64,000 nucleotides of DNA from NCBI RefSeq assembly GCF_030813915.1, contig NZ_JAUSUJ010000014.1, positions 62,001 through 126,000 on the forward strand. Reading direction: 5' to 3'. This document shows positions 1 to 64,000 of this stretch, one piece after another; within the stretch, counting starts at the first letter, position 1, and the number at the start of each line of letters is the position of its first letter. This DNA is from Rhodoplanes tepidamans. Lineage in GTDB: Bacteria; Pseudomonadota; Alphaproteobacteria; Rhizobiales; Xanthobacteraceae. The position numbers and the translations under genes were made by a program. The notes under the pieces were generated by a model, which was not told the origin of the DNA, did not search any database, and saw nothing but the letters and a program-made list of their open reading frames with translations.

Positions 1-764
1 CCCTGTTCGGCGGCGGCGACGACGCGGCGCGAGTAGTCGACCTCCTCCTGGGTCGGCGCGAAGGCGTTGTGCAGGAGGTCGATCTGGCGCGGATTGATCA
101 GCGACTTGCCGTTGAAGCCGAGGCGCCGGATCAGGTCGACCTCCTTCAGGAATCCGTCGTCGTCGTTGACGTCGGAGAACACCACGTCGAAGGCGTCGAT
201 CTTGGCGAAGCGGGCGGCGTGCAGCACGGCGCAGCGCGCGTAGAACAGCTCGGTGCCGTCGCCGCGCTCGGTCTGCATGTCCATCACGTAGTCGAAGCCG
301 GCGAGCGCGATCCCGATCAGCCGCTTCGAGGCGGTGGCGATGGCGACCGCGTTGACGACGCCGGAGGCGGATTCGATCGCCGCCATCAGCCTGGTCGACC
401 CGACCTCGCGGCCGCACTCGCGCTCGATGCGCTCGACCTCGGCCTCGAGCGCATGGACGTCGTCGGCCGTGTCGGTCTTCGGCAGGCGGACGACCTCGAC
501 GCCGGCGCGCACCACCGCCTCGAGATCCTTCATGCCGAACGGCGTCGACAGAGGATTGATGCGCACCACCGTCTCGATGCCGCTGTCGCGATAGGCCGGC
601 ATCCGCAGGGCGTGGAACACCAGGAGGCGCGCCGAATCCTTCTCGCGCAGCGAGACGGCGTCCTCGAGGTCGAACATGATCGAGTCGGGCTTGTAGACGA
701 ACGCCGTCGAGAGCATCGCGGCGTTCGAGCCCGGCAGGAACAGCATGCTGCGGCGGAGCTTCAT
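1..764 (-). CDS. citE: Citrate lyase beta subunit (CitE), partial at left edge
   Basis: The CitE subunit of citrate lyase cleaves the citryl-thioester carried on CitD into oxaloacetate and the acetyl carrier protein. The protein opens with [14 protein letters not shown] and continues with IMFDLEDAV, the HpcH/HpaI-CitE family start including the metal-binding acidic residues. Further on are VRLPKTD and GKSLINPRQ-type segments. The start ATG at 764 overlaps the citD stop as ATGA, so the two are translationally coupled. The gene runs off the window, so the C-terminus and any citF are not visible. CitE-like proteins also occur as malyl-CoA or citramalyl-CoA lyases, but adjacency to citC and citD supports true citrate lyase. 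Confidence 0.93.
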
Positions 765-1054
765 GACAGCACACTCCAGTCGGCCGTCCAGGCGTCGACG
801 GCGCGGGACACCGCGGTCTGCACCCGGGCGGCGATGACGCAGTCGAGCGCGCCCTTGTCCTCGATCACCACCAGCGCCTCGGCGATGCCGAGCTTCGCCA
901 GGCAGCCGCGCACGACCGCCTCGATCTGCGGCCCGAACTGATGGATCACCTCGCTCTGCAGCACGATGGCGAGCTCGCCCTCGCGCGGTGCGATCCTGAC
1001 CATCAGGTCGCTCGATTCGAGCGTCCCGGCCAGGGCCTCTCTGACGATCTTCAT
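761..1054 (-). CDS. citD: Citrate lyase acyl carrier protein (CitD, gamma subunit)
   Basis: This small 97-residue protein is the acyl carrier of citrate lyase. It carries the phosphoribosyl-dephospho-CoA prosthetic group on a serine near residue 14, here within the segment [11 protein letters not shown]. Its length matches the family. It lies between citC (64 bp upstream) and citE (4-bp overlap). The acetyl group on this carrier is swapped for a citryl group by CitF, and CitE then releases oxaloacetate. Prosthetic-group genes (citX, citG) are not in the window and may lie to the left. Confidence 0.93.
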
Positions 1055-1118
1055 GAATGGACGTCCTTTCGAATGGAGCGCGGCGGCGATGCCGGCCGAA
1101 GGCGAGCCCGCGTCGGGC

Positions 1119-2159
1119 TCAGGCGGCCGAGATTCGGGGCGCGCGGTATTTCGCTTCGAGGAGCTGCAGGGTCGCCGGCGGCACCAGCCGGCGGATGTGG
1201 GCGAAATCGTCGGCCGCGAGGAGCCGGCGGACCTCCGAGGCGGAGATCGGCACCTCTTCGCATTCGGTGCGGGCGATCTCGACCATCTCCACGGTCGGCG
1301 CCGGCGACACGTCGCCCATCAGCCACTCGCGCATGTCGGCGTTGTACTTGAAGGTCGTCGGGCAGAACGGCTCGGTGCCGACGAAGCGGTGCGTGATCCC
1401 GAGCGCCGGGGCGATGTGGTTGCGGAAGATCAGGAGGTCGATCGCCGTGCAGCAGTTCTCGACCAGCCCCTTCTCCTTGAGGAAGTAGGCCGAGAAGGTC
1501 GCCCGCGAGACCATGTACTCGGAGCCGTGGTGCAGCGTCGTGTGCGGAACGTCGGCGATGCCGGCCGAGACCAGCGCGTAGCGGTCCCGGTACGAGATCA
1601 GCGACACGTCCTCGGCGACGACGAAGACGTGCAGCCAGTCGCAGGCCGCGGCGGCGCGCTCGACCAGGTAGCGATGCCCGCGCGTGAACGGGTTGGCGTT
1701 CATCACGATCGCGCCGATGGTGGCGCCCGGCTGGCGCAGCCGCTTCAGCCGGTCGCAGTAGGTGCGAATCCCGATGGGGGTGTTCTCCATCAGGGCGACG
1801 AGGTCGGGAACCTCGGCGAGCAGGTAGAAGCCGCAGGCCCGGAAGAACTCGACGCAGTCGGGCTTGGTGTAGAGGAACAGGTGGCTGTGCCCCCGCTCGT
1901 GGGCGAGGTGGCTCACCTCGGTGAGCAGCGTCAGCCCGAGCGATTCGCCGCGCAGGTCCGGGGCGATCGCGGCGCACTTCACGATGTTCTTCTCGAGTCC
2001 GGCACACGCGACGAGTGCATTGCCCCGTCGGAACACCACGAAGGCCTGCACCCCCGCCTCGTAATCCAGCCCGCACACCGCGAGGAACCTGCGGACATCC
2101 TCGCGCTCGGCCGGTTCCTGGACCGGATCGATCGTGTAGGACTGCAGTTCGGCCGTCAT
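1119..2159 (-). CDS. citC: [Citrate (pro-3S)-lyase] ligase (CitC)
   Basis: CitC activates citrate lyase by ATP-dependent acetylation of the CitD prosthetic-group thiol. The 346-residue protein has an N-terminal GNAT-like acetyltransferase part (LRGESLGLTLLTEV, residues about 70-85) and a C-terminal nucleotidyltransferase domain with the signature NANPFTRGH. I chose the ATG at 2159 (MTAELQSYT) over an upstream start that would add 29 Arg-rich residues of no family character. It sits in a transporter-citC-citD-citE operon, 115 bp after the transporter. Family length is about 340 residues, so it looks complete. Confidence 0.93.
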   Translation of the reverse strand: MTAELQSYTIDPVQEPAEREDVRRFLAVCGLDYEAGVQAFVVFRRGNALVACAGLEKNIVKCAAIAPDLRGESLGLTLLTEVSHLAHERGHSHLFLYTKPDCVEFFRACGFYLLAEVPDLVALMENTPIGIRTYCDRLKRLRQPGATIGAIVMNANPFTRGHRYLVERAAAACDWLHVFVVAEDVSLISYRDRYALVSAGIADVPHTTLHHGSEYMVSRATFSAYFLKEKGLVENCCTAIDLLIFRNHIAPALGITHRFVGTEPFCPTTFKYNADMREWLMGDVSPAPTVEMVEIARTECEEVPISASEVRRLLAADDFAHIRRLVPPATLQLLEAKYRAPRISAA

Positions 2160-2274
2160 CTGTATCGACTTTCGAAAGAGCGGCCCCACCCGCACCCGGC
2201 GGCGTGACCCGATGCTCCGCTCATGGCGGACCGGCGCACCGCGCATGGCCGCGCGCCGGTCCCGAGACGCCCCA

Positions 2275-3636
2275 TCAGACGATGTGCGCCAGGAAGATCA
2301 GCACCAGCGTGACCGTAATAGCACCACCGATGCGCGTGGCGATCTGCGCAAATGGCATCAGAACCATGCGGTTCGCCGCCGTGAGGATGGCGACGTCGCC
2401 GGTGCCGCCCTGGCCGGAGTGACAGGCGTTCACGATCGCCGCCTCGATCGGGTACATGCCGATCTTGCGGCCGACCAGGAAGCCGGTGCCCATCAGGGTC
2501 ACGACCGTCGAGATGATGATGGCGAGATGGGTGAAGTTGAAGGCGGCGACGAGCTTGTCCCACGGGGTGATCGAGACGCCGACCGCGAACAGGAGCGGGA
2601 ACGTCACCGAGACCTGGAAGAACTTGTAGACGACGCCGGCACCGGCCTGCAGCTTCGGCGACACCAGGCGGCCGAGCTTGATGGCGACCGCCAGGAACAG
2701 CATGGCGACCGGGCCCGGAAGGCCGGTGAGCTTGTAGACCAGCATGCCGAGCAGGTAGAACGTGCAGGCCGTGATCAGCGCGCCGGCGACGACGCCCGGA
2801 CCGATGGTCGCCGGATCGACCCGCTCCTCGGTCGCGGCGACGTCGTTCGCCACGCCCGGCTGGAGCTGACCTTCGCCGGTGAGGTGCGGATAGCGCTTGC
2901 CGATGGTGTTGAGGGCGCCGGACAGCAGGATGGCCGTGAGGCTGCCGAGCATGACGCAGGGCAGCACGGTGGCGAACATCTCGCCCTGCGGCTGGTGCAG
3001 GATCTCGGAGTAGCCGATCGACAGCGGGATCGCCCCCTCGCCGACGCCGCCGGCCATAATCGGCACGACGATGAAGAAGAAGGTCTCGTAGGCCGACTTG
3101 CCGAGCGCGACGCCGACCAGCGTGCCGACGATGCCGGCCGCCACCGAACCGACGGCCAGCGGCACGAAGATCTTGAGGAACCCCTTGATCAGCACCTGCC
3201 GGTCCATCGCGAAGATCGAGCCGACGATGATGCAGGCGATGAACAGATAGAGGAACTGACTCTGCTTGGAGAACTGGGTCGTGACCCGGACCACCTCTGC
3301 GGGAAGAAGGTGGTAGAACGCCAGGGCCGACGGGATGAAGGTGGCGAAGATCGCCGCCGCGCCGACCTTGTTGAGGATCGGCATGCGCTTGCCGAGCTCG
3401 CCGCAGGCGAAGCCGCCGACCGACAGGAGGCCGATGGCCATCGTTATCTCGCCCGACAGCTTCCCGATCCACGAGTAGTAGCCGATGATGCCCACCAGCA
3501 CGACGAAGATGGGCAGCGGCACCACGCCGATGTTGTAATCGACGACCTTCCACCACAGACGCAGCCACGTCTCGCGAGGCTTCGCCCGATCGACCGCGGC
3601 CAGCTCGGGCAGCGATCCTTCCAACTGCAACGTCAT
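2275..3636 (-). CDS. 2-hydroxycarboxylate (citrate/malate) transporter, 2HCT family
   Basis: A 453-residue integral inner-membrane symporter of the 2HCT family (CitS, CitP, MleP, CimH relatives), expected to import citrate or a related 2-hydroxycarboxylate with Na+ or H+. Two re-entrant-loop GGXG motifs are visible: AGGVGEGA at residues about 195-202 and GQGGTGD at about 408-414. A conserved Arg follows in AANRM (residue about 421), the region that binds the substrate carboxylate. There are about ten to eleven hydrophobic segments. It is the first gene of the citC-citD-citE operon, and a sigma54 promoter lies 127 bp upstream of the ATG. The exact substrate cannot be read from sequence, but the neighbours make citrate most likely. 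Confidence 0.93.
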   Translation of the reverse strand: MTLQLEGSLPELAAVDRAKPRETWLRLWWKVVDYNIGVVPLPIFVVLVGIIGYYSWIGKLSGEITMAIGLLSVGGFACGELGKRMPILNKVGAAAIFATFIPSALAFYHLLPAEVVRVTTQFSKQSQFLYLFIACIIVGSIFAMDRQVLIKGFLKIFVPLAVGSVAAGIVGTLVGVALGKSAYETFFFIVVPIMAGGVGEGAIPLSIGYSEILHQPQGEMFATVLPCVMLGSLTAILLSGALNTIGKRYPHLTGEGQLQPGVANDVAATEERVDPATIGPGVVAGALITACTFYLLGMLVYKLTGLPGPVAMLFLAVAIKLGRLVSPKLQAGAGVVYKFFQVSVTFPLLFAVGVSITPWDKLVAAFNFTHLAIIISTVVTLMGTGFLVGRKIGMYPIEAAIVNACHSGQGGTGDVAILTAANRMVLMPFAQIATRIGGAITVTLVLIFLAHIV

Positions 3637-3762
3637 GACGTCCTCCAAACGACCCCGTCGTTCCTCTCGGCGCCGAACGGCCCTTCCGCGTCCCCGGGTC
3701 CCCCAATCGATCGGTCGTGAGGACGTCGACGACGTTCGAGCGTTCCGATGCGGACCAGGACG

Positions 3763-3777
3763 GCAATCGCCGTGCCA
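3763..3777 (-). promoter_or_regulatory. Sigma54 (RpoN) -24/-12 promoter of the citrate operon
   Basis: On the minus strand this reads TGGCACGGCGATTGC. That is the sigma54 consensus TGGCACG-N4-TTGC with the invariant GG and GC exactly 10 bases apart. Transcription would start near 3751, leaving a leader of about 115 nt before the transporter ATG at 3636. A DctD-like sigma54 activator gene is 2 kb away. No sigma70 promoter of comparable quality was seen in this 400-bp gap. Confidence 0.85.
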
Positions 3778-3818
3778 GCTGCGGCGGCGCTCGCAAGCCG
3801 CTCGCCGGGCTCGTCTTT

Positions 3819-3902
3819 TCCGGCAGCATCCGGATGTCTGCGGACACTGCAAGGGACGGACCTCCGGACGCCCTGCCGGAGCGATTTCCGAGAATCCGGA
3901 AA
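3819..3902. promoter_or_regulatory. Three dyads, putative upstream activator sites
   Basis: Three inverted repeats with related arms lie upstream of the sigma54 promoter: TCCGG-N6-CCGGA at 3819-3834, CTCCGG-N8-CCGGAG at 3862-3881 and TTTCCG-N6-CGGAAA at 3885-3902. Measured from the predicted start they are centred at about -75, -120 and -142, the range where NtrC-family activators bind. I infer they bind the DctD-like regulator encoded at 5726-7045. The rest of 3637-4036 shows no gene. Confidence 0.6.
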
Positions 3903-4036
3903 CCGGCCGTCGTCGCGCCGGTCTTGCGTAGAAGTCGGGATGGCCGTCGGCTCGGTCGTCGTGCGACGACAGACCGCCCGGGCTCGAACGCGGGTTCGAT
4001 CCCTCACGTCCAAGGCCCGACCGGCGGAGACACGCC

Positions 4037-5716
4037 TTGACCTGGTTCTCGCACGTCACGATCCGCGCCCGGCTGATCGCCGCGATGGCGCTGTCGCTCC
4101 TGCTGCTCGTCGCCGTCGGCCTGTTCTCGCTGCAGGCGCTCGCCACGGTCGACCGCGCCACCAAGGATCTGTACGCGCGCTGGCTGCCGGCCGTGCACGC
4201 GCTGTCCGAGATCAAGTACGTGATGGCGAGCCACCGTCTGCGCTTCATCCGCGCGATCCTGACGCCGGAGCTGGAGGATCGCGCCGTGGTGTTCGACTCG
4301 GCGGAGCGGCGGCGCGACGACGTCGCCGCGCTGAGCCGCGCCTTCGCGACCGGCCTCACCGACCCGGTCGAGACGCGGCGCTTCGCCGACGCCATGGCGG
4401 CCTGGGACGCCTATCTGGACGAGGAGCGCCGCATCCGCGACGGGCTCTCCGGGCGCTCGGCGGCGGAGATCTCGGCGCTGGTCAACGGACCGTCGCGGCT
4501 CGCCTTCGACGCCGTCTACGCCGCCATCAACCGGGCCATCGCTTTCTACAACACCGGCGCCGACCGGTCCGGGGCCGAGGCGGTCGCCACGTTCAGTCGG
4601 GCGATGCGGCTCAACCTGACCCTGTTCTTCTTCGCCCTGGTGCTGATGGCCGTGTTCGTCGTCCTCGTCGTGCGCTCCATCGGCCGTCCGATCGAGCGCA
4701 TCACCGAGACGATGCGGCGCCTCGCCGACGGCGACCGCACCGTGTCGGTCGCCGGGCTCGAGGGCACCAACGAGATCGGCCGCATGGCGGCGGCCGTCGA
4801 CGTGTTCCGCAACTACCTGATCGAGCGCGACGCCGCCCGGGAGGCGCTGGAGCGCGCCTACGAGAACCTGGAAGGAAAGGTGGAGGCGCGCAGCTCCGAG
4901 CTGCGGATCGCCAATGCGGCGCTCCATGCCGAGGTCGAGGAGCGCGACAAGGCGAACCGGCAGCTGAAGTCGATGCAGGAGGAGCTGATCCGCACCGAGA
5001 ACCTCGCCGTCATCGGCCAGCTCTCCGCCGGCATCGCCCACGAGCTCGCCCAGCCGCTCGCCGCGCTGGCGACCCTCTCGGAGAACGCGGTGCGGTTCCT
5101 CGATCTCGGCGACGAGGCGACGGTGCGGGGCAATCTCGACCGCATCGTCCGCATGGTCGACCGCATGGGAATCCTCACCAGCCGGCTGCGCTCCTTCGCA
5201 CGGCGCACCGGCGCCGAGCGCGAGGTGATCGATCTCGGCCGCTCGGTCGAGAACGCCCTCGCCCTGCTCGGCCACCGGCACGACCGCGAGCACATGCGGA
5301 TCGTGCTCGATCCGTCGCAGACGCCGGTCTTCGTCCACGCCAACGCGGTCCGCGTCGAGCAGATCCTCGTCAACCTGATCTCCAACGCCTTCGACGCGAC
5401 GCGCGGGGTCGCCGACGCGGTCGCCGTGATCGCCTGGACGGCGAGCGGAGCGCAGGCGGTTCTCACCGTGACGGACAACGGGCCGGGCTTCGCGCCCGAC
5501 ATCCTGACCCGGATCTTCGAGCCCTTCTTCACCACCAAGACCAAGTCGGGCGGCGGACTCGGGCTCGGCCTCGCCATCTCGGCCGACATCGCCCGCATCT
5601 ACGGCGGCTCGCTGACCGCCGCCGAGGCTCCGCAGGGCGGCGCCGTGTTCACGCTGGCGCTGCCGCTCGCCGACCCCACGGGCACGGCCGAGCCGGGCGG
5701 CGGCGAGAGCCGGTGA
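4037..5716 (+). CDS. DctB-like sensor histidine kinase
   Basis: A 559-residue membrane sensor kinase. Visible parts in order are TM1 (residues about 13-35), a periplasmic helical domain of about 155 residues, TM2 (about 195-213), a HAMP domain with RPIERITETMRRLADGD, a coiled coil (about 265-320), a DHp box AGIAHELAQPLAAL with phospho-acceptor His335, and a HATPase domain with DNGPGF and GGLGLGLAI. The H-box followed by QPL is typical of the DctB class that partners NtrC-type regulators. The start is TTG at 4037 with a GGAG ribosome site 7 nt upstream. It is convergent with the response regulator gene (9-bp gap) rather than in an operon with it. The periplasmic domain probably senses the carboxylate imported by the adjacent transporter. 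Confidence 0.88.
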   Translation: MTWFSHVTIRARLIAAMALSLLLLVAVGLFSLQALATVDRATKDLYARWLPAVHALSEIKYVMASHRLRFIRAILTPELEDRAVVFDSAERRRDDVAALSRAFATGLTDPVETRRFADAMAAWDAYLDEERRIRDGLSGRSAAEISALVNGPSRLAFDAVYAAINRAIAFYNTGADRSGAEAVATFSRAMRLNLTLFFFALVLMAVFVVLVVRSIGRPIERITETMRRLADGDRTVSVAGLEGTNEIGRMAAAVDVFRNYLIERDAAREALERAYENLEGKVEARSSELRIANAALHAEVEERDKANRQLKSMQEELIRTENLAVIGQLSAGIAHELAQPLAALATLSENAVRFLDLGDEATVRGNLDRIVRMVDRMGILTSRLRSFARRTGAEREVIDLGRSVENALALLGHRHDREHMRIVLDPSQTPVFVHANAVRVEQILVNLISNAFDATRGVADAVAVIAWTASGAQAVLTVTDNGPGFAPDILTRIFEPFFTTKTKSGGGLGLGLAISADIARIYGGSLTAAEAPQGGAVFTLALPLADPTGTAEPGGGESR

Positions 5717-5725
5717 CCCGCTTGC

Positions 5726-7045
<1,320 letters not shown>

Positions 7046-7424
7046 GATGGGCCTCCTGCCGGAATGCGTTCGGGGGACGGGGGCGGCACTCCGGCCGGCC
7101 GGCGCGCCCGCACGTCGCGGCGGCCGGCGAAGCCAGCGTCTTAGATCGGCAGGTCCGTCGTCAACAATATGGCAACCTACTTAGCCTTGGGCGCCACGCA
7201 CGATGTGTCCGCCCGGCACGTCGGCCCGGCAGGACGCAGGGATCTGCGAAATGCACATGGCGGAGCTGCGCGGCTCCGCCCCGTGCTTCGGGATCCGAGC
7301 CGGCACGGCGATCGTCGTGAAAATGTCGTGCCGAGGGGCGGAAATGTCGTTCTGATGAGATCCGTCGGGCGTCTTGCGATGTTATCGTTCGCGTGCGGGT
7401 TCGGCGCTGATCGGCGTGGTTCCG

Positions 7425-7444
7425 ACGTCCGGGCGACCGGACGT
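7425..7444. promoter_or_regulatory. Perfect 8-bp dyad upstream of pyk, putative activator site
   Basis: The sequence is ACGTCCGG-GCGA-CCGGACGT, a perfect inverted repeat. Its core TCCGG/CCGGA matches the dyads in front of the citrate operon. It is centred about 140 bp upstream of the start site predicted from the sigma54 promoter at 7550-7564, a normal activator distance. The rest of the 700-bp gap 7046-7742 shows no gene; the short ORFs there have no supported start. Confidence 0.5.
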
Positions 7445-7549
7445 GATTTCGCTGCATTTTCCGGCGATCCGTCACGAGCCGCTGCGATCGACGTCACAGT
7501 CGCTTAACGAATTGCGGCCCAAACAACCGCTTGCGCGCCGCCCTCGAAC

Positions 7550-7564
7550 TGGCACGGCGCTTGC
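7550..7564 (+). promoter_or_regulatory. Sigma54 (RpoN) -24/-12 promoter upstream of pyk
   Basis: The sequence TGGCACGGCGCTTGC fits the sigma54 consensus with GG and GC 10 bases apart. It differs at one base of fifteen from the promoter of the citrate operon. The predicted start near 7576 would give a leader of about 167 nt to the pyk ATG at 7743. It points toward pyk and the P-type ATPase gene. Confidence 0.8.
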
Positions 7565-7742
7565 GGGCACGAATGCCTGATCACGACGGTCGGGCGCGTG
7601 CGTTGCCGATTGCGGGTCGTGAGATCCGCGGCTAACAACACCGGCCTGCGCGGCTGCCCGGCGCGATTCGGCGAGCCGACCACTCGGGTCTTCTCGGTCG
7701 ACGCCGGGCCGGGTCCGCCAGGCCACGAAGAGGCAGGTCATC

Positions 7743-9173
7743 ATGCGCCGTCAACGTCGAGCCAAGATCGTCGCCACGGTCGGTCCGGCCAGCTCCGCGC
7801 CCGAGACGCTGCGGGCCCTGCTGGCCGCCGGCGTCGACACGTTCCGGTTGAACTTCAGCCACGGCACCCACGAGGACCACGCCAAGGTCCACGCGGCGAT
7901 CCGGGCGCTGGAGCAGGAGACCGGCTGCTCGATCGGCATCCTGCAGGACCTGCAGGGACCGAAGATCCGGGTCGGCACCATCGCGGGCGGCGCCATCAAG
8001 GTGGCGGCCGGCGACCGCATCCGTTTCGTGCGGACCGGCACCGAGGGAACCGCCGAAGCCATCCCGCTGCCGCATCCCGAGATCTTCGACGCGGTGATGC
8101 CCGGCCACGAGCTGCTGATCGACGACGGCCGGGTGCGGGTGCGGGTCACCGGCCTGCCCGGCGATGCGATCGAGGCGGAGGTGCTGCTCGGCGGCACGAT
8201 CTCCAACCGCAAGGGCGTCAACCTGCCCGGCACCATCCTGGACGTCTCGCCGCTCACCGCCAAGGACCGGGCCGACCTCGCCTTCGGGCTCGAGCTCGGC
8301 GTCGACTGGGTCGCCCTCTCCTTCGTGCAGAAGCCGTCCGACGTCATCGAGGCGCGGCGGCTGGTCGGCGACCGCGCCGGCCTGATCGCCAAGATCGAGA
8401 AGCCGAGCGCCATCGAGACGATCGACGACATTCTGCGGCTCTCCGACGGCGTGATGGTGGCCCGCGGCGACCTCGGCGTCGAGATTCCGCACGAATACGT
8501 GCCGGGCCGGCAGAAGGAGCTGGTGCGCGCGTGCCGCCAGGCGGCCAAGCCGGTGATCGTCGCCACCCAGATGCTCGACTCGATGGTCGGCGCGCCGACC
8601 CCGACACGGGCCGAGGCCTCCGACGTCGCCACCGCGATCTACGACGGCGCCGACGCCGTGATGCTGTCGGCCGAGTCGGCGACCGGCACCTATCCGGTCG
8701 AGACCGTCGAGATGATGGACCGGATCATCCGAGCCACCGAGGCGCACAAGCTCTACCGCTCGATCGTCCAGGCCTCGCAGCCGGGCATGGAGGAGACGCC
8801 GCCGCACGCCGTGGCGGCGGCCGCCGCCGACCTCGCCGAGTCGATCGGCGCGCCCGTGATCGTCGCCTTCACGTCGTCCGGCACCACGGCGACCCGCATC
8901 GCCCGCAAGCGCCCCGCCCTGCCGATCCTGGCGATCACCCCGAGCCGGCAGACGGCGCGGCGCATGAACCTCCTGTGGGGCGTCCACGCCTCGCTCGCCG
9001 GCGACGTCGGCTCTTACGAGGAGATGGTCGAGCGCGGCCGCCGGGTGGCGCACGAGGAGGGCTTCGCCGCCGCCGGCGACCTCATCGTCATCGTCGCCGG
9101 CGTCCCGTTCGGCCGCGCCGGAACGACCAACAATCTGCGGGTCGCGCAGATCCTCCCCACGCCCCAGGCCTGA
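7743..9173 (+). CDS. pyk: Pyruvate kinase
   Basis: A 476-residue cytosolic enzyme converting phosphoenolpyruvate and ADP to pyruvate and ATP. Recognisable blocks are KIVATVGPAS at the N-terminus, FRLNFSHG, LQDLQGPKIRVG, LIAKIEKPSAI, MVARGDLGVEI and ATQMLDSM, in the family order and at family length. An AGGCAGGTC stretch precedes the ATG. It lies behind a sigma54 promoter, unusual for a glycolytic enzyme, and is followed after 183 bp by a P-type ATPase gene on the same strand. Citrate lyase yields oxaloacetate, one step from pyruvate, which may explain co-regulation with the citrate locus (inference). Confidence 0.95.
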   Translation: MRRQRRAKIVATVGPASSAPETLRALLAAGVDTFRLNFSHGTHEDHAKVHAAIRALEQETGCSIGILQDLQGPKIRVGTIAGGAIKVAAGDRIRFVRTGTEGTAEAIPLPHPEIFDAVMPGHELLIDDGRVRVRVTGLPGDAIEAEVLLGGTISNRKGVNLPGTILDVSPLTAKDRADLAFGLELGVDWVALSFVQKPSDVIEARRLVGDRAGLIAKIEKPSAIETIDDILRLSDGVMVARGDLGVEIPHEYVPGRQKELVRACRQAAKPVIVATQMLDSMVGAPTPTRAEASDVATAIYDGADAVMLSAESATGTYPVETVEMMDRIIRATEAHKLYRSIVQASQPGMEETPPHAVAAAAADLAESIGAPVIVAFTSSGTTATRIARKRPALPILAITPSRQTARRMNLLWGVHASLAGDVGSYEEMVERGRRVAHEEGFAAAGDLIVIVAGVPFGRAGTTNNLRVAQILPTPQA

Positions 9174-9356
9174 CGCCGGGCGCACCCTGCACGGCTGCGG
9201 CCGTCGGACCGTCCGGCGGCCGCGTTCGGGCGCTTGCTCCCGTGCGCAATTGTCGCGGCCGGAACCGGACCGGATCGACCGGGAGCCATCGGACCTCCCC
9301 CGAACTCGGGTATCATCGACGACGACGACGGACACGGCTCCCACACGGGGACCCCG

Positions 9357-12110
9357 ATGACCATCGATCGCATCGTAAACGCCCGGAGCGACCGGCCCGC
9401 CCGCCAGGGCGCCGGGTTCCCCCCGACGCCCGAAGCCCCCCCGTGGCATGCGGCGCGGACCGACGACGTGCTGTCACGCCTGTCGGTCTCTGCCGACGGG
9501 CTGACCGACGGCGAGGCCGAGAACCGGCGGGAGATCCACGGATACAACCGCCTGCCGACGGCGACGCCGCGCAGCGTCCTGGTGCGCCTTCTCACCCAGT
9601 TCCAAAATCTCCTGATCTACGTGCTGCTGGTCGCGGCGGTCGTCACGGCCTTGCTCGGCCACCCGATCGACACCGCCGTCATCCTCCTGGTCGTCCTCGC
9701 CAACGCGGCGATCGGTTTCGTCCAGGAAGGCCGCGCCGAGAAGGCCCTCGACGCCATCCGCGGAATGATCGCCCCGCACGCCTCGGTGCTGCGCGACGGA
9801 CACCGCGTCACGCTCGGCGCGGAGGCGATCGTCCCCGGCGACGTCGTGCTGATCGAGGCGGGCGACCGGGTCCCCGCCGACCTGCGGCTGATCCGGGCCC
9901 GCAACCTCAAGATCGAGGAGGCGATCCTCACCGGCGAGTCGGTCGCGGTCGAGAAGGACGTGCGGCCCGTGGCGGCCGAGGCCGCCCTCGGCGACCGCGC
10001 CTCGATGGCGTTTTCCGGAACCGTCGTGGCCGCCGGCCAGGGACGCGGCGTCGTGGTGGCGACCGCGCTCGATACCGAGCTCGGCCGGATCAGCGCGCTG
10101 CTCGGCACCGTCGAGACGCTGACGACGCCGCTGCTGCGACAGATGAACCGGTTCGCCCGCCAGCTCACGGTGACGATCCTCGGCGTCAGCGCGGTGGTGT
10201 TCGGCTTCGCCGTCCTGCTGCGCGGCTATGCGTGGCCGGACGCGTTCATGGCGGTGGTCGGGCTCGCCGTCGCCGCCATTCCGGAAGGGCTGCCGGCCGT
10301 GATGACCGTCACGCTCGCCATCGGGGTCCAGCGGATGGCCGCCCGCAACGCCATCGTGCGCCGCCTTCCCGCCGTCGAGACGCTCGGATCGGTCTCGGTG
10401 ATCTGCTCCGACAAGACCGGAACGCTGACCCGCAACGAGATGACGGTGCAGACCGCGGTGACGGCGGCCGCCGAGATCGAGGTGACGGGCTCGGGCTACG
10501 AGCCGCGCGGCGCGTTCCGCCACGCCGGGCGCGACATCGCGGCGGCGGACCTGCCGATCCTCGACGAGCTCGCCCGCGCGGCGCTCCTGTGCAACGACGC
10601 GACTCTGCGCCCGACCGAGACGGGCTGGATCGTCGACGGCGACCCGATGGAAGGCGCGCTGGTCTCCTTCGCCGTGAAGGCCGGGCACGACGCCGACCTC
10701 CTGCGCCGGCAGATCCCGCGCACCGACGAGATTCCGTTCGACACCCGCCATCGCTTCATGGCGACCCTGCATCACTCGCACGAGGAGACGACCGTCGCCT
10801 ACGTGAAGGGCGCGCCCGAGCGGGTGATCCGGATGTGCACGCGGCAGGCCGGCCCGGATGGTCCGGTCCCGATCGACGCGACCCGCTGGATCGAGACCGT
10901 GGAGGCGCTGGGAGACGAGGGACAGCGGGTGCTGGCGCTCGCCCGCAAGGCGATGCCGCACGGCACCGTGACGCTCGACTTCGCCGACGTCGAAGGCGAT
11001 CTGGTGCTGCTCGGCCTCGTCGGCCTCATCGATCCGCCGCGCGAGGAGGCGATCGTCGCGGTCGGCGAATGCCGGGATGCGGGCGTCCGCGTCAAGATGA
11101 TCACGGGCGACCATGCCGCGACGGCGCGCGCCATCGCCGCCCGGCTCGGCCTCGCCCGACCCGACTCGGTGATCACCGGCGAGCGGCTGGACGGTCTCGA
11201 CGACGACGCCTTCGCGACGGCGGCCCGCGACACGACCGTGTTCGCCCGCACCAGTCCCGAGCACAAGCTGCGCATCGTCACCGCCCTGCAGGCGAACGGC
11301 GAGATCGTCGCCATGACGGGCGACGGCGTCAACGACGCCCCCGCGCTGAAGCGCGCCGACGTCGGCATCGCCATGGGCCGCAAGGGCACCGAAGCCGCCA
11401 AGGAGGCGGCCGAGATGGTGCTGGCCGACGACGACTTCGCCTCGATCGTCGCCGCCGTGCGCGAGGGCCGGACCGTCTACGACAATATCACGAAGGTGAT
11501 CGGCTGGACGCTGCCGACCAACGGCGGCGAAGCCATGGCGATCGTCACCGCGATCCTGTTCGGGCTGGCGCTGCCGATCACGCCGGTGCAGATCCTGTGG
11601 ATCAACATGATCACGGCGGTGGCGCTCGGGCTGACGCTGGCCTTCGAGCCGACCGAGCCCGACGCGATGCGCCGCCCGCCGCGGGCGCCGGACGCGCCGA
11701 TCCTGTCGGGACTCCTGGTCTGGCGGGTGGTGCTCGTCTCGCTGTTCTTCGTCGCCGGCGCCTTCGGCATGTTCTTCTGGGCGGAGAGCCGGAGCATTCC
11801 GATCGAGGAGGCGCGAACGATCGTCGTCAACACGGTCGTGGTGATGGAGATGGTGTACCTGTTCAGCATCCGCCGTCTCCACGCGACGTCGCTGTCCTGG
11901 ACCGCCGTGGCCGGTACGCCCGCCGTGCTGACCGGGGTGGCCGCGATCGCGGCTGCCCAGCTCCTGTTCACCTACGCGCCCTTCATGCAGGTGCTGTTCG
12001 CGACGCGTGCGATCTCGCCGCTGGACGGCATCGCGATTCTCGCCGTCGGGATCGCCCTGTTCGTCGCGCTGGAGATCGAGAAGCTGGTCCGCCGGCGCCT
12101 GTGGCCGTGA
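9357..12110 (+). CDS. P-type cation-transporting ATPase (type II, HAD-IC)
   Basis: A 917-residue membrane ATPase. Landmarks are an N-terminal cation-ATPase domain, TGES in the actuator domain, IPEGLPAVMTVTLAIG in M4, phosphorylation site DKTGTLT, MTGDGVNDAPALK hinge and about ten membrane segments. The PEGLP motif points to the Ca2+/Na+/K+-type group rather than heavy-metal pumps. M6 reads WINMITAVALGLTLAFEP and lacks the Asp that SERCA uses for Ca2+, so the ion is uncertain. I chose the ATG at 9357 (MTIDRIV) over one 123 bp upstream because the extension has no family character. It may be co-transcribed with pyk. Confidence 0.9.
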   Translation: MTIDRIVNARSDRPARQGAGFPPTPEAPPWHAARTDDVLSRLSVSADGLTDGEAENRREIHGYNRLPTATPRSVLVRLLTQFQNLLIYVLLVAAVVTALLGHPIDTAVILLVVLANAAIGFVQEGRAEKALDAIRGMIAPHASVLRDGHRVTLGAEAIVPGDVVLIEAGDRVPADLRLIRARNLKIEEAILTGESVAVEKDVRPVAAEAALGDRASMAFSGTVVAAGQGRGVVVATALDTELGRISALLGTVETLTTPLLRQMNRFARQLTVTILGVSAVVFGFAVLLRGYAWPDAFMAVVGLAVAAIPEGLPAVMTVTLAIGVQRMAARNAIVRRLPAVETLGSVSVICSDKTGTLTRNEMTVQTAVTAAAEIEVTGSGYEPRGAFRHAGRDIAAADLPILDELARAALLCNDATLRPTETGWIVDGDPMEGALVSFAVKAGHDADLLRRQIPRTDEIPFDTRHRFMATLHHSHEETTVAYVKGAPERVIRMCTRQAGPDGPVPIDATRWIETVEALGDEGQRVLALARKAMPHGTVTLDFADVEGDLVLLGLVGLIDPPREEAIVAVGECRDAGVRVKMITGDHAATARAIAARLGLARPDSVITGERLDGLDDDAFATAARDTTVFARTSPEHKLRIVTALQANGEIVAMTGDGVNDAPALKRADVGIAMGRKGTEAAKEAAEMVLADDDFASIVAAVREGRTVYDNITKVIGWTLPTNGGEAMAIVTAILFGLALPITPVQILWINMITAVALGLTLAFEPTEPDAMRRPPRAPDAPILSGLLVWRVVLVSLFFVAGAFGMFFWAESRSIPIEEARTIVVNTVVVMEMVYLFSIRRLHATSLSWTAVAGTPAVLTGVAAIAAAQLLFTYAPFMQVLFATRAISPLDGIAILAVGIALFVALEIEKLVRRRLWP

Positions 12111-12201
12111 AGCCGGCGGCGCGGACACGTCGCTCGCCACGCCGACGGGGGACAGGAGGCAGATCCGGCATCACGGGCCGGACGGACGGTCCCGCGGATG
12201 T

Positions 12202-12870
12202 TCAGGCGGCCTTTGCCATCTGGCGGGCGCCGAGGCGGTCGAAGATCACGTAATGGCCCTTGAACCACGGCTCGGCCGCGAGCGCGGCCCGCCAGGGCGT
12301 CTCGCGGGCCCGCCGCCGCGCGTCCGACTCCATGACGCCGCGATCGGAGAGATAGTGGAGCGCCAGCCGGTTGTACTTCTCCGGCGCGCCGTCGACGACG
12401 TCGAAGCGCCGCACGCCGAGCCAGCGCGGATCGGACAGCAGCAGCGGCACGTGGTCCTGGTCGTACCACGCGTCGAAGGCCGCGCAGCGATCCTCCGGCA
12501 CCGCGAAGAACACGGCATAGAGCACCGGCGCGTCGAGCAGCACGTCGCCGCCCGGCCCGGCTTCGGCGATGGTGCGCCCGACATAGCGAGTGAAGCCCGA
12601 CACCGCGCCGAGGATGTCGCGGGTGAGGTCGGAGGGGCTGTTCTTGATGACGCCGTATTCCGGGGTCTTCAGCGCCTCCGGCCCGTCCATCTCGTAGACG
12701 GCGAGATAGTTGCGGGTCGTCCCGTCGCGGTAGCGCTGCGCACTGCGGAAGCCCGGCGCCCCCATGCGCACGGGAATGTGCTCGGTGTCGTACCAGTCGT
12801 TGAAGGTGTGCTCGAGCGCCTCGGGCGGCGTCATTTCCGAGAACAGGATCCCGCGGCCAATCGCGCCCAT
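12202..12870 (-). CDS. EthD-like dimeric alpha/beta-barrel protein with two repeats
   Basis: A 222-residue soluble protein. Two related segments are visible: FNDWYDTEHIPVRM near residues 23-36 and FDAWYDQDHVPLLL near residues 129-142, each the WYD-[ED]-H-[IV]-P signature of EthD/dimeric alpha-beta barrel proteins, so the gene looks like an internal duplication. Catalytic role is unknown. Relatives occur in catabolic clusters and are often assigned to ring or lactone chemistry without proof. Its promoter contains the same ATTGTCNGACAAT operator as the catabolic operon starting 9 kb away, so I infer a role in the same pathway. It is convergent with the P-type ATPase gene. Confidence 0.75.
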   Translation of the reverse strand: MGAIGRGILFSEMTPPEALEHTFNDWYDTEHIPVRMGAPGFRSAQRYRDGTTRNYLAVYEMDGPEALKTPEYGVIKNSPSDLTRDILGAVSGFTRYVGRTIAEAGPGGDVLLDAPVLYAVFFAVPEDRCAAFDAWYDQDHVPLLLSDPRWLGVRRFDVVDGAPEKYNRLALHYLSDRGVMESDARRRARETPWRAALAAEPWFKGHYVIFDRLGARQMAKAA

Positions 12871-12890
12871 GTCGTCCTTCCATTTGCCTG

Positions 12891-12926
12891 ATTGTCAGAC
12901 AATATTGAACCTCGCCGCCGTGTCAA
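12891..12926 (-). promoter_or_regulatory. Promoter and GntR-type operator of the EthD-like gene
   Basis: On the minus strand a -35 TTGACA (12921-12926) is followed after 16 bp by a -10 TATTGT (12899-12904). A perfect 13-bp palindrome, ATTGTCAGACAAT on the plus strand (12891-12903), covers the -10 and start region, ideal for repression. The predicted start near 12892 leaves a 22-nt leader to the ATG at 12870. The same architecture is found at 21830-21865. Confidence 0.75.
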
Positions 12927-13169
12927 CGGGAGATGCGGGCCGGCCTCGTCGGAGTTGTCGGGACGCCCGTCGATCGCGCGCTCGCGGCGACCGCGCCGGC
13001 AGGCGGCGGCAGGCCCGGGCGGCCGGAGAAGCGGGCGTCGGGGACCGAGCGCCGGCCAACGGCGCTCCGGTACCGGCGCGGCTCGCCGCAGTCCCTGATT
13101 CTCCGTGATGACGCGCCGAGCGCGAACCACAGCGCCGCCAACGCGTTGGGTCTCCACAAGGAGAACAAG

Positions 13170-13787
13170 ATGAAACATCGTTTGATCGCCCTCGCGGCCG
13201 CAGCCGCCGCGCTCACCTTCAGCCCGTCGCTGCAAGCCGCGCCGCTCGGGGCGAGCGGCGGCATCCGCGCCGCGGTGGACGGGATGGACCTCGCCGAGCA
13301 GGTCCAGTTCTTCTACGGCGGTCGCCGCTACTGCTGGTACGACGGCGGCTGGCGCGGCCCCGGCTGGTACCGTTGCGGGTTCGCCTGGCGGCGCGGGCTC
13401 GGCTGGGGCGGTCCGCTCGGCTGGCACGGCTGGCGGCACGGCGGGCCCCGGCACGGCTATCACGGACCGCGGCGCGGCGGCCCGCAGATGGGTCGTCCGG
13501 TTCCGGGGCCCGGCCGGATGGTCGGGCCCCGTTCCCCGGGCATGCGGCAGGGCGGCCCCGGGCCCGGGGCTCCGCGCGGCAGCATGTCGGGCGGACGCCC
13601 GGGCGGCGGCACGACCGGGATGAGCAGCGGCGGCGGGCCACGCGGTGATGGCGGCCCGGGCGGCGGCGCCATGCGCGGTGGCGGTGCTGGTGCCGGTGGC
13701 GGTGGTGGCGGCGGCGCTGGTCCGGGCGGCGGCGGCGGACCGCGCGGCGGCGGCGGCGGTGGTGGCGGCGGCGGCCCGGGTCGCTGA
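13170..13787 (+). CDS. Exported Gly/Arg/Pro-rich low-complexity protein
   Basis: A 205-residue protein with a clear signal peptide (MKHRLIALAAAAAALTFSPS, cleaved near QAAP). A short segment rich in Trp, Tyr and Gly with two Cys follows (RRYCWYDGGWRGPGWYRCGF). The remainder is a long Gly-rich tail of GGPGPG and GGGG runs with Met, Arg and Pro. I chose the ATG at 13170, preceded by AAGGAG, rather than one 237 bp upstream. Similar small secreted WYxxGWxGxGW proteins are common in Hyphomicrobiales and have no known function. A strong terminator follows. It may be a surface or matrix protein; this is inference. Confidence 0.75.
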   Translation: MKHRLIALAAAAAALTFSPSLQAAPLGASGGIRAAVDGMDLAEQVQFFYGGRRYCWYDGGWRGPGWYRCGFAWRRGLGWGGPLGWHGWRHGGPRHGYHGPRRGGPQMGRPVPGPGRMVGPRSPGMRQGGPGPGAPRGSMSGGRPGGGTTGMSSGGGPRGDGGPGGGAMRGGGAGAGGGGGGGAGPGGGGGPRGGGGGGGGGGPGR

Positions 13788-13825
13788 TCGCACGCGCAAC
13801 TCTCGAGTATTCCGAGCACTGATCG

Positions 13826-13852
13826 GCGGGCCGCTCCGGCGGCCCGCTTTTT
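13826..13852 (+). terminator. Rho-independent terminator after the Gly-rich gene
   Basis: A perfect 9-bp stem, GCGGGCCGC and GCGGCCCGC with loop TCCG, is followed immediately by TTTTT. It lies 39 bp after the stop of the Gly-rich gene and ends its transcription. Confidence 0.9.
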
Positions 13853-14020
13853 CGCGCCCCGGGTCCGCCTTCGACCGGCGAGCCCGCGACGACGCGGCCG
13901 TGACCCTCGCAGCCTCGGCTTCGCGGATTCGACTATCGAGATTTCGACTTTCAGCGCAGCTCGTCCTATTCCGGACGCGACGCGAGCGGGTGCCGCGCGG
14001 AACGTCGCGGGGGACGGATC

Positions 14021-14641
14021 ATGCACGTGGTGCTGCTGGGGGATTCGGTGTTCGACAACGCCGCCTATGTGGCGGACGGCGGCGACGTGCTCTCGGCGCT
14101 CCGCCGCCTCCTGCCGCCCGGGGCGACCGCCACGCTGCTGGCCCGCGACGGTGCCACCATGGACGATCTGCCGGACCAGCTCGTGCGACTTCCGCCGGAC
14201 GTGACGCATGTGGTGGTCAGCATCGGCGGCAACGACGCGCTCCGGCAGTTCGACCTGCTCGACTCGCCGGTGCGATCGGTCGCCGAGGCACTGGACCGGC
14301 TCGCCGGGGTGCGCGACCGCTTCCTGGCGCGCTACACGGCCGTGGCGGACGCGATCCGGGCGACCGGACGTCCGGCCGCACTGTGCACCATCTACGAGCC
14401 GCGCTTCCCCGACCCCGCCCTGCGACGGACCGCCACCGCGGCGCTCACGCTCCTCAACGACACGATCACCCGGGCCGTGTTCGCCCGCGCCCTGGTGCTG
14501 ATCGATCTCCGCCTCGTCTGCGCCCGCGACGAGGACTTCGCCAATCCGATCGAACCCTCGGCGGCCGGCGGTGGCCGGATCGCCGCTGCCGTCGCACGCT
14601 TCGCCGCCCGCCCGCCCGCGGGGCCGACGGTGGTCACGTGA
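14021..14641 (+). CDS. SGNH/GDSL-type hydrolase
   Basis: A 206-residue protein of the SGNH esterase fold. Block I is LLGDSVFDN with the nucleophile serine at residue 9; block III is SIGGNDALR with the oxyanion Asn. Family block V normally has D-x-x-H. The matching C-terminal region here reads FANPIEPSAAGGGRIA and has no His in the expected place, so the catalytic base is missing or replaced. No signal peptide is seen. It stands alone between the Gly-rich gene and the convergent ABC operon. The substrate is unknown. Confidence 0.8.
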   Translation: MHVVLLGDSVFDNAAYVADGGDVLSALRRLLPPGATATLLARDGATMDDLPDQLVRLPPDVTHVVVSIGGNDALRQFDLLDSPVRSVAEALDRLAGVRDRFLARYTAVADAIRATGRPAALCTIYEPRFPDPALRRTATAALTLLNDTITRAVFARALVLIDLRLVCARDEDFANPIEPSAAGGGRIAAAVARFAARPPAGPTVVT

Positions 14642-14698
14642 TCCGGGCGGCGAAGCCGCCCGCGCCCGGGAGCCGGAGCGGGCGGCGCGCCCTCGGCC

Positions 14699-15529
14699 TC
14701 AGTCGTGGTTGCCCGCCATCTCGGCCTGCCACGGCGCGACGCGGCGCTCGATCGTGCCGACCAGGGCGTTGAGCAGGGTCGCCAGCACCATCAGCACGAC
14801 GATCGGCACGAACATGCGGGCGGTGTCGAAGGCGTTGGCCGCGTTGATGATGATGCCGCCGAGGCCGGAGATGGCGGTGAAGAACTCGGCGATCACCATG
14901 GCGACGACGCCGCGGCCGACCGACAGCTTCAGGCCCGCCATGATGTAGGGCAGCGTCGCCGGCAGCACGATGCGGCGCAGGATGACGAGATCCGGCGCCA
15001 CGAAGGCGCGGCCGACCTCGATCAGCGGCTTCGGCACCACCTTGACGCCGAGCCAGGTGTTGATGGCGATCGGGAACACGCACATCAGGAAGATGACGGC
15101 GACCTTCACCCAGAAGCCGAGGCCGAGCCACAGCACCAGCAGCGGCACCAGCGCGACCAGCGGCATCGCGTAGCCGCCGGTGACGAGCAGCCCGAGCGCC
15201 GCCTCGACGGTGCGGAAGCGGCCCAGCACCAGGCCGAGCGGCACGCCGACGACCACCGACATCGCATAGCCGAGAACGAAGGGCTGGATGCTCTCGGCGA
15301 GCGCGCGGACGAGCTCGCCACTGGCGACGAGCTCCCAGCCGGCGACGGCGATGGCGCTCGGGTACGAGCCGAACACCGGATTGATGTCGCGCCCGAAGAT
15401 CTCCCAGGCGACGAGCAGCGCCACGATCGTTCCGGTGCTGATGATCCAGCGCGGGAGCGGCTTGCGCCTGGCGCGGCGGCTGCGGCCGGAGGCGTCGAGC
15501 GACAGGTTCTGGCTGGCCAGATCGACCAT
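14699..15529 (-). CDS. ABC transporter permease (SsuC/TauC type)
   Basis: A 276-residue inner-membrane permease with six hydrophobic segments and the EAA-type cytoplasmic loop around LIEVGRAFVAPDLVILRRIVLPATLPYI. This is the BPD_transp_1 fold of nitrate/sulfonate/taurine-type importers. The start at 15529 (MVDLASQN) has AGGAG at good spacing. It is the last gene of the minus-strand catabolic operon, 26 bp after the ATPase gene, and pairs with the ATPase and the NMT1-type binding protein. Confidence 0.92.
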   Translation of the reverse strand: MVDLASQNLSLDASGRSRRARRKPLPRWIISTGTIVALLVAWEIFGRDINPVFGSYPSAIAVAGWELVASGELVRALAESIQPFVLGYAMSVVVGVPLGLVLGRFRTVEAALGLLVTGGYAMPLVALVPLLVLWLGLGFWVKVAVIFLMCVFPIAINTWLGVKVVPKPLIEVGRAFVAPDLVILRRIVLPATLPYIMAGLKLSVGRGVVAMVIAEFFTAISGLGGIIINAANAFDTARMFVPIVVLMVLATLLNALVGTIERRVAPWQAEMAGNHD

Positions 15530-15555
15530 GGTGATCTCCTCGCGCGGCAGCGGGC

Positions 15556-16338
15556 TCAATGGACGACGTCCGGCGCCTGATGCAGCGCCTTCCAGATGCG
15601 ATAGCGGATCTCGCCGAAGGCCGGCGACGAGCGCAGCCGGCCGATGTCGCCGCGCGGCCGCGGCAGGGCGACGTCGACGATCTCCTGCAGCTCGCCGTCC
15701 CGCATCACCACGACGCGGTCGGCGAGCAGAACGGCCTCGTCGAGATCGTGGGTGACGAACAGGATGGTCTTGCCGGTGCGGGCCTGGATGTCGAGCAGCT
15801 CGATCTGCAGCGACTCGCGCGTCTGCGCGTCGAGCGCGCCGAACGGCTCGTCCATCAGCAGCACCTTGGGGTCGATCGCCAGGGCGCGGGCGATGCCGAC
15901 GCGCTGGCGCATGCCGCCCGAAAGCTGATAGGGGCGACGATTCCAGGAGTCCTTCAGGCCGACCAGGTCGAGATAGCGCATCGCGGTGTCGTGCAGCTCG
16001 GCCCCGCGCATGCCCTTCATCTCGAGGCCGAACTGGACGTTCTGCAGCGCCGTCAGCCAGGGCAGCAGCTCGGCGTGCTGGAACACCATGCCGCGGTCGT
16101 AGCCGCAGCCGTGCACCTCGCGCCCGTCCACCATCACGTGGCCGTGGCTCGCCTGCTCGAGTCCCATGGCGACGCGCAGCGCCGTGGTCTTTCCGCATCC
16201 GCTCGGCCCGATCAGCACGGCGATCTCGCCGTCCCGGATCGTGAAGCTGACGCGCTTCAGCGCGAACACCGTATGGGCCGCCGCGCCGACACCGGACGTG
16301 AACCGCTTGGTCACGTCCACAAGGCTGACTTCTCCCAT
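15556..16338 (-). CDS. ABC transporter ATP-binding protein (SsuB/TauB type)
   Basis: A 260-residue ATPase with Walker A GPSGCGKTT, signature LSGGMRQRVGIARAL, Walker B VLLMDEPFGALD and switch His in FVTHDLDEA. These are the marks of the nitrate/sulfonate/taurine import family. The ATG at 16338 (MGEVSLVDV) has GAGGAG upstream and was preferred over a longer reading. It lies between the permease and binding-protein genes in the same operon and energises uptake. Confidence 0.93.
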   Translation of the reverse strand: MGEVSLVDVTKRFTSGVGAAAHTVFALKRVSFTIRDGEIAVLIGPSGCGKTTALRVAMGLEQASHGHVMVDGREVHGCGYDRGMVFQHAELLPWLTALQNVQFGLEMKGMRGAELHDTAMRYLDLVGLKDSWNRRPYQLSGGMRQRVGIARALAIDPKVLLMDEPFGALDAQTRESLQIELLDIQARTGKTILFVTHDLDEAVLLADRVVVMRDGELQEIVDVALPRPRGDIGRLRSSPAFGEIRYRIWKALHQAPDVVH

Positions 16339-16427
16339 GCTCGTCTCCTCGGGACGCCCGCGACGGGGGCTCTGCTCGCTCCGAAGCGTGGCGGCCGGCA
16401 CCGGTCAGTCGGTCACACGGCCGGGCG

Positions 16428-17432
16428 TCATTTCCCGACCAGCTCGAGGGCGCGGGCGCGCGGCTTCTCGTCGACCATGGCCTTCACGTCGACGGGCTTG
16501 GTGAGGTTTCCGGTCTTGGTCAGCAGGTCGCGCATCCAGGTGAGCTTCTCGACCGGGATCGGCATCGCCGGGTCGATGGCAGAGAGCTTCACGACCTCGT
16601 CGTGGACGTAGCCGGCGCGCGGGTCGTCAGCCTTGACGCCGGTGACCTCGCTGGTCACCGCGATCATCCTGTCGCGGTTGTCGAGCGCATAGCGCCACGA
16701 CGCCATCGAGGCCGCCAGGAACCGGGCCGCGTCGTCGCCGCGCTCCGCCAGCGTCTTGCCGGACACGTAGGTGCAGAAGCGGATGTACTCGGGAACCACG
16801 TCGTGGGCGTGGACCAGCATCTTGACGCCGAGCTTGTCCGCCACCGGGGCGAAGCCGGTCGCCGCCGCCGCGGCGTCGACGACGCCCGCCGTCACCGCCT
16901 TGAAGCGGTCGCCGTCGCTGCCCAGCACGCTGAACCGCACCTCGTTTCCGGCAATGCCGGCCTTGTCGAGCACGGCGCGGGCGAAAAGGTCGGGCAGCGC
17001 GCCGGGACCGGAGATTGCCAGCGTCTTGCCCTTCAAATCGGCGACGCCGCCGACACTCTTCTTGGCCCAGAGTGCGTAGGTGAGGCCCGGCCAGTAGCAG
17101 CCGACGACCTTGATGTCGGCGCCGCGCGAGGCGGCGATCAGCGGCGCGCCCGGGCTGCCCTCGTAGCTGTCGAGCTCGCCGGCCAGCATGGCCCGCAGGG
17201 CGAGCGCGTCGCCCTTGAACTGCATCATCTGCAGGTCGATGCCCTGCTTCTCGGCGAAGCCGCCCTTGGCCGCCATGAAAACGAAGCCGGCGTCGCTCTT
17301 CGCCTCGACGACGCCGTGACGCCACGGCTTCAGCTCGGCGGCCGACGCCGCGCCGGGCAGCGCCATCGCCGTGAGCAGCACGACGCGGCCGAGGAGCCTG
17401 TTCGCCGGAAACCAGCTCGATCGTGAGCTCAT
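16428..17432 (-). CDS. NMT1/THI5-like periplasmic substrate-binding protein
   Basis: A 334-residue exported binding protein with a signal peptide (hydrophobic LLTAMALPGAASA, cleavage near residue 31). The mature part has the SsuA/THI5 two-lobe pattern (GFVFMAAKGGFAEKQGIDLQ, residues about 49-68; GKTLAISGPGALPDLFARAVL). It delivers its ligand to the permease/ATPase encoded downstream. Because it follows UbiD and amidase genes in one operon, the ligand is probably the heteroaromatic acid or amide degraded by those enzymes (inference). Confidence 0.9.
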   Translation of the reverse strand: MSSRSSWFPANRLLGRVVLLTAMALPGAASAAELKPWRHGVVEAKSDAGFVFMAAKGGFAEKQGIDLQMMQFKGDALALRAMLAGELDSYEGSPGAPLIAASRGADIKVVGCYWPGLTYALWAKKSVGGVADLKGKTLAISGPGALPDLFARAVLDKAGIAGNEVRFSVLGSDGDRFKAVTAGVVDAAAAATGFAPVADKLGVKMLVHAHDVVPEYIRFCTYVSGKTLAERGDDAARFLAASMASWRYALDNRDRMIAVTSEVTGVKADDPRAGYVHDEVVKLSAIDPAMPIPVEKLTWMRDLLTKTGNLTKPVDVKAMVDEKPRARALELVGK

Positions 17433-17457
17433 GACATCTCCTTCAGGTGCACCCGGA

Positions 17458-19149
17458 TCAGGTTGGCCCGGGCTCGGGGGTCTGCGCGAAGGCGACGGGG
17501 GAATTCATGGCGACGTCGCTGCGTCGCTGGTTTGCAAGCTCCGTACCAGTCTTGAAGTAGTCGCTCGCGGCGGCGCGCCGCGCCTGCTGTTCGAGCGCCT
17601 CCGGCCAATGGCCGAGCTCGTAGCCGTGCCACGGCGCCTCCGGCGCGAGCGCCGGCAGGCCGAGCCGCTCCCAGATCGCGCGGGCGTTCTCCATGTACTC
17701 GCGCCGCGGCAGCGCCACCGGTGCGAACACACCTTTCAGCATCGCGTTGATCAGCACGGCCGCCGTGTCGCCGCCGTCGCGCGGCCCTTTCGGGCCGTGA
17801 CCCGGATCCTTGTGGTCGAGGACCCGGAGATCGTGCTGCGGCTGGCAGCGGTAGGACATCGCCCAGAACAGCGCGTCGGCGTTCTCCGGATCGATGTCCT
17901 CGTCGACCGCGACGATCCATTTGCCGGCGAAGCGGTGCAGGGTCGAAGCGCCGTAGAGGGCGCGCCAGACCTCGGTCTCGGGCACGCCGCGCTCGAACTG
18001 GATCCCGAGCACTGCATACAAACTGGTCAGCGGCTCGTGCATCGCGACGCGTTTGACGCCGCGGATCGACAGGCCGTGGCGCAGGTGATGCAGGAACATC
18101 GGCTCCATCGCGGCCTTGCGGATCACGCTGGACTCGCTCGGCGTCACCTGGCTGATGAAGGAGGTGAGGATCGGGTTGCGCCGGCGGGTGATCGCCGTCA
18201 CCTCCATGTAGGCGTTGTATTCCTGCAGATTGACGTAGCCGTGCGATTCGCCGAACGGTGCCTCGGGTTCCAGCGCGTCGGTGGCGATGAAGCCCTCGAT
18301 GACGAACTCGGCCTCGGCCGGCACCAGGAGATCGACCGTCTTGGCGCGCGTCACGTTGATGGAACTTCCGACCAGGGCGCCGGCGACGGCGATCTCGTCG
18401 AGATGCTCGGGCATCTTCTGCACCGAGGCATAGGAGACGGCGGGCGGGCAGCCGACCACCACGGCGCAGGGCATCGGCTCGCCGCGCGCCTTGTATTTCA
18501 GCCAGTGCGCATAGATGCCGGCGCGCAGCTCGACCGAGGGATTCATGCCGAGCCGCCGCGGCGCCTTCAGCTGGCCGCGATAGTTGCCGACGTTCTGGAC
18601 GCCGGTGTCGGGATCCCTGGTGATGTAGTGGCCGGCCGAGAGATAGGGCGCGTTGTCGAAGCCCGGCGTCGAGATCGGCACCGGCAGCCCGTCGAGCGCC
18701 GCGCCGTCGCGGTCGAGTTCCTCGCCCGTGACGACGATGTCGTGACACGGCGCGGACTCGACGACGCGCGGCGGAATCGGCGCCGCGATCGCCGCCACCC
18801 AGGTGTGGCCGATGTCCTCCAGCGGACGGCCGAAGCCGATGCGGTAGACCTCGCGGTTCGCCGCCAGCCCGGCGACCAGCACGGCGCCCGCGTAGCGGCG
18901 GCCGTTCGAGTCGGTCGGCCGGGTGAACAGGAACGCCTTGCGCTCGGGCTCGGGGATGCCGCCGCGGTACTGCCACCGCACCAGCGGATGCATCTCCGTG
19001 TCCTTGTTGATCGGCTCGTCCACGACCACGAGCCGGCCGGCGCGATGCAGCGCCAGCAGGTGGTCGTGCAGGTCTGGATAGCCGCGCGCCGATCCGGCGT
19101 CGTCGAGATAGCGGGCGAGCGCCGGATGCAGCGTGTCGGCCTCACGCAT
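17458..19149 (-). CDS. UbiD-family (prenyl-FMN) decarboxylase
   Basis: A 563-residue cytosolic protein of the UbiD superfamily, reversible decarboxylases of aromatic, heteroaromatic or acrylic acids that need prenylated FMN made by a UbiX (not in the window). Family blocks visible are GSSINVTRAKTVDLLVPAEA, the following EFVIEGF and VDEDIDPENADALFWAM, with HDLRVLDHKDPGHGPKG near the C-terminus. The ATG at 19149 overlaps the amidase stop by 8 bp, so the two are coupled. In context it likely removes a carboxylate from an N-heteroaromatic compound or intermediate. The exact substrate cannot be deduced. Confidence 0.88.
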   Translation of the reverse strand: MREADTLHPALARYLDDAGSARGYPDLHDHLLALHRAGRLVVVDEPINKDTEMHPLVRWQYRGGIPEPERKAFLFTRPTDSNGRRYAGAVLVAGLAANREVYRIGFGRPLEDIGHTWVAAIAAPIPPRVVESAPCHDIVVTGEELDRDGAALDGLPVPISTPGFDNAPYLSAGHYITRDPDTGVQNVGNYRGQLKAPRRLGMNPSVELRAGIYAHWLKYKARGEPMPCAVVVGCPPAVSYASVQKMPEHLDEIAVAGALVGSSINVTRAKTVDLLVPAEAEFVIEGFIATDALEPEAPFGESHGYVNLQEYNAYMEVTAITRRRNPILTSFISQVTPSESSVIRKAAMEPMFLHHLRHGLSIRGVKRVAMHEPLTSLYAVLGIQFERGVPETEVWRALYGASTLHRFAGKWIVAVDEDIDPENADALFWAMSYRCQPQHDLRVLDHKDPGHGPKGPRDGGDTAAVLINAMLKGVFAPVALPRREYMENARAIWERLGLPALAPEAPWHGYELGHWPEALEQQARRAAASDYFKTGTELANQRRSDVAMNSPVAFAQTPEPGPT

Positions 19150-20503
19150 CGGGCACCCCGAGCGCCTCGGCGAGCCACGCCGAGACGGCGAAGGCGTCGG
19201 CATCGCCGTTCGCGAAGCCCAGCACCTGGAGACCGAGCGGCAGCCCCGCCTCCTCGAACAGCGGCACCGAGAGCGCCGGCACGCCGAGCATCGAGCCCGG
19301 CACCACGCAGATCGGGTTGCCGGTCGGCCGCAGCCCGACCGGCGCGGCGCTCGGCGCCGGCAGCGCGATGCAGGCGTCGCAGTCGGATGCGAGCGCCGCG
19401 TAGAGGGCCCGCACGCGGGCCCGCTCGGCGAGCGCCTTGCGATAGCCGTCGAGCCCGATGGTCGCCGCCTCGTCGAGGCGGTCGCGGCACGCCTGGCTCA
19501 GCTTGTCGGCATCGCGCGAGCGATAATCCTTGTAGGGCCAGATCGACTCGAAGGCGTTGATGCGGTTGGACAGCGGCCACGCGTCGTGGACCGCCTGCTC
19601 CACCGCCTCGACGCGCGGATCGGTACGGCGCGTGACGACCGCCACCCCCTGCTGCGCCAGCCGCTCGGCGGCGTCGTGCAGCACCGCCTTGGCGGCCTCG
19701 GTCGCCACCGCCCAGCCGGCCGTCTCCAGCACGGCGATGCGGGTCGGCCTCCTCGGCGCCGGCATGGTGGCGGGGCCGAACAGGCCCTCGAAGCCGGGAT
19801 CGCCGCCGACCCGCACGGCCATCTCCATCATGGCCTGCCAGGCGTCGGCCAACGAGGCGGCCAGGATGCCGGTGGCGCTCTGGCTCAGATAGTCGTGGCT
19901 GCCGCCGCGATTGATCGCGCCGACCGTCGGCTTGAAGCCGACGCAGCCGCAATAGCTCGCCGGCCGCACGATCGAGCCGATCACCTGGGTGCCGAGCGCG
20001 GCACTGACGATGCCGACGGCGACAGCCGCGGCGGAGCCGCTGCTCGAGCCGCCGGGCGTGTGGCTCGGGTCCCACGGATTGCGGGTGCCGCGCGGCTCGG
20101 TGGCGGCGAACTCGGTGGTCACGGTCTTGCCGACGATCACGGCGCCGGCGTCGCGCAGCCCCATGGTCGAGGCGGCGTCGCGGCCCGCCTGCCAGCCGTC
20201 GAAGACCGGCGAACCCATCTGGGTCGGCAGGTCGAAGGTCTCGATGATGTCCTTGACGCCGACCGGCATGCCGTCGATGCGCGACAGCGGCCGGCCGGCC
20301 TTCCAGCGCGCCGTCGCCGCGTCGGCGGCGGCCCGCGCCGCCGACGGATCCGTGCACACGAACGCCCCGATCACCGGCTCCCACGCGTCCAGCCGCTCGA
20401 GGCAGCGCTCCAGGAACGCCCGCGGCGTGTCGCGGCCCTCCGCGAAGTTCTCCGTCGAAGCGCAGAACGGCGCCGGGGTTGGCCGGCCGGGGGTGCTCGT
20501 CAT
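19142..20503 (-). CDS. Amidase, amidase-signature (AS) family
   Basis: A 453-residue hydrolase with the Ser-cisSer-Lys triad: Lys84 in MPVGVKDI, the Gly/Ser-rich motif TPGGSSSGSAAAVA (about 149-162) and nucleophile Ser177 in QVIGSIVRPASYCG. It hydrolyses a C-N amide bond and would release ammonia from an opened ring or a side-chain amide. The ATG at 20503 lies 5 bp after the FAD hydroxylase stop and the end overlaps ubiD, so the three enzymes form one translational unit. Confidence 0.9.
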   Translation of the reverse strand: MTSTPGRPTPAPFCASTENFAEGRDTPRAFLERCLERLDAWEPVIGAFVCTDPSAARAAADAATARWKAGRPLSRIDGMPVGVKDIIETFDLPTQMGSPVFDGWQAGRDAASTMGLRDAGAVIVGKTVTTEFAATEPRGTRNPWDPSHTPGGSSSGSAAAVAVGIVSAALGTQVIGSIVRPASYCGCVGFKPTVGAINRGGSHDYLSQSATGILAASLADAWQAMMEMAVRVGGDPGFEGLFGPATMPAPRRPTRIAVLETAGWAVATEAAKAVLHDAAERLAQQGVAVVTRRTDPRVEAVEQAVHDAWPLSNRINAFESIWPYKDYRSRDADKLSQACRDRLDEAATIGLDGYRKALAERARVRALYAALASDCDACIALPAPSAAPVGLRPTGNPICVVPGSMLGVPALSVPLFEEAGLPLGLQVLGFANGDADAFAVSAWLAEALGVPDA

Positions 20504-20508
20504 CGGGA

Positions 20509-21747
20509 TCACGCGGGCTCGAGGGTCATGGCGGCGGCGCGAGCCTGGCTCGCGATCATCGACGTGCGCATCAGAAACTGGCGCGCCCGGTCCGGATCGC
20601 CGGCGATCGCGCGCAGCTCGTCGAGGTTCTTCCGCCGCGTCTCCGCGTCGCGCGCCTCGAGCCGCTTCTTGTTGGCGATGGTCTGCTCCTGAACGAACTC
20701 GATCGCCACGGTGCGGCGCTGGAGGTCGTAGAGATCGAGCAGCGCCTCGGGCGCGCCGTCGTTCGTCACCGCGAGCAACTTCTCGGCGAGGTTGGCGCCG
20801 TCCTGCAGGCCGCCGTTGAGTCCCATGCCGCCGATCGGGTTGTTGACGTGCGCCGCGTCGCCGGCGAGCAGCACCCGCCCCTTGCGGAACGTCGTCGCGA
20901 CGCGCTGGTGGGTGACGTAGAGATTGCGGTGGACGATCTCGTAGGGGCGATCGGCCGGAAAGAACTTCTGCATGCGCGCCTGCACGGCGGCATCGCTCAT
21001 CAGCTCCGCTTCGGCGACATTCGGGTCCGTCGGGAACACGCAGCGCCACAGGCCGGGCGGTCCGTCGTGCGAGACCTTGAAGCAGTTGCACCACTCGTCC
21101 GGATCGGCCCAGTAGCTGCGGAAGCACAGGCCGCGCTGCGCCTCGAAGTCGAACGGCGTGGTCAGCACGATGAAGCGCTCGGGCCAGGTGAAGCCCTCGA
21201 ACGGAATCTCGGCCTGCTTGCGCACCACGCTGCGGCCGCCGTCGGCGCCGATCAGCCACGCCCCCGAATGCCGCGCCACCGTGCCGTCGGGACCACGAAC
21301 CTCGACGGTCGCCTCGCTCGCCGACTGGGTCGCGGTCAGCACCTCGTGGCGATAGAGCACCTCGACGTTCGGCAGCCGCGCGATGCGATCGAGGATCAGC
21401 TTCGCGGTCTTGAACTGCTCGCACTGGACCACGAAGGGATGCCGCGTCGCATCGGCGAGGATCGCGTGGTCGAACTCGCAGACCTTCTCGTTGCCGGGCC
21501 GGTCCCAGAACTGGAACGTGCGGGCGACGAGGCCGACCCGCGCCATGTCGGCGGAGAGGCCGTCGTCGGCGAGCAGATCGAGGGTCGCCGGATGGGTCGT
21601 GGCGGCACGCGGGTCGGCCTGCGGGCCGTCGTTGAGATCGAACAGCCGCACCGGAATGCCCTGCCGTCCGATCAGCCATGCACAGAGGAGACCGACGGGA
21701 CCGCCGCCGGCGATCAGCACGGTCCTGCTCGTGTCGCCGCTGCTCAT
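20509..21747 (-). CDS. FAD-dependent aromatic hydroxylase (PHBH fold)
   Basis: A 412-residue flavoprotein monooxygenase. It has the N-terminal Rossmann motif IAGGGPVGLLCAWLIGRQG (GxGxxG type), a DG-type segment GAWLIGADGGRSVVRKQ and the C-terminal FAD motif GRVLLAGDAAHVNNPIGGMG. Family members use NAD(P)H and O2 to hydroxylate phenols or hydroxylated pyridines, for example 6-hydroxynicotinate 3-monooxygenase and PHBH. It is the first gene of the six-gene operon driven by the promoter at 21830-21865. Substrate is unproven; the amidase/enamidase setting suggests a hydroxylated N-heteroaromatic ring. Confidence 0.88.
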   Translation of the reverse strand: MSSGDTSRTVLIAGGGPVGLLCAWLIGRQGIPVRLFDLNDGPQADPRAATTHPATLDLLADDGLSADMARVGLVARTFQFWDRPGNEKVCEFDHAILADATRHPFVVQCEQFKTAKLILDRIARLPNVEVLYRHEVLTATQSASEATVEVRGPDGTVARHSGAWLIGADGGRSVVRKQAEIPFEGFTWPERFIVLTTPFDFEAQRGLCFRSYWADPDEWCNCFKVSHDGPPGLWRCVFPTDPNVAEAELMSDAAVQARMQKFFPADRPYEIVHRNLYVTHQRVATTFRKGRVLLAGDAAHVNNPIGGMGLNGGLQDGANLAEKLLAVTNDGAPEALLDLYDLQRRTVAIEFVQEQTIANKKRLEARDAETRRKNLDELRAIAGDPDRARQFLMRTSMIASQARAAAMTLEPA

Positions 21748-21829
21748 GCGGTCCGTCCCGCGTCGCGATGGTTCGTCCCGGAGACCTGGAGCGCGCGTGT
21801 CTTCACGATCATGACCCTTCGCTTGACAG

Positions 21830-21865
21830 ATTGTCTGACGATATGAAACTCTGCGGTCCTGTCAA
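21830..21865 (-). promoter_or_regulatory. Promoter and GntR-type operator of the catabolic operon
   Basis: On the minus strand -35 TTGACA (21860-21865) is followed after 16 bp by -10 TATCGT (21838-21843). The operator ATTGTCTGACGAT (21830-21842, one mismatch from a perfect palindrome) overlaps the -10. This is the layout seen at 12891-12926. The site lies between the divergent hydroxylase (start 21747) and AA_synth (start 21888) genes and could control both. On the plus strand a TTGACA at 21823-21828 abuts the operator. Confidence 0.75.
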
Positions 21866-21887
21866 CAAGAGATAAGAGCCACGCCTC

Positions 21888-22478
21888 ATGGATCTTCCCA
21901 TCCGCCGCCTGACCACCGTGGTCGACGACAAGTTCGTCGAGGCCGGACGCCCGGCCGATCGCCTGCTCCGCAAGGTCGCCGTGGTCGCGGTGGTGCCGAA
22001 CCCCCATGTCGGCCGTTACGTGCAGGATCTGTCGCCGATGATCGAGGCGAGCCGCGAGATCGGTGCCCGCATGGCCGAGGCCGCGCTGGCGGCGATGGGC
22101 GCGCACACGGCGGAGAGCTACGGCAAGGGCGGAATCGTCGGACTCGGCGGCGAGCAGGAGCACGCCAACGCGCTGCTGACGACCACCTTCGCCAACCCGT
22201 TCCGCGATGCCATCGGCGACGCGCCGGCCTGGATCTCGTCGATGACCAAGGTTGCGGCGCCGGGCACGCCGATCGACATCCCGATGAACGCCAAGACCGA
22301 CGTCTACGTGCGGTCGCACTACGACGGCATGACGCTAGTGCTGCCCGACGCACCGCTGCCCGACGAGATCGCGCTCGTGTTCTGCCTCGCCAATCGCGGC
22401 CGCCTCAACGCCCGCGTCGGCGGCATGAGCTACGCGGAGTCCGTCGCGGCCCTGCAGAAGGCGCTGCAGCCGGCGTGA
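21888..22478 (+). CDS. AA_synth (DUF1185) family protein
   Basis: A 196-residue soluble protein of the amino-acid-synthesis family (PF06684/DUF1185), characterised structurally in Bordetella but without an established reaction. Family-like segments are RKVAVVAVVPNPHVGRY, SYGKGGIVGLGGEQEHA and PIDIPMNAKTDVYVRSHYDGMT. It is transcribed divergently from the hydroxylase-amidase-UbiD operon from a region holding the GntR operator. It is therefore most likely an enzyme of the same catabolic route (inference). Its name in databases is historical and should not be read as a function. Confidence 0.8.
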   Translation: MDLPIRRLTTVVDDKFVEAGRPADRLLRKVAVVAVVPNPHVGRYVQDLSPMIEASREIGARMAEAALAAMGAHTAESYGKGGIVGLGGEQEHANALLTTTFANPFRDAIGDAPAWISSMTKVAAPGTPIDIPMNAKTDVYVRSHYDGMTLVLPDAPLPDEIALVFCLANRGRLNARVGGMSYAESVAALQKALQPA

Positions 22479-22537
22479 GCAGGACCGGACAGTCGTTCCG
22501 GCGCCGGAACGGCGGAGACGGCTTCGTCTGATGACCT

Positions 22538-22648
22538 CGGGTCATTCCGGGACGGCGCGCAGCGCCGGACCCGGACTGCAGCCACGAACACGAAACTCGT
22601 CGCTGGAGTCCGGGTTCGCGGGCATCGCCGGCGCCCCGGAATGACCCG
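22538..22648. repeat. REP-like palindromic element
   Basis: The 14-bp arms CGGGTCATTCCGGG (22538-22551) and CCCGGAATGACCCG (22635-22648) are perfect inverted repeats enclosing about 83 bp. Inside is a second inverted pair, ACCCGGACT and AGTCCGGGT. The nested structure and the GTCATTCCGGG end resemble the dispersed palindromic elements of alphaproteobacterial genomes. It lies between the convergent AA_synth and enamidase genes and may also act as a bidirectional terminator. Confidence 0.7.
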
Positions 22649-22653
22649 CGCTT

Positions 22654-23850
22654 TCAGTGCCCGGCGCCGCTGAAGTCCTGCGGGATGCGGCACTCGGCGA
22701 CGCGGACCGGTCTGATGGTCTGCGGCGTGTTGCGGCTGCGGCCGACGAAGCGCGGGACGCCGTCCGTGACGAGGGCGCCGACCGCGGCGATGTCGCCGTT
22801 GGCGAGCCCGGCGAGCGCGTCGTTCTTCGAGCCGCCGGCGCAGGCGTCGATCAGCACCACGTCGGCATCGCGGCCCGGCGCGATCACGCCGGAATTCAGG
22901 CGATAGACGCGGGCATTGTTGCCGGTCGCGGCGGCGATCGCGCGCTCGACCGGAATGCCGCCGAGGCTCGCCAGATGCGTGATGGTGTAGAGCATGCCGA
23001 GCGGCATGATGCCGCTGCCGGTCGGCGTGTCGGTGGCGATGAGCACGCGGTCGAAGGCGCCGGCCGCGGTGGCGAGCTTGGCCACGAGCAGCGCGGTGCG
23101 CAGATTGCCGGCCGTGCAGATCTGCAGCGCAACGTCCGACTCGTTCACGAGGCGCGGAAAGTCCCCGTCCGGCATGGCGATCGGGCCGCCGTTCACGTGG
23201 AACGATACGTCCGGCCTCATGGCGAGCAGGTGGTCTGCCCAGATGCCCGACGAGCCCGGGATCGACGACCCGCCGGTGTGCACCAGCGTGACCATGCCGA
23301 GGGCGCGCGCCTCGGCGATCAGCGGCGCGTAGTCGTAGGGCGTCGGGAAGGCCCCGAAGCCGGCCTTCGCCATCCACACGCCCTGCGCGGCGATCTCGGC
23401 GAGGTCGGCGCCGGTGAGCCCCGGCTCCAGGATCACGGCGCCGGCATGCACCCGCATCCCGCCCGGCCGGTAGTCCTGGAACGACTTCAGCGCGGCGACC
23501 GCGAGCGCCTTGACGCCGGCCGGATCCTTGGGCCGGCCCGGCACGTGCACCTCCGACGCCGTGATCGCCGTGGTGACGCCGCCGTGCACGTAGCTCTCCA
23601 GATAGCCGACCGTCTTCTGGCGCGGCGTGTAGTCGCCGAACGTGATGTGCACGTGCGAATCGATCAGGCCCGGCATCGCCGTGGTGCCGCCCGCGTCGAT
23701 CACCACGTCGGCGCCCTCCATCGCATCCGCGTCGGCACCGCCGACATGGACGATCGCGCCGCCCTCCATCACGATCGTGTCGCCGGCCACGAACGGCTCG
23801 CGCCAGTCGCCGCTGACGATCAGGCCGAGATTGGTGATCGCCGTCTTCAT
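22654..23850 (-). CDS. Enamidase-like metal-dependent amidohydrolase
   Basis: A 398-residue amidohydrolase. Metal-ligand motifs are SHVHI (His66, His68), HTGGSSIPGSS, HVNGGP and ATDTPTGSG. From memory these, together with GDYTPRQKT, VPGRPKDPAGVKALA, VHAGAVILEPGLT and SRNTPQTIR, match the enamidase of Eubacterium barkeri nicotinate fermentation. That enzyme opens the ring of 6-oxo-1,4,5,6-tetrahydronicotinate and releases ammonia. The gene has its own GntR-type operator about 90 bp upstream and faces the gntR gene. I infer hydrolysis of a cyclic enamide in an N-heteroaromatic pathway. Dihydropyrimidinase-like activity is the alternative. Confidence 0.83.
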   Translation of the reverse strand: MKTAITNLGLIVSGDWREPFVAGDTIVMEGGAIVHVGGADADAMEGADVVIDAGGTTAMPGLIDSHVHITFGDYTPRQKTVGYLESYVHGGVTTAITASEVHVPGRPKDPAGVKALAVAALKSFQDYRPGGMRVHAGAVILEPGLTGADLAEIAAQGVWMAKAGFGAFPTPYDYAPLIAEARALGMVTLVHTGGSSIPGSSGIWADHLLAMRPDVSFHVNGGPIAMPDGDFPRLVNESDVALQICTAGNLRTALLVAKLATAAGAFDRVLIATDTPTGSGIMPLGMLYTITHLASLGGIPVERAIAAATGNNARVYRLNSGVIAPGRDADVVLIDACAGGSKNDALAGLANGDIAAVGALVTDGVPRFVGRSRNTPQTIRPVRVAECRIPQDFSGAGH

Positions 23851-23939
23851 GCGTCGGTCCCCTCGTCGCTGGTCGCCGGCGCGTCGCCCCGCCCGACCGG
23901 GCCGGGCCGGCGTTCCGGATCTGGTACGTAGATGCTCAT

Positions 23940-23952
23940 ATTGTAAGACAAT
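23940..23952. promoter_or_regulatory. GntR-type operator between enamidase and gntR
   Basis: ATTGTAAGACAAT is a palindrome with arms ATTGT and ACAAT, close to the operators at 12891 and 21830. Minus-strand sequence through it, TTGACAGATTGTCTTACAAT, shares its first 14 bases with plus-strand sequence at 21823. It lies 90 bp before the enamidase start and 310 bp before gntR. The rest of 23851-24261 shows no gene. Confidence 0.7.
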
Positions 23953-24261
23953 CTGTCAAGTGATAGCGTCACCGGACCGGCGCGAGCCCGCCGGTTCCGC
24001 GGCGAACGCTCCCCTCGGATCGGGCGCACACCACGGGCAGGTTCCGCCGACGGGTGATGCCCGGGGGCCGGAAACGTCGTATCGTCCCGGACGATTCGAG
24101 CGCGCAGCGGGAGCGGCACGTTCGCGTCCCTGCCGTTCCGGCTCGACCGACGCGGGCGACGTCGTGACGCGGTGCCATACCGCGTCGAGGAGCAGACGGT
24201 TCGACGGCGAACCGCCCTGGACATCGGATCGTCGGATACAGATCGTCGGAAGCGGATCGTC

Positions 24262-24948
24262 ATGAGTCAGATGGCCCCGAGGCCCCGCCTGGATCTCCGC
24301 ATCTCTCCCAAGACGGTGCAGCAGCAGGCCGTCGAGAAGCTCCGCGGCGCGATCCTGGCCGGCCACTTCAAGCCGGGCGACCGGCTGGTCGAGGGCGATC
24401 TCTGCGCCATGCTCGGCGTCAGCCGCCCTTCGGTGCGCGAGGCGCTGCGCAGCCTGGAGGCCGAACGGCTGATCGCCGTCGCGCCGAACCGCGGCTTCTT
24501 CGTCCCGACGATGTCGTGGGAGGAGATCGAGGAGATCTACCGGGTGCGGGCGCTGCTCGAAGGAGAGGCCGCCGCCCTGTTCACGGTGCGGGCGAAGCGG
24601 CCGGAGCTGCAGGCAATGCGGGCCGCCCTGGACGACTTCAGGGCGGCCGTGGCCGCCGACGACATGATGGAGCAGCTCGCCTCGACGGGCCGGTTCTACG
24701 AGCCGATCCTGGCCGGCTGCGGCAACCGCATCATCCAGGAAATCCTGCAGGGTCTGATGGCCCGCATCACGTTCCTTCGGTCACGCTCGATGTCGCGCAA
24801 GGGCCGCGCCCGGCTGAGCCTGCGCGAGATGACGCGGATCTTCGACGCCGTGCGGGGCAGCGATCCGGAGGCGGCCCGCACCGCGGCCCGCGAGCATGTC
24901 GAGCAGGCCTGCGCCGCAGCCGAGATCGTCTACGCCGAGAAGGAGTGA
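24262..24948 (+). CDS. GntR-family regulator, FadR/FCD subfamily
   Basis: A 228-residue DNA-binding protein. The N-terminal winged helix (residues about 18-85) has LRGAILAGHFKPGDRLVEGDL and GVSRPSVREALRSLEAERL. The helical C-terminal FCD domain (about 95-220) begins RVRALLEGEAAALF. The ATG at 24262 (MSQMAPRP) was preferred over a start 90 bp upstream. FCD-type repressors bind short palindromes with TNGTNNNACNA-like cores. The ATTGTCNGACAAT sites at 12891, 21830 and 23940 fit, so this is the likely regulator of the surrounding catabolic genes, released by a pathway acid. Confidence 0.9.
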   Translation: MSQMAPRPRLDLRISPKTVQQQAVEKLRGAILAGHFKPGDRLVEGDLCAMLGVSRPSVREALRSLEAERLIAVAPNRGFFVPTMSWEEIEEIYRVRALLEGEAAALFTVRAKRPELQAMRAALDDFRAAVAADDMMEQLASTGRFYEPILAGCGNRIIQEILQGLMARITFLRSRSMSRKGRARLSLREMTRIFDAVRGSDPEAARTAAREHVEQACAAAEIVYAEKE

Positions 24949-25123
24949 GGGACGCGGTTCGTGCGAACGAGCCGGTCACGAAACGGGCGGGGGCCGGAAC
25001 GGGCGGTGTCGGAATCAGGCGGTGACGGTGTATGCGGCGGCGACATGGCCGGCGGCGTCGAAGACTGATGCGACACGACCTGTGAGGCGGGACACCACCC
25101 AGACCGCGCCGAGCGTCCGGTCA

Positions 25124-25175
25124 AGTGGTGGGCGCACAAGGACTCGAACCTTGGACCCGCTGATTAAGAGTCAGC
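25124..25175. repeat. attL: orphan 3' fragment of tRNA-Lys
   Basis: Fifty-two bases identical to 48948-48999, covering the tRNA 3' end, T arm and anticodon region. The 5' part of the tRNA is absent, so it is not a gene. It marks the left junction of the element. Confidence 0.93.
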
Positions 25176-25215
25176 CAATTTCCGCGACTTCTCAACGACT
25201 TAGGAAAACGAGAAG

Positions 25216-25264
25216 TGTCAAACCTCCCCCCGAGGATCAATGACCTACGCCCGTTTTGTCAAAC
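25216..25264. promoter_or_regulatory. Left pair of TGTCAAAC repeats, putative integrase arm sites
   Basis: TGTCAAAC occurs at 25216-25223 and 25257-25264, just inside attL. The same octamer occurs twice just inside attR (48865-48872 and 48886-48893). Extended copies agree on AAGTGTCAAACC. Paired octamers flanking the cores are what arm-type integrase sites look like. The rest of 25265-25898 holds one hairpin and no supported gene. Confidence 0.45.
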
Positions 25265-25626
25265 CCGTAGGGAACCTCCGCGCGCGCGGCGCCCCATGAT
25301 GACCTTGGTGACATCGATCGGCAGTGTCGGCTGCGCTGTCCCAAATCTACCGGCGCGCCGCCGGACCCAACCGGGGGGGCATCCGCCCGCATCAGGCGAC
25401 ACTAGAAGTGGTTGTCGCCAGAGTTCGGAACCGTTTCCGGCCTTCATGAAAAAACGATTCTACGGGGCTCCTAGGGCTTTAGGGCCGGGGCCTCTGCACT
25501 CCAGCGACGTGAACGACGCCCCAACGCCCTGTGGCGGCTATAAAATGTCACATTTTCGACGTCCTGCCATAATGTGCGTCATAAAACCGTGTCCATCCCT
25601 CGATTCAATATCCGGAATATGAGGAG

Positions 25627-25651
25627 CGCGAGTATTTCCAAAATACTCGCG
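25627..25651. other. Perfect 11-bp hairpin, candidate rolling-circle origin
   Basis: CGCGAGTATTT and AAATACTCGCG pair perfectly around a CCA loop, in an AT-rich stretch about 250 bp upstream of the HUH-type rep gene. Double-strand origins of rolling-circle replicons usually have the nick site at such a hairpin near rep. No T-run follows on either strand, so it is not an ordinary terminator. Confidence 0.4.
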
Positions 25652-25898
25652 GCAGATGAACCGACACTCTTCGGCTTACAAACCCTGGCGGCAGAGGATC
25701 ATCCTTCGCTTTGTTTCGGGCAGGCATGTCGAGCGTCAGTGAAATGGCTATAGCTGAGCCGATTTCAGCGCTTTCGACCCTGTGTCCAGGCTGAAGGACC
25801 GCTGAAGCAACTCTCTATCAGCGCGCGCTGGCCGCGCGAAAGCGACCGATGGGGCGTGAGGCGCCGTCGGCGTGTGCGAGGCTTATGGGGCTAGGGCG

Positions 25899-26951
25899 AT
25901 GCCGTCCGATGACGATACCCACGATTTTCGGAGCTTCGATCGGCTTCCTTGGGAGCTGAACAAACGCATTGCGTTGGAGGTCGCGCGGGGCCTCAGAGAC
26001 GGGGGCCAGCTCGGCGAATACGACCGGCTCGCGGATCGCATCACCCGATGCGGGCGGGTTTTGGAGTTCGATCGCTACGACACGGCCGAGGGCACGATCC
26101 CTCGCCTCGTTGGGGGAGAGTTTTGCCGGTCCCGGATGTGCCCGACGTGCATGCGGCTCAGAAGCCGCAAGTTGCACTATCAGCTGAGCGAGGTGCTGGA
26201 CCTCTATACGCGCCGAAACCCGACCGACCAAGCTTTGTTGATCACCCTGACCATCAGGAACTGCGTTGCGGAGGAGTTGGCAGACACCCTCAGCCGATTG
26301 ATGGAGGCTCTCCGGCGCTTCGTCCGTGCAAAGCGCTTCAAGCGCGCGTTCGCCGATGACTCCGGGGCGCGCTCCTGGTTCCGCACCTTGGAGATCACGC
26401 GGAACGCTGAGACCGGGGCATATCACCCTCACCTGCACCTCCTGGTGATGGCGCCGAACGGCTATTTCCAGAGGGACACCGGCCGTTACCTCACACAAGA
26501 TGAACTCGCCGAGCTGTGGGGAACCTCCCTGCATGCCGACTACCGGCCTGTGGTCGATATCCGGCCAATTAAGGGAGTTGGTGGAGGCCGACTCACCGAT
26601 ATCGGGCGGAAGTCGCTGCGGGAGGTCACGAAGTACGTCACCAAATTCTCCGACCTGGTGAGCAGTGACAGCCTGGCGCTGGCGATCACGCCGGAAGAGC
26701 TTTGCGAGGTTCATGAGGCGCTGAGGGGCCGTAGGCTGATCGGCAAGAGCGGGACCTTCCGCGCGCTCTCGGCCGAACTCGATCAAGTCGACGTCGACGA
26801 ACCGGACGCGGACTGGGGCATGCCAGACCGCTTGCCGCCGGAGGCCATTTATCTCGGCCGCGAACGCTGGGAATGGCGCTGGGCCTCACAGACTTTCGAG
26901 ATTTTCGATCTGGTTTTCGTGCCGCCAGAACGGCGGCGCGAAACCGGGTAG
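25899..26951 (+). CDS. Rolling-circle replication initiator, Rep_1 (pC194) family
   Basis: A 350-residue HUH-type initiator that nicks the leading-strand origin. Visible motifs are a zinc-ribbon-like FCRSRMCPTCMRLRSRK (residues 76-91), motif I LITLTIRN (114-121), HUH motif HPHLHLLVMAP (176-186) and KYVTKFSD (245-252), where the catalytic Tyr and Lys of this family lie. The ATG at 25899 is used; a start 27 bp upstream is possible. The small gene and the FtsK-like pump gene follow on the same strand. In actinomycete AICEs, Rep of this kind amplifies the excised element before FtsK-type transfer. Confidence 0.83.
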   Translation: MPSDDDTHDFRSFDRLPWELNKRIALEVARGLRDGGQLGEYDRLADRITRCGRVLEFDRYDTAEGTIPRLVGGEFCRSRMCPTCMRLRSRKLHYQLSEVLDLYTRRNPTDQALLITLTIRNCVAEELADTLSRLMEALRRFVRAKRFKRAFADDSGARSWFRTLEITRNAETGAYHPHLHLLVMAPNGYFQRDTGRYLTQDELAELWGTSLHADYRPVVDIRPIKGVGGGRLTDIGRKSLREVTKYVTKFSDLVSSDSLALAITPEELCEVHEALRGRRLIGKSGTFRALSAELDQVDVDEPDADWGMPDRLPPEAIYLGRERWEWRWASQTFEIFDLVFVPPERRRETG

Positions 26952-27031
26952 CACGCAGCCTCTGCCCGGCCGGGCAGCAGCCCGGAGTTTTTTGAGCTGC
27001 ACTTTGAGACTGCCAGGAATGGAGAAGCGCG

Positions 27032-27355
27032 ATGGCGAACACGGGCTTGCTGGTGACCGGCAAGGTCGTCGGTCAAAAACACAACATGTACGATAACAAG
27101 CCGTATTGCGTGCTGCAGGTGATGGGTGAGGCGACGGACGGGTCTGTGAGCTTCATGGAAGTGAGCATGCCCGATGGCGCCAACCTCGCGGAATATGAGA
27201 AGGGAAAGGACGTGAGCATCCCGGTCATGGCGGCCGTCAACAAGTACAACAAGGTGGTGTTGCGGGCGGTTCTGCCGAAGACGGCGGCGGGCCAGTCGGC
27301 TTCGGCGATCAACAACGCCCGGCGCACTCCTGAAGCGCCGCGCACGACGCCGTGA
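27032..27355 (+). CDS. Small conserved protein of unknown function between rep and pump
   Basis: A 107-residue soluble protein starting MANTGLLVTGKVVGQK with GGAGAAGCG upstream. Its body alternates short beta-type segments (YCVLQVMGEA, VSFMEVSMPD, VSIPVMAAV, KVVLRAVLP), suggesting a compact OB-like or beta-barrel fold. Small single-strand DNA-binding proteins are common beside rolling-circle rep genes, so such a role is plausible but unproven. It sits 80 bp after rep and 61 bp before the pump gene. Confidence 0.65.
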   Translation: MANTGLLVTGKVVGQKHNMYDNKPYCVLQVMGEATDGSVSFMEVSMPDGANLAEYEKGKDVSIPVMAAVNKYNKVVLRAVLPKTAAGQSASAINNARRTPEAPRTTP

Positions 27356-27416
27356 GTGTGCTGGACCGGCGTGGCGTGGCTCCGCCACGCCGGTCTTGCC
27401 TCGGAAGGTCCGACGC

Positions 27417-29312
27417 ATGCAAGTCCATTGCCTCAGCTTGGCGGATTCGCTGCTCGATTTCTGGAAGCGCGACGACCGCAACGCCGTGGAGGCGCACTTC
27501 AACGCCAAGCTTCGCGAGTTGGAGATGGACCACCTGCATCGCAACCTGGCGAAAAGTTACAGCTGGTGCCTCCGCGCTTACGTTGCCCTGTGGGATTGCG
27601 GACCAAGGATTTCGCTGCTCAATCTTCTTCACTGTGACTTCCGGTCAAAAGTGATCACGTATCGGCTCTACGAACGGGTCCTCACGGTCGCTGATTTGGA
27701 GGTCCGGCGCGAAGCCCTCGAACACCTCTGGGGCGAAGCCGTCGAGTTCGTTGATGGCGCTGGCACATTCGAACACTACTGGGACGGGCGCACTCTCCGG
27801 GAATTCACGGCGCCAGGCGCAGTAGTGGTGCGCCCTAAAGGCTGGAAGCTGATCCGCCCCGTGATCGAGGCGCCCAAAATCGCAACGTCCTCGCCACCCA
27901 AGGCGTGCATCAACCTGCCGTACCGACCACCGCCACCCGGTCTGCGCGTGGTCGAGCCCGCACCGAGCGCCGTAGCGGTCAGGGCGAATGTTTTGGAACG
28001 CCTCCGGTCGCACGCCGCGCCGAAGCCCAAGCCGGTTGAGCCGATCGAGTCCAAGAAGCTGCGCGAGTTTTTGGACTGGTGGGCGCGCGGTGAAGACCCG
28101 AATTACGTGGTTCCGGAGTTCGCTTTCTTCATGGTGGGGTCCGAACATCTCCTCACGCATTACTGGACGCTCTCCGACCAGGACAAGGCGAGAGGAAGGC
28201 GGTTTATCTGGCGAGCGATTGCCGAATTTGCCGGGCGGCTGAATTCGACCACCTATCCGGCAATGGCGGCGGCCGTGGCAGCCTGGCGCTGCGGGCTCAC
28301 AGGATCGCTAGAGACCAGTTGGATCGAGCTGAACGCCTGTGACTTCCGCAACAGCGTGGTCACCTACGTCGGGATCGGGCAGGTCCTGCGGCCTGCCGAA
28401 TTCGAGCCGCATCGGGACTACTTCGAGACGCTGTGGCAAGGGCCGGTCGAATTCGTCGACGCGGGCCAGGGGGTAGTGCTTCCCGCACAGTGGGACAAGG
28501 TCTCGAAACATCCCGGTTGCGTGACTGTGCGGCGGCGCCGCGTCCTGCCCGAACGCATCCAGCTTGGTCCGGTGCGGAATGCGGAGGTCACATTCGGCGT
28601 GGAGCTAACCACCGGCGAAAGGGTGAGCCTGCCTCTCCGAAGAGTCCCGCACACGCTGGTCGCCGGGACGACAGGCTTCGGCAAGTCCGTGTTCCTGCAT
28701 CAGTTGATTCAACAGCTGCTGCAGCAAACGGACGTGGAGCGCCTGTACCTCGTCGATCTCAAGGCAGGCATTGAGTTCGCGCGCTATGAGGCACAGCCCA
28801 GGGCGACCGTCGTCTGGGAAATGCCGGAGGTGTTCCGGGTCATCGATGAGCTTGCCGCCGAGATGGACCGAAGACTGCAAGCCGCTCGGGGAGCGGGCCG
28901 GGAGTTCAACGGGCCACGCATCTTCTTCGTGGTCGACGAGTACGCCGAGATCGAGCTGTGGCCGACCGTGGGGAAGGAAGAGAAGGAAGCGAAGGCGAGG
29001 GCCCTGGCTCAGCTGATCAGGATTTCGCTGAGGGGACGGGCGGCCGGAATCGTGCTCGTGCTCAGCCTGCAGAAGGCCACGACTGACGTAATGGATAGTT
29101 CGCTGCGGAATAACCTGGCCGGACTGGTGTGCTTCCGGGTCGGTTCGAAAATGACGGCGGCTGCGATGTTCGGCAGTACCGATGATCTGCGGGTGAACCC
29201 GCTGCAGCTGCGGCGCGGGCAATTCATCTTCTACAATCCGGTCGCGGCGGAGATTCATTATCTGCAGGCAACCGTGCCGGACGGGCTCGGGATCGCGGAC
29301 GGGAGGGGCTAG
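27417..29312 (+). CDS. FtsK/SpoIIIE-like DNA translocase with duplicated N-terminal domain
   Basis: A 631-residue protein. The C-terminal half is an FtsK-type motor with Walker A AGTTGFGKSVFLH (416-428), Walker B RIFFVVDEYAEI (501-512) and sensor segment VLSLQKATTDVMD. The N-terminal half carries two copies of an unrecognised domain, near residues 45-120 and 280-355, sharing CDFR-x-x-V-x-TY, LW and VEFVD. No transmembrane segment is evident. The ATG at 27417 has GGAAGG 8 nt upstream. In AICEs a single FtsK-like protein (TraB/TraSA) moves double-stranded DNA between cells; TcpA and Cls-type proteins do related jobs elsewhere. A role in element transfer is inferred from its place after rep. Confidence 0.82.
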   Translation: MQVHCLSLADSLLDFWKRDDRNAVEAHFNAKLRELEMDHLHRNLAKSYSWCLRAYVALWDCGPRISLLNLLHCDFRSKVITYRLYERVLTVADLEVRREALEHLWGEAVEFVDGAGTFEHYWDGRTLREFTAPGAVVVRPKGWKLIRPVIEAPKIATSSPPKACINLPYRPPPPGLRVVEPAPSAVAVRANVLERLRSHAAPKPKPVEPIESKKLREFLDWWARGEDPNYVVPEFAFFMVGSEHLLTHYWTLSDQDKARGRRFIWRAIAEFAGRLNSTTYPAMAAAVAAWRCGLTGSLETSWIELNACDFRNSVVTYVGIGQVLRPAEFEPHRDYFETLWQGPVEFVDAGQGVVLPAQWDKVSKHPGCVTVRRRRVLPERIQLGPVRNAEVTFGVELTTGERVSLPLRRVPHTLVAGTTGFGKSVFLHQLIQQLLQQTDVERLYLVDLKAGIEFARYEAQPRATVVWEMPEVFRVIDELAAEMDRRLQAARGAGREFNGPRIFFVVDEYAEIELWPTVGKEEKEAKARALAQLIRISLRGRAAGIVLVLSLQKATTDVMDSSLRNNLAGLVCFRVGSKMTAAAMFGSTDDLRVNPLQLRRGQFIFYNPVAAEIHYLQATVPDGLGIADGRG

Positions 29313-29926
29313 ACGGACCGTGAGGGGTGAACCGAGGGCCGAACCCGCGAGGACAGACGCGCCGCCTGAGGCGCGGCTGCCCGCAGCGGGGAGGCCAGAG
29401 CGCGAGAACCGAACGGCTGGCCAAAGTCGGATCAGGCTTCGAACTGAGCCCCGCGAAGAGTGGCTGAATGAGATGAAGATTGGCGCTCGACGGTTGCGGG
29501 AAGAGGAAGGCGTCCGCTGTAGCGGCGGCGGTGACTCACCCGCACACATGGTAGGCGCGAGATGCCAGCGTCAATCTGATCGGGCGGGCCGTGGGCACGG
29601 CGGCGGGGCGAAGATATTTCCCTTGATACATTCGAAACAGCAGGTCACGCAGCTAGGCCTGGGGCAGCGAACCGTTGCGTTAGTGGCGCCGATGGTCGAC
29701 CCTGAACCGCAGAACGGGTTAGGACGATGCTCCTGTCCTGCAGAACGCTCCGATGAGCGGTTTCAGAACCGCCGTCGGTTTCTTAGTCGAGTGCAATTGG
29801 TGCGGTGTGGCCCCTCTTCGCGGGAAGGGAAATGGTCGCACCCAGGTGGACTTCTTGTTGCTATTCGCGCTTGGCAGGCCAGATTGCGTCCCTGATCGAC
29901 CTTAAATCCGAATTTGATCGGTGCCC
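29313..29926. other. Gap of 614 bp without a supported gene
   Basis: The end of the pump gene and the tail-to-tail methyltransferase gene border this stretch. A 191-codon open frame from 29320 has an Arg/Glu-rich N-terminal part but poor codon character, no ribosome site and no recognised domain. I see no repeat, hairpin with T-run or RNA gene. Confidence 0.4.
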
Positions 29927-30862
29927 TCAACTTTTGGAGGTCAAACGCACCTTGGCCTTGGTCGAGCGCGCATCTCGGTCTCTCGTTGGCTTTGACCGAA
30001 TCGCCCGCCTGACATTCCCGATACTAAATCCCGCGACCTGAGGCGGGCGGAGAGCGTCGCTCAAGAATATTACCTCCGACCCAGTATTTTTCTCGCCAGC
30101 GCTATAGTTAAGCAAATAAGTGATTGGCGCAAATGATGAATAGGCATCTCTTATTTCAGGAACATTGTCGTAAGACACGACCCATCTTGCCTTTCGCCTC
30201 CGCTTTAGCTCAGCGGCGATATTTAAATGATCTTCTGCTCGATAGAAATTTTTATAGAGCTTATGCCCCTTCACGAAGTACGGAGGGTCTAGATATATAA
30301 ATGATTTCTCATACCCTACCGCCTCCCCGAAAAAATCGAACGCATCAGCATTTGTTACTCTGATCTGGTTCGCATACCTCGACAAGGCCTTCAGATTTTC
30401 AATCTGCTTTTCTTTCACCAAGCGAACATCGATCTTCCAACTTCCTTTTTGTGCGTACCCGCCGATCGGTCCCGCTCCTTCGATGATCCCAGATCGATTG
30501 GTGCGATTGAGGAAGTAAGCAGAAAAACCGAGCTCTAACTTATTCTCGAAATCCCCTGCTTCCCATATTTCCAGCTGACGGTGCCATTGATCGATATCGA
30601 CCGGCGTTCTTTCGATAAGGCGGCAGAATTTTTCTGTATTGAATAGTGCTGAAACCCAAAACGAATAAATAGATTGATCAATGTCATTGATTGAAATTCG
30701 GTCGACAAATCCATTGACGAGAAGCCGAATGGCCAGCCCTGCCCCACCCGCATAAGGCTCGCAGTATTCAGCGCCAAACAGTCTATTCTCCCGGATCAGC
30801 TCGACGAAAAACGGAAACAGCTTGGCCTTCCCCCCAGGATACCGCAGCGGAGATGTGATCAT
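29927..30862 (-). CDS. D12-class (Dam-like) adenine-N6 DNA methyltransferase
   Basis: A 311-residue enzyme that methylates adenine in DNA using S-adenosylmethionine. Motif X/I region is LRYPGGKAKL and YCEPYAGGAGLAIRLL; catalytic motif IV is FIYLDPPYFVKG. Overall order matches Dam/DpnM-type enzymes. The start is coupled to the ParB-like gene by a 1-bp TAATG overlap, so the two act as a pair. Base composition is AT-richer than the host genome, indicating recent acquisition. Recognition sequence is unknown. No partner restriction endonuclease of classical type adjoins it. Confidence 0.85.
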   Translation of the reverse strand: MITSPLRYPGGKAKLFPFFVELIRENRLFGAEYCEPYAGGAGLAIRLLVNGFVDRISINDIDQSIYSFWVSALFNTEKFCRLIERTPVDIDQWHRQLEIWEAGDFENKLELGFSAYFLNRTNRSGIIEGAGPIGGYAQKGSWKIDVRLVKEKQIENLKALSRYANQIRVTNADAFDFFGEAVGYEKSFIYLDPPYFVKGHKLYKNFYRAEDHLNIAAELKRRRKARWVVSYDNVPEIRDAYSSFAPITYLLNYSAGEKNTGSEVIFLSDALRPPQVAGFSIGNVRRAIRSKPTRDRDARSTKAKVRLTSKS

Positions 30863-32205
30863 TACACATGCTTCTTTACAAACTGATCAATCGTGTCGCG
30901 TGCAGCGAGCACTCTTGTATCGTTGGGAATTACGTTCCCGTGAGCCCCGAGGTTGAGATAGTTAAGGTGATCCTTCTTGAATTCACTTAATATATTCTTA
31001 TCGGCTTGAGACATCTTTACGTGCTGACTTATGCAAAGATTGAGGGAATTCTCCAAGTCTAATTTCGCACCATTTTTGTTCGCCCCCTGGTCGTCTATGA
31101 TATGTTTCAGAATTGTCTCAGTGATGTTGCGAAGGAGAAAAGTTGCAGCCGCAGGGTATTTTTTACAGTTAATTTCCCTAGCTTCTTTCAAAAGCTGCGC
31201 CACAAGCGCGTTGTTAATTTTCTTAATTGAATAACCAAAGAGCGAGCCGGGCTTAGGCGCGCTGCTGGTACCACCGCCCGTCTTCGCGTTAGCCGGCCCC
31301 TGCTTACCGCTACTTCCGCTGTTACTCGCGGCACTAGCCTTCTTTCCACCACTCGCAACACTCGAAGCGGCCGTGCCATAATCCGCAAAGACCGCTTCAT
31401 AGCTGGCGGTAGCGCCCAGCCCCTTAACCGGGCTGATGACGAGCTTTTGCAGGAGGTGCTTAAACTTTTTGTCTGCATCCTTGCCAAGCACGACTTTCAA
31501 ATTGACAGTGTCGTAGCTGATGCCCACCTTCTCCTTGTGCCCGCTGGTTTGCAGAAACCGAACCGGCGGATTAAAGGCCAGATTTGGCTTAAGCAATATT
31601 TCCTTTTCTGTAGGTGTCCAGGACAAGCTTAGCGATTTAAGGTAAAGCTGGTATTCAAGAATCAGCTCTTTGATTTCACTTTGGGCCACATTAAACAATT
31701 TGGCGAGCTTGGGCAGGCTTTTTCCGCTTTTCCATTCATCATATACGGCCTTACGACTCCCTAAGTACCCCCACTTGGATTTGTCACCCGTACCGAAGTG
31801 AGCGCTCGCCATGATCGGCATCATAGCATCGCGGTTGGGGGCAATGCTGCAATCGACTTTGAGCAGACTGTTTCTTATGTTTTCGCTGATGTGAGGTATT
31901 GTGCCAGCATAATCTTTAGGCGGCTTCATGAGGCCAGTGAGAAGCTTGTACGCGGCAATACGCGTATTGCCTTCAACCACAACATATCCAGAGCCTTTTT
32001 TGACGACATATGGTCGCTCGGCCCCGATATTCTTTCCCTCTGATGAAATTTTCTTAATAAAAGCTTCAAGATCTTCGTTCTCATACAGATAGGAAACAAT
32101 TTCACTCTGACTTGAAAGAGGAGTCTGTGAGACAATCCGAGGATTGCGATCGTCCAGCACGATCTCCTTAAGCGGAACGCTTTCGTACTTGAAGCCGGCA
32201 AACAT
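30862..32205 (-). CDS. ParB/Srx-fold protein paired with the methyltransferase
   Basis: A 447-residue protein. The N-terminal part (about 1-100) has the ParB/sulfiredoxin-like pattern VPLKEIVLDDRNPRI and VVEGNTRIAAYKLL, the fold used by ParB CTPases and some ParB-type nucleases. Residues about 275-325 form a Ser/Gly/Ala/Lys-rich linker, and the C-terminal 130 residues are helical and unrecognised. The ATG at 32205 (MFAGFKY) is preceded by a G-rich ribosome site; a start 33 bp upstream is possible. It is AT-rich like the methyltransferase gene. It may be a nuclease or DNA-binding partner in a modification-based defence or element-maintenance system (inference). Confidence 0.7.
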   Translation of the reverse strand: MFAGFKYESVPLKEIVLDDRNPRIVSQTPLSSQSEIVSYLYENEDLEAFIKKISSEGKNIGAERPYVVKKGSGYVVVEGNTRIAAYKLLTGLMKPPKDYAGTIPHISENIRNSLLKVDCSIAPNRDAMMPIMASAHFGTGDKSKWGYLGSRKAVYDEWKSGKSLPKLAKLFNVAQSEIKELILEYQLYLKSLSLSWTPTEKEILLKPNLAFNPPVRFLQTSGHKEKVGISYDTVNLKVVLGKDADKKFKHLLQKLVISPVKGLGATASYEAVFADYGTAASSVASGGKKASAASNSGSSGKQGPANAKTGGGTSSAPKPGSLFGYSIKKINNALVAQLLKEAREINCKKYPAAATFLLRNITETILKHIIDDQGANKNGAKLDLENSLNLCISQHVKMSQADKNILSEFKKDHLNYLNLGAHGNVIPNDTRVLAARDTIDQFVKKHV

Positions 32206-32852
32206 GGAGTCCCCCCCGTACCGTTGGACATAGAGCACGAAGCTGGTCAGAGGATCAACCGGCGGGGCTGGGAGACGAGTGACAGTCCACAGCTGCTACC
32301 GGCGCAGGCCATGCTTAACACATATGCCGATTCTAGTGGTTCTCCCGTTGGCTTCTTCAGCCAAGCATCGCCGTCCGTCAGGAGACCTTCAGGCCAGCCT
32401 TAAGCGGAGGCGCAACGGAGGGGCCGACCGAGGGAGCCCTTCTAATACCGTTGGATGTCTTGCGCTCTCGCGCGGTTGGCCGACTTACTACCGCGTCCGG
32501 CCGCGTGATGGGGCCGCGCGCAATGGGCAGACAGCCGGACCAAAGCCCACTGCCCGCCAAAACGTCGCAGTACAGAGGCTGTGGGGAGGCTCCCGGTGGG
32601 GATCGGCTCGCCTGAGCCGGTTTCCGGCTTAGGCGAACGGACGGCCCTCGCCGCGTCGGGACGGCCGGGTCAAGGCCGCGTTAGCGCCCGAAGGGCTTGG
32701 CCTTGAGGCGGACGGCTCGGCGTGGCCCTTGCACACGAACGGTATCAAAATGCCTCTGGAAGCGGCAAATTAAGCGGCGAAATCCAACCGCATCACTAGG
32801 CACAACCGCTTGCCAAGCGTAGATAATTGACCGGCAATGAAAGCGGCAAAGA
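32206..32852. other. Gap of 650 bp with one strong hairpin
   Basis: The gap separates the divergent ParB-like and Fic genes. At 32608-32636 the arms TCGCCTGAGCCGG and CCGGCTTAGGCGA pair with one mismatch around TTT; no T-run follows, so it could be an attenuator or a remnant. Short open frames here have no recognisable product. Confidence 0.4.
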
Positions 32853-34052
32853 ATGACATCGACATCGACGATGGAACCGATGATGCCGGAGGATTCCGGG
32901 CATCGCCTTGAGGATGCGGCGACCGACTTGGTGGCCAAGAGCAACGCCCTTGCGGCACGCCTCCACCCCATCCTGCGGGGGACGGTCGGCGACCTGGTCC
33001 GCTCGATGAACTGCTATTACTCGAACCTCATCGAGGGGCATCAAACGCTGCCGGTCGATATCGACCGCGCGATGGCCGGGGACTTCCACGACGAGCCTGA
33101 GCGCCGGAACCTCCAATTGGAAGCCCGCGCGCATATCGACGTGCAACGGCTCATCGACCACGGAGAGGCACCGGTCCCCGTCCTCTCGGTCGACTTCATT
33201 TTATGGCTGCATCGGAAATTCTGCGAGCAACTGCCCGAGGAGCTGTTGTGGGTCACGAACCCGGACACGGGTGAACGGAAGCGCGTCATTCCCGGCGAGC
33301 TAAGGGACTCTCATGTTCGGGTGGGGCTCCACGTTGCGCCCGACCCTACGGACCTGCGGCCGTTTCTTGATCGGCTGGTCGAGGCCTACAGCAGCAACCA
33401 CCTTTCGAAATTGCGCAAGGTGATCGGGATCGCGGCGGCTCACCACCGGCTCCTGTGGATTCACCCGTTCCTGGACGGCAACGGCCGCGTGGCGCGGCTG
33501 TTCTCACATGCACTGATGCGGGAGCTGGGAGTCGGCTCAGAGCTGTGGTCGGTCTCGCGCGGCTTGGCGCGCAGCGTCACGGAGTACAAGGCGCTGCTGA
33601 TGGCCGCCGACGGCCCACGACGCGGAGACCTGGACGGCAGAGGCAATCTTACGCAAGCGGGTCTCGATGCCTTCTGCGGGTTCTTTCTCGATACCTGCGT
33701 CGACCAGGTCAGCTTCATGGAGGAACTGCTGGAGCCGCCGGAGCTGCTGCGCCGGATGGAGATCTGGAGCGAGGAAGAAATCCGCGCCAAACGCCTCCCG
33801 AAGGGCTCCTGGCCGCTGTTGCGGGAGGCGGTCATGGCGGGTGAGTTCTCCCGTGGCGCGGCACCGGCGCTGACCGGCTACGAAACACGGCAGGCGCGGA
33901 CCGTGCTCAACACGCTTATCGACGCCGGGTATCTGGTTTCGCCAACGGCCCGCAGCCCGGTCCGGCTAGGGTTCCCGATCAGCGTTGTCGAGAGATGGTT
34001 GCCCCGGCTCTATCCAGGGACGGCTGTACCCACGGCGCGCTTTGAGGCGTGA
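32853..34052 (+). CDS. Fic-domain protein (AMPylase-like), class II inhibition motif
   Basis: A 399-residue Fic/DOC protein. The catalytic loop is HPFLDGNGR (204-212), matching HPFx[DE]GNGRxxR, so the enzyme should transfer AMP or another NMP to target side chains. An N-terminal inhibitory helix motif SNLIEG (57-62) matches [ST]xxxE[GN], the autoinhibition signature of class II Fic proteins. A C-terminal winged-helix-like region (about 325-390) probably aids regulation or DNA binding. The ATG at 32853 is taken; starts at 32874 and 32883 are alternatives. No separate antitoxin gene adjoins. The 3' end overlaps the WGR gene on the other strand by 87 bp. Confidence 0.88.
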   Translation: MTSTSTMEPMMPEDSGHRLEDAATDLVAKSNALAARLHPILRGTVGDLVRSMNCYYSNLIEGHQTLPVDIDRAMAGDFHDEPERRNLQLEARAHIDVQRLIDHGEAPVPVLSVDFILWLHRKFCEQLPEELLWVTNPDTGERKRVIPGELRDSHVRVGLHVAPDPTDLRPFLDRLVEAYSSNHLSKLRKVIGIAAAHHRLLWIHPFLDGNGRVARLFSHALMRELGVGSELWSVSRGLARSVTEYKALLMAADGPRRGDLDGRGNLTQAGLDAFCGFFLDTCVDQVSFMEELLEPPELLRRMEIWSEEEIRAKRLPKGSWPLLREAVMAGEFSRGAAPALTGYETRQARTVLNTLIDAGYLVSPTARSPVRLGFPISVVERWLPRLYPGTAVPTARFEA

Positions 34053-34244
34053 CTGCCGGGCACGCGCGACCTCTGCCTCGGCGACAGTGCCGTAAGACGT
34101 GGTGCGGACGGTCCCGGGCTGGCCGATACGCCCCCACTCGCAGATTAAGCTGCAGCCGCCAAACAGGTCTGGCTGCACGTCCAATCGGTAGAAGCGGGCC
34201 ATATTCCGCTCCGGATCGATGTGCGTGAGGTGCAGGACCGTCAC
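33966..34244 (-). CDS. WGR-domain protein
   Basis: A 92-residue protein that is essentially one WGR domain (residues about 10-75), with the hallmark CEWGRIGQPG and the following TVAEAEVARA helix. WGR domains bind nucleic acid ends in PARPs and appear as small stand-alone proteins in mobile DNA. Its ATG overlaps the recombinase stop as ATGA, so the two are coupled. It overlaps the Fic 3' end antisense. A role in recombinase regulation is possible but not shown. Confidence 0.8.
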   Translation of the reverse strand: MTVLHLTHIDPERNMARFYRLDVQPDLFGGCSLICEWGRIGQPGTVRTTSYGTVAEAEVARARQSRLKARRGYSRPWIEPGQPSLDNADREP

Positions 34245-34804
34245 GCGCCGACCCTCGCGATCGTCGACCGACTGACCCCATAGCTGTCGCCGAGGTCGCG
34301 GGACTTCTCCCCGTTGGCTAAGCGTTGGCGGATTTCGGCGACCTGTTTGGCGTTGAGCTTCGGCTTTCTCCCCATCTTCACGCCACGCTCGCGGGCCACC
34401 TGACGGCCCTCGTGGGTGCGCTTGATGATCCTCTGACGCTCATCCTCCGCCATCGCCGAGAAAAGCGCCATGAAGCCCTGCCCCATTGGCGTGCTGAGGT
34501 CGATGTAGGACCGATCCAGCACCCGAATGACCGCCTTGCTCTCGATCACGCGCTTAATGATTTGCAGGCCGTCCCACATCGAGCGGGTCGCACGGTCCCA
34601 CTCCGCGATCACAAACTCGTCGCCCTCGTCGAGCTGGGTCAACGCGGCCTCAAGGTCCGGCCGTCCGGCCACGGTCTTGCCGCTCGCCTTGTCCGAAAAC
34701 ACCAGGTCGCAGCCGTACCGTTTGAGGGCACGCAACTGCCGCTCCAGGTCCTGGCGAAGGGTGCTGACCCGGGCGTATCCGATGCGGCGAGTTTTGGGAC
34801 TCAT
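34241..34804 (-). CDS. Serine recombinase (resolvase/invertase family)
   Basis: A 187-residue small serine recombinase. The catalytic N-terminal domain has GYARVSTLRQDLERQL with the nucleophile Ser near residue 14, then KASGKTVAGRPDLEAAL, AEWDRATRS and the long E helix (MAEDERQRIIKRTHEGR). A C-terminal helix-turn-helix reads SRDLGDSYGVSRSTIARV. Length is normal for Tn3-type resolvases and DNA invertases. It is coupled to the WGR gene. No inverted-repeat pair of invertase type was found beside it, so resolution of element dimers is as likely as inversion. Confidence 0.9.
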   Translation of the reverse strand: MSPKTRRIGYARVSTLRQDLERQLRALKRYGCDLVFSDKASGKTVAGRPDLEAALTQLDEGDEFVIAEWDRATRSMWDGLQIIKRVIESKAVIRVLDRSYIDLSTPMGQGFMALFSAMAEDERQRIIKRTHEGRQVARERGVKMGRKPKLNAKQVAEIRQRLANGEKSRDLGDSYGVSRSTIARVGA

Positions 34805-34883
34805 TTATGCACAACCTAACCCACTGAGGAATCAGTGGCAACTCCGCTGTGCATAATTCTTGATTTTTGAGCTGCAGCCGATA

Positions 34884-35798
34884 TTAGGGCAATGGCCAAA
34901 CATTCGGCAGCCAGTGACTGCCTTCTGCCTCAATACTCCCGATCGCGCCTATACCGACATCGACACTTTCGAGCTTAGCGATAACAGACCTGACGCTTGA
35001 TTCACCCAAAACATCGCCGACCACAACATGGTATACGGGCGTATGCAAATTCGCGTACAGACGCAGCAGGGCGATTAAGAGGATTCTGGCACCATCTCCA
35101 ACCACAACCGTACGCAAATTGTACCCCACTCCCGGAGTCGGCGGCGGTATATCAAATGCCCCACCAACAATGTAGGAAATATTCGATCTTGCGCCAAGAA
35201 TGTATGGCAAACACAACGGCCTAAAATCATCCAGACCCAGCGTCCACAGCACTTGGCCGTATCCAATCTTGGCCAACAGCCGCCCAAAGCTGTTCGGAAC
35301 GTGACGAAATTTTACGGTGAGCTTCATTCCGTACTTACTTTCGAAGCCATTCGCTTTTTCGTCATCACAGACGGCTGTAAACTGCCACTCCCCCGAAATA
35401 TCGAGATTTTCGGGGGAGCCTATTAAAATCCCAGCCTTCTGCATTTTGTAAAAGATCATCGCCGCAGGGTAGTCACTGTAGGGCACTTTCACAGTTCGGC
35501 CCGGGCGCTCTGGATCATGCAACTTTATGTGAGTCGGGCGACTTCTCTTTCGGCGGCTCGGGGCGTTGTAGCTAATCCGAGCATCGCCCCACATCTCACG
35601 TGCTACATCCTGCTCGAATTTCTTCGTTATATCTGCGCATCTCAGGCAGCTTGCCTTTTCTATAATGTGCCGCCCGCCGAGCGAGAATGGCAGGAAATGC
35701 TCGTCTGTGAGTTCAACACCGGCGTCACCGCAGTAAATACACTTTCCTTTCGATGGAATCCGACTCGGCCCGTGCGACACAACACATGCCTCTGACAC
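34884..35798 (-). CDS. HNH-type endonuclease domain protein
   Basis: A 304-residue protein. The N-terminal segment CIYCG followed by LTDEHFLPFSLGGRH and ASCLRCADITKKFE is an HNH/zinc-finger nuclease core with two CxxC pairs. The remaining 220 residues are unrecognised. The GTG at 35798 is the longest start; a GTG at 35780 with GAGG upstream is an alternative. It lies 57 bp after the KTSC gene on the same strand and is probably co-transcribed with SIR2-HerA-KTSC, so it may be an accessory effector. Base composition is AT-rich. Confidence 0.72.
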   Translation of the reverse strand: MSEACVVSHGPSRIPSKGKCIYCGDAGVELTDEHFLPFSLGGRHIIEKASCLRCADITKKFEQDVAREMWGDARISYNAPSRRKRSRPTHIKLHDPERPGRTVKVPYSDYPAAMIFYKMQKAGILIGSPENLDISGEWQFTAVCDDEKANGFESKYGMKLTVKFRHVPNSFGRLLAKIGYGQVLWTLGLDDFRPLCLPYILGARSNISYIVGGAFDIPPPTPGVGYNLRTVVVGDGARILLIALLRLYANLHTPVYHVVVGDVLGESSVRSVIAKLESVDVGIGAIGSIEAEGSHWLPNVWPLP

Positions 35799-35855
35799 TT
35801 ATTGCATCTGAGGCGACACCCCAGGCGCACCCCACACTTCCCTGCCTAGATTGTA

Positions 35856-36068
35856 CTATCCAACCCGAGAGTACGGATAGGCGTTTCGAATGTATGCGTT
35901 GAGGAACTGCCCCTTTGAGGGCGCCTCGCAAAACTGCTGGTACAATGCTGCTCCGACATTGTAGTATTGATACACCGTCCCGTTTTTGAACTCCACCTCA
36001 AGGGTTTCACTGGGTTCGTCGTATCCGACACTCGCGAGATTTGAAGATGATACGGGGTCTCGGTTCAT
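35856..36068 (-). CDS. KTSC-domain protein
   Basis: A 70-residue protein consisting of a KTSC domain (SSNLASVGYDEPSETLEVEF, then a Tyr-rich YQYYNV and FCEAPSKGQF). These small domains occur alone or fused to other nucleic-acid-related proteins and their function is unknown. The ATG overlaps the HerA stop as ATGA, so it is coupled to herA. Its place in the SIR2-HerA operon suggests it is a third component here. Confidence 0.8.
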   Translation of the reverse strand: MNRDPVSSSNLASVGYDEPSETLEVEFKNGTVYQYYNVGAALYQQFCEAPSKGQFLNAYIRNAYPYSRVG

Positions 36069-37909
36069 GACACTTCCTCCTCCGAAGGCGATTCATCCTC
36101 CACGGGGGCGCGATGAATCTTCGTTTCCACAGCAACTGCCGTCGTACGTTGAGCCCGCCAGGACGCGACAACGCGGTCGTATCCTTCCGCTTTGCGGCGG
36201 GTGCTCCACGCTTCCGTGACATTCGGGTCAGCGCTTCGGGGCAAATGGGCCTCAGACGGCAGGGTCGCACGGCATCGAACAGGAAGCCGAGCGGCCTCCC
36301 CCGCGATAATTGCCTCCCCTGTTCTCAGAACCGGCAGCAAGTCCATCAAGCCTGCTAGATTATCCGGAAGCGCGCCGCGCACCCGATTTCTGTCATTGGG
36401 ATTGGCTAATCGAAGCGCGATGATCGTGCCACACTGAGACAAAATCGTTTCATCAACTTCGGCCGGGCGCTGAGAAACGATCATGGCGCCGATGCCGTAT
36501 TTCCGCCCTTCCTTTGCAATTCTCTTGACGACATCACAGGCCACATTTGTATTTTCCGCACCCAAGTATCGGTGCGCTTCTTCCATAACCACAAGCAGCG
36601 GCCTTAGTATTCCGCCCTCTGTCTTCTCGCGACTCCAATACAGCGCGTCGTAAACGATACGCAAAATGGACCCGATTAGACGTATTAGAGCGGCGCTCGG
36701 TACACCCGATAAATCCAAGATGGTTATTTGTCGTTCGTGCCCAAGCCACCCTTGGAGCAACTTATCGAGGTCCGCCTTCACTCCTCCATTCAAATCCGGC
36801 TCCCAAGGGCCCGGGTGAAGCAGAAAATCGAATCGTCGATCGAGAAGCCTCGACCTTAAGAGATTCAACTGCCGTCTGATCCCCTTCGCAGCAGAGTTCA
36901 TATAGGGACCGGCTGCACCCATCGCATGGGGCTTATACTGCGGAGCACTAAGCTTTTCAGCGTCACCCTTAGCGATTAATGCTGGCTTATCCCGCTGCTG
37001 CCCTTCATAGGTCGTCGTTTCGAAGTCGACGAGCTCGTACCAAAGTCGCTTAAGGCTAAACGGTACAGGACTGTCTACCGTCAGGGACTGCGGATCTAAC
37101 CCAGGAAGTGAAGCTTCCGCGACCCGTAACGTTTTCAACTCAAATATCTTATCTGTGAATGCGATTTCTTGGTTGTCGTTCAGCCCTCCGGCAATGAAGC
37201 CGAGAAGCTCCCCGGCCTCAAGAGCCCAGTATGGAATGTATAGGGGCTCTTCGCCAGGCTGAGGCGTAGCGCTAAATACTTTAGAAATGTCGGCAAGCGG
37301 CTGGGCATACTCTCCATGCAGATCCAAGAGAAGAATTCGAGCACCGGGTGATCCGCCTTTTGGATCATCCGGCCTGACAATGGAACGCAACAAGCTCACA
37401 ACTGTTGTGGACTTTCCTGCACCTGTTGATCCAACCACCGCAGAGTGACGGGTGATGAGACTGTCTAGTGAAAGCCGCACAACAATGTTCTCAGCGCTGG
37501 CCAAAGAACCGACTGCAACTTGGTCGTTACCGCTGCTTCCATAAATCCGCTGAAGATCGGCCTCCGTGACGATATGCACCGAATCTCCAACGCTTGGATG
37601 CTGGCTCAAACCACGTTCAAATCGGGCTCCAATTGCTTCGCCAGCAAGTTCAACCCGCATCCACCGTCCGGCATTCGCTCCTGGCTCCGTCCGATCTGGC
37701 GCTGCTTTTGCACCAACTTCGCAAACGATACCAAAGAGGTCTTGGTAGCCTTGCGGGATGCGGACGAAGCTTCCAACCTGGGCCACTCGATAAGTGTGTC
37801 CGTGAATTATCGCGAGCCCAGAGGCCAGCGATTCTGCCAAAATCACTGTAACCGATGCGCCCGAAACAGCGGCGACGGTCCCGAGATATGTGGGATCACT
37901 TCCCTTCAA
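36065..37909 (-). CDS. herA: HerA-type hexameric ATPase/DNA translocase
   Basis: A 614-residue HerA/FtsK superfamily ATPase. It has an N-terminal HAS-barrel-like beta region (about 1-115), Walker A VVGSTGAGKSTTV (158-170), a Walker B region LLVVMEEAHRYLG and the sensor/arginine segment GIGAMIVSQRPAEVDE. It starts with TTG at 37909, with GGAG 7 nt upstream, inside the last codons of the SIR2 gene (14-bp overlap). SIR2-HerA pairs are a known anti-phage system in which the two proteins assemble into a large complex with nuclease/NADase activity. Here the pair is followed by KTSC and HNH genes. Confidence 0.88.
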   Translation of the reverse strand: MKGSDPTYLGTVAAVSGASVTVILAESLASGLAIIHGHTYRVAQVGSFVRIPQGYQDLFGIVCEVGAKAAPDRTEPGANAGRWMRVELAGEAIGARFERGLSQHPSVGDSVHIVTEADLQRIYGSSGNDQVAVGSLASAENIVVRLSLDSLITRHSAVVGSTGAGKSTTVVSLLRSIVRPDDPKGGSPGARILLLDLHGEYAQPLADISKVFSATPQPGEEPLYIPYWALEAGELLGFIAGGLNDNQEIAFTDKIFELKTLRVAEASLPGLDPQSLTVDSPVPFSLKRLWYELVDFETTTYEGQQRDKPALIAKGDAEKLSAPQYKPHAMGAAGPYMNSAAKGIRRQLNLLRSRLLDRRFDFLLHPGPWEPDLNGGVKADLDKLLQGWLGHERQITILDLSGVPSAALIRLIGSILRIVYDALYWSREKTEGGILRPLLVVMEEAHRYLGAENTNVACDVVKRIAKEGRKYGIGAMIVSQRPAEVDETILSQCGTIIALRLANPNDRNRVRGALPDNLAGLMDLLPVLRTGEAIIAGEAARLPVRCRATLPSEAHLPRSADPNVTEAWSTRRKAEGYDRVVASWRAQRTTAVAVETKIHRAPVEDESPSEEEVS

Positions 37910-39131
37910 GTGCTGGCTCCTTCGCGGTAGCTGACGCTGTGGAAGCCTCCGGGTCTGCGGCGGCCGCCGCCATTAGGTCCGAAGCCTGCGCGAGGGCGCA
38001 GAATCTAGCGAACCGGGCAAAATCACCGAGCAAGAAGACGGGTGCTCCGTCCGCTTCCCGCTTATCCCAGAAGCTTGCGCGAATCTCTGCCCAGTTCTTC
38101 GGAAGCTCTCCCGGAACCCAAGTCCCAGGAACTCCACTGATGACTGCGCCATCTGCCGCGTAGACGCTGAGGTTGGGCCTATCAACCGCAATTCGGCACG
38201 CACACTCCTCTTGAGCTAACTGTTGGTATTGGAACGCCATAACAGCAGTATTCGCATTTACAGCTAGGGTCTCATCTAAGACTGCACAAATATGCGCATC
38301 ACGAAAGGAGAACCCAATCGCCAAGATCAGCGTATCGGGGGTCAACAAGAAATTCTTTAGGCGCTCGAATAATGCCGCGTAGGGCTGCTTCTGCGTAAGG
38401 TCATACTTGAGATAGTCTGGGTAGACGAGTTCATTTGACTCGCGACCACCTCGCCGAACGATAGCGCCGTTTTCGGCGGCCCACCCCAGCGATCCGTGGA
38501 GTTTCCAAAGACGCGACCACCTGGGCGGCAGGTCGTCGCCGGCCACGGTCACAGGATCGAAGAACGGAGCATGCCCGCCCGAAAACCCGTCAAAATACGC
38601 CGCTCGGGCTTGCTCGAACGCTTCTTCGAAGAGCAAGTCGTAGTTCGTTGTAAATATCTCTACGGCGTGTGCTCTGTGCGTCCCGCCGATCCACGCCACT
38701 AGTTCATTGTAGGGATTCCGCTGTTGCGGTAGGCGAGGGCCCACCAACTTGCCGATTTCAGCGCATATGCTCTTCGCCAAGGTTTCGTATTGTTTCCCAT
38801 CCATGCCGCTAATAGAAATTGACCCAAGCGCCTGTTGAAGCAGTCGGACGCGCGACAGAATCGATTCAATATTGCTTTTGGCTCCCAATTCGACATGAAT
38901 TGCATTTGCAGCAACACCGTGCGGCCCGGAAAGAGAGCTAAGCACCTTTGCCGTCAACTCGTTTACGCCTGGGATGAGTGGAGTTCCCGCAGGATGTGGT
39001 TTTCCGTCAGCATCGAGCCGGATCGACATCGGCGCTCCCGCACCGATTAAAAGGCCGATGCGTTTTCTGCCTTGCGAGAGCACGTACCTGAGATCGGCCA
39101 TGAACCGATCAGGATTGTGAATCGTTTCCAC
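37896..39131 (-). CDS. SIR2-family NADase/nuclease of the SIR2-HerA system
   Basis: A 411-residue SIR2-fold protein. NAD-binding GAGAP is at 30-34, TTNYD at 161-165 (catalytic Asn163) and LWKLHGS with catalytic His212. SIR2 effectors of this type hydrolyse NAD+ during phage infection, killing or stalling the cell. The GTG start at 39131 has AGAGGGGG upstream. The C-terminal 60 residues are Ala-rich and family-variable. Its stop overlaps herA. Confidence 0.88.
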   Translation of the reverse strand: METIHNPDRFMADLRYVLSQGRKRIGLLIGAGAPMSIRLDADGKPHPAGTPLIPGVNELTAKVLSSLSGPHGVAANAIHVELGAKSNIESILSRVRLLQQALGSISISGMDGKQYETLAKSICAEIGKLVGPRLPQQRNPYNELVAWIGGTHRAHAVEIFTTNYDLLFEEAFEQARAAYFDGFSGGHAPFFDPVTVAGDDLPPRWSRLWKLHGSLGWAAENGAIVRRGGRESNELVYPDYLKYDLTQKQPYAALFERLKNFLLTPDTLILAIGFSFRDAHICAVLDETLAVNANTAVMAFQYQQLAQEECACRIAVDRPNLSVYAADGAVISGVPGTWVPGELPKNWAEIRASFWDKREADGAPVFLLGDFARFARFCALAQASDLMAAAAADPEASTASATAKEPALEGK

Positions 39132-39419
39132 TTGTTCCCCCTCTTTTATTCATGTTTTACACCCGCGCGAGAGGTAAGGAAACGGGCCTGCGCTGGTTTA
39201 GGCTGGTGGCCGGTCTGCAGCGATCTTGCGCGAGGGATCGAAGCCCGGAGGGCGGAGACGCATCGCGGCTCCGTTCACGAGAGCCCGGCCCGAAGGGGCG
39301 CGCCACTCCGCCCGCGAAACCTGCTCGCTCAATAGGCTGAACAATATACGAAACTGATATCCAGCCGTACTCTCCCCTCGCCTCGGCGCATGGTGCACCG
39401 TGGCATGGGAAAGGATGAC

Positions 39420-40679
39420 GTGCGCTTACTTCCGCTCGCCCTCGTGCTGATCGGGGCAGTTGGCTCGGCCTGGGCTGACTGCACCAATCCCCCCGGCCAA
39501 GCCGGGTTCGTGCGCTACGCCGCCAACGTCTCCATGATGGTCTTCTGCGACGGCACCAACTGGGTCAGCATGTCCGGCGGCGCCAACGTCACTGTCGGCG
39601 GCAACGTCAACAACCCGGGCGGGGCCGATACCTACGTCCAGTTCAACAGCGGCGGCACGGCGTTCGGCGGCAGCAGCGCGTTCACCTGGAACACCGGCAC
39701 CAGCACCCTCTCGGTCACCAACATTTCCGCCACAAACCTCTCAGGCCTCCTGCAAACCGCCGCCCAGCCGAACATCACAAGCGTCGGTACCCTCACCGGC
39801 CTCACGGTCAACGGCACCGTCAGCGCCACAACGGTGTCCGGCACAACCGGCTACTTCACCAACTTGGTGGTCAACGGCGTCTCGGTCACCGGCGGCGCCC
39901 AGGCCGACCGCATCGTCTCGGGCAGCACCAAGGTGGTGGCCAACAGCACCACCGACATTATCAGCCTGAGCACGGCCAACGTCACCTGGGGCTACTTGGC
40001 CAGCTCCACCAGCTACCTGCCGACACTGGCGGGCGCCAAGGTGAGCAGCACCAACGCCAGCCACAACACGGTGCAGCTGGTGCCCGAACCGATCACCAAC
40101 ATCATGGGCGGCGGCGGCAACTACATCCTCTCCGGCACGACGGCGGTTTCCACGTCGTCTGCCGGGACGATCAATTTCGCCACCAACGGCAACACTCAAA
40201 TGACGATTGATTCCGCGGGGAATGTTGGCGTTGGAACCTCGGCACCAAGCACGGCACTGGATGTCAGCGGCACCTTTATTCGTAAGATTTACCGGGCTTC
40301 CGGTGTTGGTCCCTACATACAATCACCAGGAACAGTCACCGGCAGAACGTTGACCTTCACAAAAATGAAAAATGGAACTGACATTCTTATTCGTTATGCA
40401 GATACGCTAGGTGCCTATCGGACAAGCTCTTTGTCGACCTACTGCACTTTTACGATTAAAGTCGATGGGGCTAATTGTCCGACATCTATTGCGGGCGTAG
40501 TTTACTATCCTGGGGCATCCGATGCTGTGATGTCTCCTAGTTACATTGAAGGTTCCTGCTCGGGATTGAGCGTCGGCTCTCATACCATTAGCGTTGCCTC
40601 AACCACGTCAACTGCCATGTGGTGTTATGCTGGATACTCTCCTGCGTCATGGTCGCTAACGGCTGAAGAAGTTTACTAA
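39420..40679 (+). CDS. Secreted fibre-like surface protein with exchanged 3' end
   Basis: A 419-residue exported protein. The GTG at 39420 with AAAGGA upstream gives a good signal peptide (RLLPLALVLIGAVGSAWA). Next comes a two-Cys module (CTNPPGQAG through CDGTNWVSM), then a long Thr/Ser/Asn/Gly/Val beta-repeat shaft (residues about 50-290) like tail-fibre or trimeric-adhesin stalks, and GNVGVGTSAPSTALDVSGT. After residue about 290 the DNA turns AT-rich and the protein becomes a different Cys-containing C-terminal head. A remnant of the former end follows at 40682-40870. Host adhesin or phage-receptor decoy are possible roles; none is proven. Confidence 0.75.
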   Translation: MRLLPLALVLIGAVGSAWADCTNPPGQAGFVRYAANVSMMVFCDGTNWVSMSGGANVTVGGNVNNPGGADTYVQFNSGGTAFGGSSAFTWNTGTSTLSVTNISATNLSGLLQTAAQPNITSVGTLTGLTVNGTVSATTVSGTTGYFTNLVVNGVSVTGGAQADRIVSGSTKVVANSTTDIISLSTANVTWGYLASSTSYLPTLAGAKVSSTNASHNTVQLVPEPITNIMGGGGNYILSGTTAVSTSSAGTINFATNGNTQMTIDSAGNVGVGTSAPSTALDVSGTFIRKIYRASGVGPYIQSPGTVTGRTLTFTKMKNGTDILIRYADTLGAYRTSSLSTYCTFTIKVDGANCPTSIAGVVYYPGASDAVMSPSYIEGSCSGLSVGSHTISVASTTSTAMWCYAGYSPASWSLTAEEVY

Positions 40680-40681
40680 CG

Positions 40682-40870
40682 TTCGTAGGTATCCATTCGA
40701 TCGCGAACACGAGGTCTCCCAAACTCAAAGCCGACAACGACACCCTCCGCCACACCCTCCAGGCCAGCGCATCCGCCTGCAAATCCCTCGAAGCAGCGCA
40801 ACGGGCCGACCACGCCGCTCTGGAAGCCCTACGGCGCCAGGTAAACGCTCTCGTCCCCGCTCGCCACTGA
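40682..40870 (+). pseudogene. Remnant coiled-coil C-terminus of the fibre gene
   Basis: Directly after the fibre stop an open frame without a start encodes SPKLKADNDTLRHTLQASAS and then EALRRQVNAL before a TGA at 40868-40870. This is a heptad coiled coil like the C-terminal chaperone or trimerisation segment that usually ends fibre proteins with the GVGTSAPSTALDVSG motif. Its GC-rich codon use matches the fibre shaft, not the AT-rich head in between. I infer that the head cassette (about 40290-40680) was inserted and displaced this end. Confidence 0.55.
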
Positions 40871-40942
40871 CCGTGGAAGAGCTGAGCGGGGGAGGTGAGC
40901 CTTCGCTCGAAAGCGAAGACTCAGAACCGGTCTATGCCTTTA

Positions 40943-41143
40943 TCACCATCGGATGGCGGCGAAAGCCTCTCCACGGGCAGCTAATGCGGCTTCGTACTCG
41001 TCCGCTTGGCGGTGCCAATCTGGATAGATGCGAAGTCCATACGCCTCCACACCTGGAACACCGGCATCGGTGTCCAGAAGCAGACCGGCAATGAGACCGT
41101 GAAGTTCGTGTAGACTGGGAGTGGATAACTCGTTGTATTTCAT
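40943..41143 (-). CDS. Small acidic protein of unknown function
   Basis: A 66-residue protein starting MKYNELSTPSLHELHGL, with a very good ribosome site (AAAGGAG, 7 nt upstream of the ATG at 41143). Its composition is mildly acidic with an amphipathic Leu-rich N-terminus. It resembles no family I can name. It lies between the fibre remnant and the nuclease-like gene. Confidence 0.55.
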   Translation of the reverse strand: MKYNELSTPSLHELHGLIAGLLLDTDAGVPGVEAYGLRIYPDWHRQADEYEAALAARGEAFAAIRW

Positions 41144-41258
41144 GGATTGCTCCTTTGGTATGGGCAGCACCATTGCTGCCTCTTCTATTTAGTAAATCGA
41201 GGAGTTCACCAAGCAGAGCTCCGTTCGGGCCATACAGGCAGCCCGGCTCTGGCGCAGC

Positions 41259-41765
41259 TCAGAGCGCCACCGACCGGACGAACGCGAGATAGAACGGCTC
41301 CGTCAGCAAAACCGGCATCGCCGCATCGAGCGGCAGCGCGAGCGTGAGACACCCTCCCCGGCGCACGGCCGGAACATCGTCCAGCCGATCGAGCCGCACC
41401 CAATAGCCCTGCGGGCCGCCTTCGGGATCGAGACAGGCGAAGTACACCGTCAGATGGAACAGGCGGGCGAACGTCCTGAGCTTCTGAACCTCCGCCACGT
41501 CGAATATCAGCCCTTCCGGGTAGACCGTCTTCGCCTTCACGTCGAAAGCAATCAAGCCGACGCCTGGGATGCCGACCAGGTAATCCGGGCGCTTGATCTG
41601 ACCGCGCAGCGGCACCGGGACGGTCAACGGCGACTGCTCGACATACAGGTGCGGCAGCACGGCCGAATCCAGCCAAGTGCGGAAGACCTGTTCGGCCTGC
41701 GCACCCTTGGCGATGTCGGCAGGGTCGACAACACGGCGTGCTCTCCGGACGCGGGGCTTGTTCAT
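41259..41765 (-). CDS. PD-(D/E)XK nuclease-like protein
   Basis: A 168-residue protein with the core pattern of restriction-endonuclease-fold proteins: Glu25 in GAQAEQVF, Asp61 in KRPDYLVGIPGVG and Asp75-x-Lys77 in LIAFDVKAKT. Predicted strands around FDVKAK and LTVYFACLD fit the fold. It could be a small defence or recombination nuclease. It has no obvious partner gene; the nearest is the small acidic protein downstream on the same strand. Confidence 0.65.
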   Translation of the reverse strand: MNKPRVRRARRVVDPADIAKGAQAEQVFRTWLDSAVLPHLYVEQSPLTVPVPLRGQIKRPDYLVGIPGVGLIAFDVKAKTVYPEGLIFDVAEVQKLRTFARLFHLTVYFACLDPEGGPQGYWVRLDRLDDVPAVRRGGCLTLALPLDAAMPVLLTEPFYLAFVRSVAL

Positions 41766-41937
41766 ATCCGCCTATGGGCGGCCCCGGGAGCACGACCTGA
41801 CAGCACGGCGTGCGCCCGGCTGGCGCTGGAAGGCACCCGCCCCGAGCGCCAGGTCGCCGGGGGTGCGGGGGCGGCCTTGGAGCGCCCCGCAGGCCTGCTG
41901 GAAGGCCGGAGGCCCTAAGCAGGCCTCGGGAAGGGTT

Positions 41938-42035
41938 CGGGGAGGGCTTCCCTCCCCGATCGCCGGGCGTGTCCCGGCGACCTCTACGGCAAAGCCGCCG
42001 TCACTACTGCGAAGCTCTTAGGTAGTGACGGCGGC
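41938..42035. repeat. Three tandem perfect inverted repeats, candidate transfer or replication origin
   Basis: Within 98 bp are CGGGGAGGG/CCCTCCCCG (41938-41958, loop CTT), TCGCCGGG/CCCGGCGA (41960-41980, 5-bp loop) and GCCGCCGTCACTAC/GTAGTGACGGCGGC (41994-42035, 14-bp arms and 14-bp spacer). All arms are perfect. None is followed by a T-run. They lie in a 790-bp stretch (41766-42558) with no convincing gene. Such clusters are typical of oriT, single-strand origins or recombinase sites. Confidence 0.5.
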
Positions 42036-42258
42036 GGCCCGCGAACGCGACGCCCGCCACCAACAGCCCAGGATTCCGCCAAGCCCAGCCCGTTCTGCAG
42101 CTGTGGCACCGCCCTGTCAGAAATGAGTGCTGGCGAGTGCCAGAAGGGAGTGCACGGGCTGCACGGGCCTGTGCCGGTAACACGCCGCCGGGCCATCGGG
42201 CCGGGGAAGTCGGGACACACACGGCCTTCGGGCCACGACCAATTCAAAGGAGAAAACC

Positions 42259-42351
42259 ATGACGATGTTCATCATCGACGCGAGCCGGGCGCATCCCGGC
42301 AAAAGAGCTGATCGGCGTGACCCATCGGGCAACACCCACAGCCATCCGTAA
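42259..42351 (+). CDS. Possible 30-residue peptide or truncated gene
   Basis: An ATG at 42259 with a textbook ribosome site (AAAGGAG, 6 nt upstream) opens a 30-codon frame beginning MTMFIIDASRAHPGKRADRR and ending at TAA. The strong translation signal is the only support. It may be a leader peptide, or the 5' stub of a gene whose remainder was lost. Confidence 0.3.
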   Translation: MTMFIIDASRAHPGKRADRRDPSGNTHSHP

Positions 42352-42558
42352 AGGAAGCGAATTCAGGACGGCCCATAGAAGGCGGCGCCAGCAGGCATTG
42401 GAAGAGCCACGCAGCGTCCCCCGGACCAACGAATTGCAGACCAAGGAAAGGAGCGACGGTCCAGCTAACCGGAATGCCTGACCAACTCCGCTGAGAAGCG
42501 GGCGGCGTGTTGCCACGGCACACGGCGCGGTCATCAACACTAAACGAAAGTAAGAGAC

Positions 42559-43443
42559 GTGGACGCACTGGCGTTCGACCTAAAAAGCATCACCCTCGCC
42601 GCGGGCGAGGGCTCGTACCTGACGCGCGCGCAGCGTCACCGGGGCTTGCAGTTGATTGCGCGTGAGCTGCGGGGGCTCGGCTTCAAGCTGCCCGCCGCAG
42701 GCTCGCTCAAGCCCAAGCACATCGAGGCGCTGGTGGCGCATTGGAAGACATCAGGCCTCTCGGCCGGGACGATCAAGAACCGCATGGGGTGGGTGCGGTT
42801 CTGGGCCGGGAAGGTCCGCAAGGCGGGCGTGCTGCCGCGCGATAACGACCGCCTAGGGATTCCGGATCGGCACAGCTTCAAGGGCAACCGGGCGCGTATC
42901 ACGGTCGGCCAGCAGCTGACCGCCCTGCCCGATCGCATGCGACTCGCCATCCGGCTTCAGATGGCCTTCGGGCTGCGGCTGGAAGAGAGTTTGAAGTTCC
43001 GGGTGAGCCAGGCCGACACAGGCGACGCAATCGCCTTGCAGGCGAGCTGGTGCAAGGGCGGCCGGTTCCGCGAGGTGCCGATCACGCATCCGCGCCAGCG
43101 GGCGCTGCTCGAGGAAGCGCACGCGCTCTGCGGGGACGGCTCGCTTGTGCCCGAGGGCAAGACGTTCATTGAGTTCCGGAAGGAGATGGAGCACGCGACC
43201 TGGCGGGCGGGCATCCGCAACATGCACGGGCACCGCCACTGGTACGCGCAATGGCGCTACCAGGCCCTAACGGGACGTCCTGCCCCGGCCGCAGGCGGCC
43301 CGACCTATGAGCGGCTGAGCCGGGCCGAGCGGGCGACCGACTATCGGGCTCGCATGACGATCAGCCGCGAGCTTGGCCACAATCGCCTGCAGATCACGGA
43401 CACCTACCTCGGCAGCCGCTTTGCCCCGAAAGGCGGTGCGTGA
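42559..43443 (+). CDS. Tyrosine recombinase (integrase), canonical catalytic set
   Basis: A 294-residue phage-integrase-type recombinase. An N-terminal SAM-like core-binding domain (about 25-105) precedes a catalytic domain with Arg I in FGLRLEESLKF, HxxRH in NMHGHRHWYAQ, LGHNRLQITDTYLGSRF with His III and nucleophile Tyr. The start is GTG at 42559. It is the second recombinase of the element and the one with intact catalytic residues. A dyad-rich non-coding region lies upstream, and a small gene is coupled downstream. It may serve dimer resolution, an older integration event or a nested element. Confidence 0.88.
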   Translation: MDALAFDLKSITLAAGEGSYLTRAQRHRGLQLIARELRGLGFKLPAAGSLKPKHIEALVAHWKTSGLSAGTIKNRMGWVRFWAGKVRKAGVLPRDNDRLGIPDRHSFKGNRARITVGQQLTALPDRMRLAIRLQMAFGLRLEESLKFRVSQADTGDAIALQASWCKGGRFREVPITHPRQRALLEEAHALCGDGSLVPEGKTFIEFRKEMEHATWRAGIRNMHGHRHWYAQWRYQALTGRPAPAAGGPTYERLSRAERATDYRARMTISRELGHNRLQITDTYLGSRFAPKGGA

Positions 43444-43757
43444 TGCGCGCTCCCCTCGCCAAACTTCTCCCCATCCTCCAGGCTGAGACCGCCCGGGCGA
43501 TCGAGACGGCCGCGGCCGAGATTGCGCCGGAACAGGTCCGGGCCAAGATCACGGCCGCAGCCAAAGCCGGTCAGTCGGCGCTGCGCGTCCGGCTCCCCTC
43601 CCCCGTCAACGTCCGCGACACCGAAGCCGCAAAAGCCCTCACGGCCTGGTGCAAGAAGGAAGGCCTCAAGCTCGCCTGGGAGAATCGGGCAGCAGATTTG
43701 GAAGACGGTCGCCGGGTGATCGTGTGGGAGCCGGAGATTTCGTGGTCGGTGCTCTGA
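43443..43757 (+). CDS. Hypothetical protein coupled to the recombinase
   Basis: A 104-residue protein whose ATG overlaps the recombinase stop (TGATG). The N-terminal half is an Ala/Glu-rich helix (LQAETARAIETAAAEIAPEQ); the C-terminal half has a short beta-type segment ending GRRVIVWEPEISWSVL. I do not recognise a family. Translational coupling suggests a recombinase accessory protein. Confidence 0.65.
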   Translation: MRAPLAKLLPILQAETARAIETAAAEIAPEQVRAKITAAAKAGQSALRVRLPSPVNVRDTEAAKALTAWCKKEGLKLAWENRAADLEDGRRVIVWEPEISWSVL

Positions 43758-43776
43758 GGAGCGCCCCGACCTCGGG

Positions 43777-44109
43777 CTAACGGCGGACGGCCTTCTCCAA
43801 GGTGGATGCCACCCACTTGTTGAGGCTGACTCCGGCGCGCCTGGCGGCCGTGGACACTTCCTTGTGGAGCGACGGGTCGGTTCGAACCACAAACTGACCT
43901 GAGAACGGCTTCTCTGGCTCCTCTCCCCGCTCCTTGCAGAAGGCCAGGTAGTCCTCGATCGAACCGGCGAGGGCCTTCTTAAGCTCGGCCACAGACTTGC
44001 CCTGGAAAGTGATCACGTCGCGCAGGTTGGTGACCTCACCATGAAAAATCTCGGCGTCTTCGTCGTACTCGACGATCGCCTCGTATCCCTTGTAACTCAT
44101 CGTGGTCAT
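43777..44109 (-). CDS. hicB: HicB-family antitoxin
   Basis: A 110-residue antitoxin. The N-terminal HicB fold has SYKGYEAIVEYDEDAEIFHG and the VAELKKAL segment; the C-terminal ribbon-helix-helix region reads VRTDPSLHKEVSTAARRAGV and SLNKWVAS. It neutralises HicA and represses the operon. Its ATG overlaps the hicA stop (ATGA), giving the usual hicA-hicB order. Confidence 0.92.
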   Translation of the reverse strand: MTTMSYKGYEAIVEYDEDAEIFHGEVTNLRDVITFQGKSVAELKKALAGSIEDYLAFCKERGEEPEKPFSGQFVVRTDPSLHKEVSTAARRAGVSLNKWVASTLEKAVRR

Positions 44110-44366
44110 GGTGTTATCCCTGCTTCAGTCAGAAAGCGGCGGACGGATTTTACAGCGCCCTTGTCGGTTTCCTTCTGCGGGTGCGGGCGATGGAATACCG
44201 CGCGCACGTCGTTAAGGGCGACCCGGACCCGCGACCCGCTCCCTTCGCTGATCTCTGCCCCACATGCCCGAAAAAGAGCTTCGATGTCGGTCCAGACGAT
44301 GCTGGACCGAACCGGGGCGGCGAAGATCGCTTCCAGGATCGCCTGGTGCTTCCTGCTCAATTCCAT
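44106..44366 (-). CDS. hicA: HicA-family mRNA interferase toxin
   Basis: An 86-residue toxin of the double-stranded-RNA-binding-like HicA fold. The segment GSRVRVALNDVRAVFHRPHP contains the strand and His region of this subfamily. The following KETDKGAVKSVRRFLTEAGI is the typical HicA C-terminus. It would cleave mRNA when HicB is lost, stabilising the element in its host. A palindromic operator lies just upstream. Confidence 0.92.
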   Translation of the reverse strand: MELSRKHQAILEAIFAAPVRSSIVWTDIEALFRACGAEISEGSGSRVRVALNDVRAVFHRPHPQKETDKGAVKSVRRFLTEAGITP

Positions 44367-44370
44367 ATAG

Positions 44371-44389
44371 TATCACATTTTGATATCAA
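44371..44389. promoter_or_regulatory. Palindromes upstream of hicAB, putative HicB operator
   Basis: TATCA-CATTT-TGATA (44371-44385) and the perfect 10-bp palindrome TTGATATCAA (44380-44389) overlap in an AT-rich patch starting 5 bp before the hicA ATG. This position suits autorepression by the ribbon-helix-helix antitoxin. The remaining DNA to parA (44390-44658) shows no gene. Confidence 0.55.
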
Positions 44390-44658
44390 TTCAAGAATCC
44401 TCTTGCGAGAAGCGTATGCCGAGGACCGATCCTCGGCGACTCCGGTGCCGCGATACTTGGCATCTTTGGCAAGATGGGGGACGTACTCGAAGCTGGGAGC
44501 CGAGAGTTGGCACGGGCACCGGCGGGATTCCCGCTCCGGGGCATCACGATTTTACGCCGAATCGTACCCACGAGTTTGCGGCAACCCGGCCACACGACTG
44601 CGTAGACTTTTGGCAGGTGCGCTTGGCAGCGATGCCGACCCGGCGCAGCTTCTTTGCG

Positions 44659-45327
44659 ATGAATCGCACAATCGTAAACACGACCACCACCATCGGCGTG
44701 GTCAGCCAAAAGGGCGGCGCTGGCAAAACCACCGTGTCGATCAACCTGGCGGCGGCCTACGCCGCAGCCGGTCAACGGGTTCTGCTCGTCGATGCAGACC
44801 CGCAAGGGACGGCGCTCAAATGGTCGGCTCTCCGAGACCGCGACCCGCTGTTTCCTGTCGTCGGGATGCCGAAGGCAACGCTTCACAAAGACATCCGGGG
44901 GGTTGCGCGCGACTTCGACGTCGTCGTGATCGACGCGCCCCCACATAACAACGAGGTCGGACGATCCGTCATTGCCGCAAGCGACTTGATCGTCATTCCC
45001 GTCCAACCCTCCGGCCCCGACGTGTGGTCCACGGCCGACACGGTCCAGCTGATCCGCGAAGCCCAGCAATTCCGGGACAATCTGAACGCCGTAATTGTGA
45101 TCAATCGTAAAATCGTGGGCACGGCTCTGGCACGCGACGTGATCACGGCCGTGAACGGCCTCGGCATGCCCGTCGCCAAGACGCATCTCTGCCAGCGCAT
45201 CGCCTATGCCGAGTGCATCACCCAGGGCCTGACTCTCGCCGAGGCTGAGCCCAAGGGCGGCGCCACCAAGGAATTCTCTCGGCTGGTCGCCGAACTCCGC
45301 ACAACAAAAGAAAGGATGGTTGCATGA
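44659..45327 (+). CDS. parA: ParA-family partition ATPase
   Basis: A 222-residue Walker-type partition ATPase with deviant Walker A QKGGAGKTT near residue 20, VLLVDADPQGTALKW and DVVVIDAPPHNNE. It lacks an N-terminal DNA-binding extension (small type Ib-like ParA). The ATG at 44659 was chosen because the upstream in-frame sequence has no ParA character. It overlaps the ribbon-helix-helix gene by 4 bp. Together they would segregate the autonomous form of the element. Confidence 0.92.
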   Translation: MNRTIVNTTTTIGVVSQKGGAGKTTVSINLAAAYAAAGQRVLLVDADPQGTALKWSALRDRDPLFPVVGMPKATLHKDIRGVARDFDVVVIDAPPHNNEVGRSVIAASDLIVIPVQPSGPDVWSTADTVQLIREAQQFRDNLNAVIVINRKIVGTALARDVITAVNGLGMPVAKTHLCQRIAYAECITQGLTLAEAEPKGGATKEFSRLVAELRTTKERMVA

Positions 45328-45560
45328 GCGCCAAGGTGGTGCCGGTCAAGATGCCCGGTTTCGATTCAAGAAAGGCCGATGCGTTCGTCACCGGCGGCGC
45401 GGCCGTCGCCGCCGAACCCGCACCAGTCAGAACGAAGCGCTTTACCATCGACGTGCCGCTCGACCTCCATGCGCGCGTCAAGATCGCCTGCGCCAAGCGG
45501 GGTTTCAACATGGCCGATGAGCTGAGACGGATACTCGAACAGGAATTTCCGGCCGAGTGA
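45324..45560 (+). CDS. Ribbon-helix-helix partition protein (ParG/CopG-like)
   Basis: A 78-residue protein with a flexible N-terminus and a C-terminal ribbon-helix-helix motif (KRFTIDVPLDLHARVKIACAK followed by MADELRRILEQEF). Its ATG overlaps the parA stop. Small ribbon-helix-helix proteins paired with small ParA proteins act as centromere-binding and autoregulatory factors, as ParG does. The centromere may be among the repeats upstream of parA or the iterons downstream; this is not resolved. Confidence 0.82.
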   Translation: MSAKVVPVKMPGFDSRKADAFVTGGAAVAAEPAPVRTKRFTIDVPLDLHARVKIACAKRGFNMADELRRILEQEFPAE

Positions 45561-45614
45561 ATACGACAATGCGCTTTTACGACGGCACGTCTTTGCGATT
45601 TGGCGGGTCCGCAC

Positions 45615-46841
45615 ATGCGTGACGGCATGGACGCCTTTCGGGAGGCTCTGGAATGCCGGGTCGGGCCAGAGGCTTTCCGGTCCTGGTTTACGGGCGTGCA
45701 GTTCAATCACGAGGCCGAGGTTCTTGCCGTCCACGCGCCAACGGACTTCGTAGCCCGCACCCTCCGATCCGAGTTTGAGGTCTCAATCCAGGAAGAGGCA
45801 CGCTGCGCATTTGGGGAGAAAGTCACCGTTGAAATCGTCGTTCCGAGCGGAACTCCCGCCCGAGCCGCGCAAACCGAGCCTCTGGCCGAGATATTCCGGG
45901 CGGTGGCACCAAACGACAACCAGCGCGACTTCTTTGTCCCTGATCTCACAGAGGTCGCCATCAAGGACGAGGTCCACCTTATGGAAATGACCCCGTTCAC
46001 GCTCAACAAAAGCACCGAGACACGATCTGAGCTTGTCTACGTAACGCCGCAGGGCTTGACTCTGCGCGTGAAGGCGGGTGCGGATCGCGAGCTGCCGTCC
46101 GTTGAGGACTACGACTTGGTTCTGATGATGCAAAGCTGGCTTGCCGACATGGCGAACCAGTACCGAACCTCCGTGGAACAGTACGAGGCAGAGAAGCGTG
46201 CAGGAAAGAACGTCGCACCTCCGGCTCTGCCGCCGCGATCTTTCGACGTCAGCATCAGCGAGGTCGTCAAGTTCAAGCGAATGAAGTGGGGTGGTCACCG
46301 CAGTGAGGACGTGCTCGACGGGTTGAGACGGTTGGTGGGAGCCGTCATCTCGGTCGACCCACTCAAGGGTTCCAAGTACCGAGGGGGCGAATTCCACCTC
46401 ATCGACAAGTACGACATCCTCGCCAAGACTCCAGACGGGAAGGCATCGCGCCTGCGCATCGACATTCCAAACTGGACCTACGAGGGCATCGTCGAACGGG
46501 CGGTGCCCACGCTGCGCACATACAGCCGCGATTACATGATCCTGGCGCAGCCGCTCCATCGAGCGCTCTACCGGCTTCTATCTCTCAAGGTGCCCAAGGA
46601 CAGCACCGCACTCTACGTCGTGAGCCTGGTCGAGCTGGGCCAGCGATTCCAAACCCGGCAAACCCAAAAATATTTCAACCGGACTATCAAGGGAGCGGTG
46701 GAAGCATGCCAAGGCCGCCTTCTTGGGTTCCGGCTTGAGCTGGTCGGGCAGAAGGATGACCGGGCGTTACGGGCTTGGCGCGAGTTACCGGGCTTGTCCG
46801 AAGACGCAAACGCTGATCACCACATCACCCAGAGCAACTGA
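45615..46841 (+). CDS. Replication initiator: DnaA-domain-I-like N-terminus fused to RPA-type Rep
   Basis: A 408-residue initiator. Residues about 5-75 (FREALECRVGPEAFRSWF; LAVHAPTDFVARTLRSEF) follow the domain I pattern of DnaA, the part that recruits DnaB helicase. From about residue 95 onward (FFVPDLTEVAIKDEVHLMEM, SISEVVKFKRMKWGG) it matches the RPA/RepA plasmid initiator family of alphaproteobacteria. The fusion could let Rep load helicase directly. The ATG at 45615 was preferred over a TTG 15 bp upstream. Ten iterons begin inside its 3' end, so it should bind them and drive theta replication. Confidence 0.83.
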   Translation: MRDGMDAFREALECRVGPEAFRSWFTGVQFNHEAEVLAVHAPTDFVARTLRSEFEVSIQEEARCAFGEKVTVEIVVPSGTPARAAQTEPLAEIFRAVAPNDNQRDFFVPDLTEVAIKDEVHLMEMTPFTLNKSTETRSELVYVTPQGLTLRVKAGADRELPSVEDYDLVLMMQSWLADMANQYRTSVEQYEAEKRAGKNVAPPALPPRSFDVSISEVVKFKRMKWGGHRSEDVLDGLRRLVGAVISVDPLKGSKYRGGEFHLIDKYDILAKTPDGKASRLRIDIPNWTYEGIVERAVPTLRTYSRDYMILAQPLHRALYRLLSLKVPKDSTALYVVSLVELGQRFQTRQTQKYFNRTIKGAVEACQGRLLGFRLELVGQKDDRALRAWRELPGLSEDANADHHITQSN

Positions 46842-47089
46842 AAATCGTAGGGTCGTATTTGCGATCCGCTGATAACCGTGTCACCTGCGGATCGGCACCT
46901 CACCACACTGATTTCCACGTCACCTACCGCTGATCGCCACCTCACCCGGCCGGGCTTAAAATCGTGAAGTCGTATTTGCGAGCCACTGATAACCATGTCA
47001 CCGCCACTGATAACCGTGTCACCCGGCACTGATTTCCACCTCACCCATCACTGATAACCGTGTCACCCGGCGCTGATAACCGTGTCACC
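46811..47089. repeat. Ten iterons, putative oriV
   Basis: Copies of the 19-mer CRCTGATNNCCRYSTCACC begin at 46811, 46867, 46886 (degenerate), 46906, 46928, 46984, 47005, 47027, 47049 and 47071. Spacing is 19-22 bp within blocks, close to two helical turns. The first copy is inside the rep 3' end. A separate direct repeat (AAAATCGT...GTCGTATTTGCGA) is at about 46841 and 46960. An AT-rich stretch follows (47100-47165), a likely unwinding region. The rest of 46842-47575 has no supported gene. Confidence 0.88.
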
Positions 47090-47187
47090 TGATGGGGGCT
47101 TAACTGCTCGGATTCATTTCGCTATTTCGGTCCTATCCTTATATCCTTAGATATCCTTCTTTCCGCGCTCCCGCGCTGCGCCGTCGA

Positions 47188-47218
47188 AAGACGGCCCTTG
47201 AAAGGAAGGGGCCGTCTT
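47188..47218. terminator. Strong hairpin downstream of the iterons
   Basis: AAGACGGCCCTT and AAGGGGCCGTCTT pair around GAAAGG with one bulge. It lies after the AT-rich part of the origin and would separate rep transcription from xis-int. No long T-run follows, so it may instead be an origin structure. Confidence 0.45.
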
Positions 47219-47575
47219 CGCCGTCGCCGGGGTTGCTCCGGGACACACCGAGGGAAGCTTGCCTGTTGGAAGGGCGCCGCTGCGGCCCCTCGATCTGATG
47301 TTGACAACCACGCCTCCCGCGATTTGAATCACGTCCAGGCTGCAAGCGCGGTTGAGCGTTGGTTCTCAAGCCGGTTGACTGACTAACTGGCGGGAACGCG
47401 ACTGCTTCCTGGCGCCGCAGAGCCCATCGCAAGCCGACAGCTTCGGACTGATAGCGCCCCGCCTGCGGGCCTGACCGAAACTTGCCGTCGCCGCTTGCGC
47501 CCTTCCGATTTCTCCAGCGAGAGCCGTCCAGACTCCGTCTGCGGCGATGAATGCAATCATGCTCGGAGAACGCAC

Positions 47576-47810
47576 ATGAGTGGCACGCTGCTCAAACTCA
47601 GCATTGTCCCCAAGCGCATGCTGACCGTGGACGAAGCCGCCGGTCACTGCGGTCGGCCGGTCAAGCGGTTCCAGATCGAGTGCCCGGTGCCCGCCGTGAT
47701 CTTCCCCAACGGCGACCGGAGATTTGACGTGCAGGACCTCGATAAGTGGCTAGACTCTCTCAAGGTTGGCGCCGACGACGCGGACGCGATCGTGGCCAGG
47801 TTGGGCACCC

Positions 47811-47830
<20 letters not shown>
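47576..47830 (+). CDS. Excisionase-like helix-turn-helix protein
   Basis: An 84-residue DNA-binding protein (MSGTLLKLSIVPKRMLTVDE). The segment LTVDEAAGHCGRPVKRFQIE and the following NGDRRFDVQDLDKWLDSL match small winged-helix excisionases of the AlpA/MerR type. The ATG at 47576 has GGAG upstream. Its 3' end overlaps the integrase start by 20 bp, the common xis-int arrangement. It probably bends attL/attR to favour excision. Confidence 0.78.
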
Positions 47831-49052
<1,222 letters not shown>

Positions 49053-49373
49053 CAAACGAGGCCGGCCGTGTCTACCGCGTCGGACCGGTATTTTGCATGC
49101 CACGGATGCAGGCCGCCGGTCTGCCGCCCCGGCGGCGGCGGCTCGCCGGCCGCGGTGCCGGTCTCGCCGGCCGAATCGCTGAGGCCGCCGGGTCGAAACC
49201 CGGCGGCCTGCGAGGCCCGGCAATCGCTGGGGGGCTGGGGGGAGGCATCGGGGTGCGATCGCCGAACCTTTATGAATTCGCTGTCGTGGCTCCTCTTCGT
49301 CTGCGGTCGTCGTCCGCCGTCGTCCCGCCTGCCGCGGAGAGCCACGAAGGCCCGCCGGGCGCGGCGGATGTCC

Positions 49374-50186
49374 CTAGAGGCGTTCCTCGCCGTCGCCGAG
49401 CGGCCGGCGCCGATCGTCGTCCCGCCGGTACGGACCGGAGCCGCGGCGGTCGTCGTCCCAGCGACGGCCTTCGCGCCATCCCGGACCGTCGCGGCGGTCG
49501 GGGCCATGGCCCCAGCGCTCGCCGCGGCCGTATCCGTCGCGCCAGCGATCGGGTCCGTGAAACCCGTGGCGGCCCGGACCGGACCCGCGATTCTCGTGCC
49601 AGCGGTCATGGTGCCCGCGGTCGTGGTGCCAGCCATGGCGGCCGCGATCGTCGCCGCGCCAGGGGTGCCGGCCGTGCGGACCGCCGTCGGCGAACCGCGG
49701 CCCGAGCCGGGCCAGCGACCAGAAGCGGCGCTTCTGGCTGTCGTCGAGGCTCTTCACCAGCGGCGCCGTGGCGTCGGCGAGTGCCTTCAAGGACCCGGCC
49801 CGCCGGGTCGCCTGGTCGGCGAAGCGCTCCAGGCGCTCCAACGGGTCGCCAGTCGTTGCACCGCCCGCGCGGTCCTCGCGCATGCGCTCGCGCCATGCCT
49901 CGCGCGCCGCCACGCGGTCGGCCATGAAGGCCCGGTAGGCGCGCTCGAAATCAGGCCACGCCCTGTCCTGCTCCGGGGTCAGCGCCAGCCCGGCCCGCAG
50001 CGCCGCGATTCGCGCCTCGAGATAGGCCTGACGGTCGGTCAGCGAGGACGCCGAGCCGGACGGAGCCGAGGGCGCCGGCGCACTCTGCGCCGGCGGAGGC
50101 GCGCCCTCGGGGCGCTGCTGCGCCAGTCCGTAGCCGGTACCCGCCAGCGCGATCATGGCCGTGCCGGCGAGGAGTGACTTCCACAT
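49374..50186 (-). CDS. LTXXQ (Spy/CpxP-like) periplasmic protein, His/Arg-rich tail
   Basis: A 270-residue exported protein. It has a signal peptide (MWKSLLAGTAMIALAGTGYG, cleavage after LAQ), a Pro/Ala/Ser linker and a helical LTXXQ domain (ALTPEQDRAWPDFERAY near residues 68-85; LKALADATAPLVKSL). From about residue 165 comes a tail very rich in His, Arg, Gly, Asp and Trp. LTXXQ proteins are periplasmic chaperones or metal/envelope-stress sensors. The His/Asp-rich tail suggests metal binding but is low-complexity. It is divergent from flhA. Confidence 0.8.
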   Translation of the reverse strand: MWKSLLAGTAMIALAGTGYGLAQQRPEGAPPPAQSAPAPSAPSGSASSLTDRQAYLEARIAALRAGLALTPEQDRAWPDFERAYRAFMADRVAAREAWRERMREDRAGGATTGDPLERLERFADQATRRAGSLKALADATAPLVKSLDDSQKRRFWSLARLGPRFADGGPHGRHPWRGDDRGRHGWHHDRGHHDRWHENRGSGPGRHGFHGPDRWRDGYGRGERWGHGPDRRDGPGWREGRRWDDDRRGSGPYRRDDDRRRPLGDGEERL

Positions 50187-50396
50187 GTCCGCCTCCGATC
50201 GATTACTATGCGAACGGTAGTAATCGCCCCGGACCGCGGCAAGTTAAACTTGGGTAAGAATTACGGATCGGCAATGTTCGCCTTGAATTCGTCACGACCA
50301 CTGTCGAATCCCGCCGCCGACGTGGCGGGATCGGGCCTCGGCCGGGTCCCGCCGGCCGCCCCGTAATCCCCTGCAGAACGGGCACAATCGGCCCCG

Positions 50397-50437
50397 TTAA
50401 CCACCCGGTAACCATGAACCCGGCAAATTTTGCCGGG
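50397..50437. promoter_or_regulatory. CtrA-like box and perfect dyad upstream of flhA
   Basis: TTAA-N7-GTAA at 50397-50411 is one base from the CtrA full site TTAA-N7-TTAA. At 50419-50437 is the perfect 9-bp dyad CCCGGCAAATTTTGCCGGG. Both lie within 70 bp of the flhA start. They could bind CtrA and a flagellar regulator, or the dyad may be a leader hairpin. The remaining 50187-50396 shows nothing else. Confidence 0.4.
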
Positions 50438-50463
50438 GCGGTGCGTGAGCGCGGGGCGGATCG

Positions 50464-52575
50464 ATGTCGGATGTGGCGACGGGTCAGGGCGGATCGGGGT
50501 TTCGGCTCCCGAGCCTGCGCGAGATCGGCGATACGCTGAGATCGGGCGACATCGCGCTCGCCATCGGCGTGATGAGCATCCTGGTCGTCCTCATCCTGCC
50601 GCTGCCGCCGGTGCTCCTCGATTTCGCGCTGGCGATCTCGATCATCACCTCGGTGCTGATCCTGATGACCGCGCTCTTCATCCACAAGCCGCTGGAGTTC
50701 TCGGTCTTCCCGACCGTGCTCCTGATGTCGACGATGCTGCGGCTGTCGCTCAACCTGGCATCCACCCGCCTGATCCTGTCGCACGGCCACGAGGGACCGT
50801 CCGCCGCCGGCCACGTCATCGAGGCCTTCGGCAACTTCGTGATGGGCGGCAACTTCGTGATCGGCATCATCGTGTTCACGATCCTGGTGATCGTGAACTT
50901 CGTGGTGATCACCAAGGGCTCGGGCCGCATCGCCGAGGTGGCGGCGCGCTTCAACCTCGACGCCATGCCGGGCAAGCAGATGGCGATCGACGCCGACCTC
51001 TCGGCCGGCCTGATCGACGAGAAGGAGGCGCGCGCCCGCCGCAAGGGCCTGGAGGACGAGAGCTCGTTCTTCGGCGCCATGGACGGCGCCTCGAAGTTCG
51101 TGCGCGGCGACGCCATCGCCGGCCTACTGGTCGTCTTCATCAACATCATCGGCGGCATCATCATCGGCATCGCCCAGCAGGGCATCTCGTTCGCCGAGGC
51201 CGGCCGCACCTACACGCTGCTGACCGTCGGCGACGGCCTCGTCACCCAGATCCCCGCCCTGATCGTCTCGACCGCGGCGGGCCTGCTGGTCTCCAAGGCG
51301 GGCCTCTCGGAAGCCGCCGACAAGGTGCTGCTCCGCCAGCTCTCCGGCTATCCCAAGGCGCTCGGCATGTCGTCGGCCGTGATGGTGGCGATCGGCCTCC
51401 TGCCCGGCATCCCGATGCTGCCCTTCCTGCTGCTCGGCGGCGGCGCCGGTGCGCTGGCCTGGATCGTCGACAAGCGCGCCAAGGACGAGGTGCAGGTCGC
51501 GGCGGCGACCACGGCGGCGGCCGCCGCGGCTCCGGCCGAGGAGCCGATCTCGGCGGCGCTGAAGATCGACGACCTCAAGATCGAGCTCGGCTACGCGCTG
51601 CTCCCGCTGGTCAACTCGCCGGACGGCAGCGACCGCCTCACCGAGCAGATCAAGGCGCTGCGCCGCTCGCTCGCCATGGACATGGGCTTCGTGATGCCCG
51701 CCGTGCGCATCCTCGACAACGTCCAGCTCGACGCCAACACCTACGTCATCAAGATCAAGGAGGTGGAGGGCGGTTCCGGGCGGGTGTGGCCGGGCCAGTA
51801 CATGGCCATGGACCCGATGGGCGGCCAGGTGAACCTGCCCGGCATGCACACCACCGAGCCGACCTTCGGCCTGCCCGCCACCTGGATCGACGCCGGCCTC
51901 AAGGAGGAGGCCGCGGTCAAGGGCTACACGGTCGTCGACGCCGCGACCGTGCTGGCGACCCACCTGACCGAGCAGCTGAAGGCCAACATCTCCGAGCTGC
52001 TCTCCTACGCCGAGGTGCAGAAGCTGCTGCGCGAGCTGCCCAAGGAGCAGGCCGAGCTGGTCAAGGAGATCGTGCCCGGGCAGATCACCGTCACGGGCAT
52101 CCAGCGGGTGCTGCAGCTCCTGCTCACCGAGCGCATCTCGATCCGCGACCTCGGCACCATCCTGGAGGGCATCGCGGACGCGCTGTCCTTCACGCGCAGC
52201 CCCAACGTGCTGGTCGAGCACGTCCGGACCCGCCTCGCCCGCCAGATCTGCGCCCAGTACACCACCGCGGCCGGCCACCTGCCGCTGATCGCGCTGTCGG
52301 CCCGCTGGGAGCAGGCGTTCGCCGAATCGATCGTCGGCCAGGGCGACGACCGCCAGCTCGCCATGCAGCCGTCGCGCCTCTCCGAGTTCATCACCCTGGT
52401 GCGCGAGCGCTTCGAGGAGGCGGCCCGCATGGGCGAGGCACCGGTGCTGGTCACCTCCCCGGGCATCCGGCCGTTCGTGCGCTCGATCGTCGAGCGCTTC
52501 CGCTCCCAGACCCCCGTGTTGTCGCAGTCGGAGATCCACCCGCGCGCCCGCCTGCGGACGGTGGGCAGCATCTGA
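50464..52575 (+). CDS. flhA: Flagellar export gate protein FlhA
   Basis: A 703-residue core component of the flagellar type III export gate. The N-terminal half has about eight membrane segments and the conserved FHIPEP-family region (LSLNLASTRLILSHGHEGPSAAG; FNLDAMPGKQMAIDADLSAG). The C-terminal cytosolic half (from about residue 355) binds chaperones and substrates (PGQITVTGIQRVLQLLLTER). Length and order match family. It stands alone here, with no flhB or fliR adjoining. Confidence 0.96.
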   Translation: MSDVATGQGGSGFRLPSLREIGDTLRSGDIALAIGVMSILVVLILPLPPVLLDFALAISIITSVLILMTALFIHKPLEFSVFPTVLLMSTMLRLSLNLASTRLILSHGHEGPSAAGHVIEAFGNFVMGGNFVIGIIVFTILVIVNFVVITKGSGRIAEVAARFNLDAMPGKQMAIDADLSAGLIDEKEARARRKGLEDESSFFGAMDGASKFVRGDAIAGLLVVFINIIGGIIIGIAQQGISFAEAGRTYTLLTVGDGLVTQIPALIVSTAAGLLVSKAGLSEAADKVLLRQLSGYPKALGMSSAVMVAIGLLPGIPMLPFLLLGGGAGALAWIVDKRAKDEVQVAAATTAAAAAAPAEEPISAALKIDDLKIELGYALLPLVNSPDGSDRLTEQIKALRRSLAMDMGFVMPAVRILDNVQLDANTYVIKIKEVEGGSGRVWPGQYMAMDPMGGQVNLPGMHTTEPTFGLPATWIDAGLKEEAAVKGYTVVDAATVLATHLTEQLKANISELLSYAEVQKLLRELPKEQAELVKEIVPGQITVTGIQRVLQLLLTERISIRDLGTILEGIADALSFTRSPNVLVEHVRTRLARQICAQYTTAAGHLPLIALSARWEQAFAESIVGQGDDRQLAMQPSRLSEFITLVRERFEEAARMGEAPVLVTSPGIRPFVRSIVERFRSQTPVLSQSEIHPRARLRTVGSI

Positions 52576-52892
52576 CCGGCGCCCCCGCGCCGGCGCCGCG
52601 GCCCCCGCAGCGGCCACATCCTTCGGCCCGTATCCGGCGACGACGCCGGTCGACATTGCCCGCCCGGCCGCATCCGGCACGCAGCTTGCTAGGGGTCGCG
52701 GCCATGATGAACGCCGCCACCCCCGGCCATCCCTCCCGCTGCTTCGACACCCCGCACGCCGGGGTCGCACTCCATGGCAGCCACCACCCGCCACCGATCG
52801 GGCGGGCGCGCGGCGTTGCGCCACGTGCGCCATGCCGTCGGGCCCGCTCCTGACGATCCCGGACACCCCCGCTCCTCCTGGAGGTCCTCTCG

Positions 52893-54530
52893 ATGACTGA
52901 TCATCTGCGCGCCGCCACCACCACCGGTCTCACGCGTCGCCATCTCCTGATCGGCGGCGCTGCCGCCGGCGTGCTCGGCACCCTGCACGGCGCCGCGGCA
53001 CAGACCTCGTCGAGGGTCACCATCGCCATGTCGCTCGGCGACGTGCCGCGCCTGTGGGCGGGGCCGGACGGCGGCTTCGAGGGCCTGCGCTTCGGCGGCT
53101 ACACGGTGTTCGACGCGCTGGTCGGCTGGGATCTCTCCTCGGCCGACAAGCCTTCGACGCTGGCGCCCGCCCTCGCGGAATCCTGGAGCATGGATCCGGC
53201 CGATCCCAAGCGCTGGATCGTCAAGCTGCGCCCGGGCGTGACATTCCACGACGGCACGCCGTTCGACGCGGATGCGGCGGTGTGGAACTTCGCCTCGGTG
53301 TTCGACGACAAGGCGCCCCAATATCTGGCGCAGCGCGCGCTGGGTATCCGCGGCCGTCTGCCGAGCGTCAAGGGCGCCGAGAAGATCGACGCGACGACCA
53401 TCGCGGTCGTCACCCATGCCGAGGATTCGCTGCTTCCCTATCAGCTCACCTTCCTGCTGTTCGCCAGCCCGGCGAAGTTCGCCGCGGTGGGCAGCGACTG
53501 GATGAAGTTCGCGGCGGATCCCGCCGGCACCGGACCGTTCAAGGTGATCAAGCTGGAGCCGCGGGTGCGCCTCGAGCTCGCCCGCAACGACGCCTATTGG
53601 GACAAGGCCCGGGTCGCCAAGGCGGCGACGCTGGTGCTGGTGCCGATCCCGGACGGCACCGCGCGGGTCGCTGCACTGCGCGCCGGCCAGGTGGACTTCA
53701 TCGAGTCGGTGCCGCCCGACACGATCCCGAGCCTGAAGGGCGCCGGCGTCGCCGTCACCATAAACATCTATCCGCACACCTGGATCTGGTACCTGTCGAC
53801 GTTGCCCGGCTCGGCCTTCGCCGACAAGCGGGTGCGGCAGGCCGCCAACCTGGCGATCGACCGCGCCGGCATCGTCGAGATGCTCAACGGCACGGCCATC
53901 GCGGCCGAGGGCATGGTGCCGCGCTCCTCGCCCTGGTTCGGCACGCCGAGCTTCGTGCTGAAGCACGATCCGGAGGCGGCCAAGAAGCTCCTCGCCGAAG
54001 CCGGCTACGGCCCCGGCAAGCCGGCGCGCGCCAAGATCCTGATCGCCAACTCGGGCGGCGGCCAGATGCAGCCGCTGCCGATGAACGAGGCGATCCAGCA
54101 GAACCTCAGCGCCGTCGGCATCGAGGTCGAGTATCAGGTCGTCGACTTCCTCACGTTGTTCACGGCCTATCGCAACGGCGCCAAGGCACCGGCCGACAAC
54201 CCGGTCGCCCTCAACCTGTCGCTGCCGACCCAGGATCCGACCAGCGGCTTCGTGCGCTGCTTCGACAGCGCTCTCGTCTCGCCGCGCGGCACCAACTGGG
54301 GCCACTACGCGAACCCGGCCGTCGACGCCGCCTTCAAGGAGGCGCAGCTCGCCCGCGACACGGCGGCGCGCGACCGCGCGCTCGCCAAGGCGCATACGCT
54401 GCTGGTCGACGATTGCGCCGCCCTGATGGTGGTGCACGACCGCAATCCGCGCGCCATGTCGGCCAAGCTGAAGGGCTTCGTCCAGCCGCAGAACTGGTTC
54501 GCCGACTTCACCCCGGTGTCGATGGGTTGA
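52893..54530 (+). CDS. Dipeptide-type ABC substrate-binding protein (SBP_bac_5)
   Basis: A 545-residue periplasmic binding protein of the DppA/OppA/NikA class. The N-terminus has a Tat-type signal (TRRHLLIGGAAAGVLG, cleaved near AAAQT). Family blocks include LAESWSMDPADPKRWIVKLR, GVTFHDGTPFDADAAVWNF and FADKRVRQAANLAIDR. Cognate permease and ATPase genes are not in the window. It precedes a dihydropyrimidinase-like gene on the same strand, so its ligand may be that enzyme's substrate. The 317-bp gap upstream (52576-52892) shows no gene. Confidence 0.92.
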   Translation: MTDHLRAATTTGLTRRHLLIGGAAAGVLGTLHGAAAQTSSRVTIAMSLGDVPRLWAGPDGGFEGLRFGGYTVFDALVGWDLSSADKPSTLAPALAESWSMDPADPKRWIVKLRPGVTFHDGTPFDADAAVWNFASVFDDKAPQYLAQRALGIRGRLPSVKGAEKIDATTIAVVTHAEDSLLPYQLTFLLFASPAKFAAVGSDWMKFAADPAGTGPFKVIKLEPRVRLELARNDAYWDKARVAKAATLVLVPIPDGTARVAALRAGQVDFIESVPPDTIPSLKGAGVAVTINIYPHTWIWYLSTLPGSAFADKRVRQAANLAIDRAGIVEMLNGTAIAAEGMVPRSSPWFGTPSFVLKHDPEAAKKLLAEAGYGPGKPARAKILIANSGGGQMQPLPMNEAIQQNLSAVGIEVEYQVVDFLTLFTAYRNGAKAPADNPVALNLSLPTQDPTSGFVRCFDSALVSPRGTNWGHYANPAVDAAFKEAQLARDTAARDRALAKAHTLLVDDCAALMVVHDRNPRAMSAKLKGFVQPQNWFADFTPVSMG

Positions 54531-54567
54531 AACGGTCGAACGCGGCACCATTGCTCCCCGTCACCCC

Positions 54568-54715
54568 GAGGTGCCCGGCGAAGCCGGGCCATGGCAAGTC
54601 GGCTTGCCGACTTGCCGAGGTTACATGCCGATCTCGGGCAAGCCCGAGATCAGGTGGGCGACGGCCCGCGAGTCCGGGGCCGCCTCCTTCGAGGCTCGCC
54701 GGCGGCGAGCACCTC
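54568..54715. repeat. Block of tandem perfect hairpins between SBP and hydrolase genes
   Basis: Three perfect stems follow each other: GCCCGGC/GCCGGGC (54573-54589), GGCAAGTCGGC/GCCGACTTGCC (54593-54616) and GATCTCGGGC/GCCCGAGATC (54630-54651). Outer arms GAGGTGC (54568-54574) and GCACCTC (54709-54715) enclose the block. It resembles a REP-type or composite palindromic element. In an operon it would protect the upstream SBP message and lower expression of the downstream gene. Confidence 0.7.
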
Positions 54716-54779
54716 AGGACGACGGCGCGAGGATTGGGGACGCCGACATGAGCCGCAACGAGTCTCGGGAGACAACCTG

Positions 54780-56126
54780 ATGAAAGCCGATCTGGTCGTG
54801 CGCAATGCACGCGTCGTGCGTCACGACGGCGAGTTCTTCGGCGGCGTCGCCGTGGTCGACGGGCGCATCGCCGCGCTCGGTGCCGACGCGCTGCTGCCCG
54901 ACGCCACGCGCGTCGTCGATGCCGAAGGCCGGGTGCTGATGCCCGGCGTCATCGACACCCATTGTCACCTCGGCTTCCACTATCCGTATGCCGAGGATCT
55001 GGCGACCGAGACGCCGCCCGCCGCGGTCGGCGGCGTCACCTCGGCGCTCGACTACACGCCGCTGGTCGACCCCGACTATCTCGGCTTCTTCCGCGAGAAG
55101 CAGCGCCAGATCACCGAGCATTCGGCGATCGACTGGGGCTTTCACCTCATCATCCAGCGCGAGGAGGACGTCCACCGGCTCCAGCGGATCACGGCCGACA
55201 CCGGCGTCGTCTCGTACAAGTTCTATTTCGGCTACGAGCCCGACAACGCCATCGGCATCGTGCCGGCCACCGACGGCTGGATCTACGGGGCGATGCGGGC
55301 GCTCGCGGAGATTCCCGGCGGCGTCATCAACGTCCATTGCGAGAACACCGCGATCGGCACCTGGCTGGAACGCGAGATCCGCCCCACCGGCCGTCAGGAT
55401 CTCGGCGCCTATCAGGAGTCGCGGCCGAGCTTCGTCGAGGAGGAGACGATCCGGCGGATGATCTTCTTCTCGGAGCTCACCGGCTGCCCGCTGCATGTCG
55501 TCCATACCACCATCGGGGCCGGCGTGAAGCTCGGCGTCGAGGCGCGCTCGCGCGGCGTCGACGTCACCATCGAGACCTGCCCGCATTATCTCACCCGCAC
55601 CTCCTACGACGCCGACCTGGACATGAAGGCGAAGATCTGCCCGCCGCTGCGCAACAAGGACGAGCAGGAGGCTCTTTGGCGCGGTGTGGCGGACGGGGGA
55701 ATCTTCTCGATCGGCACCGACCACGTGCCGTTCCGCCCGAAGAAAGGCGTGGATCTGTGGACCGAGTCGCCCGGCGCCGTCGGCTTCCAGTGGGAGCTGC
55801 CGCTGATGCTGCACTACGGCCATCACGCCCGCGGCGTGCCGTTGTCGCGGCTGGTCGCGCTGAGCTCGTGGAATCCGGCGCGCCGCTTCAGCCTCGCGCC
55901 CAGGAAGGGCACGCTGCAGGTCGGCGCCGACGCCGATCTCGTGCTGGTCGATCTCGATCTGGAGAAGGCCGTGACGCACCAGGGCAAGGGCCACTGCATC
56001 TACGAGGGCATGACGCTGAAGGGCTGGCCCGTCATGACCATCGTGGCCGGCGCCGTGGTGGCCGAGAACGGCGCCTTCGACGACACTGCCGTTCGCCCCG
56101 CCCGCTGCCTCAACCTGCTGGCGTGA
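54780..56126 (+). CDS. Dihydropyrimidinase/hydantoinase-like amidohydrolase
   Basis: A 448-residue metal-dependent cyclic amidohydrolase. It has metal motif DTHCHLGFHYPY (HxH), the carboxylated-lysine region VVSYKFYFGYEP, further His ligands in INVHCEN and VHTTIG, and FSIGTDHVPF with the catalytic Asp. The substrate would be a cyclic ureide or imide such as a hydantoin or dihydropyrimidine. The ATG at 54780 was chosen over an upstream in-frame start that lies in the hairpin block. It is probably co-transcribed with the binding-protein gene. Allantoinase or dihydroorotase activity is an alternative. Confidence 0.87.
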   Translation: MKADLVVRNARVVRHDGEFFGGVAVVDGRIAALGADALLPDATRVVDAEGRVLMPGVIDTHCHLGFHYPYAEDLATETPPAAVGGVTSALDYTPLVDPDYLGFFREKQRQITEHSAIDWGFHLIIQREEDVHRLQRITADTGVVSYKFYFGYEPDNAIGIVPATDGWIYGAMRALAEIPGGVINVHCENTAIGTWLEREIRPTGRQDLGAYQESRPSFVEEETIRRMIFFSELTGCPLHVVHTTIGAGVKLGVEARSRGVDVTIETCPHYLTRTSYDADLDMKAKICPPLRNKDEQEALWRGVADGGIFSIGTDHVPFRPKKGVDLWTESPGAVGFQWELPLMLHYGHHARGVPLSRLVALSSWNPARRFSLAPRKGTLQVGADADLVLVDLDLEKAVTHQGKGHCIYEGMTLKGWPVMTIVAGAVVAENGAFDDTAVRPARCLNLLA

Positions 56127-56568
56127 CCCGGCCGGCCTGACCCGGGCGCCTCGGTGCCGGTCTGCGAAGACCGCGATCCGACCCGCTTCGACGTGCCGAG
56201 GCGAAGGCGTTCTCCCGGCCTCGTACGGCGGCAGCGCGCCACGCTCGGCACCGGAACGACTTTCCTAAAATACCGCCAAATTTTGTAAACCGTTCTAAGA
56301 ACAAGAGAATTATAGTCACTCCTGCTCGCCGATCACGAACACGTGAGAGCCCGGAGGGGAAACTTTCCCGGCCCGTATCGGTTGTTGGCGGCAGAGGGGA
56401 TGGTGCGCTGCACGGGGCGAGGTCGATCCAGCCTGACAATCGGTGAGCCGAACGGCGTCTTGGCCGCACGGCGACGTGACCCGGACGGGACCGTCAACCG
56501 AGACTCCAGGGATTGAACCGGCCCCCGGCCCGCGGCGACCAACGGACAAGCTCGATGGGAGGGGTCAC
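56127..56568. other. Gap of 440 bp without a supported gene
   Basis: An AT-rich patch at about 56263-56325 (CTAAAATACCGCCAAATTTT and onward) is the likely promoter region for the small membrane protein gene. No hairpin with T-run, repeat or RNA gene was recognised. Confidence 0.35.
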
Positions 56569-56775
56569 ATGAACAACGCGTCGCTCGCCACCGCCGACCG
56601 GCTCACCCACCTGAAGGTGGTCGTGCTCGCGCTGGTCGCCTCGATCGCGATCATGGTGATCGGCATCACGGCCCATGCAGTGGACGACACGCGCGCCTAC
56701 GGCGTCGCCGCCGTTCCCGTGAAGGCCGGCAAGGTCATGGTCTCCACCACCGACGCGCCGACCCTGGTGCGCTGA
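56569..56775 (+). CDS. Small single-pass membrane protein
   Basis: A 68-residue protein. The ATG at 56569 follows GGGAGGGG at good spacing. An N-terminal amphipathic stretch (MNNASLATADRLTHLK) is followed by one strong hydrophobic segment (VVVLALVASIAIMVIGITAH, residues 17-36) and a short soluble tail. I do not recognise a family with a known role. A strong terminator downstream supports it as a real transcription unit. Confidence 0.65.
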   Translation: MNNASLATADRLTHLKVVVLALVASIAIMVIGITAHAVDDTRAYGVAAVPVKAGKVMVSTTDAPTLVR

Positions 56776-56850
56776 GCCTTCTCTTTCCCTGTCGCCGGCG
56801 ATGCCCCGCCGGGCGACAGACACCACGCCGAACCTCCAGACGTCGCAAGC

Positions 56851-56881
56851 GGCCGGGCCCCAGCCCGGCCGTTTTGCTTTT
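56851..56881 (+). terminator. Rho-independent terminator after the small membrane protein gene
   Basis: A perfect stem GGCCGGGC/GCCCGGCC with loop CCCA is followed by GTTTTGCTTTT. It lies 75 bp after the stop codon. Confidence 0.88.
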
Positions 56882-57004
56882 CCCGACAGGCGGCAATGAT
56901 GTACGGGTCCGGCTCGGATCCGGCCATCGCCCCGGCCGCCCTTACGGGACGGCGCGCAGCGCCGGTCTGTCCGTCGCGGCCGCGACCGGTTCAGGGCCTT
57001 CCCG

Positions 57005-57036
57005 CGAACAAAAACCCCGCCATTCGCGGCGGGGTT
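57005..57036 (-). terminator. Rho-independent terminator of ctrA
   Basis: On the minus strand AACCCCGCC/GGCGGGGTT pair with a 6-nt loop and are followed by TTTTTG. It lies about 95 bp downstream of the ctrA stop. The rest of 56882-57128 shows nothing else. Confidence 0.88.
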
Positions 57037-57128
57037 CGGAAGCGTCCGAGTTCGGGAGGAGAGCCCGCGGCTCGACGAAACTCGGGACAACGCGACGGCG
57101 CGGTGCGGGCGCGTGCGCCGTTTCGGGT

Positions 57129-57830
57129 TCAGATGGCGATGCGGGCCTCGTCGTCGCTCGGCTCGCGCAGAACGTAGCCGCGGCCCCACACCGTCTCGAT
57201 GTAGTTGCGGCCCTGCGACGCGTTCGCCAGCTTCTTCCGCAGCTTGCAGATGAACACGTCGATGATCTTCAGCTCGGGCTCGTCCATGCCGCCGTAGAGA
57301 TGGTTGAGGAACATCTCCTTGGTCAGCGTCGTGCCCTTGCGCAGGCTGAGGAGCTCCAGCATCTGGTACTCCTTGCCGGTGAGATGCACCCGCTGGCCGC
57401 CGACCTCGACCGTCTTGGTGTCGAGATTGACGATCAGGTCGCCGGTCTGGATGACCGACTGGGCGTGGCCCTTCGACCGGCGCACGATCGCATGGATCCG
57501 CGCCACCAGTTCGTCCTTGTGGAACGGCTTGGTCATGTAGTCGTCGGCGCCGAAGCCGAGGCCCTTCACCTTGTCCTCGATGCCGGCGAGGCCGGACAGG
57601 ATCAGGATCGGCGTCTTGACCTTGGAGACCCGCAACGCCCGCAGCACCTCGAAGCCCGACATGTCCGGCAGGTTGAGGTCGAGCAGGATAATGTCGTAGT
57701 CGTAGAGCTTGCCGAGGTCGACGCCCTCCTCGCCGAGATCCGTCGTGTAGACGTTGAAGCTCTCCGACTTCAGCATCAGCTCGATGGATTGCGCAGTCGC
57801 GCTGTCGTCTTCGATCAGGAGAACGCGCAT
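57129..57830 (-). CDS. ctrA: Cell-cycle response regulator CtrA
   Basis: A 233-residue OmpR-type regulator, the master cell-cycle and motility regulator of alphaproteobacteria. The receiver begins [20 protein letters not shown] with phospho-acceptor Asp51 in [14 protein letters not shown] and Lys in [10 protein letters not shown]. The winged helix has [15 protein letters not shown] and [16 protein letters not shown], which bind TTAA-N7-TTAA. The ATG at 57830 gives the exact family N-terminus; longer starts were rejected. The C-terminus ends ARIAI, without the Ala-Ala end that Caulobacter CtrA uses for ClpXP degradation. It is divergent from fliI. Confidence 0.97.
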
Positions 57831-57910
57831 GCCAGTCCCCTTCCATGCCGCGTCGGATTGAGGGCGGCCCGCCGCAGTGCCGGCCAACTCTGACGCCTCG
57901 GGACCCAACT

Positions 57911-58109
57911 GATTCGAAAGGTTAACGGCCAATCCTTAACAAAGTCTGATTCCCCAGCGCAAGACAGTGCTGGGCAATTTCGCCAGAATCGGCCTAAAAT
58001 GCTGTGGCGGGATGGTTTTTTGGGCACGTTCACGCTCACATCTCACTTTAGGAAGTGGCCGTAACCGATTCAGTCGACTCGCCCCTCCGTCACCGGGGAG
58101 ACGAGATTC
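57911..58109. promoter_or_regulatory. ctrA-fliI intergenic control region with five GANTC sites
   Basis: CcrM methylation sites GANTC occur at 57911, 57948, 58067, 58076 and 58105, five within 199 bp. TTAA elements that could be CtrA half-sites are at 57922 and 57936 and again near 58139. In Caulobacter a GANTC site in the ctrA promoter links transcription to replication-fork passage. The density here suggests the same logic. The gap 57831-58209 holds no gene. Confidence 0.6.
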
Positions 58110-58209
58110 CGGAAGGACCCGAGGACGGTGATCCAATGATTAACGCTCCGGGTAAACATCGAGTTAAGAGTTTCCGGTTCGTTGCTGGCGGTGCTGCGGT
58201 GCGCCCCCG

Positions 58210-59547
58210 GTGCGGGAGGGACGGTTGAGGACGCTCGCCGACCAGATCGCCGAGATCGACGGTGTCGAGGTGTTCGGCCGCGTCGTCGGCGTGAAGGGCC
58301 TGATGGTCGAGGTGGCGGGCCCGCTGCACGCGATGTCGGTCGGCGCCCGCGTCGGAATCGAGACCACGGCCCGCACCATTCCCTGCGAAGTCGTTGGATT
58401 TTCGGGCAATCACGCGCTGCTGATGCCGTTCGCCGCGCTGGAGGGCGTGCGGCGCGGCTGCCGCGCCGTAGTGATGTCGGCGGCCGCCGCGGTGCGGCCG
58501 TCGGGCGGCTGGCTCGGCCGGGTCGTCAACGCCCTCGGCGAGCCGGTCGACGGGCTCGGCCCGCTGCCGATTGGTCCGACACCGTGTCGTTTCCGCAACA
58601 GTCCGCCGTCGGCGCATGCCCGGCGGCGGGTCGGCGGACCGATCGACCTCGGCGTGCGGGCGCTCAACACCTTCATCACCTGCTGCCGCGGCCAGCGCAT
58701 GGGCATCTTCGCCGGCTCCGGCGTCGGCAAGTCGGTGCTGCTGTCGATGCTGGCCCGCAACGTCGACGCCGACGTGTCGGTGATCGGGCTGGTCGGCGAG
58801 CGCGGCCGCGAGGTGCAGGAGTTCCTGCAGGACGACCTCGGGCCGGAGGGCCTCGCCCGCTCGGTCGTCGTGGTCGCCACCTCGGACGAGCCGGCCCTGA
58901 TGCGCCGCCAGGCCGCCTATCTGACGCTCGCCATCGCCGAGTACTTCCGCGACGAGGGCAAGAGCGTGCTGGTGCTGATGGATTCGGTGACGCGCTTCGC
59001 CATGGCGCAGCGCGAGATCGGCCTGTCGGCCGGCGAGCCGCCGACCTCCAAGGGCTACACGCCGACCGTCTTCACCGAGCTGCCGCGCCTGCTCGAGCGC
59101 GCCGGCCCGGGTGCCGGCGCCGGTGCGATCACCGGCATCTTCACGGTGCTGGTCGACGGCGACGATCACAACGAGCCGGTCGCCGACGCGGTGCGCGGCA
59201 TTCTCGACGGCCACATCGTGATGGAGCGGGCGATCGCCGAGCGGGGCCGCTATCCCGCCATCAACATCCTGAAGTCGATCTCGCGGACCATGCCGAAGGC
59301 GTGCGATCCGGCCTATCTGCCGGTGATCATGCAGGCCCGCAAGGTGATGGCGACCTATGCCGACATGGAAGAGCTGATCCGGCTCGGCGCGTACCGGCCG
59401 GGCTCCAGCGCCGAGGTGGACGAGGCGATCAAGCTGCACGACCCGATCGAGGCCTTCCTGTCCCAGGGCAAGGCCGAGTCGACGCCACTCGCGGAGGGAT
59501 ACAAGAAATTGCAGGAAATCCTCATGGTCGCAGAAACCGAAAACTAA
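58210..59547 (+). CDS. fliI: Flagellum-specific ATPase FliI
   Basis: A 445-residue ATPase of the flagellar export apparatus, homologous to F1-beta. Walker A is [12 protein letters not shown], followed by [14 protein letters not shown] and [20 protein letters not shown] (Walker B), then [14 protein letters not shown]. The GTG at 58210 is taken; a TTG at 58225 with GGGAGG directly upstream is a possible alternative. fliJ follows after 102 bp. The promoter region is shared with divergent ctrA. Confidence 0.95.
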
Positions 59548-59649
59548 GAATATGCTCCCAGAATGAGCGCCTGTTCGGAGCGGCTCTCGGCCCATGCGTG
59601 CCAGGCTGCGTTCGAGGCTGCGCTCGGGGCTTCTGGGGAGTAACAGTCG

Positions 59650-60066
59650 ATGAAGTCGCGCGATACACTCATTCGGCTCAAGAAATTTCAGGTCGACGAG
59701 AACCGCCGCAAGGTCGCTCAGATCGAGACCATGATCGCCGAGTTCCTGCGGATGGCGTCCGATCTCGACCGCGAGATCCAGGTGGAGCAGGAGCGGGCCG
59801 GCATCAACGACCCGGGCCACTTCGCCTATCCGACCTATGCCAAGGCCGCGATGCAGCGGCGCGAAAACCTCAAGCGGTCGGCCGACGAGCTGTCCGGCCA
59901 GCTGGAGGAGGCGCGCGCCGCGCTGCAGGAATCCTTCGAGGAGCTCAAGAAGGTCGAGCTGCTCGACGAGCGCGACCAGCTCCGCGAGCGCACCGCCGAG
60001 CACGCCCGCGAGCAGAACGAGCTCGATTCGATCGCCGGCATGCGGGCCCGCAGCGCCATCGCCTGA
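59650..60066 (+). CDS. fliJ: Flagellar export protein FliJ
   Basis: A 138-residue, almost wholly coiled-coil protein (MKSRDTLIRLKKFQVDENRR start; heptads to residue about 130), the typical FliJ form. FliJ links the FliI ring to FlhA and escorts chaperones. Its place directly after fliI and its length settle the call despite low sequence conservation in the family. A GGGGAG ribosome site precedes the ATG. Confidence 0.9.
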   Translation: MKSRDTLIRLKKFQVDENRRKVAQIETMIAEFLRMASDLDREIQVEQERAGINDPGHFAYPTYAKAAMQRRENLKRSADELSGQLEEARAALQESFEELKKVELLDERDQLRERTAEHAREQNELDSIAGMRARSAIA

Positions 60067-60176
60067 TCCGAACCGTACCGACGGGTCGAAGGCCCGGGCT
60101 CGCGCCCGGGCCTTCGCGTCTTTGCGGATCCCCCGCCTTCGGCCATAATCCGGCCGGGTGGGAACGGGGCACCGGG

Positions 60177-60761
60177 ATGCCGACATCGGCCGAACTGGTC
60201 TGGCTGCTGGCCGGAGTCGCCAAGAGCGACGTCGCGGCCTTCGAGCGCCTCTATGCGGCGACCCGGGCGAAGCTCTACGGCGTGGTGCTCGGCATCGTGC
60301 AGGGCCCGGCCCTGGCGGGCGAGGTCCTGCAGGACGCCTATCTGGCGATCTGGACGGCGGCGCCCCGCTTCGACCCGGTCCATGCGACGCCGATGACCTG
60401 GATGGTGGCGATCGCCCGCGCCCACGCCATCGCGGCGGCGCGCCGCACCGGTGCGATCGTGATCGACATGGAGGCCGATCCGGACGCCGACGCGTCGGAG
60501 GACCGGACCGACGCCGCCGAGGCGGAGAGCGCCGACGCTGCCGATCCGCCGGCCGCCCGGGTGGCGAGCGAGGCGCTCAAGCGCCTGCTCGCCGGTCTCG
60601 GCCGGCTCGAGCCGGACCGGCAGCGCATGCTGCTGCTCGCCTATTTCAGCGGGACCGCGCGCACCGCGCTCGCCGCGGAGTTCGACCGGCCGGTCGACAC
60701 GATCAGGACGCAGCTCCGGCACGCGCTCGCCGACCTGCGGGAGTTCTTGGGGAATGAGTGA
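60177..60761 (+). CDS. ECF sigma factor (SigK/RpoE-like)
   Basis: A 194-residue ECF sigma factor. Region 2 covers DVAAFERLYAATRAKLYGVV through AYLAIWTAAPRFDP and TPMTWMVAIARAHAI. A short acidic linker (residues about 97-125) is followed by region 4 (LGRLEPDRQRMLLLAYFSG; DTIRTQLRHALADLREFL). The ATG at 60177 opens the frame. It overlaps the anti-sigma gene by 8 bp, the usual ECF/RskA pairing. The trigger is unknown; such pairs often answer oxidative or envelope stress. Confidence 0.9.
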   Translation: MPTSAELVWLLAGVAKSDVAAFERLYAATRAKLYGVVLGIVQGPALAGEVLQDAYLAIWTAAPRFDPVHATPMTWMVAIARAHAIAAARRTGAIVIDMEADPDADASEDRTDAAEAESADAADPPAARVASEALKRLLAGLGRLEPDRQRMLLLAYFSGTARTALAAEFDRPVDTIRTQLRHALADLREFLGNE

Positions 60762-62103
60762 CGACGACCGCGCGGGCCTGGCCGCCGAGTACGTGCTCGG
60801 CACGCTGGACGCCGACGAACGCGACGAGGCGGCCGCGCTGATCGCCAGCGACCCGGCCTTCGCGGCGCTGGTCGCGGCGTGGGAGCGCCGGCTCGGCGAA
60901 CTGCATGCCATGGTGGAGCCGGTTACGCCGCCGGCCGAGATCTGGATGGCGCTGCGCGCCCGGCTGCCCGACCCGGCCCGCGAGGCCGCCGCCCCGCCGG
61001 CGACCGCTCCGTCCGAGCTGCCGGACACCGCCCCCGGACCGGCGCAGACCGCGACGGCGCACGCCGAATCCAGCCGCGCCGAGGAGATCCGGGCCGGAAC
61101 GCGCGAGAGCGAGACGACGCATGCCGGGGCGACGGCGGAGCCGGCGCAGCCGCGCGCCCCCCCGGAGCCCGACGTGCCCGACATCCTGCGCGCCGTCGCC
61201 GAGGCGCTGGCGGTGCCGCCGGACGATTCCCGCAACGCCGCTCCGTCGTTCTCGGCGGCGACGCCGGCCGCCGCGTCCGGCACCGTTTCGGCCGAGCGGA
61301 TCGCCGGCGACACCGCCGGCGAGTCGGCCGCTCCCGGAGCGAAGACCACCAACGGCTCCGGTCCGGATCTCCGCGCCGGGATCGGGCCGACCGCCGCCGT
61401 CGACGCGCACGACGGCATCGACCTCGCCGTCGATGCCGAGGATGCGATCGCGCAGCCGGGGCGCGACCTCGTGCTGCCGCCGCCGGGAGACGACGAGGCG
61501 GTGCGCCGGCTGGTCCGCAGCGTCCAGCGCTGGCGCAGCCTGGCCGCCGGCCTCGCCGCGTTCGCCATCGCGCTCGCCGCCATCACAGTGACGGCGGCGA
61601 TCGCACCCGACCGGCTGCCGGAGCCGCTGCGCCTCGCGCCGCAGACCGTCGAGGTGGTGCGCGAGGTGGTGCGCACCGTCGAGGCTCCGGCGCCGCCGCC
61701 GGTCCCGGCGAACGAGCCGGCCCGCCATGTCGCGGTGCTGCAGGCGGAGGGCACGACGCCCGCCTTCCTGGTGTCGCTGCAGCCGGACCGCAGGAGCCTG
61801 ATGGTGCGTCGGGTGAAGGCCGCCGACGAGGGCGACAGGCGCTACGAGCTGTGGCTGGTCTCGGACAAGCTGTCGGCGCCGCGCTCGCTCGGCCTGCTCG
61901 GCACCGGCGAGTTCACCATCGTGCCGGCGGTCGCCGATCTGCCGGCCGACCTGGTCGAGAGCGCCGTCTACGCGGTGTCGCTCGAAGCCGAGACCGGCTC
62001 GCCGGTCGAAGGACCTTCCGGCCCGGTGCTCGCTTCCGGCCGGCTGATCGAGGCGGTCCCGGTGATGCCGGCCAGCCCACCGAGCGGCAGCGGCGGACCG
62101 TGA
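60754..62103 (+). CDS. RskA-type anti-sigma factor with very long linker
   Basis: A 449-residue membrane anti-sigma factor. The N-terminal sigma-binding part (GLAAEYVLGTLDADERDEAA, residues 8-27; VAAWERRLGEL) is followed by an Ala/Pro/Glu-rich disordered stretch (about 75-245), one TM helix (about 265-287) and a C-terminal RskA beta domain (PAFLVSLQPDRRSLMVRRVK; YELWLVSDK). Typical RskA proteins have about 230-260 residues, so some 180 residues of linker are extra. It holds the sigma factor at the membrane until signalled. A terminator follows. Confidence 0.88.
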   Translation: MSDDDRAGLAAEYVLGTLDADERDEAAALIASDPAFAALVAAWERRLGELHAMVEPVTPPAEIWMALRARLPDPAREAAAPPATAPSELPDTAPGPAQTATAHAESSRAEEIRAGTRESETTHAGATAEPAQPRAPPEPDVPDILRAVAEALAVPPDDSRNAAPSFSAATPAAASGTVSAERIAGDTAGESAAPGAKTTNGSGPDLRAGIGPTAAVDAHDGIDLAVDAEDAIAQPGRDLVLPPPGDDEAVRRLVRSVQRWRSLAAGLAAFAIALAAITVTAAIAPDRLPEPLRLAPQTVEVVREVVRTVEAPAPPPVPANEPARHVAVLQAEGTTPAFLVSLQPDRRSLMVRRVKAADEGDRRYELWLVSDKLSAPRSLGLLGTGEFTIVPAVADLPADLVESAVYAVSLEAETGSPVEGPSGPVLASGRLIEAVPVMPASPPSGSGGP

Positions 62104-62130
62104 TCCGTTCGCGGCGGCAGGCCGCGACGA

Positions 62131-62158
62131 AAGACGCCCGGCTTTCGCCGGGCGTCTT
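62131..62158. terminator. Bidirectional terminator between anti-sigma and cheR
   Basis: AAGACGCCCGGC and GCCGGGCGTCTT form a perfect 12-bp stem with a TTTC loop between two convergent genes. It has an A-rich left base and T-containing right base, fitting termination from both sides. Confidence 0.8.
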
Positions 62159-62200
62159 CGTCGGGGGATTTTCGCGGCCGCGGGCCGCGCAACCAGAGGC

Positions 62201-63091
62201 TCAGCGCGGAGCGCCGAAATTGGCGGCGAGGCGCTGGGTGGCCGGCATGGCGAAGCCGCCCGCTCCCTTGGCCGGCACGGCACCGTTCGGCGCATAGACG
62301 CCGCGCTGGTCCTGCACCGGCTTGAACGCGTCGGTGAGGCCGACCACCGTCTCGGCGGCGCCGAGCACCAGGAAGCCGTCCGGCTCGGTGATGCGGCGGA
62401 TCCGCTCCAGCACGTCGATCTTGGTGGGCTGGTCGAAGTAGATCAGCACGTTGCGGCAGAACACCAGATCGAACGGCCCGAGGCTGGTGAAGTCACCGAG
62501 CAGGTTGAGGGTGCGGTACTGCACCATCGAGCGGATCTCGGAGGAGATCTGCCAGGTCTCGCCGGTTTGCGTGAAGTACTTCAGCAGCATCTGGATCGGC
62601 AGGCCGCGCTGCACCTCGAACTGCGAGTAGACGCCGGCCTTGGCCTTGTCGAGCACGTCCATCGAGAGGTCGGTGGCGACGATCTCGACACGCCAGCCGT
62701 CGAGCCGCGGGCCCATGTCCTTCAGGCACATGGCGAGCGAGTACGGCTCCTGGCCGGTCGAGGCGGCGGCGCACCAGATGCGCAGCTTGCGCTTCGCCTC
62801 GCGCGCCTTGAGGAGCGCCGGGACGATCGAGTTGCGGAAGTGGTCGAACGGCACCTTGTCGCGCAGGAAGAAGGTCTCGTTCGTGGTCATCGCCTCGACG
62901 ACGGCCACCAGCAGGGTTTCCGACCCGGGGCCCTTGAGCTTCTGCACGAGCTCGCTGAGCGAGCCGAGCGAATTCTTGCGCGCGATCGGCAGAAGCCGAC
63001 TCTCGACCAGGTACTCCTTGTCGGCGGAGAGCACCAGGCCGGACCGGTCCTTCAAGAGCTTGCGCAGATAGTCGTAGTCGAACGGCGTCAC
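62201..63091 (-). CDS. cheR: Chemotaxis protein methyltransferase CheR
   Basis: A 296-residue SAM-dependent methyltransferase that methylates glutamates of chemoreceptors. The N-terminal helical domain ([20 protein letters not shown]) is followed by [13 protein letters not shown] motif [17 protein letters not shown] and [14 protein letters not shown]. It starts with GTG at 63091, overlapping the cheB stop (GTGA), so translation is coupled. The C-terminal 30 residues are Ala/Gly-rich and variable. Confidence 0.94.
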
Positions 63092-64000
63092 GAGCGCTCT
63101 CCCGAGAAAATACGCGTTACTTTCTGGGCGATCTGCCCCAGCGGCAGGACTGCGGAGCACAGTCCCGCCTGGGCGACGGCCCCCGGCATTCCCCATACGA
63201 CGCTCGAGGCTTCGTCCTGAGCGATGACGCTGCCGCCCGCGGCGACGAGTTCGGCCGCCCCCTTGGCCCCGTCAGACCCCATTCCGGTGAGGATGACGCA
63301 AAGCGCGGCCCCTCCCCAGACCTGCGCGGCCGTCGACAGCAGCGGGTCGACGGCGGGCTTGCAGAAGTTCACCAGCGGACCGTCGCGCAGAACGATCACC
63401 GGATTCCCGTCGCGGCGCGCCACCTGCATGTGGATGGCGCCCGGCGCGACATAGACGCGTCCGGCCACCACCGGCTCGCCGTCGACCGCCTCGCGCACCG
63501 TCCGGCCGGAGGCGCGCGAGAGATGCTCGGCCAGAATGGTGGTGAAGGTCGGCGGCATGTGTTGGGTGATCAGCACCGGCACCTGGTCGATCACGCGGCC
63601 GAGCTGCGCGACCACCTCGTTGAGGGCCTGCGGGCCGCCGGTCGACGAACCGATCAGCAGCACGCGCGGCGCCGTGTGCGAGAACGGCCGCAGCTTGAGG
63701 GCGGGCGCCTTCTCGACCGGCGCGAGGGGGGCCGGACGGCCGCCGCCGGCGAGGCGCGTGTCGGCCGGCGCGGGAGCCGCGGTGGCCGGACGCGGACCCC
63801 GCATCCGCCGCCGCCGCTGGCCGAGATGGCGGACCTTCTCGACGAGATCGCGCCGGAAATCGGCCGAGGTGGTGACGCCGCGCGCGGTCTCGGGCTTCGG
63901 AATGTAGTCGGCGGCGCCCAGGGACAGCGCCTTGAGGCTGACCTCGGCGTTCCGCAGCGTCAGCGTCGACGCCATGATGACGACGAGGTCGCGCTTCTTG
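63088..64000 (-). CDS. cheB: Chemotaxis response regulator/methylesterase CheB, partial at right edge
   Basis: The visible C-terminal part of CheB, which demethylates and deamidates chemoreceptors when phosphorylated. The end of the receiver domain is seen ([13 protein letters not shown], with the conserved Lys), then a Pro/Ala-rich linker and the esterase domain with catalytic Ser in [12 protein letters not shown], His in [11 protein letters not shown] and Asp in [10 protein letters not shown]. The frame stays open to position 64000, so the start and receiver Asp lie outside the window. cheR overlaps downstream. Confidence 0.94.

Follow-up and report, generated by a model that had tools for sequence, protein, structure and literature searches.

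A small GntR-linked regulon in Rhodoplanes tepidamans uniting a flavin monooxygenase operon with a Lys-type enamidase homologue: a candidate locus for N-heteroaromatic acid degradation

Genes and operator sites of the locus

The analysed DNA (the window) is a 64,000-nucleotide stretch of the Rhodoplanes tepidamans genome, and its relevant features are collected in Table 1. The FAD monooxygenase (FMO), amidase, UbiD and ABC importer genes form a single tightly packed minus-strand run. AA_synth lies on the opposite strand, divergent from the FMO run, and is ruled out as an operon member; the enamidase homologue is its own transcription unit, with the GntR-FCD gene beyond it. All genes that the first-pass annotation named at 14699-23850 are present with strong family matches, but two genes outside its coordinates, those for the GntR-FCD and the EthD/DUF4286-like proteins, had been missed; the latter is ~8 kb away from the other operator-bearing genes. 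A subset of the ORF calls came from a simple composition score and is approximate. The UbiD start is most likely at 19149 rather than 19203, giving an 8-base overlap with the end of the amidase gene.

Table 1. Genes and operator copies in the window (window coordinates)
Feature	Position	Strand	Remarks
EthD/DUF4286-like protein, 222 aa	12202..12870	-	PF14114 7.8e-07
Operator copy 1	12886..12905		perfect core ATTGTCAGACAAT; 15 bases before EthD-like start
ABC importer permease	14699..15529	-	PF00528 2e-25; start ATG 15529 from translation, automatic ORF longer
ABC importer ATPase	15556..16401	-	PF00005 7e-32; start GTG 16401, ATG further inside
SsuA/NMT1-like substrate-binding protein	16428..17432	-	PF09084 9e-17
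UbiD-family (prFMN-type) decarboxylase, 563 aa	17458..19149	-	PF01977 3e-52
Amidase-signature hydrolase	19142..20512	-	PF01425 8e-67
FAD monooxygenase (FMO), single component	20509..21747	-	PF01494 (FAD_binding_3) 8e-57
Operator copy 2	21825..21844		promoter region shared by the divergent FMO and AA_synth genes
AA_synth/DUF1185 protein	21888..22478	+	PF06684 5e-65
Lys-type enamidase-like amidohydrolase	22654..23850	-	Amidohydro_1 3e-16; solved enamidase 2vun 1.6e-104
Operator copy 3	23938..23957		87 bases before enamidase-like start
GntR-family regulator with FCD domain	24262..24948	+	PF07729 8e-26; PF00392 3.5e-19

The palindrome GATTGTCNGACAATATG, allowing up to two mismatches, has three sites in the 6.86-Mb genome, all of them in the window, each preceding genes of this set; with the pattern reversed as a control, there are none. 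Copy 2 overlaps a promoter-like match for the FMO (TTGACA-16-TATCGT). Since the only three genomic sites precede these genes, co-regulation, which had been asserted earlier without the EthD-like gene, is now well supported for the FMO operon, AA_synth, the enamidase homologue and the EthD-like gene, and the GntR-FCD protein is the presumed repressor acting at the three sites.

Three domains of the UbiD protein (N, central and C; PF20695, PF01977 and PF20696) score above their cut-offs. Its best PDB matches, 6h6x/6h6v (about 1e-39), are presumably HmfF, furan type. PA0254 (4ip2, 7e-27), described as a pyrrole-2-carboxylate decarboxylase in the available text of PMC7976604, ranks behind 6h6x/6h6v, 6da6, UbiD and 7pda, so that the match to PA0254 speaks for a pyrrole reading and its rank behind the furan-type structures against it. 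The genome holds two PF02441 flavoproteins (C6 and C21), each of which may be a UbiX, the source of prFMN, or another member of that family. The FMO matches PnpA (6ain, 2.5e-66, query residues 6-373) over nearly its full length, and the second-best FMO structure is HspB (7da9, 1.1e-55, residues 8-392). Taurine/nitrate-type matches of the importer ATPase fall below their cut-offs, and the binding protein starts with a hydrophobic segment resembling a signal peptide.

The enamidase-like hydrolase and related loci

The hydrolase had previously been matched to the ring-opening enzyme of nicotinate fermentation. The homology to the Eubacterium enamidase 2vun stands and is full-length (residues 2-383); in the tree, the window hydrolase lies outside the branch of the nicotinate-cluster enamidases. 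Four His and one Asp of 2vun are aligned, and Lys162 replaces Glu164, which we take to be the bridging metal-site residue. Within the amidohydrolase superfamily a carboxylated Lys often stands in at this position. Lys was found in 20/20 rows of the group of the window hydrolase (18 in clade A and two deeper) and Glu in 23/23 rows of the nicotinate-associated branch as well as in 2vun. Judged from the alignment, the window hydrolase appears to be a distinct metal-site variant of the known ring-opening enzyme. In Pigmentiphaga (L184) and in genome G690 (L177), Gln replaces the first metal His.

Gene neighborhoods differ between the two branches. AA_synth accompanies the enamidase in 16/17 clade-A loci vs. 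10/12 loci of the other branch. EthD (12/17), GntR (11/17), SSADH (6/17) and FMO (10/17) are found only on the clade-A side (0/12 each in the other branch). These counts come from a biased sample: an FMO search supplied five of the 17 clade-A loci, and six more are from genomes picked for FMO. By contrast, 6-hydroxynicotinate reductase and UPF0280 each occur in 9/12 other-branch loci and in none of the 17. SSADH was not found in the remaining 11 clade-A loci, nor in the window. The six loci retrieved via the enamidase alone (L149-L152, L157 and L158) include FMO in three, EthD in three and AA_synth in all. Among the seven clade-A loci without a nearby FMO, an HpaB-type oxygenase is present in L157, L183 and L187 (accompanied by a flavin reductase in two of the three) and a xanthine-dehydrogenase-type enzyme in L150. 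One residue and the gene context thus split the enamidase family: the Glu type goes mostly with reductive nicotinate genes and the Lys type with oxygenases.

Operator-like palindromes in the related loci were scored at a threshold of at most two mismatches in 12 defined bases (a free N counted as a match). In 9/17 loci, window included, such a palindrome lies no more than 200 bases from the AA_synth start, whereas 1000 first-order shuffles gave 0.13 loci on average and never more than 3; the other eight have no site at this threshold. The same loose threshold gave 30 scattered matches in 25/80 FMO loci (1.28 Mb). In Beijerinckia sp. L45, operator-like sites mark both the enamidase cluster (L183) and the region around the beginning of an importer-FMO operon located separately (L112).

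Two gene modules can be recognized, FMO-amidase-UbiD-ABC and GntR-EthD-AA_synth-enamidase-FMO, and the window unites both. The notion of a single inherited pathway, implied by the first-pass annotation, is weakened by their separability: an enamidase homologue occurs in four of the 24 genomes carrying the first module, and none was detected at 1e-50 in the other 20 (draft genomes). It is conceivable, with a chance of perhaps one in four, that one regulator governs two pathways joined by rearrangement, one for an aromatic acid or amide (FMO-amidase-UbiD-importer) and one for a different such compound (AA_synth-enamidase-EthD). Besides the 20 genomes, this would agree with the FMO tree, in which the window FMO sits inside a clade of FMOs from FMO-amidase-UbiD operons (43 rows, SH-aLRT 99), apart from enamidase-adjacent FMOs, and with the rarity of UbiD (1/17) and amidase (2/17) near the clade-A enamidase in other loci. 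Against it, the operator is common to the FMO/AA_synth region and the enamidase gene, FMO stands near the clade-A enamidase in the 10 loci of the biased sample, and a second genome (G686) carries, on a single contig, the same FMO type and a clade-A enamidase separated by 18 kb. Other genes of related operons were rejected as cluster parts: NMT1-like c1, DUF2848 and cupin have no window match, and the query for a second amidase matches only the amidase already listed.

Proposed pathway and competing routes

We propose, with a probability of roughly 0.55, that the locus is a regulon induced by its substrate and used to degrade a small N-heteroaromatic carboxylic acid aerobically. We favor a five-membered ring of the pyrrole type for two reasons: a single oxygenation of a pyrrole would give a pyrrolinone, which is a cyclic enamide, with no need for the reductase of the pyridine route, and an SSADH-type gene is present alongside several of the relatives. 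The importer would bring the acid into the cell, UbiD and/or the amidase would remove the carboxyl or amide group, and the FMO would oxygenate a ring carbon adjoining the nitrogen, a step that in relatives might be carried out by the HpaB-type two-component oxygenase or the molybdenum hydroxylase. Oxygenation alone would yield a lactam that is no longer aromatic. The EthD-like protein may convert this lactam to its enamide tautomer, and the Lys-type enamidase homologue would then hydrolyze the cyclic enamide to ammonia and an oxo-acid, a ring opening that AA_synth would aid. More tentatively, Lys-type enamidase, AA_synth and EthD-like protein could together open the ring in the aerobic catabolism of pyrrole-type acids, a nitrogen analogue of the pair muconolactone isomerase and enol-lactone hydrolase that works with interchangeable oxygenases (single-component FMO, HpaB-type or molybdenum hydroxylase) and yields succinate semialdehyde or 2-oxoglutarate plus ammonia; we consider this wider scheme possible, though doubtful.

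The model of the EthD-like protein (pLDDT 93) has a two-domain ferredoxin-like fold with VIA Z values of 20.2 to 2pgc and 17.3 to the anthrone oxidase-like 5f9p. Its top fold matches are a marine metagenome protein, an anthrone oxidase-like protein and the PenE monooxygenase; because these include oxidase and monooxygenase folds, an oxygenase role is as plausible as an isomerase role. Muconolactone isomerase is absent among the 50 fold matches listed in each of two comparisons, and the isomerase role is a tentative proposal. On this modeled fold the protein may be oxygenase- or isomerase-like, with neither role preferred.

A pyridine- or pyrrole-type carboxylate was the earlier suggestion. As that reading had noted, the gene set is unlike known nicotinate clusters: queries for 6-hydroxynicotinate reductase, UPF0280 and nicotinate dehydrogenase/molybdenum hydroxylase have no window match at 1e-6, and no ring-cleaving dioxygenase is among the ten window proteins scanned for domains. 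A separate set with 6-hydroxynicotinate reductase (68%), UPF0280, two AA_synth genes and a Glu-type enamidase is located elsewhere in the genome, so nicotinate is an unlikely substrate of the locus and the proposal of a nicotinate-like compound loses ground. The related pyridine-carboxylate route, in which a (di)hydroxypyridine would be formed by the FMO and a lactam derived from the pyridone would then be cleaved by the enamidase homologue, gains from the enamidase being known from nicotinate, from the rank of the pyridine monooxygenase HspB, and from KpiC, 28% identical to enamidase, which according to the available text of PMC7356986 cleaves the ring of 3,4-dihydroxypyridine once an FMO has acted. 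We regard it as unlikely, given the lack of a ring reductase in the window and of a dioxygenase in the scanned proteins, the separate nicotinate set and the position of the hydrolase outside the nicotinate-associated branch; moreover, a hydroxypyridine would presumably stay aromatic.

Imidazole-acetate catabolism combines an FAD monooxygenase with an amidohydrolase. By analogy, the FMO could form an imidazolone from an imidazole-type acid, the amidohydrolase open it, and the amidase of the locus strip a formyl or formimino group. This route is very improbable: among solved structures only enamidase is strongly homologous to the hydrolase, an amidase homologue stands near the clade-A enamidase in just two of the 17 loci, and the SSADH association would be left without a role. 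The pyrrole-type reading remains the favored one.

Comparison with described systems

A two-component pyrrole-2-carboxylate monooxygenase of Rhodococcus was reportedly described by Becker et al. in 1997. As in our proposal, a flavin-dependent enzyme oxygenates an N-heteroaromatic acid with a five-membered ring, and some cluster relatives carry an HpaB-type oxygenase with a flavin reductase; unlike the Rhodococcus enzyme as described, the window FMO is a single-component PF01494 protein. The reductive nicotinate pathway, which runs via 6-hydroxynicotinate reductase and enamidase, is outlined for Eubacterium barkeri and for Azorhizobium/Bradyrhizobiaceae clusters in the accessible part of PMC3511419. 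An enamidase-family hydrolase with AA_synth nearby (10/12 loci of that branch) is shared with the window, but the window has a monooxygenase in place of the reductase, UPF0280 and nicotinate dehydrogenase genes, Lys for Glu in its hydrolase, and its own GntR, operator and EthD-like protein.

In the kpi 4-hydroxypyridine cluster of Arthrobacter IN13, an FMO likewise acts ahead of an amidohydrolase that is related to enamidase and cleaves a nitrogen-containing ring, but KpiC acts as a dioxygenase and, as far as the available description goes, UbiD, AA_synth and EthD are not part of the cluster (PMC7356986). The tgn trigonelline and hcd 7-hydroxycoumarin clusters share a DUF1185-type (AA_synth) protein with the window, HcdD and its homologue TgnF, but the accessible part of their description mentions no enamidase or UbiD (PMC7913881). 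Riboflavin catabolism looked unrelated in the available text (PMC12746152). In the partly covered literature on enamidase, UbiD and pyrrole catabolism the gene set was not recognized. The locus offers a concrete candidate for the step that opens the ring when five-membered N-heteroaromatic acids are degraded aerobically, and, given the split in the enamidase family, the functions of the Lys-type branch, AA_synth and the two-domain EthD-like protein are directly testable in one small regulon.

TgnF is reported to stimulate a neighboring enzyme, an effect that could not be demonstrated for HcdD, according to the same partial source (PMC7913881). Structures of the AA_synth family (PF06684) have been known since 2010, and the window protein matches 2qtp (1.2e-37) and 3byq (7e-25).

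Gene set and shared operator

The regulon in the window is real and co-regulated, and probably serves a variant form of N-heteroaromatic catabolism. Its genes, among them a PnpA/HspB-type single-component FAD monooxygenase (FMO), span 12.2-24.9 kb of the window (C14:62001-126000 of a 6.86-Mb genome). The FMO and amidase genes overlap by 4 bases and the amidase and UbiD genes by 8 bases. Integrated-element-like genes adjoin the regulon at 25872-30862.

Genes of the regulon and of the adjoining element-like region (positions within the window)
Gene	Position	Strand	Remark
EthD/DUF4286-like	12202-12870	minus	joined to set through operator copy
ABC permease	14699-15529	minus	
ABC ATPase	15556-16401	minus	
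Binding protein	16428-17432	minus	
UbiD	17458-19149	minus	
Amidase	19142-20512	minus	
FMO	20509-21747	minus	
AA_synth	21888-22478	plus	divergent from FMO
Enamidase homologue	22654-23850	minus	
GntR-FCD	24262-24948	plus	
Rep_1 replication protein	25872-26951	plus	
FtsK/SpoIIIE	27396-29312	plus	
D12 adenine methyltransferase	29927-30862	minus	

A 24-base element occurs in two near-identical copies, in the FMO/AA_synth interval and upstream of the enamidase gene, and these were the only two places genome-wide that matched TTGACAGATTGTCTNACNATATGA with up to 3 mismatches. The shorter palindrome GATTGTCNGACAATATG (up to 2 mismatches) gave three sites genome-wide, the third lying ~15 bases upstream of the EthD-like gene, which is therefore counted in the set. 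All three sites stand at genes of the set and the reversed control of the palindrome gave 0 sites genome-wide, which bears out the co-regulation proposed in the first-pass annotation. A related pattern, searched in the window alone, gave 3 matches versus 0.01 expected. The predicted operator in the FMO/AA_synth interval coincides in part with a promoter-like match for FMO, the arrangement expected of a repressor site.

Among the relatives, similar palindromes, deviating at no more than 2 of the 12 defined bases, were detected within 200 bases of AA_synth at 9 of 17 loci, window counted (1000 first-order shuffles: mean 0.13, maximum 3). The remaining eight loci fell below the threshold; weaker look-alikes were seen in L087, L096, L149, and L152, and no convincing palindrome near AA_synth in L157, L158, L187, and L188. 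At this same loose threshold, 30 scattered matches appeared in 25 of 80 FMO loci (1.28 Mb); the argument therefore rests on position, not on the motif alone. Beijerinckia sp. L45 carries operator-like sites in two places: at its enamidase cluster (L183), and close to where a separate importer-FMO operon starts (L112), with 5 matches versus 0.41 expected in the latter. In L150 (Mesorhizobium plasmid pWSM4875), the 22 kb surrounding AA_synth-enamidase contain six operator-like palindromes; the region also encodes a molybdenum hydroxylase, two type II dehydroquinase-like proteins, and a Liv-type importer, and this pattern suggests a larger regulon.

Two enamidase branches and their neighbourhoods

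The Lys-type branch of the enamidase family is distinct. Homologues grouping with the window hydrolase (clade A; 59-79% identical to it, 18 rows) and the other branch (41-47%, 23 rows; most loci examined are nicotinate clusters) each had support of 100/98, and two deeper sequences from Thermomicrobium and Rhodococcus (48-49%) join clade A with support of 94/95. Lys is found in all 20 rows of clade A plus the deeper pair, at the position occupied by Glu in 23/23 rows of the other branch and in the solved Eubacterium enamidase (2vun); one distant row (L182) has Lys too. The Glu of 2vun bridges the metals; in many relatives a carboxylated Lys does so. Elsewhere among the tabulated metal positions, four in number, just one kind of change was seen: Gln replaces the first His in L184 (Pigmentiphaga) and L177 (G690), both of clade A. 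The fourth His position was compared in the window hydrolase alone. The deeper Lys-type genes stand amid Rieske dioxygenase genes (L153, Thermomicrobium roseum plasmid; L154, Rhodococcus pUSK13), in L153 with AA_synth and a molybdenum hydroxylase as well.

Neighbours lying no more than 9.5 kb from the enamidase gene were counted for 17 clade-A loci (window excluded) versus 12 other-branch loci. AA_synth was common to both (16/17 versus 10/12). EthD (12/17), GntR (11/17), and SSADH (6/17) were found in clade A versus 0/12 for each in the other branch, as was FMO (10/17 versus 0/12), towards which the clade-A loci are biased (5 came from the FMO scan and 6 from genomes in which an FMO was already known). 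6-Hydroxynicotinate reductase and UPF0280 were each present in 0/17 versus 9/12. The remaining counts were for amidase (2/17 versus 0/12), UbiD (1/17 versus 1/12), and the molybdenum-hydroxylase large subunit (1/17 versus 4/12). The six loci found by enamidase alone (L149-L152, L157, L158) gave AA_synth 6/6, FMO 3/6, and EthD 3/6. A nearby FMO is missing in 7/17 clade-A loci: L157, L183, and L187 have an HpaB-type oxygenase (with flavin reductase in the latter two), L150 a xanthine-dehydrogenase-type enzyme, and L185 an FMO 18 kb away; no oxygenase is among the genes listed for L149, and the query set found no nearby FMO in L186. L183 also encodes a UbiX-like flavoprotein and UbiD.

Two separable modules

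The species-genome scan with FMO kept 80 loci. In 24 of these a homologous amidase and/or UbiD comes after FMO (M1), in many with the same importer. A search for enamidase homologues at 1e-50 covered the genomes behind 48 loci, all 24 M1 genomes included, and found one for 13 of the 48. Among M1 genomes, three have a close homologue (L064, L076, L097), one (L080) has only the other-branch type, and 20/24 gave none at 1e-50, soft absences in mostly draft or metagenome-derived assemblies. The second module (M2) comprises GntR, EthD-like, AA_synth, enamidase, and often FMO, accompanied by an importer of the ABC or TRAP type and, in some cases, by SSADH (e.g., L087, L093, L094, L096, L111, L151, L152, L184). 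The window FMO falls inside the clade holding M1 FMOs (43 rows, SH-aLRT 99), whereas the enamidase-adjoining FMOs of Devosia and kin form a neighbouring clade (6 rows, support 99) and those of L111, L151, L184, and L188 are placed elsewhere; the window therefore combines an operon of the M1 type with the control genes of M2. The modules are also linked in G686, 18 kb apart. L090, an M1 locus, also encodes a further FMO that is placed outside the M1-FMO clade.

In M1 loci such as L048, L080, and L114, frequent additions to the operon are a second amidase and proteins of the NMT1/THI5-like and ChrR-cupin-like types; DUF2848 is found in many M1 FMO-amidase-UbiD operons. The window's UbiD is one of eight UbiD-family matches in its own genome, which also has a second FMO homologue (51%) at C26:37550, adjoining a gene assigned to the arylmalonate-decarboxylase/racemase-like cluster c14.

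Proposed chemistry and accessory proteins

As outlined in PMC3511419, the nicotinate route needs both hydroxylation and then a reductase to reach a non-aromatic lactam, whereas the window set has an oxygenase without a reductase. A pyridine oxygenated once would give a pyridone, still aromatic; a pyrrole oxygenated once next to the nitrogen would give a pyrrolinone, whose enamide form would present the bond type cut by enamidase. Hydrolysis would then yield ammonia and either 2-oxoglutarate or succinate semialdehyde, the latter following decarboxylation by UbiD or during oxygenation. SSADH in 6/17 relatives fits these products; its absence from the others leaves the pyrrole-type substrate a candidate. 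The order of steps is likewise a proposal. SSADH-like genes lie elsewhere in the own genome (best 45% identical), as do two PF02441 flavoproteins, one of them possibly UbiX. The kpi cluster, as presented in PMC7356986, can open a pyridine ring with an FMO and an enamidase-related amidohydrolase; by analogy, therefore, the window pathway may still act on a pyridine. The genome's own nicotinate set lies outside the window, with a 6-hydroxynicotinate reductase at C36:51524 (68%) adjoined by UPF0280 and two AA_synth genes, and a Glu-type enamidase at C11:139.

The EthD-like protein was predicted confidently (pLDDT 93.1). Its best VIA match was 2pgc (Z 20.2, rmsd 2.9, 197 aligned); others were anthrone oxidase-like 5f9p (Z 17.3), PenE monooxygenase 9kdp (Z 16.7), and bacterial chalcone isomerase (Z 12.5). 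It may act either as an oxygenase that needs no cofactor or as an isomerase. Two solved homologues of AA_synth carry no assigned function (PMC2954203). According to PMC7913881, the coumarin cluster includes HcdD, which is of the DUF1185 type, and the trigonelline cluster its homologue TgnF; TgnF is said to stimulate a neighbouring enzyme, an effect that was not demonstrable for HcdD. Our guess is that AA_synth assists ring opening; it occurs in two copies in several nicotinate clusters.
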